A stretch of DNA of 64,000 nucleotides from Flammeovirgaceae bacterium 311 (GTDB lineage Bacteria; Bacteroidota; Bacteroidia; Cytophagales; Cyclobacteriaceae): assembly GCA_000597885.1 (NCBI GenBank), contig CP004371.1, positions 5,906,001 to 5,970,000 of the forward strand, read 5' to 3'. The position numbers and the translations under genes were made by a program. Under the pieces are notes generated by a model. That model was not told the origin of the DNA and did not search any database. It was given only the letters and a program-made list of their open reading frames with translations. The number at the start of each line of letters is the position of its first letter. Positions within the stretch are counted from its first letter, which is position 1. Of the stretch, positions 1 to 64,000 are shown piece by piece.

Positions 1-3000
1 CTCATTGCTTTTATAGGCTTTCCTGCCTGTTCGCACGCGCAAATACTTGTTCAGGATTTTGAGGAGCTTGGTTCAGTACAGCAATGGTCCGGAACACAAC
101 TGCCGGCAGCAAACAGGGTCAATAATATAGAAAGCAGCGTCAATGGAACATTTACCCTGCAACAGCAGGAGGGCAGCCAGGTGCTGCAGCTTGCTAAGGC
201 CAGTAATCAGCAAAGTGCTCCGCAGGCTTTTTTTCACAAAAGCTCAGATTTTGAAAATCAGGGTGTGGTAAAGGTACAGTTTGATCTGTCAGTTACTGCA
301 GATGCGGCTACACGTGGTGTACTGGGAAGTATATATGTAGGCCAGAATCTGGGATCAGGTGGTTTTATTTTTCCGGAGAATAACAATCGCTTTGCTACTA
401 TAAACATCAACTTTGCAGGAGGCAATGCCTTTTCAATAGCAAACGCCATAGGGAGTACCCCAACTCCGGAGGAGAGCAGCGGCAGTATAACAGGCTTGGC
501 GCGGGTAACCATTATTCTAAACAATACTGCAGGCACATTCACTTACCTGGCCCCCAATGGCGAAGCAAGTACTGTTGGCGCAAAAAGAATAGATATTTGG
601 GTGGATAGGGGAATTGCTGTTAATGAAGCAGTCGCACAGGCCGCTCCCGGCGCCAGCATAAGTGCTTTGAAATTCATGACGCGTAATAATGCACTTCAGG
701 GTACAGCATCTTTTGGCAATCTGCTGATTGATGAAGTGCCTCCAGCAGTAGTAACGCCTGTGCTGAATCCGGCTGGAGGCAGCTATACCGTTGGGGTCGG
801 CGGTGACTTTACCAGCCTTACCCGTCCCGGCGGAGTCTTTCAGGCCCTGAATCAACTGGGCTCCATCAGTGGCCCTTTGAATTTTGTCATTACCAGCAAT
901 CTCATTTACGAAACCGGAGAGGTTGCCCTTCACCAGATTGAGGGTGCATCGGAATCGAATATTATACAGTTGCGTCCTCAAAATAAGGCTGACTACAGGA
1001 TATCCGGCTCCAACATACAGGCGTGGGGTGCTCTCATCAGGTTAAAGGGGACAGATTGGATACGCTTTGATGGCCGCACCCTTAGTGGTGGCGGTGGTGG
1101 CATGGGATCAGGAGGTCACCTGCTTTTTCGTAATGCAGGAGCTGCGCCAACTTTTCATTTTGAGGGTGATGCTACCCATAATACCATTGCTTTCAGCCTG
1201 GTGCAGGGTGCCAGTGCATCGGCAGAGCAGGCCGTTATTTTCATGGGAAATGGCGTAAGTAGCGGAAATGACGGGAACACTTTTCTATATAACCACATTG
1301 GAGGCTACGGAAGCCAGCGGCCTGTGAATGCACTGGCTTCCCGCAACACCGCTTCCGGCAATACAACAGATAATGTGCTGATAGAGGGAAACCAGTTTTA
1401 TGATTTTGCAGCCGCTGCCAGTCTTAATGTGGGCGGCAATCCGTGCACAATCATGGCTGGCCCGGGTAACAGTTCGTGGCGCATACTGCGCAACCATCTC
1501 TACCAGGAGCGCCAGTCGGCACCAGTGCTTAGAGAGGGTCTTGTGGAGCTCCAGGGTGTTTGTATCAGGTCGGGAACCGATTATCTGGTAGAGGGTAATC
1601 TTATCGGGGGCAGTGCTCCCTTTGCTGCTGGGAGTCCTCTAAGCGTAACCATTGATGAGAATGGATCAGGCATTCCCCCACACCCAAGTGTTATCCCCTT
1701 CAGCATCCATGCACAGGGCGGTAAAGTCGATATCATCAATAATACGGCCACAAACATTGAAGTTACTGGCAGGCCCGTTGGGTGTGATGATCTGGCCTTT
1801 GGATCGGTAGTACTCGCCGGAGAAGTTAACTTTATTGACAATACCTTTGGAGATCCGGCAGGCAATACCTCTATCACAGCCCGTAACATAAACAACAGCA
1901 CTGTAAATGCCGGTTCGTACCTGGTAGTACCTGTATATTATCGTGGCCAGACAGGGAATACAACCAGTGGCGTAGTGCGCGGCAACTTTATTGGCTCGGT
2001 ACGACTGGAGGGCAATGTTAGCGGTGCTGGTTATTCAGATACTAAATTCATAGGGATTCTTAACAACCAGAATGCTTCTGCCATAGAAATCAGCCAGAAC
2101 ACAATTGCTAATGTGCGTTCAGCAGTAAGTGGCAGGCTTAGTGTGTCCATGGTGGGTATACATGCCAGGGGCGGAGGTGCTACTGATATTTTTCGAAATG
2201 TGATTTATGGGTTTTATAATAATTCAACGGCTGTGTCAGTGGTTTGCCCCACCAGTCTGGGAGAGGGTAATGTGGCAGGCATCGTAGCGGATAATATAGC
2301 CGGCGAAACCAGGGTAGCTAATAACATGATTACCTTCGAGGATATTTACCCCCAGAGCCAGGCAGTATATTATGGGATTTATGTACCCTCCAACAGCAGC
2401 AGTGCTTCTAAAATATTCTACAACTCCGTTTATGTCTATGGTGGTGAAAACAACGCCACCGGCAGGAATTATGTTTTTTACCGCTCTGGTACCAGCAGAA
2501 CTGAGGTTAGAAACAATATTTTCCTGAACACCCGTGCTACGACCCAAAATGCCAATTTTGTAATTGCCACTTCCAGAACAAGCGGCTGGACCTCCGGTAA
2601 TAACCTGCTGCACCGTTCTTCCGGAGTTCCCTCCCTAAATGATTTTGGCAGGTATGGTTCCATCCTGGTTGATGATTGCAGTAGCTGGTCTGGCAGTACA
2701 CTTGAGCAGAACTCTATCTGCGGCGAGAATATTGAGCAGGACTTTGTTGATCCGGTCAGCGGCAATTTGCGTATGGTGCAAACCCCTGAGCCCAGTGTAG
2801 TGGTAGATGCCGGCTATGAAATTGAAGAAATTGAGAACGACATTGATTTTGTACTAAGAATTGATCCGGATATTGGCGCCAGCGAAGTCTATAATGCCTG
2901 GATTGGTATGGTGAGTGATGACTGGTTTAATCCTGCAAACTGGTCTGCCAGGCGAGTACCCGATTGCCCCAACAATGATGATCAGCATCAGGCTTACAAC

Positions 3001-4566
3001 ATGGTTAGTATCCTGCCAAATGGTACTAGAATCTTTAGCCAGGTGGTTAGCTATCAGCCCGTGATCCGCAGAAGTCCGGGACCTGCCAATTATCGCAATT
3101 TAACAATTCTGGAGGGAGCATCCATAACCATTGCAGAGCGCCATGCAGAATTAAGGCAATGCGGCGAACTTGATCCTCTGATTGAGGGAATAACCAACAG
3201 GGGTAGCATACAGTATACCGGCCCCGGAAAAATCAGCCTTAGGGGAGTGCTCAACAATGAAGGTACTTTCAATGCCGGTACCGGAACCCTATCACTGAAT
3301 GGAGAAACAGGACAGTTCATCAACAGCACAGAACCTCTGGAACTCTGGAGATTGCTGGTAGAAGGGGGCGGGCCAAAAGATCTGCAGACTGATGTTCTCG
3401 TTCAGAGTTCTCTGGATCTGGTAGAAGGAATTATGCTAAGCTCACCAGAAGCCATCCTTACCATGGCACCAGGTGCTGTACTGGGAGCAGAAGGGGCGCC
3501 GGGTAATACAGCACATGTGGCTGGTCCGATGGTGAAATACTTTAACAGTACAGATGAATTCGTGTTTCCGGTGGGAGATAATGATCGCCTGGGGCTGGTA
3601 GCCGTCATACCTGCCTCTGCAAGCCCTGCTGCGTATCGGGTAGCTTATCATTTTAGGGCACCGCCCTATCCGGTTGTCCGTACCGAAGCCAATGCAGAAT
3701 TCTTTGCTGATGGCATTGAGCAGGTTTCTCCTACGGAGTACTGGACGATAGAACCACTCCAGGGCAGTCCGCGTGCTCAGATTGTTCTGTATTGGGACGA
3801 GGCCTCAGGTGTGGAGGCAATTGAAAATAAGCAGTCAGATCTTAGTGTGGTTCGCTGGAATGAGGACTTGCCAGCCTGGGTAGATGAAGGTTACGACGGC
3901 ACACAAGAGGCCCCTGCGCCAGAATTGGGCAGGTTGTTCTCAAATCGGGAGGTAAGTGGCTACGGGGTGTTTACCTTTGGAAGCCCTAACCCTACTGTTC
4001 CGCTTCCGGTAGCGCTAACTTATTTTGCTGCTACTTTACAAAACAGTGATGTATTGCTTGATTGGGAAACCAAATCTGAAAAGAACAGCAGCCACTTTAA
4101 TATACAGCGATCAAAGGATGGCATGGTATTCAATAATATTGGACAGCTAGCCTCGGCAGGCAACAGTTCAAAGCTTATCAAATACCAGTATGCCGATGCT
4201 AAAATTGCTGATAGGCTGGCGGGTGCGGTCTATTACCGCCTGGAGCAGGTAGACATTGATGGTACAACAGACTACAGCAAGGTGGTTGTGGTGGTACTAC
4301 CCGACGAAGCCTTTTCCATCAGGGGCGTATATCCCAATCCATTCCGCGGAGAACTGGTGGTGAACATTACAGGCTCAAAGGAGCAGCGCCTGGCCTTACG
4401 CCTGCTCAATATGGCAGGTAAACGGCTTGTAGAGCAGGAGGTGAGCGTTATGGATGGAGAAAACATCATGCCTGTGCTGGAGGCAGCCTACCTGCAGGCG
4501 GGTATGTATATCCTGGAAGTAAGTTCTTCAGAAATGACCAAAAAATTCAAAGTGATAAAAAAATAG
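1..4566 (+). CDS. Large secreted protein with T9SS C-terminal sorting domain (5' partial)
   Basis: The reading frame is already open at base 1. The first visible residues (LIAFIGFPACSHAQ) look like the end of a signal peptide, so the true start lies left of the window; a GTG at 181 is internal. About 1520 residues are visible. Residues about 250-850 contain many Asn/Gly-rich short beta-strand units of the kind seen in right-handed parallel beta-helices (for example NTFLYNHIGG, NVLIEGNQFYDF). The last ~85 residues form a typical type IX secretion sorting domain (VYPNPFRGELVVNITG, then a terminal KKFKVIKK). Known: such domains direct export across the outer membrane and surface attachment or release. 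Inferred: a surface-exposed or secreted adhesin-like or polysaccharide-binding protein. No catalytic motif was recognised. A strong terminator follows directly. Confidence 0.85.
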   Translation, partial: LIAFIGFPACSHAQILVQDFEELGSVQQWSGTQLPAANRVNNIESSVNGTFTLQQQEGSQVLQLAKASNQQSAPQAFFHKSSDFENQGVVKVQFDLSVTADAATRGVLGSIYVGQNLGSGGFIFPENNNRFATININFAGGNAFSIANAIGSTPTPEESSGSITGLARVTIILNNTAGTFTYLAPNGEASTVGAKRIDIWVDRGIAVNEAVAQAAPGASISALKFMTRNNALQGTASFGNLLIDEVPPAVVTPVLNPAGGSYTVGVGGDFTSLTRPGGVFQALNQLGSISGPLNFVITSNLIYETGEVALHQIEGASESNIIQLRPQNKADYRISGSNIQAWGALIRLKGTDWIRFDGRTLSGGGGGMGSGGHLLFRNAGAAPTFHFEGDATHNTIAFSLVQGASASAEQAVIFMGNGVSSGNDGNTFLYNHIGGYGSQRPVNALASRNTASGNTTDNVLIEGNQFYDFAAAASLNVGGNPCTIMAGPGNSSWRILRNHLYQERQSAPVLREGLVELQGVCIRSGTDYLVEGNLIGGSAPFAAGSPLSVTIDENGSGIPPHPSVIPFSIHAQGGKVDIINNTATNIEVTGRPVGCDDLAFGSVVLAGEVNFIDNTFGDPAGNTSITARNINNSTVNAGSYLVVPVYYRGQTGNTTSGVVRGNFIGSVRLEGNVSGAGYSDTKFIGILNNQNASAIEISQNTIANVRSAVSGRLSVSMVGIHARGGGATDIFRNVIYGFYNNSTAVSVVCPTSLGEGNVAGIVADNIAGETRVANNMITFEDIYPQSQAVYYGIYVPSNSSSASKIFYNSVYVYGGENNATGRNYVFYRSGTSRTEVRNNIFLNTRATTQNANFVIATSRTSGWTSGNNLLHRSSGVPSLNDFGRYGSILVDDCSSWSGSTLEQNSICGENIEQDFVDPVSGNLRMVQTPEPSVVVDAGYEIEEIENDIDFVLRIDPDIGASEVYNAWIGMVSDDWFNPANWSARRVPDCPNNDDQHQAYNMVSILPNGTRIFSQVVSYQPVIRRSPGPANYRNLTILEGASITIAERHAELRQCGELDPLIEGITNRGSIQYTGPGKISLRGVLNNEGTFNAGTGTLSLNGETGQFINSTEPLELWRLLVEGGGPKDLQTDVLVQSSLDLVEGIMLSSPEAILTMAPGAVLGAEGAPGNTAHVAGPMVKYFNSTDEFVFPVGDNDRLGLVAVIPASASPAAYRVAYHFRAPPYPVVRTEANAEFFADGIEQVSPTEYWTIEPLQGSPRAQIVLYWDEASGVEAIENKQSDLSVVRWNEDLPAWVDEGYDGTQEAPAPELGRLFSNREVSGYGVFTFGSPNPTVPLPVALTYFAATLQNSDVLLDWETKSEKNSSHFNIQRSKDGMVFNNIGQLASAGNSSKLIKYQYADAKIADRLAGAVYYRLEQVDIDGTTDYSKVVVVVLPDEAFSIRGVYPNPFRGELVVNITGSKEQRLALRLLNMAGKRLVEQEVSVMDGENIMPVLEAAYLQAGMYILEVSSSEMTKKFKVIKK

Positions 4567-4583
4567 GCTGATGTAGCAATCAT

Positions 4584-4617
4584 AAAGGGCTTTTTTTACG
4601 ACAAAAGCCCTTTTTTT
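4584..4617 (+). terminator. Rho-independent terminator
   Basis: An 11-bp perfect stem (AAAGGGCTTTT / AAAAGCCCTTT) with an 8-nt loop is followed by a T tract. It lies 17 nt after the stop of the large T9SS protein and separates it from the next small gene. Confidence 0.85.
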
Positions 4618-4641
4618 GCGTTAGCAAAGAAAAAAATAGAA

Positions 4642-4863
4642 ATGGCAATGGCATTTGATGCCCTGCGCGTGGGGCGAACATATAGATTGAAGAATTACGG
4701 CGAGGTCCATGAATTTGAGGTGGTCAGGAGGCTCACTGACAGGAACTATCTGGTAAAAGATAAGATAAGCCTTGAAAGATATGAGCTGACAGATTTGGTG
4801 CGCTGGGGAACAGGTAAAGATTATGATCTGGATGAGATCAATGAGTGGGGTGATATTATCTGA
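4642..4863 (+). CDS. Small hypothetical protein (73 aa)
   Basis: Short soluble protein, MAMAFDALRVGRTYRLKNYG..., rich in charged residues, with no signal peptide or membrane segment. The N-terminal half reads like a small beta-barrel (VGRTYRLKNYGEVHEFEVVRRL, here described rather than assigned). The second ATG at 4648 is an alternative start; upstream bases are A-rich rather than a clear Shine-Dalgarno site. It ends 6 nt before the next gene, so the two are probably co-transcribed. I do not recognise a named family. It could be a small regulator or an RNA-binding factor, but nothing in the sequence proves this. Confidence 0.6.
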   Translation: MAMAFDALRVGRTYRLKNYGEVHEFEVVRRLTDRNYLVKDKISLERYELTDLVRWGTGKDYDLDEINEWGDII

Positions 4864-4869
4864 TACAAT

Positions 4870-5235
4870 ATGCTAACTGGCAATAGCCATTCTTATCCCA
4901 AAAAAATGCAAAAAACAGAAATCGATGAAGCTGCACAGTTGCTGCAACTCCATGGTGTTTTTGATCAGGAAGCACTTGCAAAAGCACCCGAACTTTCTGA
5001 GGCATCGCTCCGGCAGCTGCTTACCAGGCAGGTGTTGTATTTGCTTGAACGCGATTTTGAGCGCCTGATGCAATCGCTCTACCGGATAGATGTGCCTGAA
5101 CATCGCTTCAAGGAGTGTCTGGTTTCCGATGATCCTGCAGGCCAGATTGCTGATTTAATGCTGAAACGTGAGCTTATGAAGGTGCAGACGCGCCGATGGT
5201 ATGCCAGCCGCTCTCGGGCTGCCTCTGAAAGTTAA
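4870..5235 (+). CDS. Hypothetical helical protein (121 aa, or 109 aa from 4906)
   Basis: Predominantly helical soluble protein with Leu/Glu-rich stretches (IDEAAQLLQLHGVFD, LLTRQVLYLLERDFERLMQ). No signal peptide, membrane segment or recognised motif. Two starts are possible: ATG 4870, seven bases after the previous stop, and ATG 4906 (MQKTEIDEAAQ), which begins directly at the regular helical part and has an A-rich upstream stretch; I consider 4906 at least as likely. The gene runs in the same direction as the 73-aa gene and ends 9 bp before the convergent TetR gene. Function unknown. Confidence 0.55.
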   Translation: MLTGNSHSYPKKMQKTEIDEAAQLLQLHGVFDQEALAKAPELSEASLRQLLTRQVLYLLERDFERLMQSLYRIDVPEHRFKECLVSDDPAGQIADLMLKRELMKVQTRRWYASRSRAASES

Positions 5236-5244
5236 CGGCGGTTG

Positions 5245-5817
5245 TTAGTTAATGCGCACACCATCCCAGCAACTCTGTGCTGCCTGTTCCAGCTGCTGAC
5301 CCATGATGGGTGAGGTGTTGCCTGACAAATGCAGCCTGGCCAGCGATACCACATGCCCATGTACCAGCGCAATCATCATGCGTATTTCCAGCGGCCTGAG
5401 CACTCCCAGTTCAATGCCCTGCTGCAGAAACAGCAGCACCGGCTCAAATGCTTTTGCATTTTCCTCCCTGGCCATTTGGCTGGTGTAGGGTGAGTTGGTG
5501 TACTGTTCCAGAAAGCGAAACTCGTCCGGGTGCTCAATGTAGTAGTGGAAGATGTTTGTGTAGTAGCGGAAAAAACGGTCTTTGATACTGCCCTTGCTGC
5601 TGTCTTCCTGAATCAGTGCAGCGCCCACACGCTGCATAACGGCTGCATATAGCTCATTGATAACTTCTTCCTTGCTATCAAAATAGTGGTAAATAGTGCC
5701 GGCGGCAACCCCGGCTCTTTTGGCCACCATCGACATAGCTGTGCCATGAAATCCATGCTCGGTCACCAGCTCCATCATTGCCTGCAAAACAGCACTGCGT
5801 TTATCTTCTACTGCCAT
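5245..5817 (-). CDS. TetR/AcrR family transcriptional regulator
   Basis: 190 residues, the usual TetR length. The N-terminal helix-turn-helix is clear at about residues 24-47 (HGFHGTAMSMVAKRAGVAAG followed by TIYHYFDSKEEVI). The remaining ~130 residues are the helical ligand-binding and dimerisation part, too variable to name a ligand. Known: most TetR proteins repress neighbouring genes for efflux, lipid or redox functions. No operator palindrome was identified near its start, and neighbours on the same strand are a TonB receptor (upstream) and nothing clear downstream, so its target is open. Confidence 0.9.
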   Translation of the reverse strand: MAVEDKRSAVLQAMMELVTEHGFHGTAMSMVAKRAGVAAGTIYHYFDSKEEVINELYAAVMQRVGAALIQEDSSKGSIKDRFFRYYTNIFHYYIEHPDEFRFLEQYTNSPYTSQMAREENAKAFEPVLLFLQQGIELGVLRPLEIRMMIALVHGHVVSLARLHLSGNTSPIMGQQLEQAAQSCWDGVRIN

Positions 5818-5902
5818 TCGTAAACCTCTTTTTCAGCAAAGGTAAGCTTTAAAGCAGGCCAATCCAGTGCAGGGTGCCACTAAATCCGGAAATGCCGTAA
5901 AA

Positions 5903-5934
5903 GAAAACTGCCCGGCCTAAGGCGGGCAGTTTTC
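5903..5934 (-). terminator. Terminator of the TonB receptor gene
   Basis: An 11-bp stem (GAAAACTGCCC / GGGCAGTTTTC) with an extra inner GCC/GGC pair is followed on the minus strand by TTTTAC. It lies ~40 nt after the stop of the receptor gene. Confidence 0.8.
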
Positions 5935-5975
5935 AAGTACTTAGCTGTATGGAGCATCAAATTTTTTCCGATTGA

Positions 5976-8489
5976 TCAAAATTCCATGCCTTCGTCGTTG
6001 CCGCCTTCCTGGCGTTGTTGCTGGTTGCGGTTATCCCTGCGGTTGTTACGGTTATCCTGGTTCAGGCGATAATTAAAACTAAGCGTTACACTCCGTCTGC
6101 GCCACTGAAATTCAGAGCTTGTTACAACATCATCAAAGTTTAGCTCCGATCTCCATTTACGTGTATTAAATACATCATCAACGTTAAGACTGATGGTACC
6201 TTTTCTGTTAAGTATTTCCTTGCTGGCACCCAGGGTAACGAAAGTCATACTTAGGTTGCGGCCCTGCAGGTTGTTTTGAGGCGCTCTGTAAAAAAGCATT
6301 TGTTGCAGGTTAATGCCATTTTTGAAACGCATACGGCTACTTACGCGACCCATGAGTCCAAATGCCTCCACGCCCTGCCTGTTTTCTCTAACACCATTTT
6401 CATTGGTGAGTGTGTAAGGATCTGTTACCTGTCTGTAACCATTGGCACTGCCGTTCACTGTCCACCAGTTGGTCAGGTCAGATGATAGTACCAGTTCAAG
6501 GCCAAGATCATTACGGTTGCTGATGTTGTAAGGCTGTGCCTGTGTAACGGCACCACCTGTAAAAAACTGCAGGATTTGCGGATCTGTAAATACATTTTCA
6601 GGATCCAGGCGGCTGCTCAGAAATTCTATACCATCTGTGGTATTTCTATAAAATACACTGGCAGTAAGAGATGATCTTTGCCAGTTATGCAAATATGCCA
6701 GCTCATAAGAATCGGTAAACTCCGGATTTACATTTGGATTACCAATACGCCAGCTTCTGATATCGCTGAAGGTCCAGAATGGATTCAGCTGCCTGAAATG
6801 TGGCCGGCGGATACGACGGCTGTAACTTGCCTGCACAGAGGCCTGTTCATTCAGCTTATAATTAGCAAAAACAGAAGGAAACAGGTTAAGAAAATCTCTT
6901 CTGTTTACATTCTCATCTATTTCGGTGGTAATACCCGTGTACTCAAGTCGTAAACCTGCCTGATAGCTCATGCGGTCAAACTTTAAGCCACCCTGGGCAT
7001 AAGCTGCATGAACTTCTTCTTCGTATAGGAAATCATTGGTGAATAGTGGCAGTGAAATAAAATCACCATTATTATATAAATCAACCCCATAATTATTGCC
7101 AATGCGCCTGAAACTGGAGCGGGCGCCTGCTTCCCACTGGCCTCTGTCGTTAGGTAAGGGATCCACAAAATCGAACTGCATCAGTAATTCACGGTTTTCC
7201 TCCTCGTTGCTGGAGCGTTGGCGGTTGGTTAAGGCAAGCTCACCAGCGGGAAGGAAAAAATTCTCGAGATAGGCTGAGCTCTCCTCATCAGAATTGTTTC
7301 TGTATTGTACCAGGGCCGATAAGCTCTTGTTCTTTTCATCGTAGGTGCGGCGGTAATCCAGCGACCACTCCAGGTTCTGATCCAGCTCATCTTCGTTATC
7401 CGTACGAACGCTGCTTAAACTTCTGCTGCCAGAGGGAGTTAGGTAATCGTAGTTCAATATTGCCTGATTTTCTCCGTTCTGACGGTTATACAGAAATGCT
7501 GCTGTTAACACATTCTTTTCTGTCAGGAAGAAATCGGAACCTACCCGTATATTATGTGACCAACCAGCTCTTTCGCGTTCTGAATTAGAATTACGGTACA
7601 GAAAAGAATATTCGTAGCCACCTTCCAGCCGGTCGTCCTGCTCATTGCTAAACGCTACATTGTTAAAACCACCCCCGGGATTTACACGATAGCGCGAACC
7701 CAGGTTTACGAAAAAGTTTGCTGCTTTGCGGCGTACATTGATATTGGCGGCCAGTCCATGGTTGTGTGGCCAGCCGGTTGTTACATCAAAAGAACCGTTC
7801 AAACCATTCCGTTGGTCCTTTTTCAGGATAATGTTGATGATACCTGCCATGCCCTGTGCTTCGTAGCGTGCACTGGGATTGGTAATCACCTCTATGCTTT
7901 CAATCATATCGGCCGGAAGCTGCCTCAGGGCATTGGCCCCAGTTAAACCGCTGGGTTTGCCATTTACAAGCACCCTTACGTTATCACTTCCCCGCAGGCT
8001 TACATTACCTTCAACATCTACAGCTACAGATGGAATGTTTTCCAGAATGTCGGTTGCGGTACCACCTTTAGTAACCAGATTATCAGTTACATTAAAAACC
8101 TTCTTATCCAGCGAAAGCTGCATTTCCATGGCCTGGGCTTCTACCTCCACTGCCTCAAGGGTTTCTTCTGAGGAGCTAAGGAGTACATCGCCCAGCCTGT
8201 TAGTAGGATTGGCTGCGCTAAGGGTAATTTCCGGAATTTGTTTGTTTCCGTAGGAAAGAAACTGCACCCTTAGCCTGTATTTGCCATAGGGTAATGCCAG
8301 CTCAAAGCTTCCGTTATCGCCTGTAGTGGCGCCGTTAATTAACTGATCGCCCTGAAAAGCGGCTACTGTTGCAAATGGTAAGGGTTCTTTGGTGTCCTGA
8401 TCTAGTACCCGGCCTGTTATAGTTCCTTCCTGTGCAATAGAAAAATTACTGATGCCAAGTAAAAAAATAAGTAGTAAATAAGTCTTCAT
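5976..8489 (-). CDS. TonB-dependent outer membrane receptor (CarboxypepD_reg-like + plug + beta-barrel)
   Basis: 837 residues with a signal peptide (residues 1-19, ending FSIAQ). Order: carboxypeptidase-regulatory-like domain at about 20-105 (GTITGRVLDQDTKEPLPFAT), plug domain at about 130-225 (NIPSVAVDVEGNVSLRGSDN, VLVNGKPSG, IIN-IILKK), then a C-terminal beta-barrel of the OMP_b-brl_3 type without a SusC-like N-terminal STN segment. The C-terminus carries an unusual Asn/Arg/Gln-rich tail (DNRNNRRDNRNQQQRQ). Known: this subfamily is common in Bacteroidota and is not the SusC glycan type. Substrate unknown. It has its own terminator and stands alone, with no SusD partner beside it. Confidence 0.9.
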   Translation of the reverse strand: MKTYLLLIFLLGISNFSIAQEGTITGRVLDQDTKEPLPFATVAAFQGDQLINGATTGDNGSFELALPYGKYRLRVQFLSYGNKQIPEITLSAANPTNRLGDVLLSSSEETLEAVEVEAQAMEMQLSLDKKVFNVTDNLVTKGGTATDILENIPSVAVDVEGNVSLRGSDNVRVLVNGKPSGLTGANALRQLPADMIESIEVITNPSARYEAQGMAGIINIILKKDQRNGLNGSFDVTTGWPHNHGLAANINVRRKAANFFVNLGSRYRVNPGGGFNNVAFSNEQDDRLEGGYEYSFLYRNSNSERERAGWSHNIRVGSDFFLTEKNVLTAAFLYNRQNGENQAILNYDYLTPSGSRSLSSVRTDNEDELDQNLEWSLDYRRTYDEKNKSLSALVQYRNNSDEESSAYLENFFLPAGELALTNRQRSSNEEENRELLMQFDFVDPLPNDRGQWEAGARSSFRRIGNNYGVDLYNNGDFISLPLFTNDFLYEEEVHAAYAQGGLKFDRMSYQAGLRLEYTGITTEIDENVNRRDFLNLFPSVFANYKLNEQASVQASYSRRIRRPHFRQLNPFWTFSDIRSWRIGNPNVNPEFTDSYELAYLHNWQRSSLTASVFYRNTTDGIEFLSSRLDPENVFTDPQILQFFTGGAVTQAQPYNISNRNDLGLELVLSSDLTNWWTVNGSANGYRQVTDPYTLTNENGVRENRQGVEAFGLMGRVSSRMRFKNGINLQQMLFYRAPQNNLQGRNLSMTFVTLGASKEILNRKGTISLNVDDVFNTRKWRSELNFDDVVTSSEFQWRRRSVTLSFNYRLNQDNRNNRRDNRNQQQRQEGGNDEGMEF

Positions 8490-8654
8490 TCTTAAGAGGT
8501 TCGTACTGTTTGTTTAGGTTGTCTTGAAGTAGATGATTTCCACTTCCAAAGGTTTAACCCACTCACCTCTTTTTACGAAAATATTTCTTAATGATTGATA
8601 TTTTTATTGTTAATTCACTGATGTTGAAGCTTTTGATGAAAACATTATAATACG

Positions 8655-9386
8655 TTAAACCTGCGGGTTGGTAGCAAAAATGGTGCTCTCAGTAATAAAG
8701 CCCCTGTTATCCATTTCTAGCATACCGGCTATGGTGTGGGCAATCTCCTGACCCCTAAGTTTGGTTTGCTGTTCCTGGTCGGTATATTTTTTCTCCTTCT
8801 GGCCGCCCACTTCCTGTTTGTTACTGGCAAATTCTGTCATCACCTCACTGGGGTTTACCAGCATCACCCTGATGTTATATTCGCGCAGTTCTGCCCGCCA
8901 GCACTCCGTCATGCCGCGCAGGGCAAACTTTGTAGCTGTGTAGGGAGAGGAATTTGCACCTCCCTTCAGGGCAGCAGTAGAACCAATGTTGATAATATTA
9001 CCTTCCCTTTGCTTGGTAAATACACGTGCGGCTTCCCGGGCACACAGGGCGGCACCCAGCACATTGGTGCGGTATACTTCCATAAAGCGTTCGGCATTCA
9101 GCTGGGTAAGGGAGGCGGCATAGCCCCAGCCTGCATTGTTGATCAGCACGTTCAGACCACCCATTTTTCTGGTCGCTTCCTGCACCAGCCTTACCACATC
9201 ATCCTCCTGGCCTACATCGGCCTGTACCCAGTGTACGCCCAGCTGTTCGGCTGTTTGCTGCAGCCTGCCTGCATGGCGGGCCGCAATGGTTACCTGCGCT
9301 CCTTTTTGTTTCAGCAGCAGTGCCGTTTCCTTTCCTATGCCGGAGCTACCTCCGGTAATGATTATTTTTGCTTCCTGTAAGTCCAT
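8655..9386 (-). CDS. Short-chain dehydrogenase/reductase (FabG/DltE-like SDR)
   Basis: The frame extends upstream to 9503, but I place the start at ATG 9386 (MDLQEAKIIITGG), because it has AGGAAC nine bases upstream and gives the normal SDR length of 243 residues. Seen: NAD(P)-binding Gly motif GGSSGIGKE near residue 10, NNAGWG, and the catalytic Tyr-x3-Lys in SSPYTATKFA. Known: classical SDR oxidoreductases acting on sugars, ketones or lipids. The substrate cannot be read from the sequence. It is divergent from the efflux operon, with ~380 bp between the start codons. Confidence 0.88.
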   Translation of the reverse strand: MDLQEAKIIITGGSSGIGKETALLLKQKGAQVTIAARHAGRLQQTAEQLGVHWVQADVGQEDDVVRLVQEATRKMGGLNVLINNAGWGYAASLTQLNAERFMEVYRTNVLGAALCAREAARVFTKQREGNIINIGSTAALKGGANSSPYTATKFALRGMTECWRAELREYNIRVMLVNPSEVMTEFASNKQEVGGQKEKKYTDQEQQTKLRGQEIAHTIAGMLEMDNRGFITESTIFATNPQV

Positions 9387-9635
9387 GATTGTTCCTGATT
9401 TATATATTAGATAAGAAAAGGGCGGGGGTAAAGGTTTTCTTGCCTGATCGATTATTTGGCCAACAAGGGTGCAACAAAAAAAATGGGCAAGGCCAGGTAC
9501 CAAAGATGTAGATTACCTACTCAAGCCTCTTTTTTGCAACCAATAATGGCATGTAAAAAGCTTCCTTGAATGCATTGAAGCGCCAAACAGATAAACTCCT
9601 AAAGGTGACCACTTTTGCGCCTGCTACCCATATAA

Positions 9636-9663
9636 AAATGGACAAAGTGTCCATTTATGGACA
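9636..9663 (+). promoter_or_regulatory. Palindromic operator, possible upstream activator site of the efflux operon
   Basis: Perfect inverted repeat AAATGGACA-aag-TGTCCATTT at 9636-9656, with a third half-site TGGACA at 9658-9663. It lies about 60-80 bp upstream of a sigma-54-like promoter, a usual position for an enhancer of an NtrC-type activator, and such an activator is encoded in the operon. Which protein binds it is an inference. Confidence 0.6.
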
Positions 9664-9717
9664 ATATTTTACCGTGTGTTAATGTGTAAAATGTTGTTAA
9701 TCAACATGTTGCATATA

Positions 9718-9733
9718 TGGCATAGGCTTTGAA
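9718..9733 (+). promoter_or_regulatory. Sigma-54-like (-24/-12) promoter
   Basis: TGGCATAGGCTTTGAA agrees with the sigma-54 consensus TGGCAYRNNNNTTGCW at every fixed position except the C of the -12 element. It ends 32 bp before the ATG of the membrane fusion protein. A second inverted repeat (ATGTTG-ttaat-CAACAT, 9691-9707) lies just upstream. Confidence 0.6.
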
Positions 9734-9765
9734 ATAGGTAGGAGAGCAATTAATGCCCCTCCACC

Positions 9766-11013
9766 ATGGATATCGAAATACCTCAGGAAGAACTACAGAA
9801 ACAAAGCCGAAGCCGCTACCTGAAAATAGGCGCCATCGGATTAGTGGTAGTGGCCCTTTTTTTTGGGTTCAGAATTTTTATTAAACCCAGTGTTGATTAT
9901 AGAACCCTTAAAACCGCACAGGTTGTAACCGGACCTATTCAGGCAAGCCTTACGGCATCGGGCACTGTAGTGCCGGAGTATGAGCAAAGCATCAGCAGCC
10001 CCCTGCAGGCACGCATCGACTCGGTTTACCATCCTGCAGGCACCCTGATCAAAGCAGGTACGCCCATCCTGAAGCTTGACCTTAGCTATAGCCAGGTAGA
10101 GCTTGAGCAGCTTGAAGATGGACTGCAAAAACGCAGGAACGAAGCCAACCTGATCAGGCTACGCATGGAGAAAAACCTGGCTGACCTGCAGGCACAGTAC
10201 GATATCAAGAAGCTGCGCATCAGCAGCCTGGAGAGTGAGCTGGAGAGTGAGCGCAAGCTGCAGCAAATAGGTGGGGGCACCGGCGAGAGTGTGCGGCAGG
10301 CCGAGTTAAGTCTGCAAATAGCCCGCCGTGAACTGCAGCAGCTCCAGGAGCAGATCCTTAACCAGCAGCAAACCAATAAAGCAGATCTTACCACCCTTCA
10401 GTTTGAAATAAGCATCGATGAAAAAAGCGTGAATGAACTTAGGCGCCGTATGCAACAGGCCGAAATCCGGGCAGAACGTGATGGCGTGATTGTGTATGTG
10501 AAGGATAAACTGGGTGCCACCGTATCGGCAGGCGAAGAGCTGGTGCGGCTGGCAGACCTAAGCCGCTTTAAAGTCAGTGCCAGCATGTCGGAGGCCTATG
10601 CCCCGGAGCTGAAAAGTGGGGGCAGAGTGCTGGTACGAGCCGGTGGTCAGGATCTGCACGGCATGATCACCAGCATTAAGCCCGAAGTAAAAAGCGGCCT
10701 GGTAACATTTGAAGTAGGCCTGGAGGATGGAAATGCCCCCGTACTGCGCCCTAACCTGCAGGTAGATGTATATGTGGTAACCGCTTATAAAGATAATGTG
10801 CTGGTGGTGCGCAACGGCGCTTTTTATAAGGGAAAGAACGACCAGAAAGTATTTGTGGTAGCGGGAGATAAAGCCGAGGCCCGCCAGGTAGACATTGGCC
10901 TTACCAATGTAGACATGGTAGAGATCAGCGGACTGAAGGAGGGCGATGAGCTGATCCTCAATGATATGAGTAAGTACGCACAGGCCAATGAACTTGAACT
11001 GGAAAACCGCTAA
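9766..11013 (+). CDS. Periplasmic membrane fusion protein of an ABC efflux system (HlyD/MacA-like)
   Basis: 415 residues. One N-terminal membrane anchor at about 20-42 (YLKIGAIGLVVVALFFGFRI). This is followed by a biotinyl-lipoyl-like half (IQASLTASGTVVPEYEQSIS), a long coiled coil at about 105-235 (QLEDGLQKRRNEANLIRLRM and further heptads), the second lipoyl half (AERDGVIVYVKDKLGATV) and C-terminal beta-barrel domains. Known: these adaptors link an inner-membrane transporter with a TolC channel. It is the first gene of the operon and sits just after the sigma-54-like promoter. The cargo is not revealed by sequence. Confidence 0.92.
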   Translation: MDIEIPQEELQKQSRSRYLKIGAIGLVVVALFFGFRIFIKPSVDYRTLKTAQVVTGPIQASLTASGTVVPEYEQSISSPLQARIDSVYHPAGTLIKAGTPILKLDLSYSQVELEQLEDGLQKRRNEANLIRLRMEKNLADLQAQYDIKKLRISSLESELESERKLQQIGGGTGESVRQAELSLQIARRELQQLQEQILNQQQTNKADLTTLQFEISIDEKSVNELRRRMQQAEIRAERDGVIVYVKDKLGATVSAGEELVRLADLSRFKVSASMSEAYAPELKSGGRVLVRAGGQDLHGMITSIKPEVKSGLVTFEVGLEDGNAPVLRPNLQVDVYVVTAYKDNVLVVRNGAFYKGKNDQKVFVVAGDKAEARQVDIGLTNVDMVEISGLKEGDELILNDMSKYAQANELELENR

Positions 11014-11017
11014 GGCT

Positions 11018-12481
11018 ATGAGAACCTGGATATTAATCATCGTTACCCTGCTCTTAAGCCTGCCCATGATTCTGTGGGCACAGGGCGAACAGCAAAAAAC
11101 ACTTAGCCTGGAAGAACTGGTGGCGCTTGCCCGCCAGGGTTCAGTAGATGCCCTGATAGCCCAGACCGCCAAAGAAACAGGCCACTGGCAATACAGAAGC
11201 TATAAGGCCGATCTGCATCCGCAGCTGGCCCTGCAGGGCACCCTGCCTGATTTCAGCCGTACCTTTAGCCCCATCACACAGCCCGATGGCACCATACAGT
11301 TTCAGCCTATTGTAAACAACAACAGTGCTTTAAACCTGCAGCTTACCCAAAATGTGGGGCTTACCGGCGGACAGTTTTTTGTGAACAGCCAGTTGCAGCG
11401 CTTCGATGACCTGGAGCGCGATTTTACCCGCTACAATGGCAGCCCGGTAGGCGTGGGCTACAGGCAGTCAATCTTCTCATTTAACCCCTATCGCTGGGCC
11501 AGGCAAATTGAACCTCTGCGTTACGAGGCTTCCCGCAGGCAATTTCTGTCGGATCTGGAGGCTGTATCCCTGCAGGTAACCGCTGCTTACTTTCAGCTGC
11601 TGCTGGCTCAGATCGATTATGAAATGGCCCAGCAAAACGTTGAAAATGGCAGGAAAGCCCTGGAAATTGCCCAGCTGCGATTCGATATGGGCAAGATATC
11701 CCAGAACGACCTGCTGCAAATGAAGTACAGCCTGCTGAATGCACAGCGCTCTCTGGCCGATGCCAGGCAGGATATGCAAACATCTTTTCTGCAGCTGAAA
11801 ACACTTGCAGGCATAGAGGGTAGCAGCCTAAGGGTAGAGGAGCCCCGTCATGTGCCACAGCTTTATGTAGAAGAAGAGCTGGCCCTCAAGGAAGCACAAA
11901 AAAATAAAGAAACAGTCATTAACTTTCAGGTACGCCTGCTGGAGGCCCGCCGGGCCATGAACAAAGCGAAGAGCGAGGGTGGCCTGAATGCAGATCTGTT
12001 TGCTTCTGTGGGCCTGGTAAACCGTGCAGATCACTGGAATGAGGTATACCAAAACCCGGTTAATCAGCAGATGATCACCATAAGCTTTACGATTCCGGTG
12101 GTAGACTGGGGCCGTAACAAAGCCAGGGTGATGACGGCTGAAGCCAACCAGAAGCTGACCGAATATGCCGTGAAACAGGATCAGCAGGTGTTTGAGCAGC
12201 AGATCGGCACCCAGGTAGCCCTGATAGAATCCCTAAGCACCCAGGTGGAGGTGTCGAAAGAGGCCGCCGAGCTCGCCAATGAAAGATATGGGATTGCCGG
12301 CGAAAGTTTTGCCATGGGACGCATCAGCATTACAGAATTGAATATTGCCCAGGCTGAAAAGGATACAGCCCGCCGCAATTACCTGCAGGCCCTGCGCGGC
12401 TACTGGGAAACCTACTATCGCCTGCGCCTGCTCACCCTCTACGATTTCGAGCTACAGGAGCCGATAACTATGAGTGAGTAA
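11018..12481 (+). CDS. TolC-like outer membrane efflux protein
   Basis: I choose ATG 11018 rather than the upstream in-frame ATG 10988, because it starts a clean signal peptide (MRTWILIIVTLLLSLPMILWAQ) and lies 4 nt after the adaptor stop; this gives 487 residues. The body shows the two helical repeat halves of outer membrane efflux proteins, with long helices (YEMAQQNVENGRKALEIAQL, AELANERYGIAGESFAMGRI) and short beta-strand segments. Known: trimeric channel through the outer membrane and periplasm. The third partner in this operon is a MacB-type ABC transporter. Confidence 0.92.
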   Translation: MRTWILIIVTLLLSLPMILWAQGEQQKTLSLEELVALARQGSVDALIAQTAKETGHWQYRSYKADLHPQLALQGTLPDFSRTFSPITQPDGTIQFQPIVNNNSALNLQLTQNVGLTGGQFFVNSQLQRFDDLERDFTRYNGSPVGVGYRQSIFSFNPYRWARQIEPLRYEASRRQFLSDLEAVSLQVTAAYFQLLLAQIDYEMAQQNVENGRKALEIAQLRFDMGKISQNDLLQMKYSLLNAQRSLADARQDMQTSFLQLKTLAGIEGSSLRVEEPRHVPQLYVEEELALKEAQKNKETVINFQVRLLEARRAMNKAKSEGGLNADLFASVGLVNRADHWNEVYQNPVNQQMITISFTIPVVDWGRNKARVMTAEANQKLTEYAVKQDQQVFEQQIGTQVALIESLSTQVEVSKEAAELANERYGIAGESFAMGRISITELNIAQAEKDTARRNYLQALRGYWETYYRLRLLTLYDFELQEPITMSE

Positions 12482-12553
12482 AGTCCAAATAAAACTGGCC
12501 TGAGTCAGTACTGAATACCCTATACCATCTACTCAATACTAACTATCAAAGTT

Positions 12554-13246
12554 ATGATACAACTTAGCAACATCGAAAAAATGTATCGCACCAGCACCAT
12601 TCAAACGCTGGCATTGCGAAATGTAAACCTCCAGGTGGCCAAAGGAGAATTCCTTTCAATTATGGGCCCCTCTGGCTGTGGTAAAAGTACCCTGCTCAAT
12701 ATCATGGGTTTGTTAGATGCACCTACAGCAGGTACTATCAAGCTGGAGGGGCAAATCGTTAACAACCTGCCCGATCAGAAGCTGGCAAAGATTCGTAACG
12801 AAAAGCTCGGTTTCATTTTCCAGAGCTACCACCTGATCACTGATCTTAATGTGATCGATAACGTAGAGCTGCCCCTTATTTACCGCAACATATCAGCCTC
12901 TGAGCGCAAGAAACGAGCCACAGAGGCACTGGAGAAGGTAGGCCTAAGTGCCCGTACCAAACACTACCCCAACCAGTTGTCTGGTGGACAGCGTCAGCGG
13001 GTTGCCATTGCCAGGGCCATTGTTGGCAGGCCGGAGGTAATTCTGGCCGACGAACCAACCGGTAACCTCGATAGCGTAATGGGCGACGAGGTCATGAACA
13101 TCCTGCTGAGGCTGAATCAGGAGGATGGTACCACCATTGTAATGGTAACGCACGATGAAGCCATGGCCCTGCGTACCCAGCGCCTGCTTCGTTTCTTTGA
13201 TGGTCAACCTGTAAACACTGAAAGCTATGCTGCGCAATTATCTTAA
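12554..13246 (+). CDS. ABC transporter ATP-binding protein (MacB/LolD-type)
   Basis: 230 residues, normal for this family. Seen: Walker [10 protein letters not shown] at about 36-44, signature [14 protein letters not shown] at about 139-152, Walker [13 protein letters not shown] directly after, and the switch His in MVTHDEAMA. It couples ATP hydrolysis to the two FtsX-like permeases downstream. The gene overlaps the first permease by 20 bp, so translation is probably coupled. Known: MacB-type ATPases drive mechanotransmission, exporting substrates from the periplasm through a TolC channel rather than across the inner membrane. Confidence 0.95.
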
Positions 13247-14462
13247 AATGGCCCTGAAGGTGCTCAATCGCCGCAGGTTTTACACCTTCATCAGCATGTT
13301 TGGCATTACGCTTACCCTGGCCATTCTGGTGATCGTCGCATCCTTTTGGGAGCATTTAGTAGGGGTACAGGGTCCAGAGGTAAATCAGGAACGGAGTCTG
13401 GTGATTGTGAATATGCGCATGAAAGGAAAGGTGGGGTTCACCATCAGTTCTACCAACAGCATTCATTATCTGGAGCATTATGTAAGTAAGCTGCAAACGC
13501 CGGAGATGATGTCTTTTTACTCCTTTCCCTTTGGGGTGAGCAGCTTCATCGACGGACAAAAAGTAAATATGGATCGTAAATTTACCGATGCAGCTTTCTG
13601 GCAGGTAATGCATCATCAGTTTACCGAAGGCCGGCCCTATACTCAGGAAGAAGTGGAACAACGTCAGCCGGTGGTTGTAATTGCACGCACACTGAAGGAA
13701 GAGTTGTTTGGGCAGGCTTCTGCGCTGGGTAAAGAAATAAAATTGGGAGATGATCGCTTTAATGTTGTAGGGGTTATTGAAAATACACCAATCACTCGCG
13801 TACACTCCTACGGAACCCTGTTTGTGCCTGTTACGCTTGATAAGAAGTATGGAATAGATAAAAGTTTTACTGGGGAATATATGGCAACGCTGGTGGCAAA
13901 AGACAAAGCCAGTGTTGCTGCCATGCAGCAGGAGTATCAGGCCCTGGTAAGCCAGATCGGAAATCCTGATCCAAGCCAGTACGAGTCTTTTTCCACCAAT
14001 GCAGATCCTTATCTGGCTGCCTTTAGCCGCATGATTCTGGGCGATGCCGAAGAATCTGGTATCAACACCCTGTATATAGGCTTATTTGTGCTCTCCTTTC
14101 TGTTTATGTTGCTCCCTACCGTTAATCTGATGAACATCAACATAAGCCGTATTATGGAGCGGGCTTCTGAAATTGGTGTACGAAAGGCATTTGGTGCTTC
14201 TTCTTTTGCGCTGATCGTTCAATTCATTGTTGAAAATCTGGTACTCACGCTCTTAAGTGGTTTGCTGGCCTTTGTAGTGGCATGGGTGGCACTCCAGGCT
14301 ATTAACAGTGCCAGTCTTGTTGCCCATATGGTCCTTAGCATTAATTTGAATGTGTTGGGCGCAGGATTACTTTTTACAGTAGTGTTCGGTCTCCTGTCCG
14401 GGGTTTATCCGGCCTGGCGTATGTCCAGACTACATCCGGCAGAGGCGCTGAAAACAAGATAA
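13227..14462 (+). CDS. FtsX/MacB-type ABC transporter permease 1
   Basis: 411 residues. N-terminal membrane helix at about 20-45, a large periplasmic MacB_PCD-like domain (about 50-270), then three C-terminal helices (LYIGLFVLSFLFMLLPTVNL; a second around 330-360; a third near the end). The FtsX signature is visible as ISRIMERASEIGVRKAFGAS. The start at 13227 overlaps the ATPase gene; an internal ATG at 13248 is possible, but the upstream residues [13 protein letters not shown] are typical of the family start. Forms a heterodimer with the second permease (inference from the pair arrangement). Confidence 0.92.
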   Translation: MLRNYLKMALKVLNRRRFYTFISMFGITLTLAILVIVASFWEHLVGVQGPEVNQERSLVIVNMRMKGKVGFTISSTNSIHYLEHYVSKLQTPEMMSFYSFPFGVSSFIDGQKVNMDRKFTDAAFWQVMHHQFTEGRPYTQEEVEQRQPVVVIARTLKEELFGQASALGKEIKLGDDRFNVVGVIENTPITRVHSYGTLFVPVTLDKKYGIDKSFTGEYMATLVAKDKASVAAMQQEYQALVSQIGNPDPSQYESFSTNADPYLAAFSRMILGDAEESGINTLYIGLFVLSFLFMLLPTVNLMNINISRIMERASEIGVRKAFGASSFALIVQFIVENLVLTLLSGLLAFVVAWVALQAINSASLVAHMVLSINLNVLGAGLLFTVVFGLLSGVYPAWRMSRLHPAEALKTR

Positions 14463-14501
14463 ACGTCTATTCTCAAAATCAATAACTCAATAGATACGAT
14501 C

Positions 14502-15674
14502 ATGCTAACCCAACTCTTTAAAATAATGTGGCGCCGTAAGGGAAGTAACTTTCTGTTGCTAACCGAGATCTTCTTTTCTTTCCTGGTGCTGTTTGCTACC
14601 GGCACCCTCCTTACAGAGGGTATCATCAACTACTTCAGCCCCCAGGGTTTTGATTATGCAGATGTCTATGATGTGCAGATAAACCGACAGGGAGAGGGTA
14701 ACGAGAAATCTTTTCCCAAAATGCAGCAAATTGACCAGGTGCTGAAGAGCTTTCCCGAGATCAGTAATTATAGCTTTACCGAAGTCAATACTCCCTTTTC
14801 TTTCAATATCATGAATAATAATATAGGCATTGATGGAAGAGATGAAATGTCACACTACTATGTGGTGGAGCCTTCTTATCTGGAGACGCTGGATCTGGAG
14901 TTATCAGAAGGCGAATGGTTTAAAAAGGGAGATGTGCGCAATCCTGCACCGGTTGTGATCAATGAAACTCTGCGGGAGAAGCTATTCCCGGGAGAGAGTG
15001 CTTTGGGCAAAAGGCTGAAGGCCGGTAGTAAAAAGGAATACCAGATCATTGGAGTAATAAAGCACTACAGGCAGGATGGGAACCTGGCGGCACCAGACAA
15101 TGCCTATTTTGAAATGTATAATGCTAAAGATACTGCCAGCCTGGCTAGTAACATATTGCTTGAGATTAAAGAAGGGGTGGATCCTGCCTGGCAGCAGAAC
15201 CTTATTGACCAGCTTCAGGAAATAGGGGGCAGCTGGAGTATTGATCTGGTGCCATCCACACAAATGAGGGCCTCCAAAGCGAAGTTGAAATTAATACCGG
15301 CAATAGCCCTGATCATAGTATGCAGCTTTCTTGTCTTTAATGTAGCCCTGGGCTTGTTTGGCGTACTTTACCACAACATTAACAAGCGTTATTCTGAAAT
15401 TGGTATACGCAGGGCGTTAGGAGCCACGGCTATTGGAGTTCGCAGGCAAATGCTGGGAGAGGTGCTGGTGCTGGCAACAATCGGACTGTCGCTGGGCATC
15501 GTGCTGGCTTTGCAATTTCCGATTCTGGGTGTGATGAACGTAGAAACTTATATTTACCTCATCTCCATTGCAGCTTCGCTACTGCTCATTTACCTGCTTG
15601 TGGCGCTTTGTGCCTGGTTCCCAAGCAAACAGGCAGCCAAAATAGAACCTGCTATTGCATTGCACTATGAGTAA
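14502..15674 (+). CDS. FtsX/MacB-type ABC transporter permease 2
   Basis: 390 residues. N-terminal membrane helix (about 18-42), a periplasmic domain, and three C-terminal helices. The family motif is seen as NINKRYSEIGIRRALGATA at about 290-309. It is a diverged partner of the preceding permease, and the genes are 39 bp apart. Two different permease chains with a single ATPase are common in Bacteroidota MacB-like systems. The substrate is unknown. Confidence 0.92.
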   Translation: MLTQLFKIMWRRKGSNFLLLTEIFFSFLVLFATGTLLTEGIINYFSPQGFDYADVYDVQINRQGEGNEKSFPKMQQIDQVLKSFPEISNYSFTEVNTPFSFNIMNNNIGIDGRDEMSHYYVVEPSYLETLDLELSEGEWFKKGDVRNPAPVVINETLREKLFPGESALGKRLKAGSKKEYQIIGVIKHYRQDGNLAAPDNAYFEMYNAKDTASLASNILLEIKEGVDPAWQQNLIDQLQEIGGSWSIDLVPSTQMRASKAKLKLIPAIALIIVCSFLVFNVALGLFGVLYHNINKRYSEIGIRRALGATAIGVRRQMLGEVLVLATIGLSLGIVLALQFPILGVMNVETYIYLISIAASLLLIYLLVALCAWFPSKQAAKIEPAIALHYE

Positions 15675-15803
15675 TGGGCGGTATCTCCCTAGGGATCATA
15701 CAACTGCGCCCGATATAGCCGTAGAGAGAGCTGTCTCTTAGAATTAACTAAGCAAACTCATGTTGATCCTCCTGTATTAACCCACACTTAACTCAATCAA
15801 TCC

Positions 15804-15905
15804 ATGAAAAATCTTTTTATGGTCTCCATTACCTTACTGGTTTGCCTGGGCCTATCCTTTGTACTGGCGGTGATTGGTGGCTTTAGCCGCTATGTCAGTA
15901 AATAG
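15804..15905 (+). CDS. Small single-pass membrane peptide (33 aa)
   Basis: An ATG at 15804 opens a 33-codon frame ending in TAG at 15905. The peptide starts MKNLFMVSITLLVCLGLSFV, continues LAVIGGFSRYVSK, and is almost entirely one hydrophobic helix with a short charged C-terminus. It lies between the last permease and the sigma-54 activator in the same direction, 51 bp before the latter. It could be a small accessory subunit of the ABC complex or a signal to the histidine kinase; this is inference. Real coding is plausible from the clean helix and position, but a frame this short could occur by chance. Confidence 0.5.
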   Translation: MKNLFMVSITLLVCLGLSFVLAVIGGFSRYVSK

Positions 15906-15956
15906 AGGTCTATGAAGTATATTTTTTGTTCTATAAATTTTTGATATTTACCCTAT

Positions 15957-17345
15957 ATGATCCTTCTGGTAGATGACGATGAAGCCATCCGCGCATCCCT
16001 AAGCCTGCTGCTGAAGCAGGCTGGCTTTGCCGTGCAAACTGCGGCTCATCCTGATGAGGCTCTGGAAAAGCTGGCACAGAAAGAAGCTGAATTACTGATC
16101 TCCGATATGAACTTCAGCATAGAGACCAGTGGTGAAGAAGGCCTTACTTTTCTGAAAGAAGTGAAAAAGCGCTACCCGCTGCTGCCGGTGATCCTGATCA
16201 CCGCCTGGGGATCGGTGCCTCTGGCCGTTGAGGGCATGAAACTGGGTGCGGCTGATTTCATTAATAAGCCCTGGCAAAACGATCACCTGCTACAATCTGT
16301 AAAAACGGTGCTAACGCTTGCCCGCCAGAAAAAAGAATATGAACCTACTGGTTTAAGCCGCGCAGCCCTGAACAAGAAATACGATTTTGATGCCATCGTT
16401 GGTGAAGACAGGGGATTTCTGCAGGTGCTGGAAACCATAGGGAAGGTGAGTGCCACCGATGCCTCTATCCTCATCATGGGCGAAAGCGGTACCGGCAAGG
16501 AGATGATTGCCGAGGCGGTGCATGGGAATAGCCATCGTTACAACAAAGCCTTTGTAAAGGTAAACCTGGGTGGTATTTCTGCCTCACTCTTCGAGAGTGA
16601 GATGTTCGGCCATAAGCGTGGTGCTTTTACCGATGCCAAAAACGATCGGGTGGGGCGCTTTGAGCTGGCCAATGGGGGTACTATATTTCTGGATGAGATT
16701 GGCGATCTGGATGCCAACAGCCAGGTAAAGCTGCTGCGGGTGCTGCAGGACCGCACCTACGAGGTGCTGGGCGATAGCAAAACGCGCACGGTAGATGTGC
16801 GCGTAATCTGCGCCACCAACCGCAATCTGGAAGAAATGGTAGCGAAAGGACAATTTCGCGAAGACCTCTACTACCGCATTAACCTGATTACCGTTAGGCT
16901 GCCGGCACTTCGGGAGCGGCCGGGCGATATACCCCTGCTGGTAAACCATTTTATCCGCAACCTGCGGGAGATCTACCAGCGCCCCGAACTGGAGGCTACC
17001 AAAGAAGCCCTGCGCTGGCTGCGCGATCAGCCCCTGCCAGGCAACATAAGGGAGTTGAAAAATGTGGTGGAACGTGCCGTGCTGCTAAGCCCACACCAGG
17101 AGCTGCAGCTTGATGACTTCAAAGCCCTGATGCGTGCTGGCTCCCAAAAGACTGCCCCACAGCAGCCCGAGATAAAAGAGCTGCCCCTGATGCCCCTGGA
17201 GGAGATGGAGAAAGCCATGATCCTGAAAGCAATGGTGCTATACAAAGAAAACATGAGCAAGGTAGCACAATCGCTGGGCCTGAGCCGGGGCGCCCTCTAT
17301 CGCCGGCTGGAGAAATATAACATACCCTATGAGGCTACCCATTAA
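15957..17345 (+). CDS. Sigma-54-dependent response regulator (NtrC family)
   Basis: 462 residues in the usual order. Receiver at 1-120 with acidic pocket DDDE (6-9) and phospho-acceptor Asp50 (LLISDMNF). AAA+ domain at about 140-370 with Walker A GESGTGKE, the sigma-54 contact loop GAFTDA and Walker B GGTIFLDEIGDL. C-terminal Fis-like helix-turn-helix (NMSKVAQSLGLSRGALYRRL). The gene ends inside the histidine kinase gene with a 17-bp overlap. Inference: it activates the sigma-54-like promoter in front of the efflux operon, using the palindrome upstream as its enhancer. Confidence 0.95.
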   Translation: MILLVDDDEAIRASLSLLLKQAGFAVQTAAHPDEALEKLAQKEAELLISDMNFSIETSGEEGLTFLKEVKKRYPLLPVILITAWGSVPLAVEGMKLGAADFINKPWQNDHLLQSVKTVLTLARQKKEYEPTGLSRAALNKKYDFDAIVGEDRGFLQVLETIGKVSATDASILIMGESGTGKEMIAEAVHGNSHRYNKAFVKVNLGGISASLFESEMFGHKRGAFTDAKNDRVGRFELANGGTIFLDEIGDLDANSQVKLLRVLQDRTYEVLGDSKTRTVDVRVICATNRNLEEMVAKGQFREDLYYRINLITVRLPALRERPGDIPLLVNHFIRNLREIYQRPELEATKEALRWLRDQPLPGNIRELKNVVERAVLLSPHQELQLDDFKALMRAGSQKTAPQQPEIKELPLMPLEEMEKAMILKAMVLYKENMSKVAQSLGLSRGALYRRLEKYNIPYEATH

Positions 17346-18609
17346 GTATTTTCTCTATGTAGGCTTGCTGCATGGCGTATTTATAGTGCTTAGTATACTG
17401 CTTCTCCGGGATAAACCCTATTGGTTTATGGCCGCCGAGCTGCTGATTTTTTTTTCACTCTATATTGCCTGGCGCATGTACCGGGCCTTTATTGTTCCGG
17501 TACAGCTATTGGCCTCAGGAGCTGAAAGCCTTAAACAAAAAGATTTTTCCATACAATTCAACAAGGTGGGTCAGCGCGAGCTGGATGCCCTCATAGATGT
17601 TTATAACCAGATGATTGAACAGCTGCGCATGGAACGGATGCACCTCACCGAACAACATTATCTCTTGCAGAAGCTGATCAACGCTTCGCCTGCAGGGATT
17701 ATGCTGCTTGACCTGGATGGCAGGGTGTACTCCCTTAATGCTGCGGCAGAACGCATTCTGGGACAATCGGCCAAAAAGCTGCAGGGCCGTAAGCTTGCCG
17801 AACTGGAGGCGCCTTTTGGCATCGAGCTCACTGCCTTGCCACCCGATCAGGCGCATGTGATACAAGCCTCCGGCAACCGTTTTTACCGCTGCATTAAATC
17901 CCGCTTTATCGACAGGGGCTTTGAGCGGCAGTTCATTATGCTGGAGGAGCTAACAGAAGAAATTCTGCGTACCGAAAAAGGCGCCTACGATAAGGTGATC
18001 AGAATGATGTCGCATGAGGTGAATAACTCTATCGGGGCTGTTAACTCTATACTGCAGAGCATGGCCGGCCTGGAAACCATTGACGAAGATTATAAGGAAG
18101 CCATAGGAATTGCCATGAGCCGAAACCTTCGCCTGTCGCGTTTTATGGGCAATTTTGCCGATGTGGTAAAAATACCGCCTCCTAAAAAAGAGCCTGTTTC
18201 CGTAGTGGAGTTACTGCAGTACATGCAGCGCTTTATGGAATCGCAGGCGCAAAAGGGCGGTGTAGAGCTGGCCCTTGAGCTGCCGGAGCAGCCAGTACGT
18301 GTGGCGATGGACAGAGAGCAGTTTGAGCAGGTGCTGGTGAATGTAATCAAAAATGCACTGGAGGCTGCCGGGAAGGAGGGGCGGGTGCTGCTAAAGCTGG
18401 AGCAGGAAGGCCTGCGGTTACTTAACAACGGAGCAGGCATCCCCGCAGAGGTACAGAAAAAGCTCTTTACACCTTTTTACAGCACCAAACCTCAGGGGCA
18501 GGGTATTGGCCTGATGCTGGTGCGTGAGATCCTGCGCAACCATGGCTTTCCTTTCTCTCTTCAGACCCTGCCCAATGGCCTTACCGAATTCTGGATCGGG
18601 TGGCGCTAG
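17329..18609 (+). CDS. Sensor histidine kinase (NtrY/AtoS-like)
   Basis: 426 residues. Two N-terminal membrane segments at about 6-24 and 33-58 leave almost no periplasmic loop, so the signal is probably sensed in or near the membrane. Then a HAMP-like linker, a PAS domain at about 110-200 (LINASPAGIMLLDLDGRVYS) and the kinase core: phospho-His in MMSHEVNNSIG, N box NVIKNALEAA, G1 NNGAGIP, G2 GQGIGLMLV. It overlaps the activator gene by 17 bp, so it is its cognate partner. Its stop overlaps the stop of the convergent gene by 4 bp. Confidence 0.93.
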   Translation: MRLPIKYFLYVGLLHGVFIVLSILLLRDKPYWFMAAELLIFFSLYIAWRMYRAFIVPVQLLASGAESLKQKDFSIQFNKVGQRELDALIDVYNQMIEQLRMERMHLTEQHYLLQKLINASPAGIMLLDLDGRVYSLNAAAERILGQSAKKLQGRKLAELEAPFGIELTALPPDQAHVIQASGNRFYRCIKSRFIDRGFERQFIMLEELTEEILRTEKGAYDKVIRMMSHEVNNSIGAVNSILQSMAGLETIDEDYKEAIGIAMSRNLRLSRFMGNFADVVKIPPPKKEPVSVVELLQYMQRFMESQAQKGGVELALELPEQPVRVAMDREQFEQVLVNVIKNALEAAGKEGRVLLKLEQEGLRLLNNGAGIPAEVQKKLFTPFYSTKPQGQGIGLMLVREILRNHGFPFSLQTLPNGLTEFWIGWR

Positions 18610-19457
18610 GGCTTGGGCTTCAGCAGGGTGCTGCTCCAGTGGCGCAGGCGGAAATCCAGGTCGTAAATGGACTCCAGCTGCTCCCAAACCTGTTCCAGCT
18701 CGCCCGGATGCTGAATAAGGGGTTGGGCCGGATGGGCCACTATGTTTCTGATCCCGTTAATGCCGCGGGAGATCTCTTTCCAGTGCTGCACATTATATTT
18801 AAGCGGCCTGTCGAACAGCCCTTTATCCTCTATCAGGTAAAAATAATGGGAGAGGTAAAGGTATTCCGTGATATGAATCCTCAAATCGTCCTCTGCATCG
18901 CGGTAGTAGCGGCTTAGTACTTCAGATCCTTTGCGGCGTTTATGATCGGAGCCTGCTGCAGCGGCTTCTTCCAGGTATTCCACCACCTCCTCTTCAGGAA
19001 TACTCTTTTTCACAAACTGGCTGATGTCGGTCTCCAGATCACACAACAGGCCATAGAGGTAGGTTTTTACCTGCCTGTTATTTAGATCGGCCAGGGTAAT
19101 AATGCCGCAGATCTCACCCCGGTTGCGCAAAAAGTAAAAGCCTCTTTTATTTACAACAAAAGATTTGATAACCTCCTTGATGTGGGTATTGGAAGGAAGG
19201 GTGTCTTTATAGCTGATGGGATTCCTGCGCGCCTGTGTATACTGACCGGGCTGTAGGGTGCCGTAATACTCATAGGCATGACCATCTGAGGCTACCAGGG
19301 GTATTACATCCAGCTGATATTGCTGCATCAGCTCCAGGCTAGCTTTCTCACCTGCAGTTTCTGCCTCCAGTCTGATCCATTCCGCCAGGCTTACTCCCAC
19401 AGTGGACGCAGTGATCAGGGTATGTCCGTCGTCGATGTGCAGAAAATCATTCAGCAT
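18606..19457 (-). CDS. CBS-domain protein with C-terminal HEPN-like domain
   Basis: 283 residues, soluble. N-terminal part (about 1-130) looks like a pair of CBS modules (ELMQQYQLDVIPLVASDG; later FYFLRNRGEICGIITLADLN). The C-terminal half is helical and ends with GIRNIVAHP at about 235-245, an R-N-x3-H motif of the kind that defines the catalytic or nucleic-acid-contact site of HEPN domains. Known: CBS pairs often bind adenine nucleotides; HEPN domains are frequently RNases in conflict or stress systems. Inferred: a nucleotide-sensing HEPN protein. It stands alone, convergent with the histidine kinase. Assignment rests on motif recognition only. Confidence 0.6.
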   Translation of the reverse strand: MLNDFLHIDDGHTLITASTVGVSLAEWIRLEAETAGEKASLELMQQYQLDVIPLVASDGHAYEYYGTLQPGQYTQARRNPISYKDTLPSNTHIKEVIKSFVVNKRGFYFLRNRGEICGIITLADLNNRQVKTYLYGLLCDLETDISQFVKKSIPEEEVVEYLEEAAAAGSDHKRRKGSEVLSRYYRDAEDDLRIHITEYLYLSHYFYLIEDKGLFDRPLKYNVQHWKEISRGINGIRNIVAHPAQPLIQHPGELEQVWEQLESIYDLDFRLRHWSSTLLKPKP

Positions 19458-19602
19458 GAGAGAGCCTGGTTATGGTAAGAAATACAAAGCTAACATCATT
19501 CAGCTATACCGCACCAGCGCCAGCCTGCATTTTGCATTGAGCAGGCATAATGTTTACAGCTTTACAGGCTAACCGAGCTGCCGCAGGCTTCATGTATTGA
19601 TT

Positions 19603-19624
19603 CCTGCTTTAGCAGGTTTCTTTT
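19603..19624 (+). terminator. Short terminator-like hairpin
   Basis: CCTGC-TTTA-GCAGG is followed by TTTCTTTTTT. It lies between the divergently oriented CBS-HEPN gene and the PH-domain gene, so no plus-strand gene ends here. It may end a short untranslated transcript or be chance. Confidence 0.35.
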
Positions 19625-19728
19625 TTGGTACCAGAATTATGCATATTGGTTATCAAATCTGTACAACATAAAACCTTCTACTGCCAGGGCTACGTTTACA
19701 TCATGAACACCATCATATAATAAAACAA

Positions 19729-20103
19729 ATGAGCTTATTCAATGCTTTGCTGGGCACCAGCAGTAAAATGAATCCTGATGAGATTATGCGTAAATTCGGG
19801 CACATGATCATCGAGGGGGAAAATCTGCAGTATGCCTACCAGTCTATTCGCGATTTCTTTGTTTTTACGAATAAAAGACTGATTGTGGTAGACAAGCAGG
19901 GATTTACCGGCAGAAAAGCCGAATACTTTTGCATACCCTACCGCAGCATTTCTTTCTATTCTATTGAAACAGCAGGTACTTTCGAGATAGATTCAGAACT
20001 TAAGATCTGGATCAGAGGCATGGATCAGCCCCTGGTGAAGGAATTCAGGAAGGAAAATGACCTGAAGGAAGTATACCAGATATTAAGTCGTCATGTTATT
20101 TAA
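19729..20103 (+). CDS. Bacterial PH-domain protein (bPH, YvbH/DUF1696-like)
   Basis: 124 residues making up a single domain. Seen: alternating beta-strands with DFFVFTNKRLIVVDKQGFTG and EYFCIPYRSISFYSIETAGT, followed by ELKIWIRGMDQPLVKEF and a C-terminal helix, the pattern of small bacterial PH-like proteins. No membrane segment or signal peptide. Known: such proteins occur in many bacteria, some oligomerise as rings; biochemical role is mostly unknown. It has its own upstream region and shows no operon link to its neighbours. Confidence 0.8.
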   Translation: MSLFNALLGTSSKMNPDEIMRKFGHMIIEGENLQYAYQSIRDFFVFTNKRLIVVDKQGFTGRKAEYFCIPYRSISFYSIETAGTFEIDSELKIWIRGMDQPLVKEFRKENDLKEVYQILSRHVI

Positions 20104-20217
20104 AGCACTGATCCTAAAACGGCTTTTTGTTTAATGTAAAAACAGGTATTTCCGGTTTGGCTTGAAAAAAAGGGTAAATTTTAGCAAATTAGAGAATGGA
20201 TTACCTCCATTTGCTGC

Positions 20218-21078
20218 ATGAAACCACTCATAGAAAAGCTGCCCTTTACCGAAGATACTTCCTTTGTTACCAAAACTTTTCAAACGCCAAATTTTGAGGT
20301 ACCCTGGCACCAGCATGTGGAGCTTGAACTCATCCTGTTTACCCGTGGTGACGGCCTGAGTTTTATAGGTAATTATGCCGGAGAGTTTCAGCCGGATGAT
20401 ATCTTTTTTATTGGTAAAAATGTGCCGCATACCTTTCAGAAAAGGCGTGAAAACATGATCACCAGTGCCGTGGTGGTGCAGTTCAGGGAAGATCTGTGGG
20501 GGCAGGAATTTACCAACCTGCCCGAATTCAGGGAAATAAAGGAGCTGTTTGAGATTGCTTTACAGGGCCTGCAGCTTTACGGCGAAACAAAATACCTGCT
20601 GAAGCAGCGGATCAGGGACCTGGAGCACCTGAAGGGGTTTCAGCGGTTCATCAAATTATTTGAATGCCTGCACCTGATCAACGAAAAGAAAGAATTCGTA
20701 ACCCTTTCTACCCAGGAGGTAAAGCTGGCCAACCCAAAAGATAAAGAGCGCATCGACAATGTATTCCGCTACACCATAGATTCTTTCCGGCAGCGGGTTA
20801 CACTGGCAGAGGTAGCCGGCATTGCCGGCATGAGTGTGCAGGCCTTCTGCAGTTATTTTAAAAAGAGCACCAAGAAAACCTATATCGATTTTCTGAATGA
20901 AGTAAGGGTTGGCTATGCCTGTAAGCTGCTGATCGATACCGATATGAGTGTGATCAACATCTGCTACGAAAGCGGCTACAACACCCTGGCCAACTTTAAC
21001 AAGCAGTTCCGCAAAGTAAAGCAGACAACACCTTCCACCTACAGGAAAATTTTTGCCGCCAGAAATCCGGTATCATAA
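20218..21078 (+). CDS. AraC family transcriptional regulator
   Basis: 286 residues. An N-terminal cupin-like sugar-sensing part (WHQHVELELILFTRGDG, then FFIGKNVPHTFQK) is followed by the C-terminal double helix-turn-helix at about 185-280 (VTLAEVAGIAGMSVQAFCSY and SVINICYESGYNTLANFNKQ). Known: AraC proteins of this layout activate sugar catabolic genes. It lies ~280 bp upstream of mannonate dehydratase in the same direction, so control of hexuronate genes is a reasonable inference, though no binding site was identified. Confidence 0.92.
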   Translation: MKPLIEKLPFTEDTSFVTKTFQTPNFEVPWHQHVELELILFTRGDGLSFIGNYAGEFQPDDIFFIGKNVPHTFQKRRENMITSAVVVQFREDLWGQEFTNLPEFREIKELFEIALQGLQLYGETKYLLKQRIRDLEHLKGFQRFIKLFECLHLINEKKEFVTLSTQEVKLANPKDKERIDNVFRYTIDSFRQRVTLAEVAGIAGMSVQAFCSYFKKSTKKTYIDFLNEVRVGYACKLLIDTDMSVINICYESGYNTLANFNKQFRKVKQTTPSTYRKIFAARNPVS

Positions 21079-21206
21079 ACTTTTATGCTGCTTTAAAGAG
21101 AACCAAGCATCAGAGACCTGCCTCAAGCATATTGAGCATTAATTTTGCCCTATAAAAAACTCCAAACAACAGGTTTGATTGTGCATAAAGTGAAGCCCAT
21201 GTTTAA

Positions 21207-21265
21207 TACTTTTGTAGCGTGGCAGCAGTAACTGGTGCACATCCAGTCTCCTGAAGTGCTGCCAC
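21207..21265 (+). promoter_or_regulatory. Candidate Bacteroidota promoter and 5' hairpin of the uxuA leader
   Basis: TACTTTTG (21207-21214) fits the Bacteroidota -7 element TAnnTTTG. A structured element begins right after it: outer stem GTGGCAGCA (21219-21227) / TGCTGCCAC (21257-21265), 9 bp perfect, and inner stem ACTGG / CCAGT. If transcription starts ~6 nt after the -7 box, the mRNA would begin directly at the hairpin. A matching -33 TTTG at the usual spacing is not obvious. Confidence 0.45.
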
Positions 21266-21358
21266 CCGCTGAAAGTTGATTTATTTTTATACACAGGAGT
21301 AGCGGTATTTTACTCAAGCTGAACAATTTCTCCAAAAAGCATAGCTAACATATAACAT

Positions 21359-22552
21359 ATGAGTTTAGAGCAGACCTGGCGTTGGTATGGCCCCCACGAT
21401 TCTGTAAGTTTATGGGACTGCAGGCAGGCCGGAGCTACAGGAATTGTAACCGCCCTGCACCACCTGGCCCCCGGTGAGGTGTGGACGGTAGAAGAGATCC
21501 TGGAAAGAAAGCAAGATGTTGAACATGTAGGCATGAGTTGGTCGGTGGCGGAAAGCGTGCCTGTGCATGAGGAAATTAAAACCAGATCCGGCCGTTACCA
21601 GGAATACATCGAGAACTACAAGCAAAGCCTGCGTAACCTGGGTCAGTGTGGTATCGATACCGTCTGCTACAACTTTATGCCAGGTCTGGATGCCACCAGA
21701 ACTGACCAGTTTTACGAGATGCCCGACAGGGCTACAGCCCTGCGTTTCGATGTCAATGAAATTGCTGCTTTTGAACTCTTTATTCTGAAAAGAGAGGGCG
21801 CAGAAGCTAATTATACCCCAGCCCAACAGCAAAAGGCTAAAGAGATCTTTGATAAGCTCACAAAAGAGCAGGTTCAGAGACTCACCACAACCATTGTTGC
21901 CGGTTTTCCGGGAGTGGGGGTAGATTACTCCAATCTGGACCAACTGCGCGCTGTGCTGGATACCTACAAAGGGCTGGATGCAACCGGGTTGAAGGAAAAT
22001 CTGGCCTATTTTCTTTCCCAGATCATACCGGTAGCCGAAGAAGCCGGCATCCGGATGGCCATCCATCCCGATGACCCTCCATTCCCAATCCTGGGCCTGC
22101 CCCGGGTAGTATCTACCGAAGCAGATGCCCGCTACATTCTGGAAGCAGTACAGAGCCCCCATAATGGCCTTTGCTTTTGCACCGGCTCCTTTGGTGTGCG
22201 GGCAGATAACGACCTGGTAGGAATGGCCCAGCGGCTGGGCGACCGCATCAATTTTATTCACCTAAGAGCTACCCGCCGCGATGAGGATGGAAGCTTTGTG
22301 GAATCGGAGCACCTGAATGGCGATGTAGACATGTTCGGCGTGATGAAAGCCCTGCTGGAAGAACAGCAAAAGCGCAAAAAAGCCGGCAGAAAAGATTTTC
22401 GCATGCCCATGCGACCCGATCATGGTCACCAGATGCTGCACGACCTGCGCCGAAAAACAATACCAGGTTATTCTGCCATCGGCAGGCTGCGTGGTCTGGC
22501 AGAACTGCGCGGCCTGGAGCTGGGCATCAGAAGAGCACTATCATTAGATTAA
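21359..22552 (+). CDS. uxuA: Mannonate dehydratase
   Basis: 397 residues, the normal length. Converts D-mannonate to 2-dehydro-3-deoxy-D-gluconate (KDG) in the cytoplasm using a divalent metal. Seen: N-terminal [18 protein letters not shown], metal- and substrate-site segments [30 protein letters not shown] and [10 protein letters not shown], all typical of UxuA. Context: with GH67 and GH115 releasing (methyl)glucuronic acid from xylan, this is the KDG-forming step. The isomerase UxaC and the KDG kinase and aldolase are not in the window. Followed by a strong terminator. Confidence 0.96.
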
Positions 22553-22570
22553 AGAGACATCAACAAATAG

Positions 22571-22607
22571 AAAAGGCGCCCATTGATGAAATTGGCGCCT
22601 TTTCTGT
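22571..22607 (+). terminator. Terminator after uxuA
   Basis: 10-bp perfect stem AAAAGGCGCC / GGCGCCTTTT with a 13-nt loop, followed by TTTTCTG. It lies 19 nt after the uxuA stop and separates it from the convergent xylanase gene. Confidence 0.85.
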
Positions 22608-22738
22608 TATTCAGGAAGTTAATACTAATGCTTAGCGTATGCTTCCTTTGTATGATTCAGGCATTCAACTGTTTCTATTGGAATGGGTATTACTCCTAAT
22701 CCAAAAAGAACCAGCCTGATATATTTATCAGTTTATTA

Positions 22739-24001
22739 CTACTGAACTACAAGCCTTTTGGTAACAGTATATTTGCTGTTTGAAAACTGCATGATGTAGA
22801 TGCCTGGTGCAGCATTGAGTTTTAGCTTTATAGCATTTTGGTTTTTGATAGATACGGATTCTATTACCCGGCCATTCATGTTATACACCTTTACCTCATC
22901 GTACAGCTCATTAGTAAGCTGCAGTGTTACTTCACCATTTGTAGCCGGGTTAGGATATAATTTTATTTCCTGCTGCAATATAGATTCCTGCAGCCCTGTA
23001 GCTGTATTATCACAAAAATTATTGCCTTGTGTCTGAAAATACTGCTTCAGCCATTTTAGGGCCGGGCGTTCAAGTCCATTGCTTCTAACCAGGTAAGCAT
23101 CTGTGCGCCAGATCTCTCCCTGACGATAGCCCCAAAGGGTTACCCCGTAGACTCCTGGATGCTGCCAAATTACCGGAAATTGTTCCTGATACTTTTCAAG
23201 TTGCTGCTGATCGTTGGCAATGTTTACATCATATTCAGAAACATAAATAGGCAAGCCAGTTGCAGCAAGCATATCCAGATTAGATTTGATCAGGCTGATG
23301 CTGGTAGATTCCAGAAAATGGGCCTGCACACCAATTCCATCAATCAACCCTCTGGAGTGTAACAGGTTAATAATTTCAAGGTAAGAAGCTGTTGCCGAAG
23401 CACTGTTTAAGATGTTGTAGTCATTAAGAATTAGCTTAGCATCAGGCAGGTATTCTCTTGCTTTCTCAAACGACCAGATTACCCAGTCCCAGCCTGTTAC
23501 GCCGCTACCTCCAAGTGCGCCACGATAGGAAGGCGGGGCATGCAAAGGCTCATTTACTACATCAACCAGGTCAGTATCGGGATACCTTTCGCTGTAAACC
23601 TTAATCCATTCTTCCACCTCCTCCCTTTTTTCTGCATCGGTTGCCAGGTTATCAATCCATGAAGGCTGTTGCTGTCCCCATACAAATGCATGGTGCTTAA
23701 AGGGCAGATTATTCTCTTTCGCATAGTTATAGGCAAGGTCTAAATCGGTCCAGGACATATTATCCTGTGTTGGTTCTGCAGAGCCCCATTTGCCTGCGTT
23801 CTCTGGTGTAACCTGGTTCCATAGGTTGCCAAAACCAGTAGGCAAGTTGCTTGAAACGATATTGCCAAGAAACTTGCAATTAGCAGGCGCTATCTGGGCA
23901 AAGGTTTGTGTTAACGAAGAAACACTAAGTACTGCACAGCCAATGCTGGTTGTGATCAATAGTTTCGTGTTCTTTCTGATGCTTTTGTAAAGTTTTCTCA
24001 T
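22739..24001 (-). CDS. GH10 endo-1,4-beta-xylanase with T9SS sorting domain
   Basis: 420 residues. Signal peptide ends near residue 36 (LTQTFAQ). The GH10 barrel spans about 40-330. The acid/base Glu is in DVVNEPLH and the nucleophile Glu in IYVSEYDVN; the substrate-site motifs HAFVWGQQQPSW and VTLWGYRQGEIW are also present. The last ~80 residues are a T9SS sorting domain (IKLYPNPATNGEVTLQL ... PGIYIMQFSN, basic end). Known: GH10 enzymes cleave the xylan backbone. Inferred: exported over the outer membrane and surface-bound or released, making the first cut. It is last in the minus-strand arm of the locus, after an intercistronic hairpin. Confidence 0.95.
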   Translation of the reverse strand: MRKLYKSIRKNTKLLITTSIGCAVLSVSSLTQTFAQIAPANCKFLGNIVSSNLPTGFGNLWNQVTPENAGKWGSAEPTQDNMSWTDLDLAYNYAKENNLPFKHHAFVWGQQQPSWIDNLATDAEKREEVEEWIKVYSERYPDTDLVDVVNEPLHAPPSYRGALGGSGVTGWDWVIWSFEKAREYLPDAKLILNDYNILNSASATASYLEIINLLHSRGLIDGIGVQAHFLESTSISLIKSNLDMLAATGLPIYVSEYDVNIANDQQQLEKYQEQFPVIWQHPGVYGVTLWGYRQGEIWRTDAYLVRSNGLERPALKWLKQYFQTQGNNFCDNTATGLQESILQQEIKLYPNPATNGEVTLQLTNELYDEVKVYNMNGRVIESVSIKNQNAIKLKLNAAPGIYIMQFSNSKYTVTKRLVVQ

Positions 24002-24035
24002 GTAGTAGACTTAATCGTGATGAAGTAGATGTTTT

Positions 24036-24068
24036 AAAGGCGCTATGCTATTCCGCAGTAGCGCCTTT
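24036..24068 (-). terminator. Intercistronic hairpin between the two xylanase genes
   Basis: 10-bp perfect inverted repeat AAAGGCGCTA / TAGCGCCTTT followed on the minus strand by a short TTTAAAA run. It lies between the lipoprotein xylanase and the T9SS xylanase and may act as a partial terminator or an mRNA-stabilising hairpin that sets their ratio. Confidence 0.55.
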
Positions 24069-24094
24069 AGTTGGTTATATGCAGGAGAAAGGCA

Positions 24095-25255
24095 TTATTT
24101 TACAGCTTCTACTATTGCGTGGAAAGCAGGCTTAGGCTGATAGTTGCGGTCAAACACCATGGGATAGCTGGTGCGGCCCGGCATAGGCCAGTTGTTTAAC
24201 CAGGAGTGATGGTCTGCCACACCCCAGAAAGTAACCCGGCTGATTTTGTCACGATGCTTGTGGAAAAGGGCGAAAATATCTGCATAGCGCTTGCTTAGTT
24301 TCTGCTGTACAGAATCAGGCAGGCCTTCTGCATAAGGGTTGAACCCTTCCTGCGCTTCAACAGTATGTACAATATCGGCACCCTGTCTTCCGGTTGGGTT
24401 AGGCAGCAGGTCTATATCCAGCTCTGTTACCATTACCTTTACGCCTAAAGCCGCAAAAGCTTCAATACTGGCCTCTATCTGGGCGAGGGTAGGGTAGTCA
24501 ACACCATAATGGCCCTGCATGCCAATACCATCTACTTTAATTCCTTTATCCAGCAAACCGCGCACCAGGCGAACGGCGCCATCGCGTTTTTCAGGTTTCC
24601 AGAGGCTGTAGTCGTTGTAATATAACTCTGCTTCCGGATCGGCTACTCTGGCATATTCAAATGCTTTTTCGATAAAGTCTTCGCCTGCAAGTGTGTACCA
24701 TTTGCTCTGGCGCATGCTGCCATCATCTTCCAGCGCTTCGTTTACCACGTCCCAGCCATCAATACGGCCTTTGTAGCGCCCGGCAACCACTTTAATGTGG
24801 TTTTCCATGCGCTGCAGCAGGGTATCCCGGGTAGCTGGCTGTCCGCCGGTGCCTTCAAAGATCCAGTCAGGCGCCTGTGAGTGCCACACCAGGGTATGGC
24901 CTATTACGAACATATTGTTTTCTTCACCGAAATCAACATAAGCATCGGCAGGTTCAAAGTTGTATACACCCGGGCGGGGATTGATGGGGCCCCATTTCAG
25001 CGAATTTTCCGGGCTGATGGAATTGAATTGTTCCTTTACCAGTGTGGCAGCTTTATCATCGCGGCCCATTACCTGCCCGGCATTAAGTGCGGCGCCAATA
25101 AAGAAATCATCCCTTAAGGCTTCCTTAAGCGTGGTGGTTTGTGCAGTGGAGTTTTGGCCGGAGGTTCTCTCTGAACCGGATCCTGCGCAGGAGGCAGCCA
25201 GACAGGCCACTGCCAGCATCGGCAATAATTTTATATTAGGCAATAGTTTCATCAT
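24095..25255 (-). CDS. GH10 endo-1,4-beta-xylanase, lipoprotein
   Basis: 386 residues. Lipoprotein signal with lipobox LAASC at about residue 19-23 (MMKLLPNIKLLPMLAVACLA...). GH10 barrel follows: acid/base Glu in WDVVNEALED, nucleophile Glu in VMVTELDIDLL, plus GHTLVWHSQAPDWIF and ITRVTFWGV-type end (here SRVTFWGVADHHSWLNNWP). Start may be either of two adjacent ATGs. Known: membrane-anchored xylanases in these loci work at the cell surface or in the periplasm. It differs from the neighbouring xylanase in export route, so the two probably act in different places on long and short xylan chains. Confidence 0.95.
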   Translation of the reverse strand: MMKLLPNIKLLPMLAVACLAASCAGSGSERTSGQNSTAQTTTLKEALRDDFFIGAALNAGQVMGRDDKAATLVKEQFNSISPENSLKWGPINPRPGVYNFEPADAYVDFGEENNMFVIGHTLVWHSQAPDWIFEGTGGQPATRDTLLQRMENHIKVVAGRYKGRIDGWDVVNEALEDDGSMRQSKWYTLAGEDFIEKAFEYARVADPEAELYYNDYSLWKPEKRDGAVRLVRGLLDKGIKVDGIGMQGHYGVDYPTLAQIEASIEAFAALGVKVMVTELDIDLLPNPTGRQGADIVHTVEAQEGFNPYAEGLPDSVQQKLSKRYADIFALFHKHRDKISRVTFWGVADHHSWLNNWPMPGRTSYPMVFDRNYQPKPAFHAIVEAVK

Positions 25256-25374
25256 TTAAGGTGTGGGGGGTTCGGTTGTTGGTTTTGGTTTATTGGCAGA
25301 TGGTAAATGCTAAGGAGAATTGTGTTCTTCCATCTGCCATCTACTTTATATTCTGAAAACAGCATTTTACAGAT

Positions 25375-26121
25375 CTAGAAACCAATGGCATTACCACCGT
25401 CTACTTTCAGGATGGTGCCGGTTACATAGCTGGAGGCATCGGTAGAGAGGTAATATACAGCTTCAGCTACATCGGCTGGTTTGCCCAGCTTGCCCATAGG
25501 CGTTCTGGAGAGTACCTTATTTTTACGCTCCGGGTCGCTATCAAGCGCCTTGGCCGACATATCGGTGGCAATAAAGCCGGGTGCCACGCAGTTTACCCGT
25601 ATGCCTTCAGGGGAAAGATCTACTGCCATGGCACGTGTCATCCCTTCAATGGCTGATTTGGAAGCAGTATAAGCGATTACTTTAGGAATTCCATATTGTG
25701 ATGCCATTGAGCTGATGTTTACAATGGCCCCCTGCTTTTGGGCCAGCATTACCCTTGCTACCTCGCGGCTTAAGCTGAATACAGCAGTGAGATTGGTAAG
25801 AATGATGCGTTCAAAATCCTGATCGCTCACCTCTGTGAAAGGTTTCTTTTGATTGATTCCAGCATTGTTCACCAAAATATCAATCTTTCCATACCGATCG
25901 CGCAGGCGTTCAACAAATGCAGGCATTTGCTCCAGCTCAGTTAGATCGAAGCTTTCATAGGAGCAGTTTTCTCCAAACTGTTCCTGGGCTGCCTGCAGTT
26001 TTTGCTCATTGCGTCCTACTATAATGGTGCGAATGTTGTTGTTTACAAACTTCTCCGCGATGGCATATCCCAAACCAGAGGCACCTCCGGTTACTATGGC
26101 TACTTTTTGATCAGAATTCAA
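25375..26121 (-). CDS. SDR oxidoreductase, probable fructuronate/mannonate step
   Basis: 248 residues. Seen: TGGASGLG, NNAGIN and catalytic YTASKSA, with the C-terminal signature DGGNAIGF. The only start that keeps the Gly-rich nucleotide motif is a TTG at 26121; no in-frame ATG lies upstream before a stop. Known: in E. coli UxuB (not an SDR) reduces D-fructuronate to D-mannonate, but in many Bacteroidota SDR proteins sit beside uxuA-type genes and are thought to replace it. Inferred: NAD(P)H-dependent fructuronate reductase feeding UxuA. Other sugar-acid substrates are possible. It is 26 bp from GH67. Confidence 0.75.
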   Translation of the reverse strand: MNSDQKVAIVTGGASGLGYAIAEKFVNNNIRTIIVGRNEQKLQAAQEQFGENCSYESFDLTELEQMPAFVERLRDRYGKIDILVNNAGINQKKPFTEVSDQDFERIILTNLTAVFSLSREVARVMLAQKQGAIVNISSMASQYGIPKVIAYTASKSAIEGMTRAMAVDLSPEGIRVNCVAPGFIATDMSAKALDSDPERKNKVLSRTPMGKLGKPADVAEAVYYLSTDASSYVTGTILKVDGGNAIGF

Positions 26122-26147
26122 GATATTATGCTTTAGATTGTCAATTT

Positions 26148-28316
26148 TTAAATCCCCGGCACATATTTCGGGTCTTGCTTCATGTAGTACTCCAGTGTGT
26201 GCTCAGGCTTTTCCACACCCTCCGGAAGAGGCATTTTGGAAAAGGTCTGGAAATAAAGCAGGCATGCATCCCGCCACCACCTGGCTTCCTTTTCCTGTAT
26301 GGCTAAAAATGACTGTACGTGAACAAAGCGTTCCTGGTCTATTTGCCCCTGCAGGGAGTTCCAGGTGGCTTGCATCTGGCGTACACTTTCAACACCACTC
26401 TGGTATTTATAAGCAAGTTCATTCCAAAGTGTTCTGCCGGATTGTACTCTGTAATCCCAGGGAACATGATGGAACCACAATAAATACTTTTCAGGGCATT
26501 TTTCCAGGGTGCCGAATTTCTCTGCAACAGGAGGGAAGTATTGTGCTACGGCATTGCTGCCAGTTTTGGTGCGGTCAAAGCCAATGCCCTGCTCATCAGC
26601 CCTGTGATAATACACAGAGGTCCAGTCGGCCCGGTGCTTGTCTTTGATCCAGGGACCCGGGCCCCAGTGGTGGCTCCAGCCCATGATGTGGTGCAGTCCC
26701 AGCGGGGTCATGTAATTGACTACTGCTTCCCGCGAATCCAGCATCACCTCTTTGATAGGGGCAAGTACCTGCTGCTGGTTGGAATAGGTCATGCGCACCC
26801 ATTCATCCAGAATGGCTTCAGATGATAGGCTGTGGTCCCAGGCCAGGCGGCCAAAGGCATACCAGTTGGCCTGCCCCAGGGGGTGGCCGGTCCAGTTGCG
26901 GTCGTTGCCAATATTGGATACTCCTGCCATGCCGGTGAGCTGGTGGTTGTGCAGACTGCCATCCACTACCTTGGCTACGGTAGAGCCTTCGCCTTTGGCA
27001 TATGTATCGGAATCAAGGGTTTCTTTGAAGAGTGGTGCCAGGTAGGCCAGGTTGGTGGCAAGCCCCAGGTACTCCTGCGTAATCTGAAACTCCATCATTA
27101 GCGGGGTTTGAGGCATGGCGCCAAACATGGGGTGAAAGGGCTCACGGGGCTGAAAATCAATTGCACCGTTCTTTACCTGCACCATTACATTTTTGCGGAA
27201 GGTGCCGTCCAGGGGTTTAAATTCATTATAGGCCTGCTTGTGGCGGTCGTCGGGAACTTCGTTGTCGTACACAAAGGCACGCCACATCACAATGCCGCCG
27301 TGTGGGGTTAGGGCATCGGCCATCATGTTGGCACCATCGGCATGGCTTCTGCCGTAGTTCTGCGGGCCGGGCTGGCCTTCGGAATTTGCCTTTACCAAAA
27401 AGCCACCAAAATCGGGAATATGCTTGTAAATTTCCACCACTTTTTCATTCCACCAGGCTTGTACCTGTGGGTCCAGTGGGTCTGCCGTTTCTAATCCGCC
27501 AATTTCTACCGGTGCGCTAAAGCGTGCAGTCAGGTATACTTTCAGGCCCCAGGGCCTGAAAACATCTGCCAGCGCAGCCACTTTCTTCAGGTAATCTTCT
27601 GTAAGCACCAGTGCATTGGCATTTACATTGGTGAGCACCGTGCCATTGATACCAATAGAGGCATTTGCACGGGCATAATCTACGTAACGGGGGTCTTTAT
27701 AATCCGGTAATTTATGCCAGTCCCACAGCGAAAAACCGGCATAACCACGCTCCACAGTCCTGTCCAGGTTGTCCCAGTGGTTGAGGATGCGGTGCTGCAC
27801 TTTTGGTGCGCTGCTGATAGAAAGCTTATTCAGATCCTGCCCTGTCTGCAGTAGCTTTAACAAATGAAAGGCGCCATAGAGCACCCCTGCATCTGAATTA
27901 GCTGCGATTACCGTACTGTTTTTGCCCTGTACTTTAGTAGTTAGCAGCAGGTAGCCTTCTTTACCCAGGGGCGCCAGTTTATCTTGGAGCTTTAGTGCGG
28001 CAATCAGCGGTGATGAGGCGGGGGTACCTGCCACAAGCGCTCCCTGCTGGCTTAGCTTTTGTGTTAGCGGAACCCCGGTACCCAACAGGCCCTGGAGGCC
28101 TCTGCTTAATTCCTGGCCTGCTGCTGCTGTAACAGGAGAGTTTCCCTGTATTACAATCTCCCTTATGCTTTGCCTGTAGCTTTTAAGCAGGCCTGCATCC
28201 TGTACAGGATCATACCGCAGCCAAAGTCTGTACCCATCTTCAGCTTGTAAAGGTATTGCAGAGGCAAACAGTAGCAGCAGGAGGGGTAGAAATAAGAGTC
28301 TGGTTCGCTTTGTCAT
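26148..28316 (-). CDS. GH67 alpha-glucuronidase
   Basis: 722 residues with a signal peptide (MTKRTRLLFLPLLLLLFASA...IPLQA), so periplasmic. Domains in order: N-terminal beta-sandwich (about 25-150), catalytic barrel (about 150-480) and the C-terminal helical domain. Seen catalytic region: KANSEGQPGPQNYGRSHADG with the likely acid Glu, and AIDFQPREPFHPM with the Asp and Glu of the catalytic set. Known: GH67 removes 4-O-methylglucuronic acid only from the non-reducing end of short xylo-oligosaccharides. This pairs with GH115 on the other arm, which can act on internal sites. Confidence 0.96.
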   Translation of the reverse strand: MTKRTRLLFLPLLLLLFASAIPLQAEDGYRLWLRYDPVQDAGLLKSYRQSIREIVIQGNSPVTAAAGQELSRGLQGLLGTGVPLTQKLSQQGALVAGTPASSPLIAALKLQDKLAPLGKEGYLLLTTKVQGKNSTVIAANSDAGVLYGAFHLLKLLQTGQDLNKLSISSAPKVQHRILNHWDNLDRTVERGYAGFSLWDWHKLPDYKDPRYVDYARANASIGINGTVLTNVNANALVLTEDYLKKVAALADVFRPWGLKVYLTARFSAPVEIGGLETADPLDPQVQAWWNEKVVEIYKHIPDFGGFLVKANSEGQPGPQNYGRSHADGANMMADALTPHGGIVMWRAFVYDNEVPDDRHKQAYNEFKPLDGTFRKNVMVQVKNGAIDFQPREPFHPMFGAMPQTPLMMEFQITQEYLGLATNLAYLAPLFKETLDSDTYAKGEGSTVAKVVDGSLHNHQLTGMAGVSNIGNDRNWTGHPLGQANWYAFGRLAWDHSLSSEAILDEWVRMTYSNQQQVLAPIKEVMLDSREAVVNYMTPLGLHHIMGWSHHWGPGPWIKDKHRADWTSVYYHRADEQGIGFDRTKTGSNAVAQYFPPVAEKFGTLEKCPEKYLLWFHHVPWDYRVQSGRTLWNELAYKYQSGVESVRQMQATWNSLQGQIDQERFVHVQSFLAIQEKEARWWRDACLLYFQTFSKMPLPEGVEKPEHTLEYYMKQDPKYVPGI

Positions 28317-28391
28317 AAATACTTAATTTGCAGATCCGGGAATACAGACTAAGCACTTTAGCTGTAGGCCAGTTGATCAATCCATCGTATA

Positions 28392-29444
28392 TCAGGAGGC
28401 CGAAAGCAGCCGTTCCGGTTTTTTCGCACCTTTCAGGGATGACGCTCTGATGATCAGCTCTGCCCTAAGGGTGATGGTGTTTGTGGATACAATATCAGAC
28501 ACCTGGTCCAGGCAATTGATCAGGTTTCTAACGGCCACCTCACCCATTTCGTAGCCGGGATAATGGATGGTGGTAAGGTTTGGCTCAATGACCCGGGATA
28601 TGGGATCGTTGTTAAAACCAATAACGGCAATATCTTTTGGTATGGAAATGCCTGCCTGCTTCAGGGTTTTGATGCAGCTAACCGCACAGGTATCGTTGGC
28701 TACAAAAATACCATCCGGCATGGGATCCATTTTCATGATTTTCTTCGCTGCTTCAACGCCGGCTTCTTCGGTAAGGCTGCCCGTCATGACAGAGGCTTCT
28801 TTGAAAGTCAGGCTGCTGTCCATTAGGGCGTATTTAAATCCTTTCAACCTGTCGGCATAGACATTTCGCTTAAGGCTGCCGGTAATGTGCACAATGTCGG
28901 TACAGCCCTGTTCAATCAGGTGGGTGGTAGCTTTGTGGGCCGCCTGCATATTATCGATTACGATACCAATGCATTTTTTATGCTCGGCAGTACGGTCAAA
29001 GAACAGTACCGGTATGCCTTTGTCAATAAAGGGTGTAAAATGATCAATGTTGTCAGTATCGTAGGCCAGAGAAACCAGCAGTCCATCTACACGGCTGTTG
29101 AACATGGCTTTGGCATTGGAGATCTCCTTCTGCATGGTTTCAAGCGACTGGCTTATGATCAGGTTATAGCCCGCTTCATTGGCTATCTTTTCCATGCCCG
29201 CAATCACCGAAGACATAAAAGGGCTGTTTAGCCGTGGTACAATAACGCCAATGGTGTTGGTGCGCTGTGTGCGTAGGTTACTGGCAAACATATTGAAGCG
29301 GTAACCCATCCGGGTGGCTGCCTCAAAGACCTTCTTCTTGGTATTTTTATTTACGGCAGGATGATCGTTCAGTGCCCTGCTGACGGTTGCAGGCGATAGG
29401 CCAATCCCTTTCGCTATATCATAAATGGTTATTTCTTTATCCAT
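28392..29444 (-). CDS. LacI family transcriptional regulator
   Basis: 350 residues. N-terminal helix-turn-helix and hinge (TIYDIAKGIGLSPATVSRAL, then NDHPAVNKNTKKKV), followed by a periplasmic-binding-protein-like sensor (TIGVIVPRLNSPFMSSVIAG; later VIGFNNDPISRVIEPNLTTI). It is the first gene of the minus-strand arm and faces the SusCD remnants and transketolase arm. Sites of the form TGCAAnCGnTTGCA lie 27 bp and ~265 bp upstream of its start, and the same pattern lies before xylB, suggesting that it controls both (inference). The inducer is probably a xylose- or glucuronate-derived compound. Confidence 0.93.
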   Translation of the reverse strand: MDKEITIYDIAKGIGLSPATVSRALNDHPAVNKNTKKKVFEAATRMGYRFNMFASNLRTQRTNTIGVIVPRLNSPFMSSVIAGMEKIANEAGYNLIISQSLETMQKEISNAKAMFNSRVDGLLVSLAYDTDNIDHFTPFIDKGIPVLFFDRTAEHKKCIGIVIDNMQAAHKATTHLIEQGCTDIVHITGSLKRNVYADRLKGFKYALMDSSLTFKEASVMTGSLTEEAGVEAAKKIMKMDPMPDGIFVANDTCAVSCIKTLKQAGISIPKDIAVIGFNNDPISRVIEPNLTTIHYPGYEMGEVAVRNLINCLDQVSDIVSTNTITLRAELIIRASSLKGAKKPERLLSAS

Positions 29445-29470
29445 AGCAGGTCTTTATTACAACAAATTAA

Positions 29471-29484
29471 TGCAATCGATTTCA
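29471..29484 (-). promoter_or_regulatory. LacI-type operator O1 (autoregulation candidate)
   Basis: TGCAATCGATTTCA, an imperfect palindrome matching TGCAAnCGnTTGCA at 11 of 12 fixed positions, 27 bp upstream of the LacI start. Confidence 0.5.
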
Positions 29485-29707
29485 ATAAAAAAATATTTAT
29501 CCAGTTTAACATAAGGAAAATTAATAGGCTTTGCGCTTAGCGGTGGTGTTTGATTGAGTATTTTCCAATTATAGTTTTATTTTAATTCTGTAAATAATAA
29601 CCCCGGCAGAACTAGTTATTTATGGGTTTCTCACAATAAGGGCTAATTATGAGAAATATTTAAAATGACATACAATGTAAAATCCCCAACTTTATCCTAA
29701 ATGTTTC

Positions 29708-29721
29708 TGCAATCGGTTGCA
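29708..29721 (+). promoter_or_regulatory. LacI-type operator O2
   Basis: TGCAATCGGTTGCA matches TGCAAnCGnTTGCA at all 12 fixed positions. It is central in the divergent intergenic region between LacI and the remnant susCD. Confidence 0.6.
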
Positions 29722-29978
29722 ATTATTGATTTTTATTCTGAAGTTTATGCTATTGTTAAGTACAGGATAAGGCGTTAGTTTGCTTGCCTGCGCATATTTT
29801 TTTGTTATCGATAGGATTGGCCTTTATCCTGAAATTCTTTGCAATGATGCTCGCTTAAGCCTGCATCAGTCTGGTGCAACCGGTCAGCATGGTACCATAC
29901 TACCATTCTGTTGAACAAAATACTAAATATAGTATAGACAAACTTAACCATTGGCAGAGAAGATTTACAATAGCTAAG

Positions 29979-29992
29979 AACAAACGTTTGCA
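29979..29992 (+). promoter_or_regulatory. LacI-type operator O3
   Basis: AACAAACGTTTGCA with the perfect core CAAACGTTTG (29981-29990). It ends directly before the ATG (29994) of the putative susC remnant, in a position similar to the operator in front of xylB. Confidence 0.6.
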
Positions 29993-29993
29993 T

Positions 29994-30060
29994 ATGGGTA
30001 AAATTTACTGTCTGACCTGCCTGTTCCTCATCTCCCTAAGTAGTATTGGGGCCTATGATC
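29994..30060 (+). pseudogene. Possible SusC-type receptor remnant (signal peptide only)
   Basis: ATG 29994 opens MGKIYCLTCLFLISLSSIGAY, which looks like the signal peptide of a SusC-type TonB receptor, and follows operator O3. The frame stays open to 30389 but shows no plug or STN motif and reads like non-coding sequence. Its place between LacI and a SusD C-terminus is where a susC gene would normally start. Inference: the 5' end left by a large deletion. The signal peptide alone cannot prove SusC, so another secreted protein is possible. Confidence 0.4.
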
Positions 30061-30448
30061 TACCTTTAGGTATACATGCAGGCATGCAACTGCATCATGA
30101 GCTGAGTGCCCCCAGGCCCTTGTATAAACTTGAAGAAAAAGCAGCGCAGCTGGTACATGCCAACCCTGCTTACCCATGCATATGCGTGCAAGCAGGTAAA
30201 TGTAGGAATAGCTTGCAAAAGGGGGGTGGTTTCAGTGAAGTTACAGTAGTTTGTACCCTTTCGATAGCCTTTTATGGCAATTCAGACGGAGCATCACTGC
30301 AACTTGTTGCAGAAAAAATTCAGCACCTGTATGGTGTGATTAATCGGGGATACATACCAGATGGTCTGAAGGCATCATGCCCATGCTGATGATGAGCACA
30401 CAATTAATGGGACAGGCTGGTGCTGCTACTGTAAGCGGGACGTGTAAC

Positions 30449-30541
30449 GTCTATCTGCACTCCATTCCGCAAGTACAGCTTGATCGTTTGGGAATGGCCC
30501 CTGCAGAAATGCAGGCTTATCAAAACCCCGGATATAATTAA
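30449..30541 (+). pseudogene. SusD/RagB C-terminal remnant
   Basis: In the frame ending with TAA at 30539 one reads VYLHSIPQVQLDRLGMAPAE and MQAYQNPGYN, then stop. The order IPQ-x-QLD ... QNPGYN-stop is the usual C-terminus of SusD-type starch/glycan-binding lipoproteins, with the stop in the right place. Upstream in this frame is a TAA at 30341 and no SusD helices, so only about the last 30 residues survive. Known: SusD works with SusC in glycan uptake. It suggests the xylan locus once had a SusCD pair here. Confidence 0.7.
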
Positions 30542-30576
30542 AATCTGATGTAGTCTTTTTATTTGTTGATTGGTTA

Positions 30577-30667
30577 CAGAACCTGTTCTTTCATCATTGC
30601 GGTTATTTTGTTGATTGCCCAAATAAAACAAACAGCTGCAACGAAAGAACAGGCTTCTGTTTTTTTT
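30577..30667 (+). terminator. Long inverted repeat with T tract, likely the old susCD terminator
   Basis: CAGAACCTGTTCTTTC (30577-30592) pairs with GAAAGAACAGGCTTCTG (30643-30659) with a single bulge, and eight T residues follow. The ~50-nt loop can pair further. It lies 36 nt after the SusD remnant stop. Confidence 0.6.
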
Positions 30668-30729
30668 AAGCCGTTCCGTTATAGATTGGCATTCGTAAGT
30701 ACTATAACGCATGCGGTTCGCTGCTTTAA

Positions 30730-30811
30730 TTAAAATAGTTTAGATCTTTTGTGAGAAAGTAGTGGAAAGCTTTCTGCTGAAGGATTAAATTGAAGACTAA
30801 AACTATTTTAA
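30730..30811 (+). promoter_or_regulatory. 12-mer inverted pair (xylose-regulon motif candidate) before transketolase
   Basis: TTAAAATAGTTT (30730-30741) and its exact reverse complement AAACTATTTTAA (30800-30811), 70 bp apart start to start, ending 30 bp before the transketolase ATG. The same pair with the same 70-bp spacing occurs upstream of xylB (45082 and 45152). Confidence 0.6.
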
Positions 30812-30841
30812 GCATTTTCTAACAAGAAAATAACTTTTAGC

Positions 30842-31681
30842 ATGAGTATAGAAGAACTAGAAGGCATCAGCAATCAGGTGCGCAGAGACATTGTGCGGAT
30901 GGTGCACAGCTGCCAGTCAGGGCATCCGGGAGGATCATTGGGCTGCACCGATTTTTTAGTAGCTCTTTATTTCCGGGAGCTTACCCACAATCCAGACTTC
31001 CAGATGGATGGAGTAGGCGAGGATTTATTTTTCCTCTCCAACGGCCACATCTCCCCTGTGTGGTACAGTGTTTTAGCCCGCTCGGGCTACTTTGACAAAG
31101 CAGAGCTGGCAAGCTTCCGCAAGATAGATTCCCGGCTGCAGGGCCACCCCACCACCCATGAGGGGCTGCCCGGCATCCGCATTGCCTCCGGTTCGCTGGG
31201 GCAGGGCTTATCGGCTGCCATTGGAGCTGCCTTAACCAAGAAGCTCAACGGCGACAGGAGCCTTGTTTTTTCCCTTCATGGAGACGGAGAGCTGCAGGAG
31301 GGCCAGATCTGGGAAGCAGCCATGTTTGCCCCCCACAACAAGGTAGACAACCTCATCACCACCATTGATGTAAACGGCCAGCAGATAGACGGACCTGTAG
31401 ACCAGGTGCTGGGCCTGGGCAACTTAAGAGCCAAGTGGGAAGCCTTTGGCTGGGAGGTGCTGGAGATGAACGGCAACGACATGCAGGATGTGGTACGGGT
31501 AGTGGATTTAGCCAAGAGCAAAGCCCACAAGGCAAAGCCCATCCTGATCCTGATGCAGACCAACATGGGCCATGGCGTAGACTTTATGACCGGCTCCCAC
31601 AAGTGGCATGGCGTAGCCCCTAATGATGAGCAGCTCCAAAAGGCGCTGGATCAGCTGGAAGAAACACTGGGCGATTACTAA
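30842..31681 (+). CDS. Transketolase, N-terminal subunit
   Basis: 279 residues. Carries the thiamine diphosphate pyrophosphate-binding half: GHPGGSLGCTDFLVALYF near residue 27 and GDGELQEGQIWEAAMFA ... DVNGQQIDG at about 145-180. Known: the N-terminal half of transketolase, here encoded separately as in many bacteria and archaea; it moves two-carbon units between xylulose 5-phosphate and aldose phosphates. It is paired with the C-terminal subunit 33 bp downstream. Its place in the xylan locus fits the flow of xylulose 5-phosphate from XylB. Upstream motif pair suggests co-regulation with xylBA. Confidence 0.96.
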   Translation: MSIEELEGISNQVRRDIVRMVHSCQSGHPGGSLGCTDFLVALYFRELTHNPDFQMDGVGEDLFFLSNGHISPVWYSVLARSGYFDKAELASFRKIDSRLQGHPTTHEGLPGIRIASGSLGQGLSAAIGAALTKKLNGDRSLVFSLHGDGELQEGQIWEAAMFAPHNKVDNLITTIDVNGQQIDGPVDQVLGLGNLRAKWEAFGWEVLEMNGNDMQDVVRVVDLAKSKAHKAKPILILMQTNMGHGVDFMTGSHKWHGVAPNDEQLQKALDQLEETLGDY

Positions 31682-31714
31682 CAGCTGTTTACCAACTACT
31701 CAATACTTAACACA

Positions 31715-32692
31715 ATGAAGAAATACACCTATACCGATAAGAAAGACACCCGTTCCGGCTTTGGCGCAGGCCTGTTGGAAGTGGGCAGAAAGAATGAAAA
31801 TGTAGTAGCCCTGTGTGCAGACCTGGTAGGCTCGCTGAAGATGGCAGACTTCATCAAAGAATTCCCCCACCGCTTTTTCCAGATCGGCATCGCCGAGGCC
31901 AACATGATGGGCATAGCAGCAGGCATGACCATCGGGGGGAAGATTCCCTACACAGGCACCTTTGCCAACTTCTCCACCGGCAGGGTCTATGACCAGATCC
32001 GCCAGAGCATTGCCTACTCGGACAAGAACGTGAAGATCTGCGCCTCCCATGCAGGCTTAACGCTGGGAGAGGATGGCGCCACTCACCAGATCCTGGAGGA
32101 CATCGGGCTGATGAAGATGCTGCCAGGCATGACAGTGATCAACCCCTGCGACTACAACCAGACCAAAGCAGCCACCATTGCCATTGCAGAGCATCATGGG
32201 CCGGTGTACCTAAGGTTTGGCAGGCCGGTGATGCCTATCTTCACAGCGCCCGATCAGGAGTTTAAGATCGGCAAAGCCTGGCTGGTCAATGAAGGAGCAG
32301 ATGTGAGCATCTTTGCCACCGGCCACCTGGTGTGGGAGGCGATTAAGGCAGGCGAGCAGTTAGCTGAAATGGGCATTGATGCAGAGATCATCAACATCCA
32401 CACCATCAAGCCCCTGGATGTGGAGGCGGTGCTAAAGTCAGTGCGCAAGACAGGCTGTGTGGTAACGGCCGAGGAGCACAACCGACTGGGAGGACTGGGC
32501 GACAGCATTGCCCAGGTACTGGTGGGGCAGCATCCGGTGCCCCAGGAGTATGTGGCGGTAAACGACAGCTTTGGCGAGAGCGGCACCCCCGAGCAGCTCA
32601 TGAAAAAGTATGGCCTCGATGATGAGCACATCATCAAAGCCGTGAAAAATGTGTTGGAACGAAAAAAGAAATCTAAGCAACAGGCAGTTTAA
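31715..32692 (+). CDS. Transketolase, C-terminal subunit
   Basis: 325 residues with the pyrimidine-binding domain (DTRSGFGAGLLEVGRKN, FQIGIAEANMMGIAAGM) and the C-terminal transketolase domain (ADVSIFATGHLVWEAIKAGE, GCVVTAEEHNRLGGLGD). The catalytic Glu that contacts the cofactor is in the IAEANM segment. Forms the active enzyme together with the N-terminal subunit. The stop is followed by ~270 bp before the GH115 gene, a gap with no terminator I recognise, so read-through into GH115 is possible. Confidence 0.96.
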   Translation: MKKYTYTDKKDTRSGFGAGLLEVGRKNENVVALCADLVGSLKMADFIKEFPHRFFQIGIAEANMMGIAAGMTIGGKIPYTGTFANFSTGRVYDQIRQSIAYSDKNVKICASHAGLTLGEDGATHQILEDIGLMKMLPGMTVINPCDYNQTKAATIAIAEHHGPVYLRFGRPVMPIFTAPDQEFKIGKAWLVNEGADVSIFATGHLVWEAIKAGEQLAEMGIDAEIINIHTIKPLDVEAVLKSVRKTGCVVTAEEHNRLGGLGDSIAQVLVGQHPVPQEYVAVNDSFGESGTPEQLMKKYGLDDEHIIKAVKNVLERKKKSKQQAV

Positions 32693-32962
32693 TCTTATGG
32701 GCATCAGCCTTTGAAAGATAGACTGATTGTTTCATGGCATAGCATAAAGGAGAGTATAAGCTGTTAGAATTTTCAGCTTTCACAGCAGACAAGGCAGCGT
32801 TCGCTGCGGTTTGCATAGCTCCTTCATGATATCCATTACATAAAATGCGTTAACTGACTATTATCTCAACTTAAACGCAGCTGTTTTACAGAAAGCTATC
32901 TTAACATTCTCCGGCTCCTGCTTGCCTGTACAGGAATAAAAGGGTGGCTGGAGAATATAAAG

Positions 32963-35900
32963 ATGGCTTTCTTGAGGCAGCAGCATGTTCAGCGGGAGTA
33001 CTCCCCACTAACTGCCAAAGTACCGGCCTTCTATAAAAGCAATATGGTGAACATACCCCCGAAAAAACCTTATCAGGCGCTCCTGTTTCAAGCCAGCCTT
33101 ATTACTTCACTGATCAAAAGCACCAGATCAGCAACTGCTATTTGCTTTGTTTTTTTGCTGCTGATGGCGCAATCGGTTTCGGCCGTGGAAGATACTTCTT
33201 ATGTCTCCGGTAAGAAGCAGGCCGGAAGCTTTACACTTGCTGCGGCGGGCAAAACAGCCCCCCTTTACATCAGCCCTGGTGACCATGCCGGGGTAATACG
33301 CGCACTAAAAGATCTGCAGACAGATATAAACAGGGTAACAGGTGTATTGCCACAACTTGTCTCCGACGGCAAGGCTCCCAAAGGAAAGGAAGTAGTGCTG
33401 GTAGGTACCCTGGGCAAAAGCCCCCTGATCGATGGGCTGGTAAAGGATAAAAAACTGGATGTGGGGGAAATTGCAGGCAAATGGGAGACTTTTGTGGTGC
33501 AGGTGGTGGAAAAACCAATGAAAGGGGTAGACAGAGCCCTGGTAATTGCCGGCAGCGATAAGCGCGGCACCATTTTCGGTATCTACGATCTCTCTGCGCA
33601 GATTGGTGTGTCGCCCTGGTACTACTGGGCCGATGTGCCGGTGAAGCAACAGCAGAATCTGTACGTGCTGCAGGGCCGCCACACAGATGGCGAACCAAAG
33701 ATAAAGTACCGTGGGATTTTTATTAACGACGAAGCTCCTGCGCTGGCAGGCTGGGCACAGGAACAGTTTGGTGGCTTCAACCATAAATTTTATGTGCATG
33801 TGTTTGAGCTGATCCTCCGCATGAAAGGAAACTTTCTGTGGCCGGCCATGTGGGGCCGGGCCTTTTATGATGATGATCCTAAAAATCCGGTGCTGGCTGA
33901 CGAGTATGGGGTAGTGATCAGCACCTCACACCATGAGCCTATGATGCGTGCGCACGATGAGTGGCGGCGCTATGGCTCCGGTTCCTGGAACTACAAAAAT
34001 AATCCTGAAAAGCTGCAGGAGTTCTGGCGGGAAGGCATAAAACGCATGGGCACAAACGAAAGTATTGTTACCCTGGGTATGCGTGGCGATGGCGATGAGG
34101 CTATGTCGGAAGGCACGGAAATATCGCTGCTGGAGAAGGTAGTAGATGATCAGCGCAGCATTATTTCCGAGGTAACCGGCAAAAAGGCCGAAGAAACGCC
34201 GCAGGTATGGGCGCTTTACAAAGAGGTGCAGGATTATTACGACAAAGGCATGCGCGTGCCCGATGACGTAACCCTGCTGCTGGCTGACGATAACTGGGGC
34301 AACATCCGCAAATTGCCCAAAGCAGGAGAAAAGCAGCACAGCGGTGGCTACGGCATCTATTATCACTATGACTACGTAGGCGGCCCACGTAACTACAAGT
34401 GGATCAACACCAATCCCATTGCACGGGTGTGGGAGCAGATGCACCTGGCCTATGAGTATGGGGCCGACAGGCTGTGGCTGGTCAATGTGGGCGACATCAA
34501 ACCCATGGAATTCCCTACCGAATTTTTTCTGGACTATGCCTGGAACCCCGAAAAGTGGCCGGCAGAGCGTTTGCAGGAATACACCCGCCTGTGGGCTGCT
34601 GCTCAGTTTGGCGAAGAGCATGCCCCGGCCATTGCAGACTTGCTCACCCAGTATGCCAAATTCAATGGCCGTCGTAAACCTGAACTGCTGTCGGCAGAAA
34701 CCTACAGCCTTAGCAGCTACCGTGAAGCAGAGCGGGTGGTAGAGGAGTACAACGCCCTTGCCGAACGGGCAGAAGAAATTAACAAAGCACTGGACCCTAA
34801 ATACCGGGATGCCTATTACCAACTGGTGCTTTACCCGGTAGCCGCCAGTGCCAACCTAAATGAATTGTGGGTAACAGTAGCGAAGAACCGCATCTACGCG
34901 CAGCAAGGCAGGGTAACGTCCAACGACATGGCTAAAAAGGCCGAAGAGCTTTTCAAGAGAGATAAAGCACTTTCCGAGCATTACCACAAAGGTATCTCTA
35001 ATGGTAAATGGAACCACATGATGTCGCAGACGCACATCAGCTACACCTACTGGCAGCAGCCCGAAAAGGACGAACTGCCAGAAGTAAAGCAGGTAGAACC
35101 TGTAGCCGGTGCCGAAATGGGCGTAATGGTAGAGGGTTCCGACAAATGGTGGCCTGCTGAAAAAGGGGAGGCCGTGTTGCCGGAGCTAACGCCCTTCAGC
35201 GAGCAAAATGTATATATAGAACTTTTCAACCGCGGGCGGCAGCCGTACCCTTACCAGATACAAACTGGAACTCCCTGGTTGATGGTAGATAAGCCACAGG
35301 GCACCATAGAAAAAGAGCAGCGCCTGCTGCTGTATGTTGACTGGCAAAAAGTGCCCGCGGGAGAGCATCGGGTGCCCGTTACCATTACCGGTCCAAACGG
35401 CAGCAAAGTTGAAGTACAGGCCAGGGTGCATAATCCGGCAGGCTTAAGAGCAGATCAGCTGGAGGGTTTTGTGGAAAGCAGGGGTTATGTATCCATGGAG
35501 GCCGAGCACTTCACCCGTTCCGTAGGTGCAGGTCCCATTACCTGGCAGGTGGTTCCCGATCTTGGTAAAACCCTTTCCGGTGTAATGCCGGTTCCGGTTA
35601 CAGCACCCAGCCAGACGCCCGGAGGTAACAGCCCGCGGCTGGAGTACAAAATGTATCTCCTCAACAGCGGTGAGCTAAAGGTGCGGGTGTATGTTTCGCC
35701 CACCCTCAACTTTCACAACAACCAGGGCCTACGTTTTGCCATTTCCATCGACGACGAGGCACCACAGGTCCTGAACCTGCACACCGATCAGTCGGAAGCG
35801 GCCTGGAATCGTGATGTGGCCAACAACATCAAGGAGCTGGTGAGCAGGCATACGGTTGCCACACCAGGCGAGCATGTGCTGAAGTTTTGGATGGTAGATC

Positions 35901-36004
35901 CGGGTGTGGTGCTACAGAAAATTGTAGTGGAAACTAAAGAAATCAACCCCAGCTACCTGGGGCCACCGGAAAGCTTCTACATTCCTGCCAGAGAGGCGGA
36001 ATAG
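32963..36004 (+). CDS. GH115 xylan alpha-1,2-glucuronidase
   Basis: Up to 1013 residues, usual for GH115. The N-terminus is uncertain: ATG 32963 precedes a long basic leader; ATG 33044 (MVNIPPKKPYQ) is an alternative, and the hydrophobic signal segment is at about 57-75 (SATAICFVFLLLMAQSVSA). Seen: family landmarks SHHEPMMRAHDEW and LGMRGDGDEAMSEGTE in the catalytic barrel, followed by YYHYDYVGGPRNYKW, then a C-terminal domain (GYVSMEAEHFTRS). Known: GH115 removes (4-O-methyl)glucuronic acid also from internal xylose of long xylan, unlike GH67. Periplasmic or surface location inferred from the signal segment. Confidence 0.93.
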   Translation: MAFLRQQHVQREYSPLTAKVPAFYKSNMVNIPPKKPYQALLFQASLITSLIKSTRSATAICFVFLLLMAQSVSAVEDTSYVSGKKQAGSFTLAAAGKTAPLYISPGDHAGVIRALKDLQTDINRVTGVLPQLVSDGKAPKGKEVVLVGTLGKSPLIDGLVKDKKLDVGEIAGKWETFVVQVVEKPMKGVDRALVIAGSDKRGTIFGIYDLSAQIGVSPWYYWADVPVKQQQNLYVLQGRHTDGEPKIKYRGIFINDEAPALAGWAQEQFGGFNHKFYVHVFELILRMKGNFLWPAMWGRAFYDDDPKNPVLADEYGVVISTSHHEPMMRAHDEWRRYGSGSWNYKNNPEKLQEFWREGIKRMGTNESIVTLGMRGDGDEAMSEGTEISLLEKVVDDQRSIISEVTGKKAEETPQVWALYKEVQDYYDKGMRVPDDVTLLLADDNWGNIRKLPKAGEKQHSGGYGIYYHYDYVGGPRNYKWINTNPIARVWEQMHLAYEYGADRLWLVNVGDIKPMEFPTEFFLDYAWNPEKWPAERLQEYTRLWAAAQFGEEHAPAIADLLTQYAKFNGRRKPELLSAETYSLSSYREAERVVEEYNALAERAEEINKALDPKYRDAYYQLVLYPVAASANLNELWVTVAKNRIYAQQGRVTSNDMAKKAEELFKRDKALSEHYHKGISNGKWNHMMSQTHISYTYWQQPEKDELPEVKQVEPVAGAEMGVMVEGSDKWWPAEKGEAVLPELTPFSEQNVYIELFNRGRQPYPYQIQTGTPWLMVDKPQGTIEKEQRLLLYVDWQKVPAGEHRVPVTITGPNGSKVEVQARVHNPAGLRADQLEGFVESRGYVSMEAEHFTRSVGAGPITWQVVPDLGKTLSGVMPVPVTAPSQTPGGNSPRLEYKMYLLNSGELKVRVYVSPTLNFHNNQGLRFAISIDDEAPQVLNLHTDQSEAAWNRDVANNIKELVSRHTVATPGEHVLKFWMVDPGVVLQKIVVETKEINPSYLGPPESFYIPAREAE

Positions 36005-36048
36005 AGAAAGCTCAATGTAGAGAATCTAAACAAACTTAGCCAAGCCAA

Positions 36049-37818
36049 ATGACCCATATACATACCATATTCCGGAAAGCCACTGCCTTACTGCTTTGTT
36101 GTCTGATCAGCACAAGCTTGATGGCACAGTCAGGTAATACCTTCATCAATCCGATCCTATCAGGCTTTTATCCTGATCCGAGCATTACCCGGGTGGGAGA
36201 GGATTATTATATGGTACATTCTACCTTTTCCTATTTTCCGGGGGTACCGGTGATGCACAGCAAGGACCTGGTAAACTGGAAGCAGATTGGCAATGTGCTG
36301 GACCGCCCCGAGCAGCTGGACCTGGATGGACTGGGCATCTCCAGGGGCATCTTTGCCCCCACCATTGAACACCACAACGGCACCTTTTATATGGTTACCA
36401 CACTGATTGATGGGGGTGGTAATTTTGTGGTAACGGCAAAGAATCCTGCCGGGCCCTGGTCAGACCCGGTGTGGCTGCGGAATGTGAGTGGTATTGATCC
36501 TTCCCTCTTTTTTGATGAAGATGGAAAGGCCTACATCATCTACAACAGCGAAGCACCGGATAATAAGCCCCTCTATGATGGCCATCGAACCATCCGTATG
36601 ATGGAGTTCGACTGGCAAAATCTGAAGGCGGTGGGTACGCCCATTATTCTGGTAAACGGAGGAGTGGATATTTCCAAAAAACCGGTGTGGATAGAAGGTC
36701 CGCACATTTACAAAAAAGGGGGCTACTACTACCTGATGGCTGCCGAAGGTGGCACCAGTGTGAACCATTCTGAAGTAATCCTGCGGAGCACCACAGTAAC
36801 CGGTAAGTACATTCCTTATCCCGGTAACCCTATTCTCACCCAGCGCCATCTTCCTGCCGATCGTGAATACCCGGTTTCTGCCACCGGCCATGCCGACCTG
36901 GTTCAGACACAGAATGGCGACTGGTGGGCAGTTTTCCTGGCCACCAGGCCTTACGATAAAAACGACAGCTATAACCTGGGTCGTGAAACTTTCCTGGCTC
37001 CTGTTAGCTGGAAAGAGGGCTGGCCTATCATTAATCCCGATTTTGAAGAAGTGCAGTACAGCTATCAGCGGCCTGATCTCCCCGAAACCAAGACAGATTT
37101 TCCGCTGAATGGTAATTTCACCCAAAGGGCAGATTTCGATCAGAAGCAGCTGCCAATGCACTGGACGTTTGTAAGAACTCCGCGCACAAAATGGTACAGT
37201 TTGGAACAGCCGGCCGGCCAGCTAACGCTGGATCTGCGTCCGGAGACGCTTTCCGGGAAACAGAACCCTTCCTATGTAGCCAGGCGGCAGCAGCACTGGA
37301 CAGGCAATGCCACTGCCAAAATGCAGTTCAAGCCTGCTGCGGCCAATGAATTTGCCGGCATTGCTACCTTTCAGGGTGAGCAAAACTATTATGCCCTGGG
37401 TAAATCACTTTCTGCCAATGGTGAGGAGGTAATTCAGTTGTTGCAATCTAACAAAGGAGCTGATGCAGCCAGAGAGGGAACAGCCAGGGATGCTGGCACA
37501 GCTGATGCCGGCACCACCGTGATAGCAGAACAGAAGCTGGCAAAAAGTGAAAGGGGCAAACCGCTTTACCTAAAGGTGGAGTTCGATAAGGGCAACTACA
37601 ATTTTTACTACACTACCAAACAGGGCGACTGGAAACTGCTGAAGTCAGGGGTGGATGGTACTTTCCTGAGCACCCGGGTATCCGGTGGCTTTGTTGGCAC
37701 CACTATGGGGCCATACGCCACCTCACAGGGAAAACAATCTGCCTCTAAAGCCAGCTTCGACTGGTTTGAGTATAGTGGTAATGATGAGGTATACAAAGCC
37801 AAAAACATTGCCAGATAA
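36049..37818 (+). CDS. GH43 beta-xylosidase / arabinofuranosidase
   Basis: 589 residues with signal peptide (ISTSLMAQ). Five-bladed propeller at about 28-330 with catalytic base Asp in FYPDPSITR, pKa-setting Asp in GIDPSLFFDED and acid Glu in VWIEGPHIYKK, then a C-terminal beta-sandwich (about 360-580) as in xylosidase-type GH43 subfamilies. A short Ala/Gly/Thr-rich insertion lies at about 475-492 (AREGTARDAGTADAG). Known activity: release of xylose or arabinose from xylo-oligosaccharides; sequence alone does not separate the two. It is 44 bp after GH115 and followed by a terminator. Confidence 0.93.
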   Translation: MTHIHTIFRKATALLLCCLISTSLMAQSGNTFINPILSGFYPDPSITRVGEDYYMVHSTFSYFPGVPVMHSKDLVNWKQIGNVLDRPEQLDLDGLGISRGIFAPTIEHHNGTFYMVTTLIDGGGNFVVTAKNPAGPWSDPVWLRNVSGIDPSLFFDEDGKAYIIYNSEAPDNKPLYDGHRTIRMMEFDWQNLKAVGTPIILVNGGVDISKKPVWIEGPHIYKKGGYYYLMAAEGGTSVNHSEVILRSTTVTGKYIPYPGNPILTQRHLPADREYPVSATGHADLVQTQNGDWWAVFLATRPYDKNDSYNLGRETFLAPVSWKEGWPIINPDFEEVQYSYQRPDLPETKTDFPLNGNFTQRADFDQKQLPMHWTFVRTPRTKWYSLEQPAGQLTLDLRPETLSGKQNPSYVARRQQHWTGNATAKMQFKPAAANEFAGIATFQGEQNYYALGKSLSANGEEVIQLLQSNKGADAAREGTARDAGTADAGTTVIAEQKLAKSERGKPLYLKVEFDKGNYNFYYTTKQGDWKLLKSGVDGTFLSTRVSGGFVGTTMGPYATSQGKQSASKASFDWFEYSGNDEVYKAKNIAR

Positions 37819-37838
37819 TCTTTGCAGAGCTACAGTTT

Positions 37839-37868
37839 AAAGGCGTCGGAGAAGTCCGGCGCCTTTTT
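37839..37868 (+). terminator. Terminator after GH43
   Basis: 12-bp stem AAAGGCGTCGGA / TCCGGCGCCTTT (one G-T pair) with loop GAAG and a T tract. It separates the transketolase-GH115-GH43 group from GH95. Confidence 0.85.
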
Positions 37869-38038
37869 GCTTTTGCTGGTATTTATGCAAGAGGTTACAT
37901 ATGATACCCCTTTTCGGAATAAAAGAGACCCTGTTGCTATCTTGTGCCTATTAACTTTAAGCCTGAATGTTCCTGGCCGTTTGGGGCCAATCTTAGTTAT
38001 TTTGATAACCATTATTATTCATAAGACTGATTGCTTTG

Positions 38039-40375
38039 ATGAATCGAATAAACCAACACTCCTGCTGCTTTATAATAAGCTTGTTAATTTCAATAGTTTC
38101 CATGGGTCATTTATCCGCACAGCAGCCTATGCAGCCGCCGCGGCCGTTAAGCCTATGGTACAACCAGCCTGCTACAGACTGGAATGAGGCCCTGCCAGTA
38201 GGAAATGGCCGTCTTGGGGCAATGGTTTTTGGTCATGTGGCGACTGAACGCCTGCAGCTGAACGAAGAATCGGTGTGGGTAGGGAAGCCGGCCGATTTTG
38301 TAAACCCAAAAGCAAAGGCAGCGCTGCCCCAGGTGCGCCAGTTACTCTTTGCCGGTAAATATGCCGAAGCGGTAGCGCTGGCACAGGAGGCCATGATGGG
38401 CGATAAGCAGGTCTGGAGCACCTACCAGACCCTGGGTGACCTGGCGCTGGAATTCGACACACTGCACCAGGAAGCAACAGATTACCGCCGTAGCCTGGAT
38501 CTGGAAACAGCCATTGCCAGTGTTTCCTATAGATCAGGCGGAATAAATTTTAAGCGTGAAATATTCTCCAGTGCGCCAGACCAGGCGCTGGTGGTAAGGC
38601 TAACAGCCGATAAAGCAAATGTACTTAGCTTTAAGGCCTCATACAGCAGACCCGGTAACAAAGCAGAAATAAAAGCATTTGGCAATGAGCTCATCATGAG
38701 CGAGCATGTTGGCGATGGGGTAGGGGTAAAGATGGTAGCCCGTTTGCAGGTGCTGCATGAGGGTGGAAGTGTGGCGCAATCAGGCAACAGCCTGCAGATC
38801 TCCGGTGCTAATACGGTTACCCTGCTCATTACCGGTGCTACTGATTACAGGGGAGAAAATCCAGAAACACAATCGGCAAACCGCCTGGCAGCAGCTGCAA
38901 AAAAAGACTATACAAGCCTGAAGCAGGATCACCTGGCTGATTATCAGCAGTTCTTTAAACGTGTTGCACTTGATCTGGGAACCTCTCCTGCTGAATACTT
39001 CCCAACAGATAATCGTTTAGCCGCACTTAAGATGGGGAATACTGACCCGGATCTGGTGGAGCTTTACTACCAGTTTGGGCGCTACCTGCTCATCAGCAGC
39101 TCACGCCCCGGTAGCCTGCCCGCCAACCTGCAGGGTATCTGGGCCGATGGCCTCACTCCCCCCTGGAGTGCCGATTACCACATCAACATCAACATACAGA
39201 TGAACTACTGGCCGGCAGAGGTAACCAACCTTTCGGAAATGCACCTGCCTTTCCTGCAGTTTCTGGATAAGATGCGTCCTGATGCCCGCAAAACTGCCAG
39301 AGATATGTATGGAGTGAAAGGAACTGTGGCGCACTTTACCACCGATCCCTGGTTTTTTACAGAACCCTACGGAGAACCACGCTGGGCCATGTGGCCCATG
39401 GGCATGGCCTGGAGTGCCCAGCACCTCTGGGAGCATTACCTGTTTACAGAAGACCGGCAGTACCTTAGGGAGCTGGGGTATCCTGTTATGAAAGAAGCTG
39501 CTGAATTTGCTGTAAACTGGCTGGTGAAACACCCGGAAACAGGGCAGCTGGTGTCGGGACCTTCTATTTCTCCGGAAAATACTTTCAAGACCAAAGAAGG
39601 CGAAGTCGCCACCATGGTGATGGGCCCAACCATGGATCATATGATCATCAGGGATCTTTTAAGCAACACCATTGCTGCCAGCACCATCCTGAAGCAGGAT
39701 GCCAGCTTCCGCCGGCGGATGGAAAAGGTTTTAACCCAATTGCCTCCTACCAGGATAGGCAGCGATGGCCGCATCATGGAATGGACTGAGGAGTTTGAGG
39801 AGAACGAGCCGGGCCACCGCCATATCTCCCACCTGTTTGCGCTGCACCCCGGCCGGCAAATTAACCGGCAGCAAAACCCTGAGCTGATGGAAGCTGCCCG
39901 TAAAACCATCGATTACCGACTGTCGCATGGCGGCGGGCATACCGGCTGGAGCCGTGCCTGGATCATTAATTTCTTTGCCCGCCTGCAGGATGGTGAGACA
40001 GCCTACGAAAACCTGCAGGAGCTCCTGCGCAAATCTACGCTGACGAACCTCTTCGATACCCACCCGCCTTTCCAGATCGATGGTAACTTTGGGGCTACCG
40101 CCGGTATAACTGAAATGCTTCTGCAAAGTCATGCAGGCGAAGTAGAGGTGTTGCCAGCCCTGCCTGCAGCCTGGCCTAAGGGTAGCATCAGCGGTCTGGT
40201 TGCCCGTGGTGGATTTGAGGTGGATATAGAGTGGGATGAAGGCAGGCTGAAACAGGTAAAGGTGCTGTCGAGGCTAGGCAACCCCCTGCAGCTCCGATAC
40301 CAGGATCAGGTGGTAAACCTAAGCACCCAAAAAGGCCTGGTTTATGTGCTGAACGGAGCACTGGAGGTGGAGTGA
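38039..40375 (+). CDS. GH95 alpha-L-fucosidase / alpha-L-galactosidase
   Basis: 778 residues from ATG 38039; a TTG directly upstream is the frame start but less likely. Signal peptide ends IVSMGHLSAQ. Seen: N-terminal domain with WNEALPVGNGRLGAMVFG and LNEESVWVGKP, (alpha/alpha)6 catalytic part with YHININIQMNYWPAE (the two Asn), SPENTF (acid Glu) and QIDGNFGATAG (Asp). Known: GH95 cleaves alpha-1,2-L-fucose, and some members in Bacteroides xylan loci remove L-galactose from complex xylans. In this xylan locus the second role is plausible (inference). It has its own upstream region after a terminator. Confidence 0.93.
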   Translation: MNRINQHSCCFIISLLISIVSMGHLSAQQPMQPPRPLSLWYNQPATDWNEALPVGNGRLGAMVFGHVATERLQLNEESVWVGKPADFVNPKAKAALPQVRQLLFAGKYAEAVALAQEAMMGDKQVWSTYQTLGDLALEFDTLHQEATDYRRSLDLETAIASVSYRSGGINFKREIFSSAPDQALVVRLTADKANVLSFKASYSRPGNKAEIKAFGNELIMSEHVGDGVGVKMVARLQVLHEGGSVAQSGNSLQISGANTVTLLITGATDYRGENPETQSANRLAAAAKKDYTSLKQDHLADYQQFFKRVALDLGTSPAEYFPTDNRLAALKMGNTDPDLVELYYQFGRYLLISSSRPGSLPANLQGIWADGLTPPWSADYHININIQMNYWPAEVTNLSEMHLPFLQFLDKMRPDARKTARDMYGVKGTVAHFTTDPWFFTEPYGEPRWAMWPMGMAWSAQHLWEHYLFTEDRQYLRELGYPVMKEAAEFAVNWLVKHPETGQLVSGPSISPENTFKTKEGEVATMVMGPTMDHMIIRDLLSNTIAASTILKQDASFRRRMEKVLTQLPPTRIGSDGRIMEWTEEFEENEPGHRHISHLFALHPGRQINRQQNPELMEAARKTIDYRLSHGGGHTGWSRAWIINFFARLQDGETAYENLQELLRKSTLTNLFDTHPPFQIDGNFGATAGITEMLLQSHAGEVEVLPALPAAWPKGSISGLVARGGFEVDIEWDEGRLKQVKVLSRLGNPLQLRYQDQVVNLSTQKGLVYVLNGALEVE

Positions 40376-40383
40376 TTTAAAAG

Positions 40384-40417
40384 AAGAACCCCGCTGCCAA
40401 ATGGAAGCGGGGTTCTT
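40384..40417 (+). terminator. Terminator between GH95 and the transporter gene
   Basis: 12-bp perfect stem AAGAACCCCGCT / AGCGGGGTTCTT. It lies between two convergent genes, so it may serve both strands. Confidence 0.8.
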
Positions 40418-40481
40418 AACCAATCATCAATCATCAAAAAATAGTCTTCGGGACAGCAGCTTCTACGCTACTGCCATATTA

Positions 40482-41927
40482 TCAGGCTTTTGCCTTTATT
40501 GTAGGGTCCAGATTTGGATTTTCGGGGATCAGGTCTGATTTCTTTCTCCACAGATCTTCCATTTCTTCAAGCTTTCTGCCTTTGGTTTCAGGTACGTACT
40601 TCCATACGAAGATAATGGTAACCACGCACATGGCGCCATACAGCCAGAAAGGGAAAGCGCCGTGGAAATTCTCATTCAGGTACGGGTTGCCCAGCATCAT
40701 CGGGAAAGTCTGGCTTACTGCAAAGTTTGCCAGCCACTGTGCAAATACGGCGATTGCCAGGGCTTTTGCACGAATCTGGTTAGGGAATATTTCAGAAAGA
40801 AGTACCCATACAACCGGTCCTAATGACAGTGCAAAAGAAGCAATGTAACCCAGGATGAAGAGCAGGATCCATACACCTGTATTTTGTGTGTAGGCAGCAA
40901 AACCTACGGCACTGATACAGATGCCCATGCCCAGTGAACCAATAATCATCAGCGGCTTGCGTCCCCAGCGGTCTACAGTTGCAATGGCTACCACTGTGAA
41001 GACGAGGTTAACGGCACCCACTACGATAGTTTGCAGCATGGCCGCATCTGTGGTGCCACCGCCTAATTGTTTAAAAATTTCCGGAGCATAATAAAGGATT
41101 ACGTTGATACCCGTGATTTGCTGAAACACACTTAGCATGATACCAATAAACAGCACCCAGCCAAAGCCCTGGCCAATCAGCTTTACTTTAGGCGCCAGCG
41201 AATCGCGGTGGAGGGAAGCAGTGATCTCGGCTACAGCGCGTTTTGCATAGTCGGCATTCATGATTTTGGTAAGCACTTCCACGGCTTTTGCTTCTTTGCC
41301 AGCCAGCACCAGCCAGCGGGGGCTGCGGGGTACTACCAGTACCAGGAAGAAGAACAAGCCTGCTGGAATGGCCTCGCTGCCAAACATCCAGCGCCATCCT
41401 GTATTGAGGTTCCACACTTCATCACCCTGCAGGGCAATGTAATAGTTTACAAAATACACAATCAGCATACCGGTAACGATTGCAAGCTGGTTAAAAGAAA
41501 CCAGCCGGCCGCGCAAATGAGCAGGAGCAATTTCGGCTATGTACATAGGCGAAAGCATAGAGGCAATGCCTACACCGATACCACCCACAATACGATAGAT
41601 GATAAAGGTAGTGAAGCTGTCAGGCATGGCAGAGCCAATAGCTGAAATAAAGAAAAGGACTGCTGCAATCAGCAAGCCAGGCTTACGGCCAAAGCGGTCG
41701 GCAATGAGTCCGGCAACAGCTGCACCAATCATACAACCTACCAGCGCACTGGAACCTGCCCAGCCCATTTCGAGGTCGCTTAGTTGAAAGTAGTCCCGCA
41801 GCGATCCGATAGCACCTGATATTACAGCGGTATCGTAGCCAAACAAAAGGCCCCCCAGCGTAGCCACCAGTGTGATGCCTACAATGAAAGGCATATTTTG
41901 CTTTTCTACATCTGTTTGTTGTTTCAT
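40482..41927 (-). CDS. xylE: MFS sugar:H+ symporter (XylE-like)
   Basis: 481 residues with twelve membrane helices and the sugar-porter signatures: GYDTAVISGA, DRFGRKPGLL after helix 2, PRSPRWLV before the central loop, QQITGINVILYYAPEIF in helix 7, DRWGRKPLMI and PETKGRKLEEME. Known: D-xylose, glucose and related sugars are carried across the inner membrane by this group. Xylose is inferred from the neighbouring xylA and xylB. A hairpin separates it from xylA by 66 bp, possibly lowering its expression relative to the enzymes. Confidence 0.9.
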   Translation of the reverse strand: MKQQTDVEKQNMPFIVGITLVATLGGLLFGYDTAVISGAIGSLRDYFQLSDLEMGWAGSSALVGCMIGAAVAGLIADRFGRKPGLLIAAVLFFISAIGSAMPDSFTTFIIYRIVGGIGVGIASMLSPMYIAEIAPAHLRGRLVSFNQLAIVTGMLIVYFVNYYIALQGDEVWNLNTGWRWMFGSEAIPAGLFFFLVLVVPRSPRWLVLAGKEAKAVEVLTKIMNADYAKRAVAEITASLHRDSLAPKVKLIGQGFGWVLFIGIMLSVFQQITGINVILYYAPEIFKQLGGGTTDAAMLQTIVVGAVNLVFTVVAIATVDRWGRKPLMIIGSLGMGICISAVGFAAYTQNTGVWILLFILGYIASFALSLGPVVWVLLSEIFPNQIRAKALAIAVFAQWLANFAVSQTFPMMLGNPYLNENFHGAFPFWLYGAMCVVTIIFVWKYVPETKGRKLEEMEDLWRKKSDLIPENPNLDPTIKAKA

Positions 41928-41963
41928 ATAGATTATTTACTCTGCAAATAAGTTATAAAGAAG

Positions 41964-41998
41964 AATAAGACCATGACGCCTGCTGTCATGGTCTTATT
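41964..41998 (-). terminator. Hairpin between xylA and the transporter gene
   Basis: 14-bp perfect inverted repeat AATAAGACCATGAC / GTCATGGTCTTATT, followed on the minus strand by TTCTTTATAAC. It starts 10 nt after the xylA stop; terminator or partial attenuator. Confidence 0.65.
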
Positions 41999-42007
41999 GC
42001 TTTGGGA

Positions 42008-43339
42008 CTAGATATAGCGATTAATCAAATTCTCCAGATATTCCTGTCTTCCACTGATGGTTGCAGGCTCACCATTTTCAATGGCATAAGCACGCAGGTC
42101 TTCCAGCGAAAGCTGCCCTTCTTCAAAAGCTTTGCCTTTTCCGCTGTCGAAAGAGGCATAACGCTCCTGGCGTATCTTCTTGTAGTCAGATTTCTGCAGG
42201 ATGGCATCAGCAGTAAGCAGCGCTCTCGCGAAAATATCGGCACCCCCTACGTGGGCGTAGAAGAGGTCTTTAGGATCGGTAGAATTTCTTCTGATCTTGG
42301 CATCGAAGTTAACGCCGCCGCCCTGCAGGCCACCGGCCTCAAGAAATACCAGCATGGCTTCTGTTAGTTCATAGATATCGTTCGGGAACTGGTCGGTGTC
42401 CCAGCCGTTCTGATAGTCACCACGGTTGGCATCGATAGATCCTAACAGTCCCTGATCAGCAGCTACCTGCAGCTCGTGCTGGAAGGTATGGCCGGCAAGA
42501 GTGGCATGGTTTACCTCAATATTCAGCTTGAAATCATCCATCAGGTCGTACTGGCGCAGGAAGCCGGCTACCGTAGCAGCATCGTAATCGTACTGGTGCT
42601 TGGTAGGTTCCATAGGCTTAGGCTCAATAAAGAAGGTGCCTTTAAAGCCCTGCTTGCGAGCATAATCTCTGGCAGTATGAAGGAATCGGGCAAAATGCTC
42701 CTGCTCACGCTTCATGTCAGTGTTCAGCAGGGTCATGTAACCTTCGCGGCCACCCCAGAATACGTAATTTTCTCCGCCCAGTGCAATGGTAGCATCCAGG
42801 GCTGCTTTTACCTGGGCAGCGCCATGGGCCAGCACATGAAAATCAGGGTTGGTAGAAGCACCGTTCATATAGCGGGTGTGCGAAAACAGGTTGGCAGTAC
42901 CCCACAGCAGTTTCACGCCACTTTCGGCCTGCTTTTGTTTGGCATACTCCACCATCGCCTGCAGCCTTCTGTCGTTCTCCTTAATGTCGTTGCCATAATC
43001 CACCACATCCACATCATGGAAGCAGTAGTAAGGCATGTTCATTTTGGTGATAAATTCAAAAGCAGCATCCATTTTATCTTTGGCGCGCTCTATCGGGTCT
43101 TTTTTCTCATTCCAGGGATAGTTGTGCGTGGGTGAACCAAAAGGATCTGCGCCATCACCTACAAATGAATGCCAGTAAGCGATAGCAAAGCGAAAGTGGT
43201 CTTTCATGCTTTTGCCAGCTACCATTTTGTTCTCATCGTACCAGCGGTAGGCCAGCGGGTTATCAGACTCCCGGCCTTCGTATTTGATCTGTCCTACTCC
43301 CTTGAAGTATTCTTTATCTCCTAAAACTACTTTTGACAT
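42008..43339 (-). CDS. xylA: Xylose isomerase
   Basis: 443 residues, class II length. Converts D-xylose to D-xylulose in the cytoplasm with two divalent metals. Seen: catalytic His in [40 protein letters not shown], metal ligands in [33 protein letters not shown] and GSIDANRGD. It lies 35 bp after xylB in the same direction; the operon is xylB-xylA-transporter. LacI-type and 12-mer sites are in front of xylB. Confidence 0.98.
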
Positions 43340-43374
43340 AATATTCGGGGTTGGTTATGTTGTTAGATAATTTT

Positions 43375-44853
43375 CTACATAAGTTGTTTCTGTAACAGGG
43401 CTTTCCACTCCTGGTACACCGGCTCGTAGGCCTCTGTATTTTTTGGCTCCACCAACTGCAGTGGTTTACTGTTGCTGAAAGCCTCCTGTTCAGAATTGAA
43501 AGTTTTTACGCCTATACCTGCGCCCAGGGCCGCACCAACGCTGCCATCGTTCATATAGAGCTCAACCGGCACGTGCGTGGCATTTACAAAAGCCTCCAGG
43601 AAAAGATCGCTCAGGAAGAGGTTGGCCCTGCCGGCACGAATAAGGGTAGGATTCATCCCGTTTTCACGCATAATATCCAGCCCGTAGCGGAAGGCAAAAG
43701 CAATGCCCTCCTGCACGCCCCTGAACATATGGCTCTGGCTGTGCAGGTTCAGGTCTATATTATGAAAATGGGTGCCTACAATTTTGTTGTTGAGCATACG
43801 CTCTGCTCCGTTGCCAAAGGGCAATACACGCAGACCATCACTGCCAATAGGTACCTGTCCGGCCTGTTTGTTCATCTCTGCATAGCTGATTTCGGAGGCA
43901 AACAGGTTTTTGATCCAGCGGTTAAGAATGCCGGTGCCATTGATGCACAGCAGCACACCCACGCGTTTTTCTTCGCCGCTATAATTTACGTGGGCAAAAG
44001 TGTTTACCCGCGATTGCGGATCATAAATTAGCTGATCGCTCACGCCATAGATCACGCCCGAGGTTCCGGCAGTGGCAGCCACTTCGCCAGGCTGCAGTAC
44101 GTTGAGAGAAAGCGCATTATTGGGCTGATCGCCGGATTTATAGGTTACCGGGATGCCTTCCTTCAGGCCTATCTGATCAGCAATCTCTTTTTTCAGCCTG
44201 CCATGATCAGAAAAAACCGGTCTTACTTCCGGGATCAGCGCCCTATCGAAGCCGTAATAGCCCAGTACATCTTCAGATAGTTTATCCGTTTTGAAGTCCC
44301 AGAAAACCCCTTCAGAAAGGGCCGAAACGCTGGTAGTCACTTCTCCGGTTAGCATCATGGCTACAAAGTCGCCGGGAAGCATGGCCTTATCGATGCGGTT
44401 GTAGAGCTCGGGTTCGTTTTGCTTTACCCAGGCCAGCTTGGAGGCGGTGAAGTTGCCGGGAGAGTTCAGGAGGTGAGAGAGGCTTTTATCTTCGCCAATG
44501 CTTTCGAAGGCTTTGTTACCAATTTCAACAGCACGGCTGTCGCACCAGATAATAGAATTGCGCAACACCTGCTGGTCTTTATCAACCACAACCAGCCCGT
44601 GCATCTGGTAGGCGATGCCAATGGCACCAATATCTTTCGGATCGTATTTGCCAGAGGCATTGGCTTTACGAATGGCTGTTTGTACATGCAGCCACCACAT
44701 ATCTGGAGATTGTTCCGCCCAGCCTGGCTTTGGCGAGAGAATATCGGACTCTTTATCGGGATATTGGGCCGATACCAGACTGGTTTGGGTCTGATCGTCA
44801 ACAACCGATACTTTGATGGAAGAGGTACCTAAATCAATTCCTAATAAGAGCAT
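43375..44853 (-). CDS. xylB: Xylulokinase
   Basis: 492 residues of the FGGY carbohydrate kinase fold. Phosphorylates D-xylulose to D-xylulose 5-phosphate. Seen: GIDLGTSSIKVSVVD at residues 5-19, PGWAEQSPDMWW, IGIAYQMHGLVVVD, and ATP-site AGTSGVIYGV and NGAERMLNNK. First gene of the operon. A perfect LacI-like operator core ends 15 bp before the ATG, and four copies of the 12-mer xylose motif lie within the next 400 bp. The product feeds the transketolase encoded 12 kb away in the same locus. Confidence 0.97.
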   Translation of the reverse strand: MLLLGIDLGTSSIKVSVVDDQTQTSLVSAQYPDKESDILSPKPGWAEQSPDMWWLHVQTAIRKANASGKYDPKDIGAIGIAYQMHGLVVVDKDQQVLRNSIIWCDSRAVEIGNKAFESIGEDKSLSHLLNSPGNFTASKLAWVKQNEPELYNRIDKAMLPGDFVAMMLTGEVTTSVSALSEGVFWDFKTDKLSEDVLGYYGFDRALIPEVRPVFSDHGRLKKEIADQIGLKEGIPVTYKSGDQPNNALSLNVLQPGEVAATAGTSGVIYGVSDQLIYDPQSRVNTFAHVNYSGEEKRVGVLLCINGTGILNRWIKNLFASEISYAEMNKQAGQVPIGSDGLRVLPFGNGAERMLNNKIVGTHFHNIDLNLHSQSHMFRGVQEGIAFAFRYGLDIMRENGMNPTLIRAGRANLFLSDLFLEAFVNATHVPVELYMNDGSVGAALGAGIGVKTFNSEQEAFSNSKPLQLVEPKNTEAYEPVYQEWKALLQKQLM

Positions 44854-44866
44854 GAGCGTATGTTAT

Positions 44867-44880
44867 TGCAAACGTTTGCG
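44867..44880 (-). promoter_or_regulatory. LacI-type operator O4 in front of xylB
   Basis: TGCAAACGTTTGCG with perfect 12-bp palindrome GCAAACGTTTGC (44868-44879). A weaker copy of its core, CAAACGTTGC, lies at 44943-44952. It shares the pattern TGCAAnCGnTTGCA with the sites near the LacI gene. Confidence 0.65.
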
Positions 44881-44918
44881 TTTTGGAAATTAAAAAGAGC
44901 CGTTGGTATATACTATAT

Positions 44919-45257
44919 AAACTATTTTAATGATTTAGCTGACAAACGTTGCCTTACTGCCAGGTTTGTTAAATACAAGCGTAAGCAGGTTTGATAGTTG
45001 TTGTCTGTTTGCATCTTTCAGAATCCCAATGTTTTGTCTTTACCAGGGGTTCCAAATAAGCTGATGCAGGAGCGCTGGTGTTTAAAATAGTTTCAGTTTA
45101 CAAGTTAACTCTTCCGTAAGCGGGTATCTACTACTTTTTCACAGAAAATATAAACTATTTTAATGCAATGCACCGGCTCCTATAATGAGGAGACTGTAAT
45201 GATTTCATTCATAAAATACCTGCAGCCTGCATTAAAAAATTACACCAACTATTTTAA
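44919..45257 (-). promoter_or_regulatory. Four-copy 12-mer motif cluster upstream of xylB
   Basis: Copies of AAACTATTTTAA at 44919-44930 and 45152-45163, the reverse form TTAAAATAGTTT at 45082-45093, and a shortened ACTATTTTAA at 45248-45257. The inner inverted pair (45082, 45152) is spaced exactly 70 bp, as before transketolase. The surrounding intergenic region (44881-45489) has no recognisable gene. Confidence 0.6.
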
Positions 45258-45489
45258 CTAAAACTGCCAGTTTGCAGCCCTTTTGCCCGGGCAGCAGGAA
45301 AAGACCTGCTCCAAACATCAAGTGCTAACCCCTTTTATAGATCGGCTCTTGCACTTCGGAGATTTTATTCCAGAGTAGTATTCCGTGAGCCCTGGTGCCT
45401 GCAAGGCAACTGGCAGCTTATGATTTGTTCAGGATTTATGCCAGTAAAGCCTTATAAAATGGGAGTGAAGCATTTCCGGAGCAACAGCT

Positions 45490-46050
45490 TTATTGCGGAA
45501 TCTGTATATTTTCAGGGATCAGCACCTGATCAATGATATGGATTACTCCATTTCTGGCGGGGATGCTTTGGGTAACTACTCTTGCATTGCCAATCATGAT
45601 GTTGCCGTTTTCCATTCTTAGGTGAAGGTTGGGCCCTCCTAATAAATCTACATTGCCGGCATTTTCAATTTCGTCCTGCATTAATCTTCTGCTCATCATA
45701 TGATGGCCAATGATGGTCTTCAGTTCCTGGCTGTCGCCCATACTCATCAGAGCATCCACTCTTCCCTGTGGCAGTTTATTGAAGGCTTCATTAGAGGGTG
45801 CAAAAATGGTGAATGGACCCACACCTTCTACGGTTTCTACCATGCCGGCGTTTTCAATAAGGCTGGCAAATGTAGAAAGCTCCTCCCTGCTCGCAATTAC
45901 CTGTCTGAGACTACGCGTTTCGTTATCAAGCTCTTCCGTGCCTATCTGTACCTGTTCGGTGTCTGTTGTGCCCTCTTGTGAACGGTTGTCGGAGTTGCAG
46001 GCGCTGAAGCTTAGAATAAGGGCGGGAATAAAAAAAAGCAGCTTTTTCAT
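45490..46050 (-). CDS. Fasciclin-domain lipoprotein
   Basis: 186 residues. Lipobox LSFSAC at residues about 13-18 after MKKLLFFIPALI. One fasciclin (FAS1) domain follows: LSTFASLIENAGMVETVEG, GPFTIFAPSNEAFNKLPQG (H1 motif), and NGVIHIIDQVLIPENI (H2 motif). Known: FAS1 domains mediate adhesion or matrix contacts, and in Bacteroidota are common as short lipoproteins induced by stress. A second fasciclin lipoprotein lies at 60.4 kb. No operon partner. Confidence 0.92.
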   Translation of the reverse strand: MKKLLFFIPALILSFSACNSDNRSQEGTTDTEQVQIGTEELDNETRSLRQVIASREELSTFASLIENAGMVETVEGVGPFTIFAPSNEAFNKLPQGRVDALMSMGDSQELKTIIGHHMMSRRLMQDEIENAGNVDLLGGPNLHLRMENGNIMIGNARVVTQSIPARNGVIHIIDQVLIPENIQIPQ

Positions 46051-46159
46051 AGTAAAGTCTGGTTAAAGCTACACAACTTACTATAGTGCGATTTTGTTAG
46101 TGTTTTACTTTTTGAGGAACGCCTGTTACCGCAGATAGGCATGTTAGCAGCGCATTGTA

Positions 46160-48397
46160 TCAAAATACAACTTCATAATAAAGCGTTTTATATTTGCTGC
46201 CCAGCAGGCTTAATTTGTTTTTTTTCAGCCTGATCTTCTGACTGGTTCGCCTGCCTGTATGATCCAGTACGTATGCCCATTTAGGCTTTCTGCCCCTAAA
46301 CAGGAGTTCAGCATCTACGGCTTCCAGTAAAACCGGGGCTGAGCCTGGCGCCAGCAGCATTTGTTTGTCGCTGTCGTACTCCATGCCTGTGTTTCTGGCC
46401 CGGGCCAGGGTAGTTACTAACCAACTTTCGGCTTCAGCCATGTTCTTGTCTTTCTCGAGGCTTGTAAGCAGCACCACTGTAAAAGGATTGTAGGTCTGTA
46501 GCTGAATGTCGCCAAGACTGATCGGGATCTCTGGTGCAAAACCTACCATGCCCTTAGTGCCAGCGGTATTAACTGTAAAATATTCTCCAGGAGCTTTATG
46601 CCACACAAGCTCCCCTGTGGTGGAGGTGATGGAGTTACCTGACTGATCATACAGATCCCGCAGGGAGGGAATCTGAGAGGCTTCAGGGCTGCTGGTAAAC
46701 TCAACCACTACTTTTCCCCTGGCCAGTGCCTCCTGCGGAGTACCTTCGAAGGATTTCACATCCTGGTTCTGCAGGATCTTTTCATCAAAGTTTAATTTCC
46801 CTTCTGCCAGGTCGGGGAGGTGCACCTTGCGGGAGGCCACCACGCTGCCTTCGTTAATGTCGCCGCGGTAAATCATGCGTGCCAGGGTAGGAGAGAGGGG
46901 CATATACAGCGGAGAGTCAAAATTGTAAAGCCCATGTCTGGGGGCCTCTATGGTTTTTGTGATGGCAGGCTGGTTGGAGGCATAGGCGTAGGAGGCATCC
47001 CAGCCCTGCAGGCCCATACCATAAATGGCAACAATTGGGCTGCTTTCGGCAATCCATTCGGTAGGAATCAGGCTCATCCATTCAGAGAGGGCAAAAGGCC
47101 GGTCGGCCACTGCCTGCATGCCGGTACTTAACAAACCTGAGCCAGGTTGTGAAACCATGCTGATGTTGCTGAACCGGCCGGTATCCAGCCGGTGTCCCTT
47201 ACCCCCGCCAAAGTAATTGTGCCTGTCAATAATGCCGGCCTTGTAATCTGAGTGCAGGTTAAGGTAGTGTGCCACAAAATCGCCTGCCTGCCAGCCACTG
47301 GCTACAATGGGACCTCTGTATCCTGTTTTTCTGATGGCTGCTATGTACCTGTTGTAAAATTTATTCTGGGTTTCATAGAGAAAGAAGGCAGTATCCAGCA
47401 GTCGTGCCTGCAGCTGGGGGTTTTGTTCAAAATACTCCCGGCTTAGGTAACCATGATGGGCAAGGGGATATATATTTCTTTCCTCCAGGCTTTCCTGCTG
47501 CTGAAAATTGGGCCAGGCATTCAGTGCACTGTTGCCCCATGCCTGCACCAGCGCCTCTTCTGTTTTATATTTATCCAAAAGCCATTCAGAAAACTGTAGG
47601 CTGATAAGTTTTTTATACGTAGGCGCCTTCATGATCCAGTTATGGGCAGTGGCGAAAAACAGGTTGTCTTCGTTTTGCAGCTCTACAAAATTCAGGGCAG
47701 GGTCGTCGGCATAGCGTATGCCTGTGTAAGGGTTCACATGCTCCAGCATATTTATAGTTAATTCTATGCTGAGGTCCTGCAGGTCGGGGGCAAAGTTTAC
47801 CAAACCTATGGTCGACCCCTTTAAATGACCGCCACCTGCCTCTTTGACCTCCTCATAGGCCAGCAGTCTGCTGCTGTCGCCGGGCAGGGGCTTATGGCCG
47901 TAAATATGCGACCAGCCATAATAGATGCCCTGCTCCCTTAATTTAGCTGAAAAATAATCCAGGCGGTCAAACTTATCGGCAGCCAGCCGGGTGGAAACCC
48001 CCTTTTCCATTCCCGGAGCAGTAAACTTATGGAAGCGTACACTATTCAGGCCGTAGTGCGCCAGGTAGTGGGTCCACTGATCAGCTTCGGGCTTGTTGGG
48101 AAAAGACCAGCCCGAAGCAATGTTTACACCCCAGAACTTTACTTTTTTTCCGTTTTCAAAACTAAAGTCACCACCATCAAGCTTAACATACCCATGCTTT
48201 CCGGCAGGTGCATCCAGCCAGTTGTGCATGTCAAGGCGTGTATCATGGTATTCCGCAGCCGGATTGAAAGTATACCACACTGGTTCAGGCTCCTGATCCG
48301 TTAATGCCAATATCCCCGTCAGCAGGAGGGCCACCAGCACAAAACGAATAGCATAGCTGAGATATAAGGTTGAGGGGGAAGTACCAAAAAATTTCAT
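46160..48397 (-). CDS. Putative clan GH-A glycoside hydrolase (large, family unassigned)
   Basis: About 745 residues from ATG 48397 (MKFFGTSPSTLYLSYAIRF); a GTG at 48436 extends it by 13. One N-terminal membrane/signal helix (FVLVALLLTGILAL). The catalytic part resembles GH5/GH42-like clan GH-A barrels: KKVKFWGVNIASGWSF, LNSVRFHKF, the likely acid/base Glu in NFVELQNEDN and the likely nucleophile Glu in RPFALSEWMSL. The C-terminal ~200 residues are beta-rich. Known: clan GH-A enzymes are retaining glycosidases. I cannot name the family or substrate. Nearby genes give no clear link to xylan. Confidence 0.7.
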   Translation of the reverse strand: MKFFGTSPSTLYLSYAIRFVLVALLLTGILALTDQEPEPVWYTFNPAAEYHDTRLDMHNWLDAPAGKHGYVKLDGGDFSFENGKKVKFWGVNIASGWSFPNKPEADQWTHYLAHYGLNSVRFHKFTAPGMEKGVSTRLAADKFDRLDYFSAKLREQGIYYGWSHIYGHKPLPGDSSRLLAYEEVKEAGGGHLKGSTIGLVNFAPDLQDLSIELTINMLEHVNPYTGIRYADDPALNFVELQNEDNLFFATAHNWIMKAPTYKKLISLQFSEWLLDKYKTEEALVQAWGNSALNAWPNFQQQESLEERNIYPLAHHGYLSREYFEQNPQLQARLLDTAFFLYETQNKFYNRYIAAIRKTGYRGPIVASGWQAGDFVAHYLNLHSDYKAGIIDRHNYFGGGKGHRLDTGRFSNISMVSQPGSGLLSTGMQAVADRPFALSEWMSLIPTEWIAESSPIVAIYGMGLQGWDASYAYASNQPAITKTIEAPRHGLYNFDSPLYMPLSPTLARMIYRGDINEGSVVASRKVHLPDLAEGKLNFDEKILQNQDVKSFEGTPQEALARGKVVVEFTSSPEASQIPSLRDLYDQSGNSITSTTGELVWHKAPGEYFTVNTAGTKGMVGFAPEIPISLGDIQLQTYNPFTVVLLTSLEKDKNMAEAESWLVTTLARARNTGMEYDSDKQMLLAPGSAPVLLEAVDAELLFRGRKPKWAYVLDHTGRRTSQKIRLKKNKLSLLGSKYKTLYYEVVF

Positions 48398-48475
48398 AGG
48401 CTTGGGGTATGAAACAGGCGTGTGAGGGTATACCACTAATATAGTGCCCTAAACCCAGAGGCTTATGCTGTACTG

Positions 48476-50500
48476 TTATTCCCTTATCGCATCATACAAC
48501 ACCTGTTGTATGTTGGTGCGGGTATTTAGCTTACCCAGGCGGTTGTTGTCGCGGGTAGGCATTACCCGGTTGGAGAGAAAGATGTAGAGCAAATCATACT
48601 CCGGGTCCATCCATACGAAAATGCCGGTAAAGCCGGTGTGGCCAAAACTGGCCTTGCTGGCATCGCGGGCGGTGTTGCTGTTTGCTCCTGTGTACTCAAG
48701 TGCCGGTTTATCAAAGCCCAGTCCGCGGCGGTTGTTGTTCTCCGGAAACTGGTAGCGGGTAAACTCCTGCAGGGTTTCTGTGCTGATATACTGCCGGCCG
48801 CCATAGCTGCCGCCATTCAGGTACATTTGCAGGAGCTTGGCCAGGTCATTGGCATTGGAGAACAGACCAGCATGGCCTGAGATGCCCCCCAGCATAATGG
48901 CGCCTTCGTCGTGCACACGTCCGCGAATGGGCTCGTGCCGGAAAAAAAAGTCATATTCCGTTGGTACGATACTTTTCGGCGGGTATTTTTCATAGGGGTT
49001 ATAGGTAAGACTGGTGGCCCCCAGGGGCTCATAAAAGTTTTGCTGCAGGTACACAGGTAGTTTTTCGCCGCTAATGTTTTCTACTACCCGCGGGGCCAGT
49101 ATAAAGAAGAAATCAGAATAGACATATTTTTTCTCCTCCAGCAAAGGTGATTTTCTAATGGCCTTCATGATCCTGTCGGGATAATTTCTGTGCAGGTACA
49201 TATTTTCCCTGATTTTGATGGGATAACGCGCTGAGGAGTCTGGCCTAAAGGTAAACCACTTATACCCACCGTTTTTCCTGATGGTATTTTTCCAGAAAGG
49301 GATCCAGGGGGTTAGCCGACCCTGGTGTGTGAGGATATCGCGCATGGGGATATCGGCTTTGTTAGATCTTTTGAAGGAGGGGAGGTACTGCCCGAGCGGT
49401 GCGTCCGGGTTGAATTTTCCTTCGTCGTGCAACTTCATCAGGGCTGCCAGCCCGCTGCTGATCTTGGTAACAGAGGCCAGATCATACAGATCAGACTTTT
49501 TTACCCGGACGGTATCGCTGTACTCGTGGTAGCCATAGGCTTTGTGCAGCACCACCTTTCCATTCCTGGCCACCAGCACCTGTGCACCCGGGGTGGCCTT
49601 TACATCCATTGCCTGGTTTACCAGTGAATCTACCCGGCTGTAGAGAATTTCAGAATCCATGCCAACCTCTTCTGGCAGCCCGTATCCCAGCCTGATTTTT
49701 TCGGCTACCACTATGCCCTCGCCCTCTCTGAAATTGTTGCCCACATGTTGGGGCAGGCGCCCACCTGCACTTATACCGCCAAAGATCAGTTGCGCAGCCA
49801 GCTCCTGGGCAAGGGGGCTGTCGTGATAGGTAATGATAAGACCATCGCTTTGCTCAATACCGGGAAGGGCAGCAAGGGCCTCCGCATTTTTGAACACAGC
49901 CATAATGGTGTTTTGGCTGGACGACAACAAACTAATAAACTGTTGAACCGGTTCGCCGGCGCCAGCTACCTTATTGAGCTGAGTGCCGGCTGGTTCCTCA
50001 TGCAATCCTCCAATCACCAGGTTGTAGTGTGCCAGCTGCTCTTTAACGGCATCTACAGCTACCTGGCTTGCACCTAGAGGCAGGTTAAAGTGGGTAACCC
50101 TGGTATAAAGGCCAATCATCTCTTGAAAAGGTGTTGACCTACTGGTGCCAAAAGAAACAGAAGCTATTTGCAGGGTATCCAGTCGTAAGAGGGGCATCAG
50201 CACCCGCTCATTGCGGAGCACGGTAAGAGAAGCCTCCAACAGCTTCCGGTGCAGTAACTCTTCTGCAATAGGTTTTGAAAGGGCAGGAGGAATCCCGTTT
50301 AAAAGATTATTTGTGGCTGGCGTGTCTGTTAACAAAGCAATCCGCTGGTCCGGGCTTAGGGTATCGAACACAGCATCAACCCAGTGATTGAGTGCGGCGG
50401 GAGCGCTATGGCTGGCAGGATCTTTTATTTGTGCCTCCAGGGGCAGGAGGGGGGCTAAAAAAATCACTGCAGTTAAAAACAGGTGCAACAGTATTTTCAT
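48476..50500 (-). CDS. Serine hydrolase (beta-lactamase fold) fused to a GH3 C-terminal domain; GH3 catalytic domain missing
   Basis: 674 residues, signal peptide ending PLEAQ. Residues 300-670 are a class C beta-lactamase-like hydrolase with Ser343-x-x-Lys346 (LASVTKISS), Tyr-Ser-Asp (KYVYSDFFF) and GHTGFTG. Residues 40-57 (WVDAVFDTLSPDQRIALL) match the start of a GH3 beta-glycosidase, and 81-280 (LLEASLTVLRNERV; GGRLPQHV) match the GH3 C-terminal domain. The ~330-residue GH3 barrel that carries the nucleophile Asp is absent between them. Known: full-length Bacteroidota fusions are about 1000 residues and combine N-acetylglucosaminidase-type GH3 and beta-lactamase parts. Inferred: only the serine hydrolase half can act. 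Confidence 0.85.
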   Translation of the reverse strand: MKILLHLFLTAVIFLAPLLPLEAQIKDPASHSAPAALNHWVDAVFDTLSPDQRIALLTDTPATNNLLNGIPPALSKPIAEELLHRKLLEASLTVLRNERVLMPLLRLDTLQIASVSFGTSRSTPFQEMIGLYTRVTHFNLPLGASQVAVDAVKEQLAHYNLVIGGLHEEPAGTQLNKVAGAGEPVQQFISLLSSSQNTIMAVFKNAEALAALPGIEQSDGLIITYHDSPLAQELAAQLIFGGISAGGRLPQHVGNNFREGEGIVVAEKIRLGYGLPEEVGMDSEILYSRVDSLVNQAMDVKATPGAQVLVARNGKVVLHKAYGYHEYSDTVRVKKSDLYDLASVTKISSGLAALMKLHDEGKFNPDAPLGQYLPSFKRSNKADIPMRDILTHQGRLTPWIPFWKNTIRKNGGYKWFTFRPDSSARYPIKIRENMYLHRNYPDRIMKAIRKSPLLEEKKYVYSDFFFILAPRVVENISGEKLPVYLQQNFYEPLGATSLTYNPYEKYPPKSIVPTEYDFFFRHEPIRGRVHDEGAIMLGGISGHAGLFSNANDLAKLLQMYLNGGSYGGRQYISTETLQEFTRYQFPENNNRRGLGFDKPALEYTGANSNTARDASKASFGHTGFTGIFVWMDPEYDLLYIFLSNRVMPTRDNNRLGKLNTRTNIQQVLYDAIRE

Positions 50501-51152
50501 GCCAGTAGGCTATGATATTTTAATGGAATATCCCAAAGATAAATAACGCATCCGGAAAACAATTTTATGTTTCAGTAGCAGGAATACAAAATTACCATCA
50601 GTCCGATTGCTTGAACTTAATAGAGTTCATTACAGAAGCTCCTGCAGAAGTCAATAGATGTAATTTACTATTTTTATTGATGGCCCGGGCAATACCGCTG
50701 GTGGGTGCAGCAGTTGTTGTTTTAACATAAGCGGCAGAGATATGATTATTTAACACTTTGTTTTGCTATATTTTTTCAGAGGCTTTCTATTTTTCCCTGA
50801 AGTTCTGCCCCGATTGTTCCAGGGCCCTGTACCGGTGGATGATGATATTTTGTTCTCTGTTGGGCAGGTAAATAAAGAAGTAGAAGCTAGAAATAAGTAG
50901 GACGTCAAATTAAGATACTAAGTAAGCTGCATCCCTGAAAACCGGTAGAAAAAAATGGCTGATAACAGGGTTACGCGGTAGCATATCATTTCAGACCTTT
51001 GAAGAAATCCTCATCAGCAGGCAGTGACAAAACAGGAGCAAACAAGAAATCTTAACACTAATAAATCAAAAACTTTGTATATTAAATGCAATAGTTTGAT
51101 ACCTTCCTCTGCTGCGCTTTATGAAGATTTATCACCCTAATCCTTTATCATT
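50501..51152. other. Gene-poor intergenic region
   Basis: No complete gene recognised. On the minus strand, 50598-50740 reads as an uninterrupted stretch ending in TGA (...ARAINKNSKLHLLTSAGASV...), which looks protein-like but has no ATG and is preceded by a stop; possibly a remnant of a C-terminus. Near 51070-51105 the sequence TTTG ... TAGTTTG resembles a Bacteroidota promoter for the following gene. Confidence 0.4.
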
Positions 51153-51620
51153 ATGATTCTGCAACCAGAAGTATCTCCCTTTGCCCGTAACCGGAAGCAA
51201 CTGTCAAAATTGCCTCACGATAAAGCCAGAATACTGCTGTCAGTAGACCAGGAAGAAAAAAAGCTATACTGCCTGATTTTATCTAAAGAAAAGCTGGCTT
51301 ATCAGTCACATACAGAATCGCTGACTGCTACGGACGTACATAAACTGGTGCTGGTGTATACCCGCAAAGGCGCTGCAGCGGATAGCAGCGACAGGAATCT
51401 GCTTACATTCGACCTGGACCTGCAGAACGATACAAGCAAACGGAAGCTGCTGGAAGTTGAGCTGCTTGTAGACGAGGAGGTTGCCCGTGAAATGAGAACA
51501 ATCGATATGAATACGGTCGATATGGATGACATTGATAACAGCTTTGCAGCATTAAGCCAAACGAATACCAACCCGCCGCCACCAAAAAGCAGCGTCTATT
51601 ACGGAGATGCTGATGCTTAA
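51153..51620 (+). CDS. Hypothetical acidic protein (155 aa)
   Basis: Soluble protein with no signal peptide. The N-terminal half is basic (PFARNRKQLSKLPHDKARIL); the C-terminal half is strongly acidic (VDEEVAREMRTIDMNTVDMD) and ends in a Pro run and NPPPPKSSVYYGDADA. I do not recognise a family. It lies 120 bp upstream of the TPR histidine kinase in the same direction, with no terminator noted between, so a link to that sensor is possible but not shown. Confidence 0.6.
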   Translation: MILQPEVSPFARNRKQLSKLPHDKARILLSVDQEEKKLYCLILSKEKLAYQSHTESLTATDVHKLVLVYTRKGAAADSSDRNLLTFDLDLQNDTSKRKLLEVELLVDEEVAREMRTIDMNTVDMDDIDNSFAALSQTNTNPPPPKSSVYYGDADA

Positions 51621-51739
51621 GGTGATTTATGGCTTTTCTGATTTTGGGGCTCCAAAATAAGCACCATAATAACCGGGGTAGCACTGTTGATATTGTTAAA
51701 AACAATATTTAATTTGTTATAAATATCACCCTGTTTATA

Positions 51740-53605
51740 ATGAAATACTTTTTTGCGGCTGCTACCCTTTTCATTTTCTTCTATTCCGGCATTTTGCCGG
51801 CCGCTGAGCATGTTCCTGCAGATAGTCTGCGGCGGTTGCTGCTGCAAACTACTGAAGATAGCAGCAGGGCTTACCTGCACCGTGATCTGGGCATGGAGTA
51901 TAAAAAAACAGCAGAGCCAGACCTGGCTGTTGAGCACTTCCTAAAGTCGCTCGACATCTCCCACAGGCTGGGGTATCTGGATAATGCAGCAAAATGCTAC
52001 CATAACCTGGGCTCTGTCTACAATATTAAGGGAGAATTTGATCTGGCATTGGACAGTTACCTAAACAGTTTGCGCCTCCATGAGCAGCTGGGGGATAAAA
52101 ACGGGCAAATGAAGAACCACATCAACCTGGGCAACTTCTTTGCCGGTCAGCGTAGTTTTGGCAAAGCAGAGGCACATTACAGCCATGCACTGGGGCTTGT
52201 GGAACCTGGAAAAGATGTGCGGAGTGAAGCGCTGCTGAACCTGAATCTAGGGGGGATTAACACCGATCCCTATAATGAACAGGCCGACCCCGACAAGGCC
52301 ATCCAGTATTTTGAAAAAGCCCGGGCTGCTTTTTCCAAATTAGATGAGCCCCATCGTCTGGCGGGCGTAGTGAATAACATTGGTGTATTGAAGGAGCAGC
52401 AGCAAAAGTTCTCTGAAGCATACGATTATTACCACCAGGCCCTGGAAATTCGCATGCAGGTACAGGATATACCTGGAATTGCACAGTCTTACATGAACCT
52501 GGGCAATATTCGCTATCAGCTGAATGATTTTCAAAAAGCGCTTAGCTTTTATGAAAAAAGTGTGGCGGAGGCCAGGAAAGTACAGGCCAGAAACCTGGTG
52601 CAGGATGCTTTACAGGGCATATCAGCAGCCTATGCCAGCATTGGCGAGCATCAGAAGGCATTCGATTTCAGACTGGAATATGAATTACTGAAAGACAGCC
52701 TGTACAACGAAGAAAAAAGCAGACAGCTCGCTGAGCTCGAAACACAGTACGAAACAGAAAAAAAGGACAAGGAGCTGCTTGTAAAAGAAGCTTCTTTAAA
52801 ACAGAAAACGGCAGAACGCAACACCTATATGATAACGCTTGCCATAACAGTTATACTGAGCATTGTAGTGATTGTAGTATACCATCAGCGGCAACGGGCG
52901 CTTTCGCAACTTGCATTAAAAAATGAGGAGCTGCACAAGCGGCGTATCTCCGAAATGCTGAAGGAACAGGAAATCAAATCGATCAATGCCATGCTGGCAG
53001 GCCAGGACAGGGAGCGCAAGCGGATTGCCGAAGACCTGCACGATCGGCTGGGCAGCACCTTGTCTGCCGTTAAGCTGCACCTGAATGCGATAGACGGAGG
53101 CGTACAGCAGCATGCACCACTACTGCTCTATCAGCGGGTAAACGGCCTGCTGGACAAAGCAGTAACCGAGGTGCGCGATATTGCCCATAATATGGTATCA
53201 GGTGTACTCACCAAGTTCGGCCTGGTGGCAGCGCTGCAGGATCTGAAGGAAACCATTGAGGCTACCAACCAGGTAAAGCTGGAGATCCTGGTACATAACC
53301 TGGATGAGCGTCTGGAGGGCCAGGTAGAGATTCATCTGTACCGCATTATTCAGGAGCTGGTGAGTAACATCTTAAAACATGCCAGGGCTACAGAAGTAAC
53401 CATTCAGATTAATAAACACAAGGGGGAGCTGCTGCTCATGGTAGAAGACAATGGTGTAGGCTTTGATCCGGGCGTTGCCAGCATGAAAAAGGGCATGGGC
53501 ATCAGGAATATAGAATCACGTGTGGCCTCCCTGGGAGGCAGCCTTAGCATCGACTCCGGAAAAGGAGGGGGTACCACCACCACCATAGAAATTCCAGTAG
53601 CATGA
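51740..53605 (+). CDS. TPR-containing sensor histidine kinase (HisKA_3/NarX-like)
   Basis: 621 residues. N-terminal signal segment (FFAAATLFIFFYSGIL), then about six TPR repeats (about 40-310, for example AAKCYHNLGSVYNIKGEFD), one membrane helix near 355-378 (MITLAITVILSIVVIVVYH), coiled-coil linker, dimerisation/His domain (IAEDLHDRLGSTLSAVKLHL) and ATPase (NILKHARATEVTIQI, VEDNGVGFDP, GMGIRNIESR). Known: this architecture is typical for Bacteroidota, with the TPRs sensing in the periplasm. The gene overlaps the response regulator by 4 bp (ATGA), so it is the cognate pair. Confidence 0.95.
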   Translation: MKYFFAAATLFIFFYSGILPAAEHVPADSLRRLLLQTTEDSSRAYLHRDLGMEYKKTAEPDLAVEHFLKSLDISHRLGYLDNAAKCYHNLGSVYNIKGEFDLALDSYLNSLRLHEQLGDKNGQMKNHINLGNFFAGQRSFGKAEAHYSHALGLVEPGKDVRSEALLNLNLGGINTDPYNEQADPDKAIQYFEKARAAFSKLDEPHRLAGVVNNIGVLKEQQQKFSEAYDYYHQALEIRMQVQDIPGIAQSYMNLGNIRYQLNDFQKALSFYEKSVAEARKVQARNLVQDALQGISAAYASIGEHQKAFDFRLEYELLKDSLYNEEKSRQLAELETQYETEKKDKELLVKEASLKQKTAERNTYMITLAITVILSIVVIVVYHQRQRALSQLALKNEELHKRRISEMLKEQEIKSINAMLAGQDRERKRIAEDLHDRLGSTLSAVKLHLNAIDGGVQQHAPLLLYQRVNGLLDKAVTEVRDIAHNMVSGVLTKFGLVAALQDLKETIEATNQVKLEILVHNLDERLEGQVEIHLYRIIQELVSNILKHARATEVTIQINKHKGELLLMVEDNGVGFDPGVASMKKGMGIRNIESRVASLGGSLSIDSGKGGGTTTTIEIPVA

Positions 53606-54231
53606 TCAACATCATGATTGCAGATGATCACAAAATGATCATAGACGGTCTGACTTCCATGCTTGCAACAGAAGCAGGACTGCAGGTAACAGGGGAGGCC
53701 GCTAACGGCAAAGAGCTCCTGGAGAAAATGCAGAAGACCCCGGTGGATATCATCCTGATGGACATTAACATGCCCGAGTTGGATGGCATAGAGACTACCC
53801 GAAATGTGAAAGCTAATTTTCCGGCTGTGCGGGTACTTATTCTTAGCATGTATAACAATCCGGAATTTATCCGCAACCTGCTGGAAGTAGGGGCCTCTGG
53901 CTATATTTTGAAAAATACCGGGAAAGAGGAGCTGATAGAAGCCATCCGGCAGGTATATGCAGGGCAGAACTACTATGGTAAAGAAGTTACCAAAGTAATG
54001 ATGGAAAGCCTGCGCGGATCCTCCTCCAGCAACAACTACAGCCTTACCAGCAGGGAAAAAGATGTACTCAGGCTGATTGTGGAGGAGTGTACCACCTCAG
54101 AAATTGCCGAGCGGCTTTTTATCAGCACCCACACCGTAGAAACGCACCGCAAAAACCTGCTAAGCAAACTCAATCTTAAAAACACGGCTGGCCTTGTAAA
54201 GTACGCCATCGAAAAAGGGTACTACCTGTAA
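53602..54231 (+). CDS. NarL/LuxR family response regulator
   Basis: 209 residues. Receiver with acidic residues (IADDHKMIIDG) and phospho-acceptor Asp in DIILMDINMPELDG; C-terminal LuxR-type helix-turn-helix (LTSREKDVLRLIVEECTTSE, IAERLFISTHTVETHRKN). Start overlaps the kinase stop. It works with the TPR kinase; its targets are not visible in the sequence. Confidence 0.96.
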   Translation: MINIMIADDHKMIIDGLTSMLATEAGLQVTGEAANGKELLEKMQKTPVDIILMDINMPELDGIETTRNVKANFPAVRVLILSMYNNPEFIRNLLEVGASGYILKNTGKEELIEAIRQVYAGQNYYGKEVTKVMMESLRGSSSSNNYSLTSREKDVLRLIVEECTTSEIAERLFISTHTVETHRKNLLSKLNLKNTAGLVKYAIEKGYYL

Positions 54232-54269
54232 TATTACGCTTCAGCACCCACTGCACAGCGACCGCAACG

Positions 54270-54479
54270 GAGCAGTTTAATTTTTTAATTTCCACTGGCA
54301 GAAGCATGGCAGGTGTACACTGGCGTACCAACTATACCAAATCATTTGTACCTGGAGAGAAAGTGGCCATAGGAATATTGCGTGATCAGTGTCTCTGCTA
54401 TAATGTAGACTACTACTTTGCCTTCACCAGGTTTGATGGCACAGGTATCAGAATATTAAAATTCAATGATGTGTCTTAA
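54270..54479 (+). pseudogene. Vanadium-dependent haloperoxidase/PAP2 C-terminal remnant
   Basis: An open stretch without its own likely start reads FNFLISTGRSMAGVHWRTNY and KSFVPGEKVAIGILRDQCLC, ending in TAA at 54477. The core GRSMAGVHWRTNYT resembles the last active-site segment (conserved His) of vanadium-dependent haloperoxidases of Bacteroidota, followed by a helix as in family C-termini. The rest of that ~400-residue protein is missing upstream, where the response regulator gene ends. An ATG at 54306 could give a 57-aa protein, but a remnant is more likely. Confidence 0.6.
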
Positions 54480-54511
54480 AAAGGGTGGGGAGCTTCTCTC
54501 CTCCTTTTTTT
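54478..54511 (+). terminator. Terminator after the haloperoxidase remnant
   Basis: Imperfect stem AAAAAGG...GGAG / CTCC...CCTTTTT followed by a T tract, directly at the stop of the remnant. Confidence 0.6.
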
Positions 54512-54631
54512 ATCTTGTTTTTGGTACTACTGTCAGAGGTACAGTAAACACTTTAGTATAAGCAGGTCTGCTTGCAGGGTTTTAGGCAGCGGTCACGTGC
54601 TATATTTTTCCTTCAGCTTCTTCATATCCTT

Positions 54632-54678
54632 ACCTCCATTCAATCAGAGCAGCACTTTTGTTTGAATGGAGGTTTTTT
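54632..54678 (+). terminator. Strong terminator without an attached gene
   Basis: 12-bp perfect stem ACCTCCATTCAA / TTGAATGGAGGT with an 18-nt loop and T6. No complete gene ends here; it may mark the 3' end of a lost gene or of a small RNA. The rest of 54512-54897 shows nothing else I can name. Confidence 0.65.
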
Positions 54679-54897
54679 GCGCCAGCCCATCAACAGCATC
54701 AGTTTTTAGTTTACCAGGCTTAGCCCAAAACTCAATAAAGATATAGAGGCTTCGGGTTTTTGGATGCGGGTGTACTGAATAGGAGTGCTGGCCGCTGGTC
54801 CGGGGTAACTGTTTTTATTTGAATTTAAACTCCGTTTGTATTGCAGGTAGCCCCTTTTTTTCCTTTTTTGTCCCGCAATTATTCTTTTCTCTCAAAC

Positions 54898-56190
54898 ATG
54901 CGAAACCTACTGTTAATCCCCTTCCTGTTGCTGGCCCTGCTGGCAGGTGGTCAAACAAAATCCATCAAAAAGTCACCACCCCTTACAGAGACTTCTCCTG
55001 CCAAAGTGGGCATGTCGGCCGAGCGGCTTGCCAGGATAGATGCGATGCTGGAGCAGGCAGTTGCAGAAGGAAATATTCCTGGGGCGGTTGCCCTGGTAGC
55101 ACGCAATGGCAAGATTGTTTATCACAAGGCATTTGGCATGGCCGATCAAGAGAGTAATCGGCCACTGAAGCGGGATGATATTTTCCGGATAGCCTCCCAA
55201 ACCAAAGCCATTACCTCTACGGCAGTTATGATGCTGTGGGAGGAAGGAAAATTCCGGCTCGATGATCCTGTTTCCAAATATATTCCTGAATTCAAAAATC
55301 CGCAGGTGCTGCAGTCTTTTCGTTACAGCGATACCACCTACACCACCAAAGCAGCTGATAAGGAAATTACCATACGCCACCTGCTTACCCATACTTCAGG
55401 ACTGGGCTATGGTATGATCGATGGTGATGAACGTATGAAGATGATTTACCAGAAAGCAGGCGTTACCGATCTGTTTACCACCGAACCCATCAGCATAGAG
55501 GAATCGGTTAAAAAACTGGCCCGGCTGCCGCTGCACCACAATCCCGGGGAGAAGTTTACCTACAGCGAGGGGATAGATGTGTTGGGATACCTGATAGAGG
55601 TGGTAGCAGGAATTCCATTTGATGAATTCCTCCGTACAAGACTCTTCGAGCCCCTGGGCATGCACGACACCTGGTTTTACCTGCCGCAGGAAAAAGCAAA
55701 CCGCCTGGTTGCTGTTCAGCACCAGCGCGAAGGGAAATGGCAGCCTTATACCGCCACCTTTTATGATACCGATTACCCCATCAAAGGAGCCAGGAAATTC
55801 TTTTCAGGGGGTGCAGGTTTATCCAGTACTGCAAAAGACTATGCCACTTTCCTGCAAATGTACCTCAATGGGGGGGAGCTTAACGGAGTGCGTATCCTTA
55901 GCCATACCACCGTAGAAACCATTATGGGCAACCAGATCGGTAATATCTGGGGAGAAGAGGGAGATTCTTACCATGGCCTTGCCTTTAGTGTTTTAACCCA
56001 GTACGGACAGGATAAAGGCGGTAATGGCAGCACCGGTACCTTTAGCTGGGGCGGTTATTTCAATACCCAGTACTTTGCCGATCCGGAAGAAAACATCATA
56101 GGCATTCTGATGAAGCAAACACAGGGGCCTGTAAAAGATGATACAGCCTGGAAGTTTAAGGTGCTGGTAGGCCAGGCAGTGGATGATTAA
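54898..56190 (+). CDS. Serine hydrolase, class C beta-lactamase family (DD-peptidase/esterase-like)
   Basis: 430 residues from ATG 54898 (MRNLLLIPFLLLALLAGG, signal peptide); a TTG at 54841 extends the frame but puts a non-signal stretch in front. Seen: Ser-x-x-Lys in RIASQTKAITS, Tyr-Ser-Glu in FTYSEGIDVLG, and GGAGLSSTAKDYATFLQMYL. Known: this group contains esterases, D-aminopeptidases and carboxypeptidase-like enzymes; real beta-lactamase activity is uncommon. It stands alone. The substrate cannot be given from sequence. Confidence 0.9.
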   Translation: MRNLLLIPFLLLALLAGGQTKSIKKSPPLTETSPAKVGMSAERLARIDAMLEQAVAEGNIPGAVALVARNGKIVYHKAFGMADQESNRPLKRDDIFRIASQTKAITSTAVMMLWEEGKFRLDDPVSKYIPEFKNPQVLQSFRYSDTTYTTKAADKEITIRHLLTHTSGLGYGMIDGDERMKMIYQKAGVTDLFTTEPISIEESVKKLARLPLHHNPGEKFTYSEGIDVLGYLIEVVAGIPFDEFLRTRLFEPLGMHDTWFYLPQEKANRLVAVQHQREGKWQPYTATFYDTDYPIKGARKFFSGGAGLSSTAKDYATFLQMYLNGGELNGVRILSHTTVETIMGNQIGNIWGEEGDSYHGLAFSVLTQYGQDKGGNGSTGTFSWGGYFNTQYFADPEENIIGILMKQTQGPVKDDTAWKFKVLVGQAVDD

Positions 56191-56811
56191 TCTGCAGCCT
56201 GAATTTCCTAAGGAGAATTTACACAGCGCAGTAAGAGCATAAATAACCTGCAGAGTACCCTTGAAAAAGCCAGCTCCAAATCAGGCAGGGGGAGTATCCT
56301 GAAAAATCAATGTTGCTGCAGTTCCTGGTTCCTTATCCGGGGAGTAGGCATTTTACTGGGGTGCCAGGGTAGGAAGAGTAGTGTGCTGAAGTTCCCTGCT
56401 GTTTGTGCGTGAGTTACCTCCTGATGGCCCGCATGGGCAAGAGGCAGGATATTCTGGTATCCAAATCACCCCTGCAGTACCTGGTAGGATAAGTAGTTGA
56501 TTTTTAGCCTGTTGCAATTAGTTTACATATATTATTTCAACAACGATCAAAGCATTTCGGGTATTAAGGCTTTTCATTTTGCCCTGTTTGGCTGCAGTGC
56601 AAACATATTTCCAGCTTACTGTGGAAGAGGCTATAGGCTGAAACTACCCTGCTTCTTAAAAACCATGCAGGATCATTCCTGTTATACAGATACCTCCAAA
56701 ACAAGGGTAAATGATGCGCTTGTTTGACTAAGCATTTTATGTAAAGAAGGAGGTATAGAAAATGTATCTATCAACTGAATAACAATTTTTTTAACCCAAA
56801 CGCTAATTTTT
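56191..56811. other. Intergenic region without a supported gene
   Basis: 620 bp between the serine hydrolase and the low-complexity protein. Short open stretches occur (for example MARMGKRQDILVSKSPLQYL at about 56424-56490) but none shows a family signature; a 76-codon frame at 56497-56727 looks like random coding. Nothing else recognised. Confidence 0.4.
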
Positions 56812-58182
56812 ATGCGAAACGATAGAGATTATCAGAACAGAAGCAGGAGTGAATATGACCGGGACAGGGATAATGATTATTCCGGTTACGGCTCCAGATC
56901 TGGCAACAGCTCCAGACCCGATTATGACTCTGGCCGTTACGACAGCGACAGAAGCAACCGCTTTGGCGGTGGTATGGAGGACCGGGGCAGGGATAGCGAT
57001 CGATACGATAGCTACGGTGACCGCAACTATTCCGGCTATAGCTCCGGCAGAATGGGCGGTGGTAATGACCAGGGCGGTGGTTATGGCAGATCGGATAGAA
57101 ACCGCAGCTTTGGCGGAGACTACGACCGTTCCGGAAGATTTGACTCTGACCGCAGCCGCGGAAGCAGTAGCGGCTCGGGGATGAGCAGCTATGGCGGCGG
57201 CTATGGGGGCAGCTACGGAAATATGGGAGGTGGCTACGAAGGCTCCCGTTCTTATGGCGAATCTGGCAGAGGCAGTGGCTATGACAGATCGGACAGAAAC
57301 CGCAGCTTTGGCGGAGGCTATGACCGTGACAGAGATTTTAGCAGCGGCGGCATTTCTAATATGGGTGGCGACTACGATCGCGACAGAAACCGCAGCTCTG
57401 TGAGCACCGGCAACTATGCTGATACCTCCGACCGCAATCGTGAGTACCTGGGTCAATATAACAACCAGGGTGGCAGCAGATATGACCGCGGCTCTTCCTA
57501 TGGAAGTAGTTCCAACTACGGTGGCAGTGGTTCCACCTCCGGTGGCAGTGGTTCCAGCTATGGTGGTGGAGGTTCTTCTGACAGAGGTGGTTCTTCTTAT
57601 GGAAGTGGCGGATCTTCATGGGATAGAGGCTCCAGCTATGGCGGCGGCTCCAACTATGGTAGAGGCTCCACTTATGGTGGAGGTGGAGGTTCCAGCTATG
57701 GTAGTCGTTCAAGCCAGGGTGGCGGTAGCTCAGAGCGTGACGATTCTACCTATAGTAGTGGTACCCCAAACTATGGTAACTTTAACCGTGGGAACGGCCA
57801 TGGCAGCCGTGAAGAAAGGCCCTACAGTGTTAACTCAGGCTCCAGCCAGTGGGGTGGCCGCTATGCTGGCAATCAGGATTCTGACCGCAACCGTGGCAGC
57901 CATTATGGTTCTTCCGGTTATAACCAGGATTGGGATAGGGACAGAAATCAGGGATACGGACAGCGCAGCAGTGGTTCCAGCCACCATTATACCAATACCG
58001 GTAACCGCGAGTACGACCGCGGCAATTATGGTGCTGCCAGCTATGTTCACAACCGGGACCACGATAATGACCGGAACTACAACAATGACCGGGACCGGGA
58101 CGATGACCGGGACAGGGGCTTGCTGGAAAAAGCAACTGAACGTGTACGCTCCTGGTTTGGCGGCGATGAAAATGACCGCTAA
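56812..58182 (+). CDS. Gly/Ser/Tyr/Arg/Asp low-complexity protein with C-terminal SWFG motif
   Basis: 456 residues, nearly all intrinsically disordered: alternating Arg-Asp, Ser-Tyr-Gly and Gly-Gly blocks (SYGGGYGGSYGNMGGGYEGS; DNDRNYNNDRDRDDDRDRG). A unit SDRNRSFGG[D/G]YDR is repeated at about 97 and 168. The only ordered part is the end: LLEKATERVRSWFGGDENDR, matching the SWFGD motif found on Bacteroidota stress-type proteins. No signal peptide, so cytoplasmic. Composition resembles eukaryotic FUS/RGG proteins, which condense with RNA. Function unknown; the disordered body suggests desiccation or stress protection, or condensate formation (inference). Followed by a good terminator. Confidence 0.8.
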   Translation: MRNDRDYQNRSRSEYDRDRDNDYSGYGSRSGNSSRPDYDSGRYDSDRSNRFGGGMEDRGRDSDRYDSYGDRNYSGYSSGRMGGGNDQGGGYGRSDRNRSFGGDYDRSGRFDSDRSRGSSSGSGMSSYGGGYGGSYGNMGGGYEGSRSYGESGRGSGYDRSDRNRSFGGGYDRDRDFSSGGISNMGGDYDRDRNRSSVSTGNYADTSDRNREYLGQYNNQGGSRYDRGSSYGSSSNYGGSGSTSGGSGSSYGGGGSSDRGGSSYGSGGSSWDRGSSYGGGSNYGRGSTYGGGGGSSYGSRSSQGGGSSERDDSTYSSGTPNYGNFNRGNGHGSREERPYSVNSGSSQWGGRYAGNQDSDRNRGSHYGSSGYNQDWDRDRNQGYGQRSSGSSHHYTNTGNREYDRGNYGAASYVHNRDHDNDRNYNNDRDRDDDRDRGLLEKATERVRSWFGGDENDR

Positions 58183-58232
58183 CAGTTTCCTGCAATATGC
58201 AGCAATCCTGTGATACTGGGATTAATAAAAGT

Positions 58233-58270
58233 AAAAGCAGCCCCGGAATTGATTCCAGGGCTGCTTTTTT
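58233..58270 (+). terminator. Terminator after the low-complexity protein
   Basis: Stem AAAAGCAGCCC / GGGCTGCTTTT, with an inner GGAAT/ATTCC pair, followed by T6. Confidence 0.85.
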
Positions 58271-58486
58271 GCATATGATGAGTGCGTGAGGATTGAAGCT
58301 TCCAGCAGCTATCGATTGCTGTAAAATCATTACAGAAAAATTAAGCAGCATGAGGAAAACTAATAGGCGGTTTTTTCTATCCGGATAGAAGTAGTCTGGA
58401 ATGACTGGTGTGGGAGGGGGAGCGTAGCAGGAAATGCAGGCTTTAAAAAAGTACAGCCGGGAGGCTGGGAGAAAGAGGGGGTGGAA

Positions 58487-58522
58487 AAAAACTGCCCCGG
58501 ATATCCATCCGGGGCAGTTTTT
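58487..58522 (-). terminator. Terminator of the 99-aa hydrophilic protein
   Basis: 14-bp perfect stem AAAAACTGCCCCGG / CCGGGGCAGTTTTT. Serves the minus-strand gene that ends at 58584. Confidence 0.8.
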
Positions 58523-58583
58523 AAATTAAAAGTGCATACCCTTTTCAGGGATACTTAGTTGTTTAATCTGGCAGCGTTCTAGC

Positions 58584-58883
58584 TTAGGAATTTTCCTTTT
58601 GCTTATTGCTGCTCTCCTGGTCCTGTTGCTGATCACGCTTGCCAAAGCGATCTGCCACCTCTTTAGCACTGTTTAAGGGAGTGGTTTGCTGGCTCCGGCC
58701 GCTCATTTCATTTTTCTGATTTTCCAGGTCTATGTCGATGTTCCTGCCTTTCCGGTCGTTATCAGAATCCGGGTTTCCGGAAGCTTCCTTGGTGCGGGTG
58801 GCAGGGTTGATATCAGGCCTGTTGCGGTCTGCAGGATAAGTGTTATTGTCTTTGTCTCTGCTATAATTATTATCGTTATTCAT
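58584..58883 (-). CDS. Small hydrophilin-like protein (99 aa)
   Basis: Highly charged, low-complexity protein: MNNDNNYSRDKDNNTYPADR at the N-terminus, then SDNDRKGRNIDIDLENQKNE, ending RDQQQDQESSNKQKENS. No Cys or Trp, no membrane segment or signal peptide. I use ATG 58883; ATG 58907 would add eight residues. Composition is that of hydrophilins linked with desiccation or osmotic stress, but no family is recognised. It lies close to the SWFG low-complexity protein, which may point to a shared stress role (inference). Confidence 0.6.
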   Translation of the reverse strand: MNNDNNYSRDKDNNTYPADRNRPDINPATRTKEASGNPDSDNDRKGRNIDIDLENQKNEMSGRSQQTTPLNSAKEVADRFGKRDQQQDQESSNKQKENS

Positions 58884-59116
58884 ATTTATTTCATTTAAAT
58901 GATACATACAATTATTAACCTAGTTTACGCACCATTTCTGGAGTGGTTGTATCAGGATAGGCGCTGCAGGTTTGCAGGGGTAAAGGTCTCTTACATGGCC
59001 CTATGCGATACTTTCACCAGGCTGTAGTTTATTCAGTGATCATTTAGTTGCTACTCCTGAAATTTTATTAAGTTCACTATCATTAGCGCCAGGGAACAAT
59101 CGCTACACCAAACACC

Positions 59117-60259
59117 ATGCAAGCCAGATCGACGTACCAGGCAGCGCAGTTGGTCGCTGTGAAAATAGAAGAGCATTTTATGCGCCAGCACTCCCAGGCA
59201 CAGCAGCTGGGGGAGCAGATCCTGGCACCCCAGCCCTCGGCAGCTATTATTCAGCAGCTGCTGGATGTTAGTTTCTGGGCCAGCCTGCGGCGGGAGGAGG
59301 GACATTCCCCCACAATTTCGCTTGCATACCTCGCTCCCGAACAGGCAGAACATCCCATGCTGTTGCAGCAGCGCTTACCCTTTACTTCCTATGTGCTCAT
59401 CAAATTATCGCCCGGTGTGGAACGCGCCGGTATTCATTTGGGAGTGTGGCAGGATAATGGTCAGCTTTACATCTGGGGCACTACCCGTACCATTCCCAGC
59501 CTGTGCTTTGTGCTGGATGTATCAGAGCCAGGTTTGCTGGTGATCAAACACCGGCGCCTGGATGGTTTCGGCAAATTTAAGAATGTTGCCATTCTGCAGG
59601 GCGATCAAATAAAGATCATAGATGAGGAGGTGAGCCGCATACCCGATTGTCCGGGCCTGCTTAGCGAGCTGCTGGGAAGCCGCAGTTCCACCTACTGGTA
59701 TGATTCGCTCAATGTGCTGGTGCAGCTGGCTGTTTCCATGCGGGCTCATGGACGCGGAGGCATTCTGCTAATTGTTCCTCACGGATCAGAGCAGTGGCGG
59801 GAGTCCATCGTGCATCCTATTTCCTATGCACTCCACCCCCACTTTTCAGGTCTTGCTGCACTGGTGGAACAATCAGGAAGCGAACGGGAGCAGCCCGGCT
59901 GGCAGAGTAGTTTCAGGCGCGAAGTTGACAGTATCGGCGGGCTAACAGCCATTGATGGTGCCACGATCATGAGCGACAGATATCACCTGCTTGCTTTTGG
60001 CACTAAGATCATGCGGGGGAATGGCCGGGAAAGTATAGAAAGGCTCTACAGCACCGAACCCATTATAGGTGTACAGCCAAGCTATGAGCATCCTTCTAAA
60101 AGCGGAGGAACGCGCCACCTCTCTGCCGCCCAGTTTGTGCACGACCAGCAGGATAGCATGGCCCTGGTAGCTTCCCAGGATGGCCGCTTTACCATTTTTT
60201 CCTGGTCGCCCTGCGAAGGGATCGTGCAGGCACACCGGATCGATAGTTTGTTGTTGTAA
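59117..60259 (+). CDS. DisA_N/DAC-like nucleotidyltransferase-domain protein (DACNV-type)
   Basis: 380 residues, soluble. The C-terminal ~130 residues carry the two motifs of diadenylate cyclase domains: Asp-Gly-Ala in LTAIDGATIMSDRYHLLAFG and an RHR-like segment in SGGTRHLSAAQFVHDQQDSM followed by VASQDGRFTIFSW, as in the DisA pattern DGA ... GTRH ... SEExGxIS. The third residue of RHR is Leu here. The N-terminal ~250 residues are a mixed alpha/beta part. Known: DAC domains make c-di-AMP; NCBI names such Bacteroidota proteins as DACNV-containing putative sensors. Activity is uncertain. It has its own terminator. Confidence 0.7.
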   Translation: MQARSTYQAAQLVAVKIEEHFMRQHSQAQQLGEQILAPQPSAAIIQQLLDVSFWASLRREEGHSPTISLAYLAPEQAEHPMLLQQRLPFTSYVLIKLSPGVERAGIHLGVWQDNGQLYIWGTTRTIPSLCFVLDVSEPGLLVIKHRRLDGFGKFKNVAILQGDQIKIIDEEVSRIPDCPGLLSELLGSRSSTYWYDSLNVLVQLAVSMRAHGRGGILLIVPHGSEQWRESIVHPISYALHPHFSGLAALVEQSGSEREQPGWQSSFRREVDSIGGLTAIDGATIMSDRYHLLAFGTKIMRGNGRESIERLYSTEPIIGVQPSYEHPSKSGGTRHLSAAQFVHDQQDSMALVASQDGRFTIFSWSPCEGIVQAHRIDSLLL

Positions 60260-60297
60260 TGATAATCTAAAACAATTTGTAAGTAGTAGGCCCATAA

Positions 60298-60327
60298 AAA
60301 ACGGCACCAGGATAAAGGTGCCGTTTT
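60298..60327 (+). terminator. Terminator after the DAC-like gene
   Basis: 11-bp perfect stem AAAACGGCACC / GGTGCCGTTTT with an 8-nt loop; likely active on both strands between convergent genes. Confidence 0.8.
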
Positions 60328-60423
60328 AGTATACATATAAAATATAATGTAATCTTCAGTTATTAGCCTTCCACCAGCAGGGATACAGGATCCCTGAAAC
60401 ACTGGATGGTGGGAGCGGAATGA

Positions 60424-61149
60424 TTATCGGATTCCTGGACCGGCTGTCTCACTGGTTTGGATGATGCCATCAACCACATGAAGCACTCCGTTTGAAGCTT
60501 CAACATCAGATTTTAGTATCTGTGCACCACCCACAAAAAATTGGGTACCGTTCATTTCCACAGTTACCGGGATGTCTTCCTCATCACCTCTGTCAATAAA
60601 GCTGTTGGCGTTAAGCTGTGTAGATGCTACCTCCTGGGGTACAATATGCATATTCAGAAAACTGGTCAGCTCTGTTCTGTTTTCAGGAGCTACTAATTCA
60701 GCCAGGCGACCCTCCGGCATTTGATTGAACGCCGCATTTACCGGGGCAAATACTGTTACAGGATCGGCCATTTTAAAGGAAGGGGCTAAACCTGAAAGTT
60801 CTACCAGCTGCACAAAGGTCGACAGGTTAGGATCCATCTTGGCCAATGCCAGCAGATCATACTGCTCGGTATCCTCCACCTGATCAAACATATCATCATA
60901 ATCAACAGATCTGTTAGCCATGTTCTGCGTAGATGGAACCATCAAAGTGGTATCTGCTACCACATCAGTATCTGTAACCACTACCACCGAACCATCTGGT
61001 GTTGTACCGGTAGCCACTTCTGTTTCCGTTACTACTACTTCTGTTGCCTCCAGGCCTGTGTTATCGCTTACTTCATTTGTGCTGGAGCAGCCAAACATAG
61101 TTGCTGCAAGAACCGCACATGCTGTTAAGTTTAAATATCTCTTTTTCAT
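60424..61149 (-). CDS. Fasciclin-domain lipoprotein with Thr/Val-rich linker
   Basis: 241 residues. Lipobox ATMFGC near residue 16-21. Residues ~25-80 are a low-complexity Thr/Val/Glu/Asp linker (VVVTETEVATGTTPDGSVVV). One FAS1 domain at about 95-235: LSTFVQLVELSGLAPSFKM, PVTVFAPVNAAFNQMPEG, NGVLHVVDGIIQ. It resembles the lipoprotein at 45.5 kb but is not a close copy. Role in adhesion or envelope stress is inferred from the family. Confidence 0.92.
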   Translation of the reverse strand: MKKRYLNLTACAVLAATMFGCSSTNEVSDNTGLEATEVVVTETEVATGTTPDGSVVVVTDTDVVADTTLMVPSTQNMANRSVDYDDMFDQVEDTEQYDLLALAKMDPNLSTFVQLVELSGLAPSFKMADPVTVFAPVNAAFNQMPEGRLAELVAPENRTELTSFLNMHIVPQEVASTQLNANSFIDRGDEEDIPVTVEMNGTQFFVGGAQILKSDVEASNGVLHVVDGIIQTSETAGPGIR

Positions 61150-61549
61150 AATGTTTTAGTTTTAATTTCAAAATAAAAGAACATGTCTCCTTATTATTTT
61201 AGCGTAAAACAGCGAAAAATGTTGGGTAAATCTATATTTTGATGATTAAGTATACTTTCAGGGAGAGTTCATTTACAGCTTAATTCTACTAATTTTGCTT
61301 TTTCAAAGTATATAAAAAGCTATGTTTAAACAGCAATACTACCAGTTTAAGGTGTTATTGCAGGATATTGATTTAAGGCATGGATGTTATAAGTTTTACA
61401 TCAGAATTCAGCCTGGTTTGAAAGATTTGGCGGATACTAACACCAGTTGCAAGTAGATTGGTATTATTTGTTATATTGTGAGCTGAAATAACACGATTGG
61501 AGATTGTCAGCTCAGAAAGCAGGTGTTATACAATAACAGATCAACACTG
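61150..61549. other. AT-rich upstream region, with a possible 44-codon ORF
   Basis: A short plus-strand frame at 61322-61456 reads MFKQQYYQFKVLLQDIDLRH..., with no family signature; coding is doubtful. No terminator or palindrome stands out. The region probably carries the promoter of the fasciclin gene (minus) and the large secreted protein (plus). Confidence 0.35.
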
Positions 61550-64000
61550 ATGCCTTTAAGATATTTTCTCTGCTTTATCTTATATACCATCTCCTTTACT
61601 GCTGCTCTTGCACAGAAAGAAGCCAGCCACTGGTTCTTCAGCCCTGGTGGATACATGGATTTTAACCAGTCGCCTCCCCTAAAAAAGCTGCTACCCGAAC
61701 GGGATCATACCAAATACAGCCAATTCTTTTCCAGTATATCAGATGCATCAGGGGAGCTGTTATTCTACACCGATGGCAGAACTTTTTTTAACAGCCAGCA
61801 TCAAATAATGGATAATGGCGATGGGTACTATGGCGGCGCACGCTCTACCCAAACCCTCATGATCATCCCCAAACCAGGATGTAAAGATTTATACTATAGT
61901 TTGGTAACTGAATTAGGATCTACCAACAAAGCCTACAGCGATCAAGGCTGGACAATTCATTATTCTGTGGTAGATGTAGCTGCAGGAAATGGTAGAGGGA
62001 GCGTTATTGTCAAAAATAAAGTGCTGACCGACAATAAAGGTGATGCACTGGCTGTATTTGAAGGCGCTGACGGAGCATCCTTTTGGCTGGTTACCAGAGG
62101 CAATGGTGATGAAATATCTGCCTACAGGATTACAAAAGCTGGTATCAACCATTGCCCCGTCATCAGCAAGTCACCATTTACGGTTGGCAATGGCGGACAC
62201 CCCAAGATCAAGGCCTCTCCGGACAGCAAACATCTGGTTTTGATCAATCCCGAGTATTTCATGGAAGTGCTTCAGGTATACAGCTTCGACAATAGTACCG
62301 GCCTCTTTACTGCAAAATTTCAGCTGAAGCAAGACTATGAGTATCCCACCAGCTACCCCGCCTATTATAAGCAATACTCTCACTATTATGAGTTTTCTCC
62401 TGATGGGAATAATCTTTTTATCGTTGAAGATACCGTTATAGCACGTACACAAACAGATGTAACAGCTTATTCAACACTGATAAAACTGGATCTTAATGCT
62501 CGTAGTAACAAAGCCTTCAGCAGCTCCGGAATTAAAATTTTTAAGTCTCCTCCAGGTAAGTTTCAGGGTCATCTGGGCCATATGCAGCTGAGTCCGGATG
62601 GCAGGCTGTTAATGGAAAGCTTTAAAAATTATTTGTCGGCAGTAAACAATCCAGATTCACCTGATCATTTCAACTTCACCGAAAAAGCAGTTGTTTTTAG
62701 TGACTGGCCCGGGGTGATCCCAACTTTCCCTGCTTTCTTTTTCAAGAAAGGTGGCTATCATCCTTCTCCTCCGGATTTGGTATGCCAGGTAGATCTTTGT
62801 GCCGGAAGCATGCTTCCCCTGAAAGCGGAGCACATGGGGGAGGGCTATACCTACGAATGGACAAATTCTAAAACATCAGAAGTGTTTCATGGAAAGGAGC
62901 CGGTATTAAGTGTTCCGGAGAATTTTCCTGATACCACCTACTATTTTCTTAAAATAACAGACAAAAGCGGCTGTGAAATTTTTGATGTTGTAAAGGTAGT
63001 GCTACTGCCCGCTCCCAGCTATGAAATTACCGGCAGTAAATCTGTTTGCCCCGGCGTTAAAGAAGTTGCCTATTGGGTTCAGGATGCAAAAGAACAAACT
63101 CTTTTTACCTGGACTGTAGAAGGTGGGGAAATTGTTTCCGGACAGGGAACCAGTAGTATACAGGTAAACTGGGGAAGTACGAATGCTAATGCCAGGGTTA
63201 AATTAACCTACACAAATACCACGAATGGCTGTAAAGGCTTTCTGGAATTTCCGGTGAAGGTATTTAAGGAGTTAGAAACGCAAAAGCCTTCAGGAGCAAC
63301 GCTCTTAAGCTGCCAGCGTGAATTCTATCACTATAGCATATTACCAACAAAAGGTTCTTACTACCACTGGCAGATCCTTAACGGAGAAATTCTGGAGGGG
63401 CAGGGGAGTGCCGCTGTAAAAGTAGACTGGCATGCAGAAAGTGAAAGCGGGTATCTGTGGATAGAAGAAAGTGTAAACACAGATCTGGAAATCTGTTTCG
63501 GACGCTCCGATACCCTGAAGGTGATCAACCCAAAAGCAAAGTTAAATCAGCACATAGCGTTTCAGTTTGTAACCAATGTGCTGTACCAGCCTGGTGAGCT
63601 GGAGCTCCATTACAAGGTGGAGTACCCTCAGCTTTTTGATGAAGCTTTAGCCGTTTATCACAGAAAGGCAGGTGAGGCAAATGCTGCCTGGGAGGAAGTG
63701 ATAAAACTAAGTCCATCAGAAAATAAAGTAGTTTTTTCAGAGCCACTAAGTGATAATGTAATTTACGATTACCAGATCCGGGGCCGCTATGTTTGTGGTA
63801 ATGATGTGGAATCTGCTATACACAATAACATTGTACTGGCAGCACCCGGGATAGATGTATATGAACAGATTGGTCTTGCATGGAACAGCTATCATGGCTG
63901 GGAAAATGGGGTAAAAGGCTATGAATTATACAGGAAGCTGGATTTGCAGGAAAATTTCAGTTATTTACAAACTGCAGATGCATCGGCTGACATCACGCTT
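61550..64000 (+). CDS. Large secreted protein with PKD/Ig-like repeats (3' partial, gliding-motility-associated C-terminal type)
   Basis: ATG 61550 starts a frame that stays open to the end of the window: 817 codons visible. Signal peptide MPLRYFLCFILYTISFTAALAQ. Residues about 25-400 resemble the N-terminal domain seen in many Bacteroidota gliding-associated secreted proteins (HWFFSPGGYMDFN; ISDASGELLFYTDGRTF). After that come repeated Ig/PKD-like beta-sandwich units (YTYEWTNSKTSEVFHG; YHWQILNGEILEGQG). Inferred: a T9SS-exported surface protein whose sorting domain lies beyond the window; the C-terminus cannot be checked here. Confidence 0.8.
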   Translation, partial: MPLRYFLCFILYTISFTAALAQKEASHWFFSPGGYMDFNQSPPLKKLLPERDHTKYSQFFSSISDASGELLFYTDGRTFFNSQHQIMDNGDGYYGGARSTQTLMIIPKPGCKDLYYSLVTELGSTNKAYSDQGWTIHYSVVDVAAGNGRGSVIVKNKVLTDNKGDALAVFEGADGASFWLVTRGNGDEISAYRITKAGINHCPVISKSPFTVGNGGHPKIKASPDSKHLVLINPEYFMEVLQVYSFDNSTGLFTAKFQLKQDYEYPTSYPAYYKQYSHYYEFSPDGNNLFIVEDTVIARTQTDVTAYSTLIKLDLNARSNKAFSSSGIKIFKSPPGKFQGHLGHMQLSPDGRLLMESFKNYLSAVNNPDSPDHFNFTEKAVVFSDWPGVIPTFPAFFFKKGGYHPSPPDLVCQVDLCAGSMLPLKAEHMGEGYTYEWTNSKTSEVFHGKEPVLSVPENFPDTTYYFLKITDKSGCEIFDVVKVVLLPAPSYEITGSKSVCPGVKEVAYWVQDAKEQTLFTWTVEGGEIVSGQGTSSIQVNWGSTNANARVKLTYTNTTNGCKGFLEFPVKVFKELETQKPSGATLLSCQREFYHYSILPTKGSYYHWQILNGEILEGQGSAAVKVDWHAESESGYLWIEESVNTDLEICFGRSDTLKVINPKAKLNQHIAFQFVTNVLYQPGELELHYKVEYPQLFDEALAVYHRKAGEANAAWEEVIKLSPSENKVVFSEPLSDNVIYDYQIRGRYVCGNDVESAIHNNIVLAAPGIDVYEQIGLAWNSYHGWENGVKGYELYRKLDLQENFSYLQTADASADITL

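Follow-up and report, generated by a model that had tools for sequence, protein, structure and literature searches.

A 12-bp element that occurs as a spaced inverted pair upstream of the transketolase genes (tkt) and of the xylulokinase gene (xylB) of Flammeovirgaceae bacterium 311 very probably consists of operators for an AraC-family regulator of xylose catabolism, which is encoded at positions 20218–21078 of the 64,000-bp stretch of DNA analysed here (the window). The motif, its geometry, its conservation and its co-occurrence with the regulator gene are features of the DNA itself, and from these we infer binding. The element is real and well conserved, and a re-placed inverted operator is its unusual feature.

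Paired 12-mers in the tkt and xylB promoters

The regulator gene, the target genes and the promoter sites occupy the following window positions:

20218–21078, + strand: AraC-family regulator, 286 aa, candidate binder of the sites
30730–30741, + strand: tkt box 1 (TTAAAATAGTTT), predicted −68 to −57
30754–30765, + strand: tkt box 2 (AGAAAGTAGTGG), predicted −44 to −33
30786–30793, + strand: tkt TAnnTT −7 box (TAAATTGA), 56 bp after the box 1 start
30800–30811, − strand: inverted copy at tkt, predicted +3 to +14
30842–32692, + strand: two-gene transketolase (tkt), N part 30842–31681 and C part 31715–32692
40482–41927, − strand: xylE-type sugar transporter
42008–43339, − strand: xylA, xylose isomerase
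43375–44853, − strand: xylB, xylulokinase (best NCBIfam match XylB, 313 bits, below the cut-off of 380)
44915–44932, − strand: further box 1 copy of 18 bp within the xylB leader, same sequence as 45148–45165, without a box 2 score in its model match
45082–45093, + strand: inverted copy at xylB, predicted +3 to +14
45100–45107, − strand: xylB TAnnTT −7 box (TAACTTGT), 56 bp after the box 1 start
45128–45139, − strand: xylB box 2 (AAAAAGTAGTAG), predicted −44 to −33
45152–45163, − strand: xylB box 1, predicted −68 to −57
45246–45257, − strand: upstream 12-mer copy at xylB, one mismatch

A preliminary description of this DNA had reported TTAAAATAGTTT and its reverse complement, spaced 70 bp apart, upstream of both tkt and xylB, and the pair proved to be exact at both promoters. 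Exact copies of TTAAAATAGTTT were found in the window at 30730 (+), 30800 (−), 44919 (−), 45082 (+) and 45152 (−), with none in 100 shuffles. Two further copies had been given for the xylB region; the one at 44919 is exact, but the one placed at 45248 was mislocated, the real sixth site being 45246–45257, with one mismatch. The whole genome (one contig of 6,665,617 bp) contains eight exact 12-mers, five of which lie in the tkt and xylB promoters. Two of the three outside the window fall within long reading frames; the third (genome position 2007350; L003, 1501–1512) lies outside such frames and has no partner copy. When up to one mismatch was allowed, the 12-mer showed no enrichment in the genome (111 sites versus 156 for a reversed control), and the exact inverted pair, with 50–66 bases between its arms, was found at tkt and xylB only (control, 0).

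Both pairs are also kept in the close relative Cesiribacter sp. SM1. The pair is thus neither scattered at random AT-rich places nor lost in close relatives, the two outcomes that had been named as evidence against it, and the proposal that a shared regulator acts on the xylose genes through paired sites is supported by its uniqueness in the genome and its conservation in SM1.

The tkt and xylB promoters are homologous over about 97 bp (local score 47; maximum of 300 shuffles, 18) in the same orientation relative to the gene, on the + strand at tkt and the − strand at xylB, indicating that the pair belongs to a longer element common to both promoters. The inverted arms at tkt are 84% complementary over 19 nt. 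A sequence model with a 46-column core, built from 13 elements, recovered two full elements in the genome, at xylB (45.9 bits) and tkt (37.7 bits); the next-best match (19.3 bits) was set aside because it lies inside a long reading frame, and the additional copies (44919 and 45246) gave partial matches only.

Other features of these loci were also noted. Transketolase is split into two separate genes for its N-terminal and C-terminal halves. A perfect LacI-type palindrome, GCAAACGTTTGC, was found at 44868–44879, 15 bp upstream of the xylB start; Cesiribacter sp. SM1 has it too, and a one-mismatch copy lies at 29980–29991 of the window, near the LacI-family gene at 28392–29444; near-matches to GCAAACGTTTGC as a set were not above chance.

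An AraC-family gene that tracks the motif

The regulator gene had been described as not obviously in the window, but an AraC-family gene whose occurrence across genomes follows that of the motif lies there, at 20218–21078, adjoining uxuA and 9.8 kb from tkt. Its product is an orthologue (67% identical, E 9e-134) of the AraC-family protein encoded divergently from xylB in relatives. A C-terminal double HTH (PF12833 HTH_18, E 4.6e-20; PF00165 HTH_AraC, E 4.7e-11) and an N-terminal, cupin-like AraC_binding domain (PF02311, E 7.8e-06, above its cut-off) place the protein in the AraC family, and a Pfam search of its 286 residues revealed no LacI/GalR-like ligand domain. The structure model, of moderate quality (mean pLDDT 78, pTM 0.56), has predicted helices at residues 207–218 and 257–268 and matched AraC-family DNA-binding domains; fold matches made domain by domain included the RhaR and AraC regulatory domains, with low whole-chain TM-scores (0.25–0.38). 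Sequence models of RhaS and AraC matched the protein below their cut-offs. No 12-mer site was found in the upstream region of the regulator gene itself (best, 8/12). The stretch between this gene and tkt (21359–28316) contains uxuA, two GH10 xylanase genes, an SDR gene and a GH67 gene, and is probably a glucuronoxylan-use cluster.

Conservation was assessed in the best 80 xylB orthologues among 426 relatives, with 900 bp read upstream of each. The exact 12-mer was present upstream of xylB in 11 of the 80, namely in Cesiribacter sp. SM1, Nafulsella, Cesiribacteraceae YIM B00369 and eight Niastella/Longitalea loci. An AraC-family gene is divergent from xylB in Nafulsella, YIM B00369, Niastella/Longitalea and many Chitinophagaceae. 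The regulator is adjacent in 12 of the 80 xylB loci, and the exact 12-mer was found in 10 of these 12 versus 1 of the other 68; that one is SM1, whose regulator (97% identical) is not beside xylB. In the 50 of these 80 genomes that were searched, the regulator was detected in all 11 with the motif; of the 39 without it, 3 have it at an identity of at least 55%, or 4 if a 43% match is counted (the Fisher tests of co-occurrence treat genomes as independent, ignoring relatedness). The three motif-free genomes that hold it at this identity are two Pinibacter genomes with a variant site and a Marivirga MAG in which a partial regulator lies at a contig end, with no element in the locus read.

A similar association was observed among 294 Chitinophagaceae genomes, in which the model matched at E ≤ 0.01 in 29 and the regulator was found in 37. 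All 15 genomes with a match at E ≤ 5e-4 were among the 37 regulator holders, and when the four genomes used to train the model were left out, a strong element was present in 11 of 33 holders versus none of the 257 others. The regulator lies in the locus in all 15 strong cases, and xylB in 14. Among the 14 weaker matches, 12 (E 0.002–0.01) were in genomes without the regulator. A strong element was found in only 15 of the 37 regulator-bearing genomes, with degenerate sites visible in several others. In a 390-genome sample of the window's own order, the element was detected in this genome only, as was a close regulator orthologue, with 41–43% identical relatives in five genomes. One match from the order sample and one from YIM B00369 were set aside because they lie inside long reading frames, and a one-mismatch match in another locus (L092) was set aside as isolated.

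The protein and its site also vary together at one position. Three distinct Pinibacter sequences and one further genus (L202) carry Arg at residue 217, where the first recognition helix ends, in place of Ser or Cys; in these cases box 1 reads ATTG, not ATAG. This covariation is supportive only, since it involves at most two lineages. The protein alignment leaves out two sequences (L200 and L203), and the listing of residue 217 against box 1 contains duplicate rows.

Promoter geometry and the proposed switch

In Flavobacterium psychrophilum, a TAnnTTTG box covers −12 to −5, according to the account of this promoter element in PMC9723704. If this position applies here, box 1 would span −68 to −57, box 2 −44 to −33 and the inverted copy +3 to +14; the −7 boxes of the Cesiribacter lineage read TAnnTTG, not TAnnTTTG. 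The distance from the box 1 start to TAnnTT is 56 bp in both window promoters, in both SM1 promoters and in YIM B00369. The wider geometry was measured in 29 distinct regulator–xylB/xylE intergenic regions, which remained when seven of 36 distinct regulator-upstream regions were dropped because their locus has no xyl gene; identical starts were counted once, and six Niastella/Longitalea/Pinibacter loci are from the same genomes as family-sample ones. TAnnTT lies exactly 56 bp after the box 1 start in 28 of the 29 regions, and the other offsets average 0.22. Box 2 has an invariant core, AAAGTnG, at a fixed spacing in the 13 aligned elements. Fixed-distance sites that reach the −35/−33 region, as in an AraC-type activator, are thus seen for box 1 in 28 of the 29 regions and for box 2 in the 13 aligned elements; a repeat of box 1 within box 2, in direct orientation at 21 bp, which is also an AraC expectation, scored no better at this offset than at 22 or 24. 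By eye, a recurring CTAACGATT / AAACGATT string was seen about 15–45 bp after the −7 box in several Chitinophagaceae xylB leaders (L145, L182, L187 and others).

The inverted copy is placed differently in different groups. The 70-bp spacing is peculiar to the Cesiribacter lineage: in YIM B00369 the second copy, at +70, is degenerate (10/12), and in Nafulsella a partner copy was found at neither the 70-bp nor the 43-bp distance. Upstream of SM1 xylB only the pair is present, and no site with at most one mismatch corresponds to the 44919 or the 45246 copy in the 900 bp read. Chitinophagaceae display a different inverted pair, with a spacing of 43 bp. In 25 of the 29 regions, box 1 is accompanied by an inverted copy (at least 8/12 positions matching) at a distance of 43 bp towards the regulator, compared with 13 of 1800 shuffles that had their best match at 41–43 bp, and in the Chitinophagaceae rows this copy is close to the regulator start codon. 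A −7 box for the regulator was seen at −9 relative to this copy in 9 of the 29 rows, with no general fixed distance.

We propose that box 1, box 2 and TAnnTT, at their fixed spacing, are arranged as would be expected if an AraC-type activator made contact with RNA polymerase from a site reaching −33; activation from boxes 1 and 2 is suggested by their fixed distance to the −7 box. When bound to a sugar, most likely xylose, the regulator would occupy both boxes and activate xylB-xylA-xylE; in this lineage it would also activate transketolase, the induction of which would lead xylulose-5-phosphate into the pentose phosphate pathway. Xylose is the presumed inducer because the targets are xylB, xylA and an xylE-type transporter; uronates are a possible inducer, given the neighbouring uxuA. 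When the inducer is absent, the inverted copy (in the Cesiribacter lineage, at +3 to +14) probably keeps the promoter off, either through a short loop bridging to box 1 or by blocking the start, and such a negative role is suggested by its placement at a start site, whether that of the target or that of the regulator. Looping or cooperative binding between the paired sites is possible. A loop of 70 bp, about 6.7 helical turns, would be short, stiff and not clearly phased, so that a roadblock is an equal alternative. Taken alone, the details of activation and of the extra operator would have an even chance of being correct.

The regulator could instead be a pure repressor, with operators at −68 and +3 that flank the promoter and form a loop or a double block until a sugar releases the AraC-fold protein, a logic similar to that of GalR or LacI. 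The Cesiribacter lineage, in which two strong copies flank the −7 box, is consistent with this arrangement. However, Chitinophagaceae are generally without a strong copy past the xylB start, yet boxes 1 and 2 are at a fixed distance from the −7 box, and the conserved box reaching −33 favours activation. AraC proteins are mostly activators, and we consider a pure repressor unlikely in comparison with an AraC-type activator.

Far less probable is an unlinked Nudix/NrtR-type XylR, the candidate that the preliminary description had put forward from Bacteroides. BT0791 (XylR) is a predicted controller of the xylose genes in Bacteroides, according to PMC4666351 and PMC3878776, and the genome studied here encodes two NrtR-type proteins, 74% identical to each other (genome 1302861–1303568, L115 6862–7569; genome 3402610–3403317, L116 7611–8318). 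One of the genes adjoins araB-araD-araA, and the other lies between a beta-phosphoglucomutase-like gene and a histidine-degradation stretch (hutH, hutU). Both NrtR_WHD genes are unlinked to xyl genes, the 12-mer (with at most one mismatch) is absent from the 16 kb around each, and the gene beside the motif in relatives is of the AraC family, not Nudix; the Nudix candidate is not supported. Least credible is a non-regulatory repeat (whether a small mobile element bounded by inverted repeats, a promoter segment that can invert or an RNA structure): the 12-bp inverted arms around a 58-bp core resemble a miniature element or invertible segment, but there are only two copies in 6.67 Mb (two exact pairs and two full model matches) rather than multiple dispersed ones, the xylB-promoter element is conserved across two orders with a variable spacer and a fixed geometry, the orientation to the gene is the same in the four window and SM1 promoters, and box 1 is upstream of the predicted start, so that both arms would not lie in one transcript.

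Known regulators and the xylose regulon

By analogy, the AraC-family candidate would work most like E. coli AraC at araBAD, with its extra operator placed differently. At araBAD, the araI1–araO2 loop is the off state and araI1–araI2 occupancy is the on state, as outlined in the description of the two states in PMC4760080. Like AraC, the candidate combines a cupin-like N-terminal domain with a double HTH, and its sites recall araI1, araI2 and araO2 in that a strong promoter-distal site and a weaker polymerase-proximal site are accompanied by an extra operator that may support the off state. In contrast to araO2, which is distant and upstream, the extra site is inverted and lies either beyond the start, at a distance of only 70 bp, or towards the regulator, at 43 bp; the candidate also differs from AraC in its low sequence identity, its Bacteroidota −7 box and its xylose and transketolase targets. 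RhaR and RhaS, which are also AraC-family proteins, resemble the candidate in that the RhaR regulatory domain is among its structural matches and the RhaS model matches it below the cut-off, but they regulate rhamnose. The RhaR/RhaS operator layout differs from the arrangement of box 1, box 2 and inverted copy.

E. coli XylR consists of an AraC DNA-binding domain and a LacI/GalR-type ligand domain. Activation of xylose genes, the probable function of the candidate, is shared with this protein and with Vibrionaceae XylRA, which in the summary given by PMC12125979 activates xylAB in response to xylose through AT-rich sites; unlike either, the 286-aa candidate has a cupin-type AraC_binding ligand domain rather than a LacI/GalR-type one. 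Bacteroides XylR and AraR (NrtR/Nudix) are likewise pentose catabolism regulators in Bacteroidota, and AraR sites can be paired there, according to PMC4666351. However, their protein fold is unrelated, the AraR motif is a 21-bp semipalindrome, and no NrtR gene is tied to the 12-mer in this genome. Titles and abstract openings in the PMC literature gave no recognised description of an AraC-type xylose regulator in these groups, and transketolase terms had no match in PMC2873477 (Firmicutes xylose regulons).

More tentatively, and with somewhat more doubt than confidence, we suggest that Cytophagales and Chitinophagales have a compact AraC-type on/off switch of their own, in which one asymmetric operator at −68 is combined with a weak site that extends to −33 and with a movable inverted off-operator. 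The off-operator may have shifted between the regulator start (43 bp, Chitinophagaceae) and the target start (+3 to +14, 70 bp, Cesiribacter lineage); in the latter lineage the regulator gene may have moved away from xylB and transketolase may have become an additional target, the circuit being rewired by moving one 12-bp site.

For xylose use in Bacteroidota beyond Bacteroides, in which a Nudix protein has been described as the candidate, the assignment names a candidate regulator and gives an operator and an exact geometry of the promoter. This geometry predicts a start about 12 bp after the TAnnTT box, near 30798 for tkt and near 45095 for xylB, a knockout of the regulator is predicted to abolish xylose induction of xylB and tkt, and the two placements of the same extra operator provide a natural comparison. 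If the assignment is true, transketolase would have been drawn into the xylose regulon.
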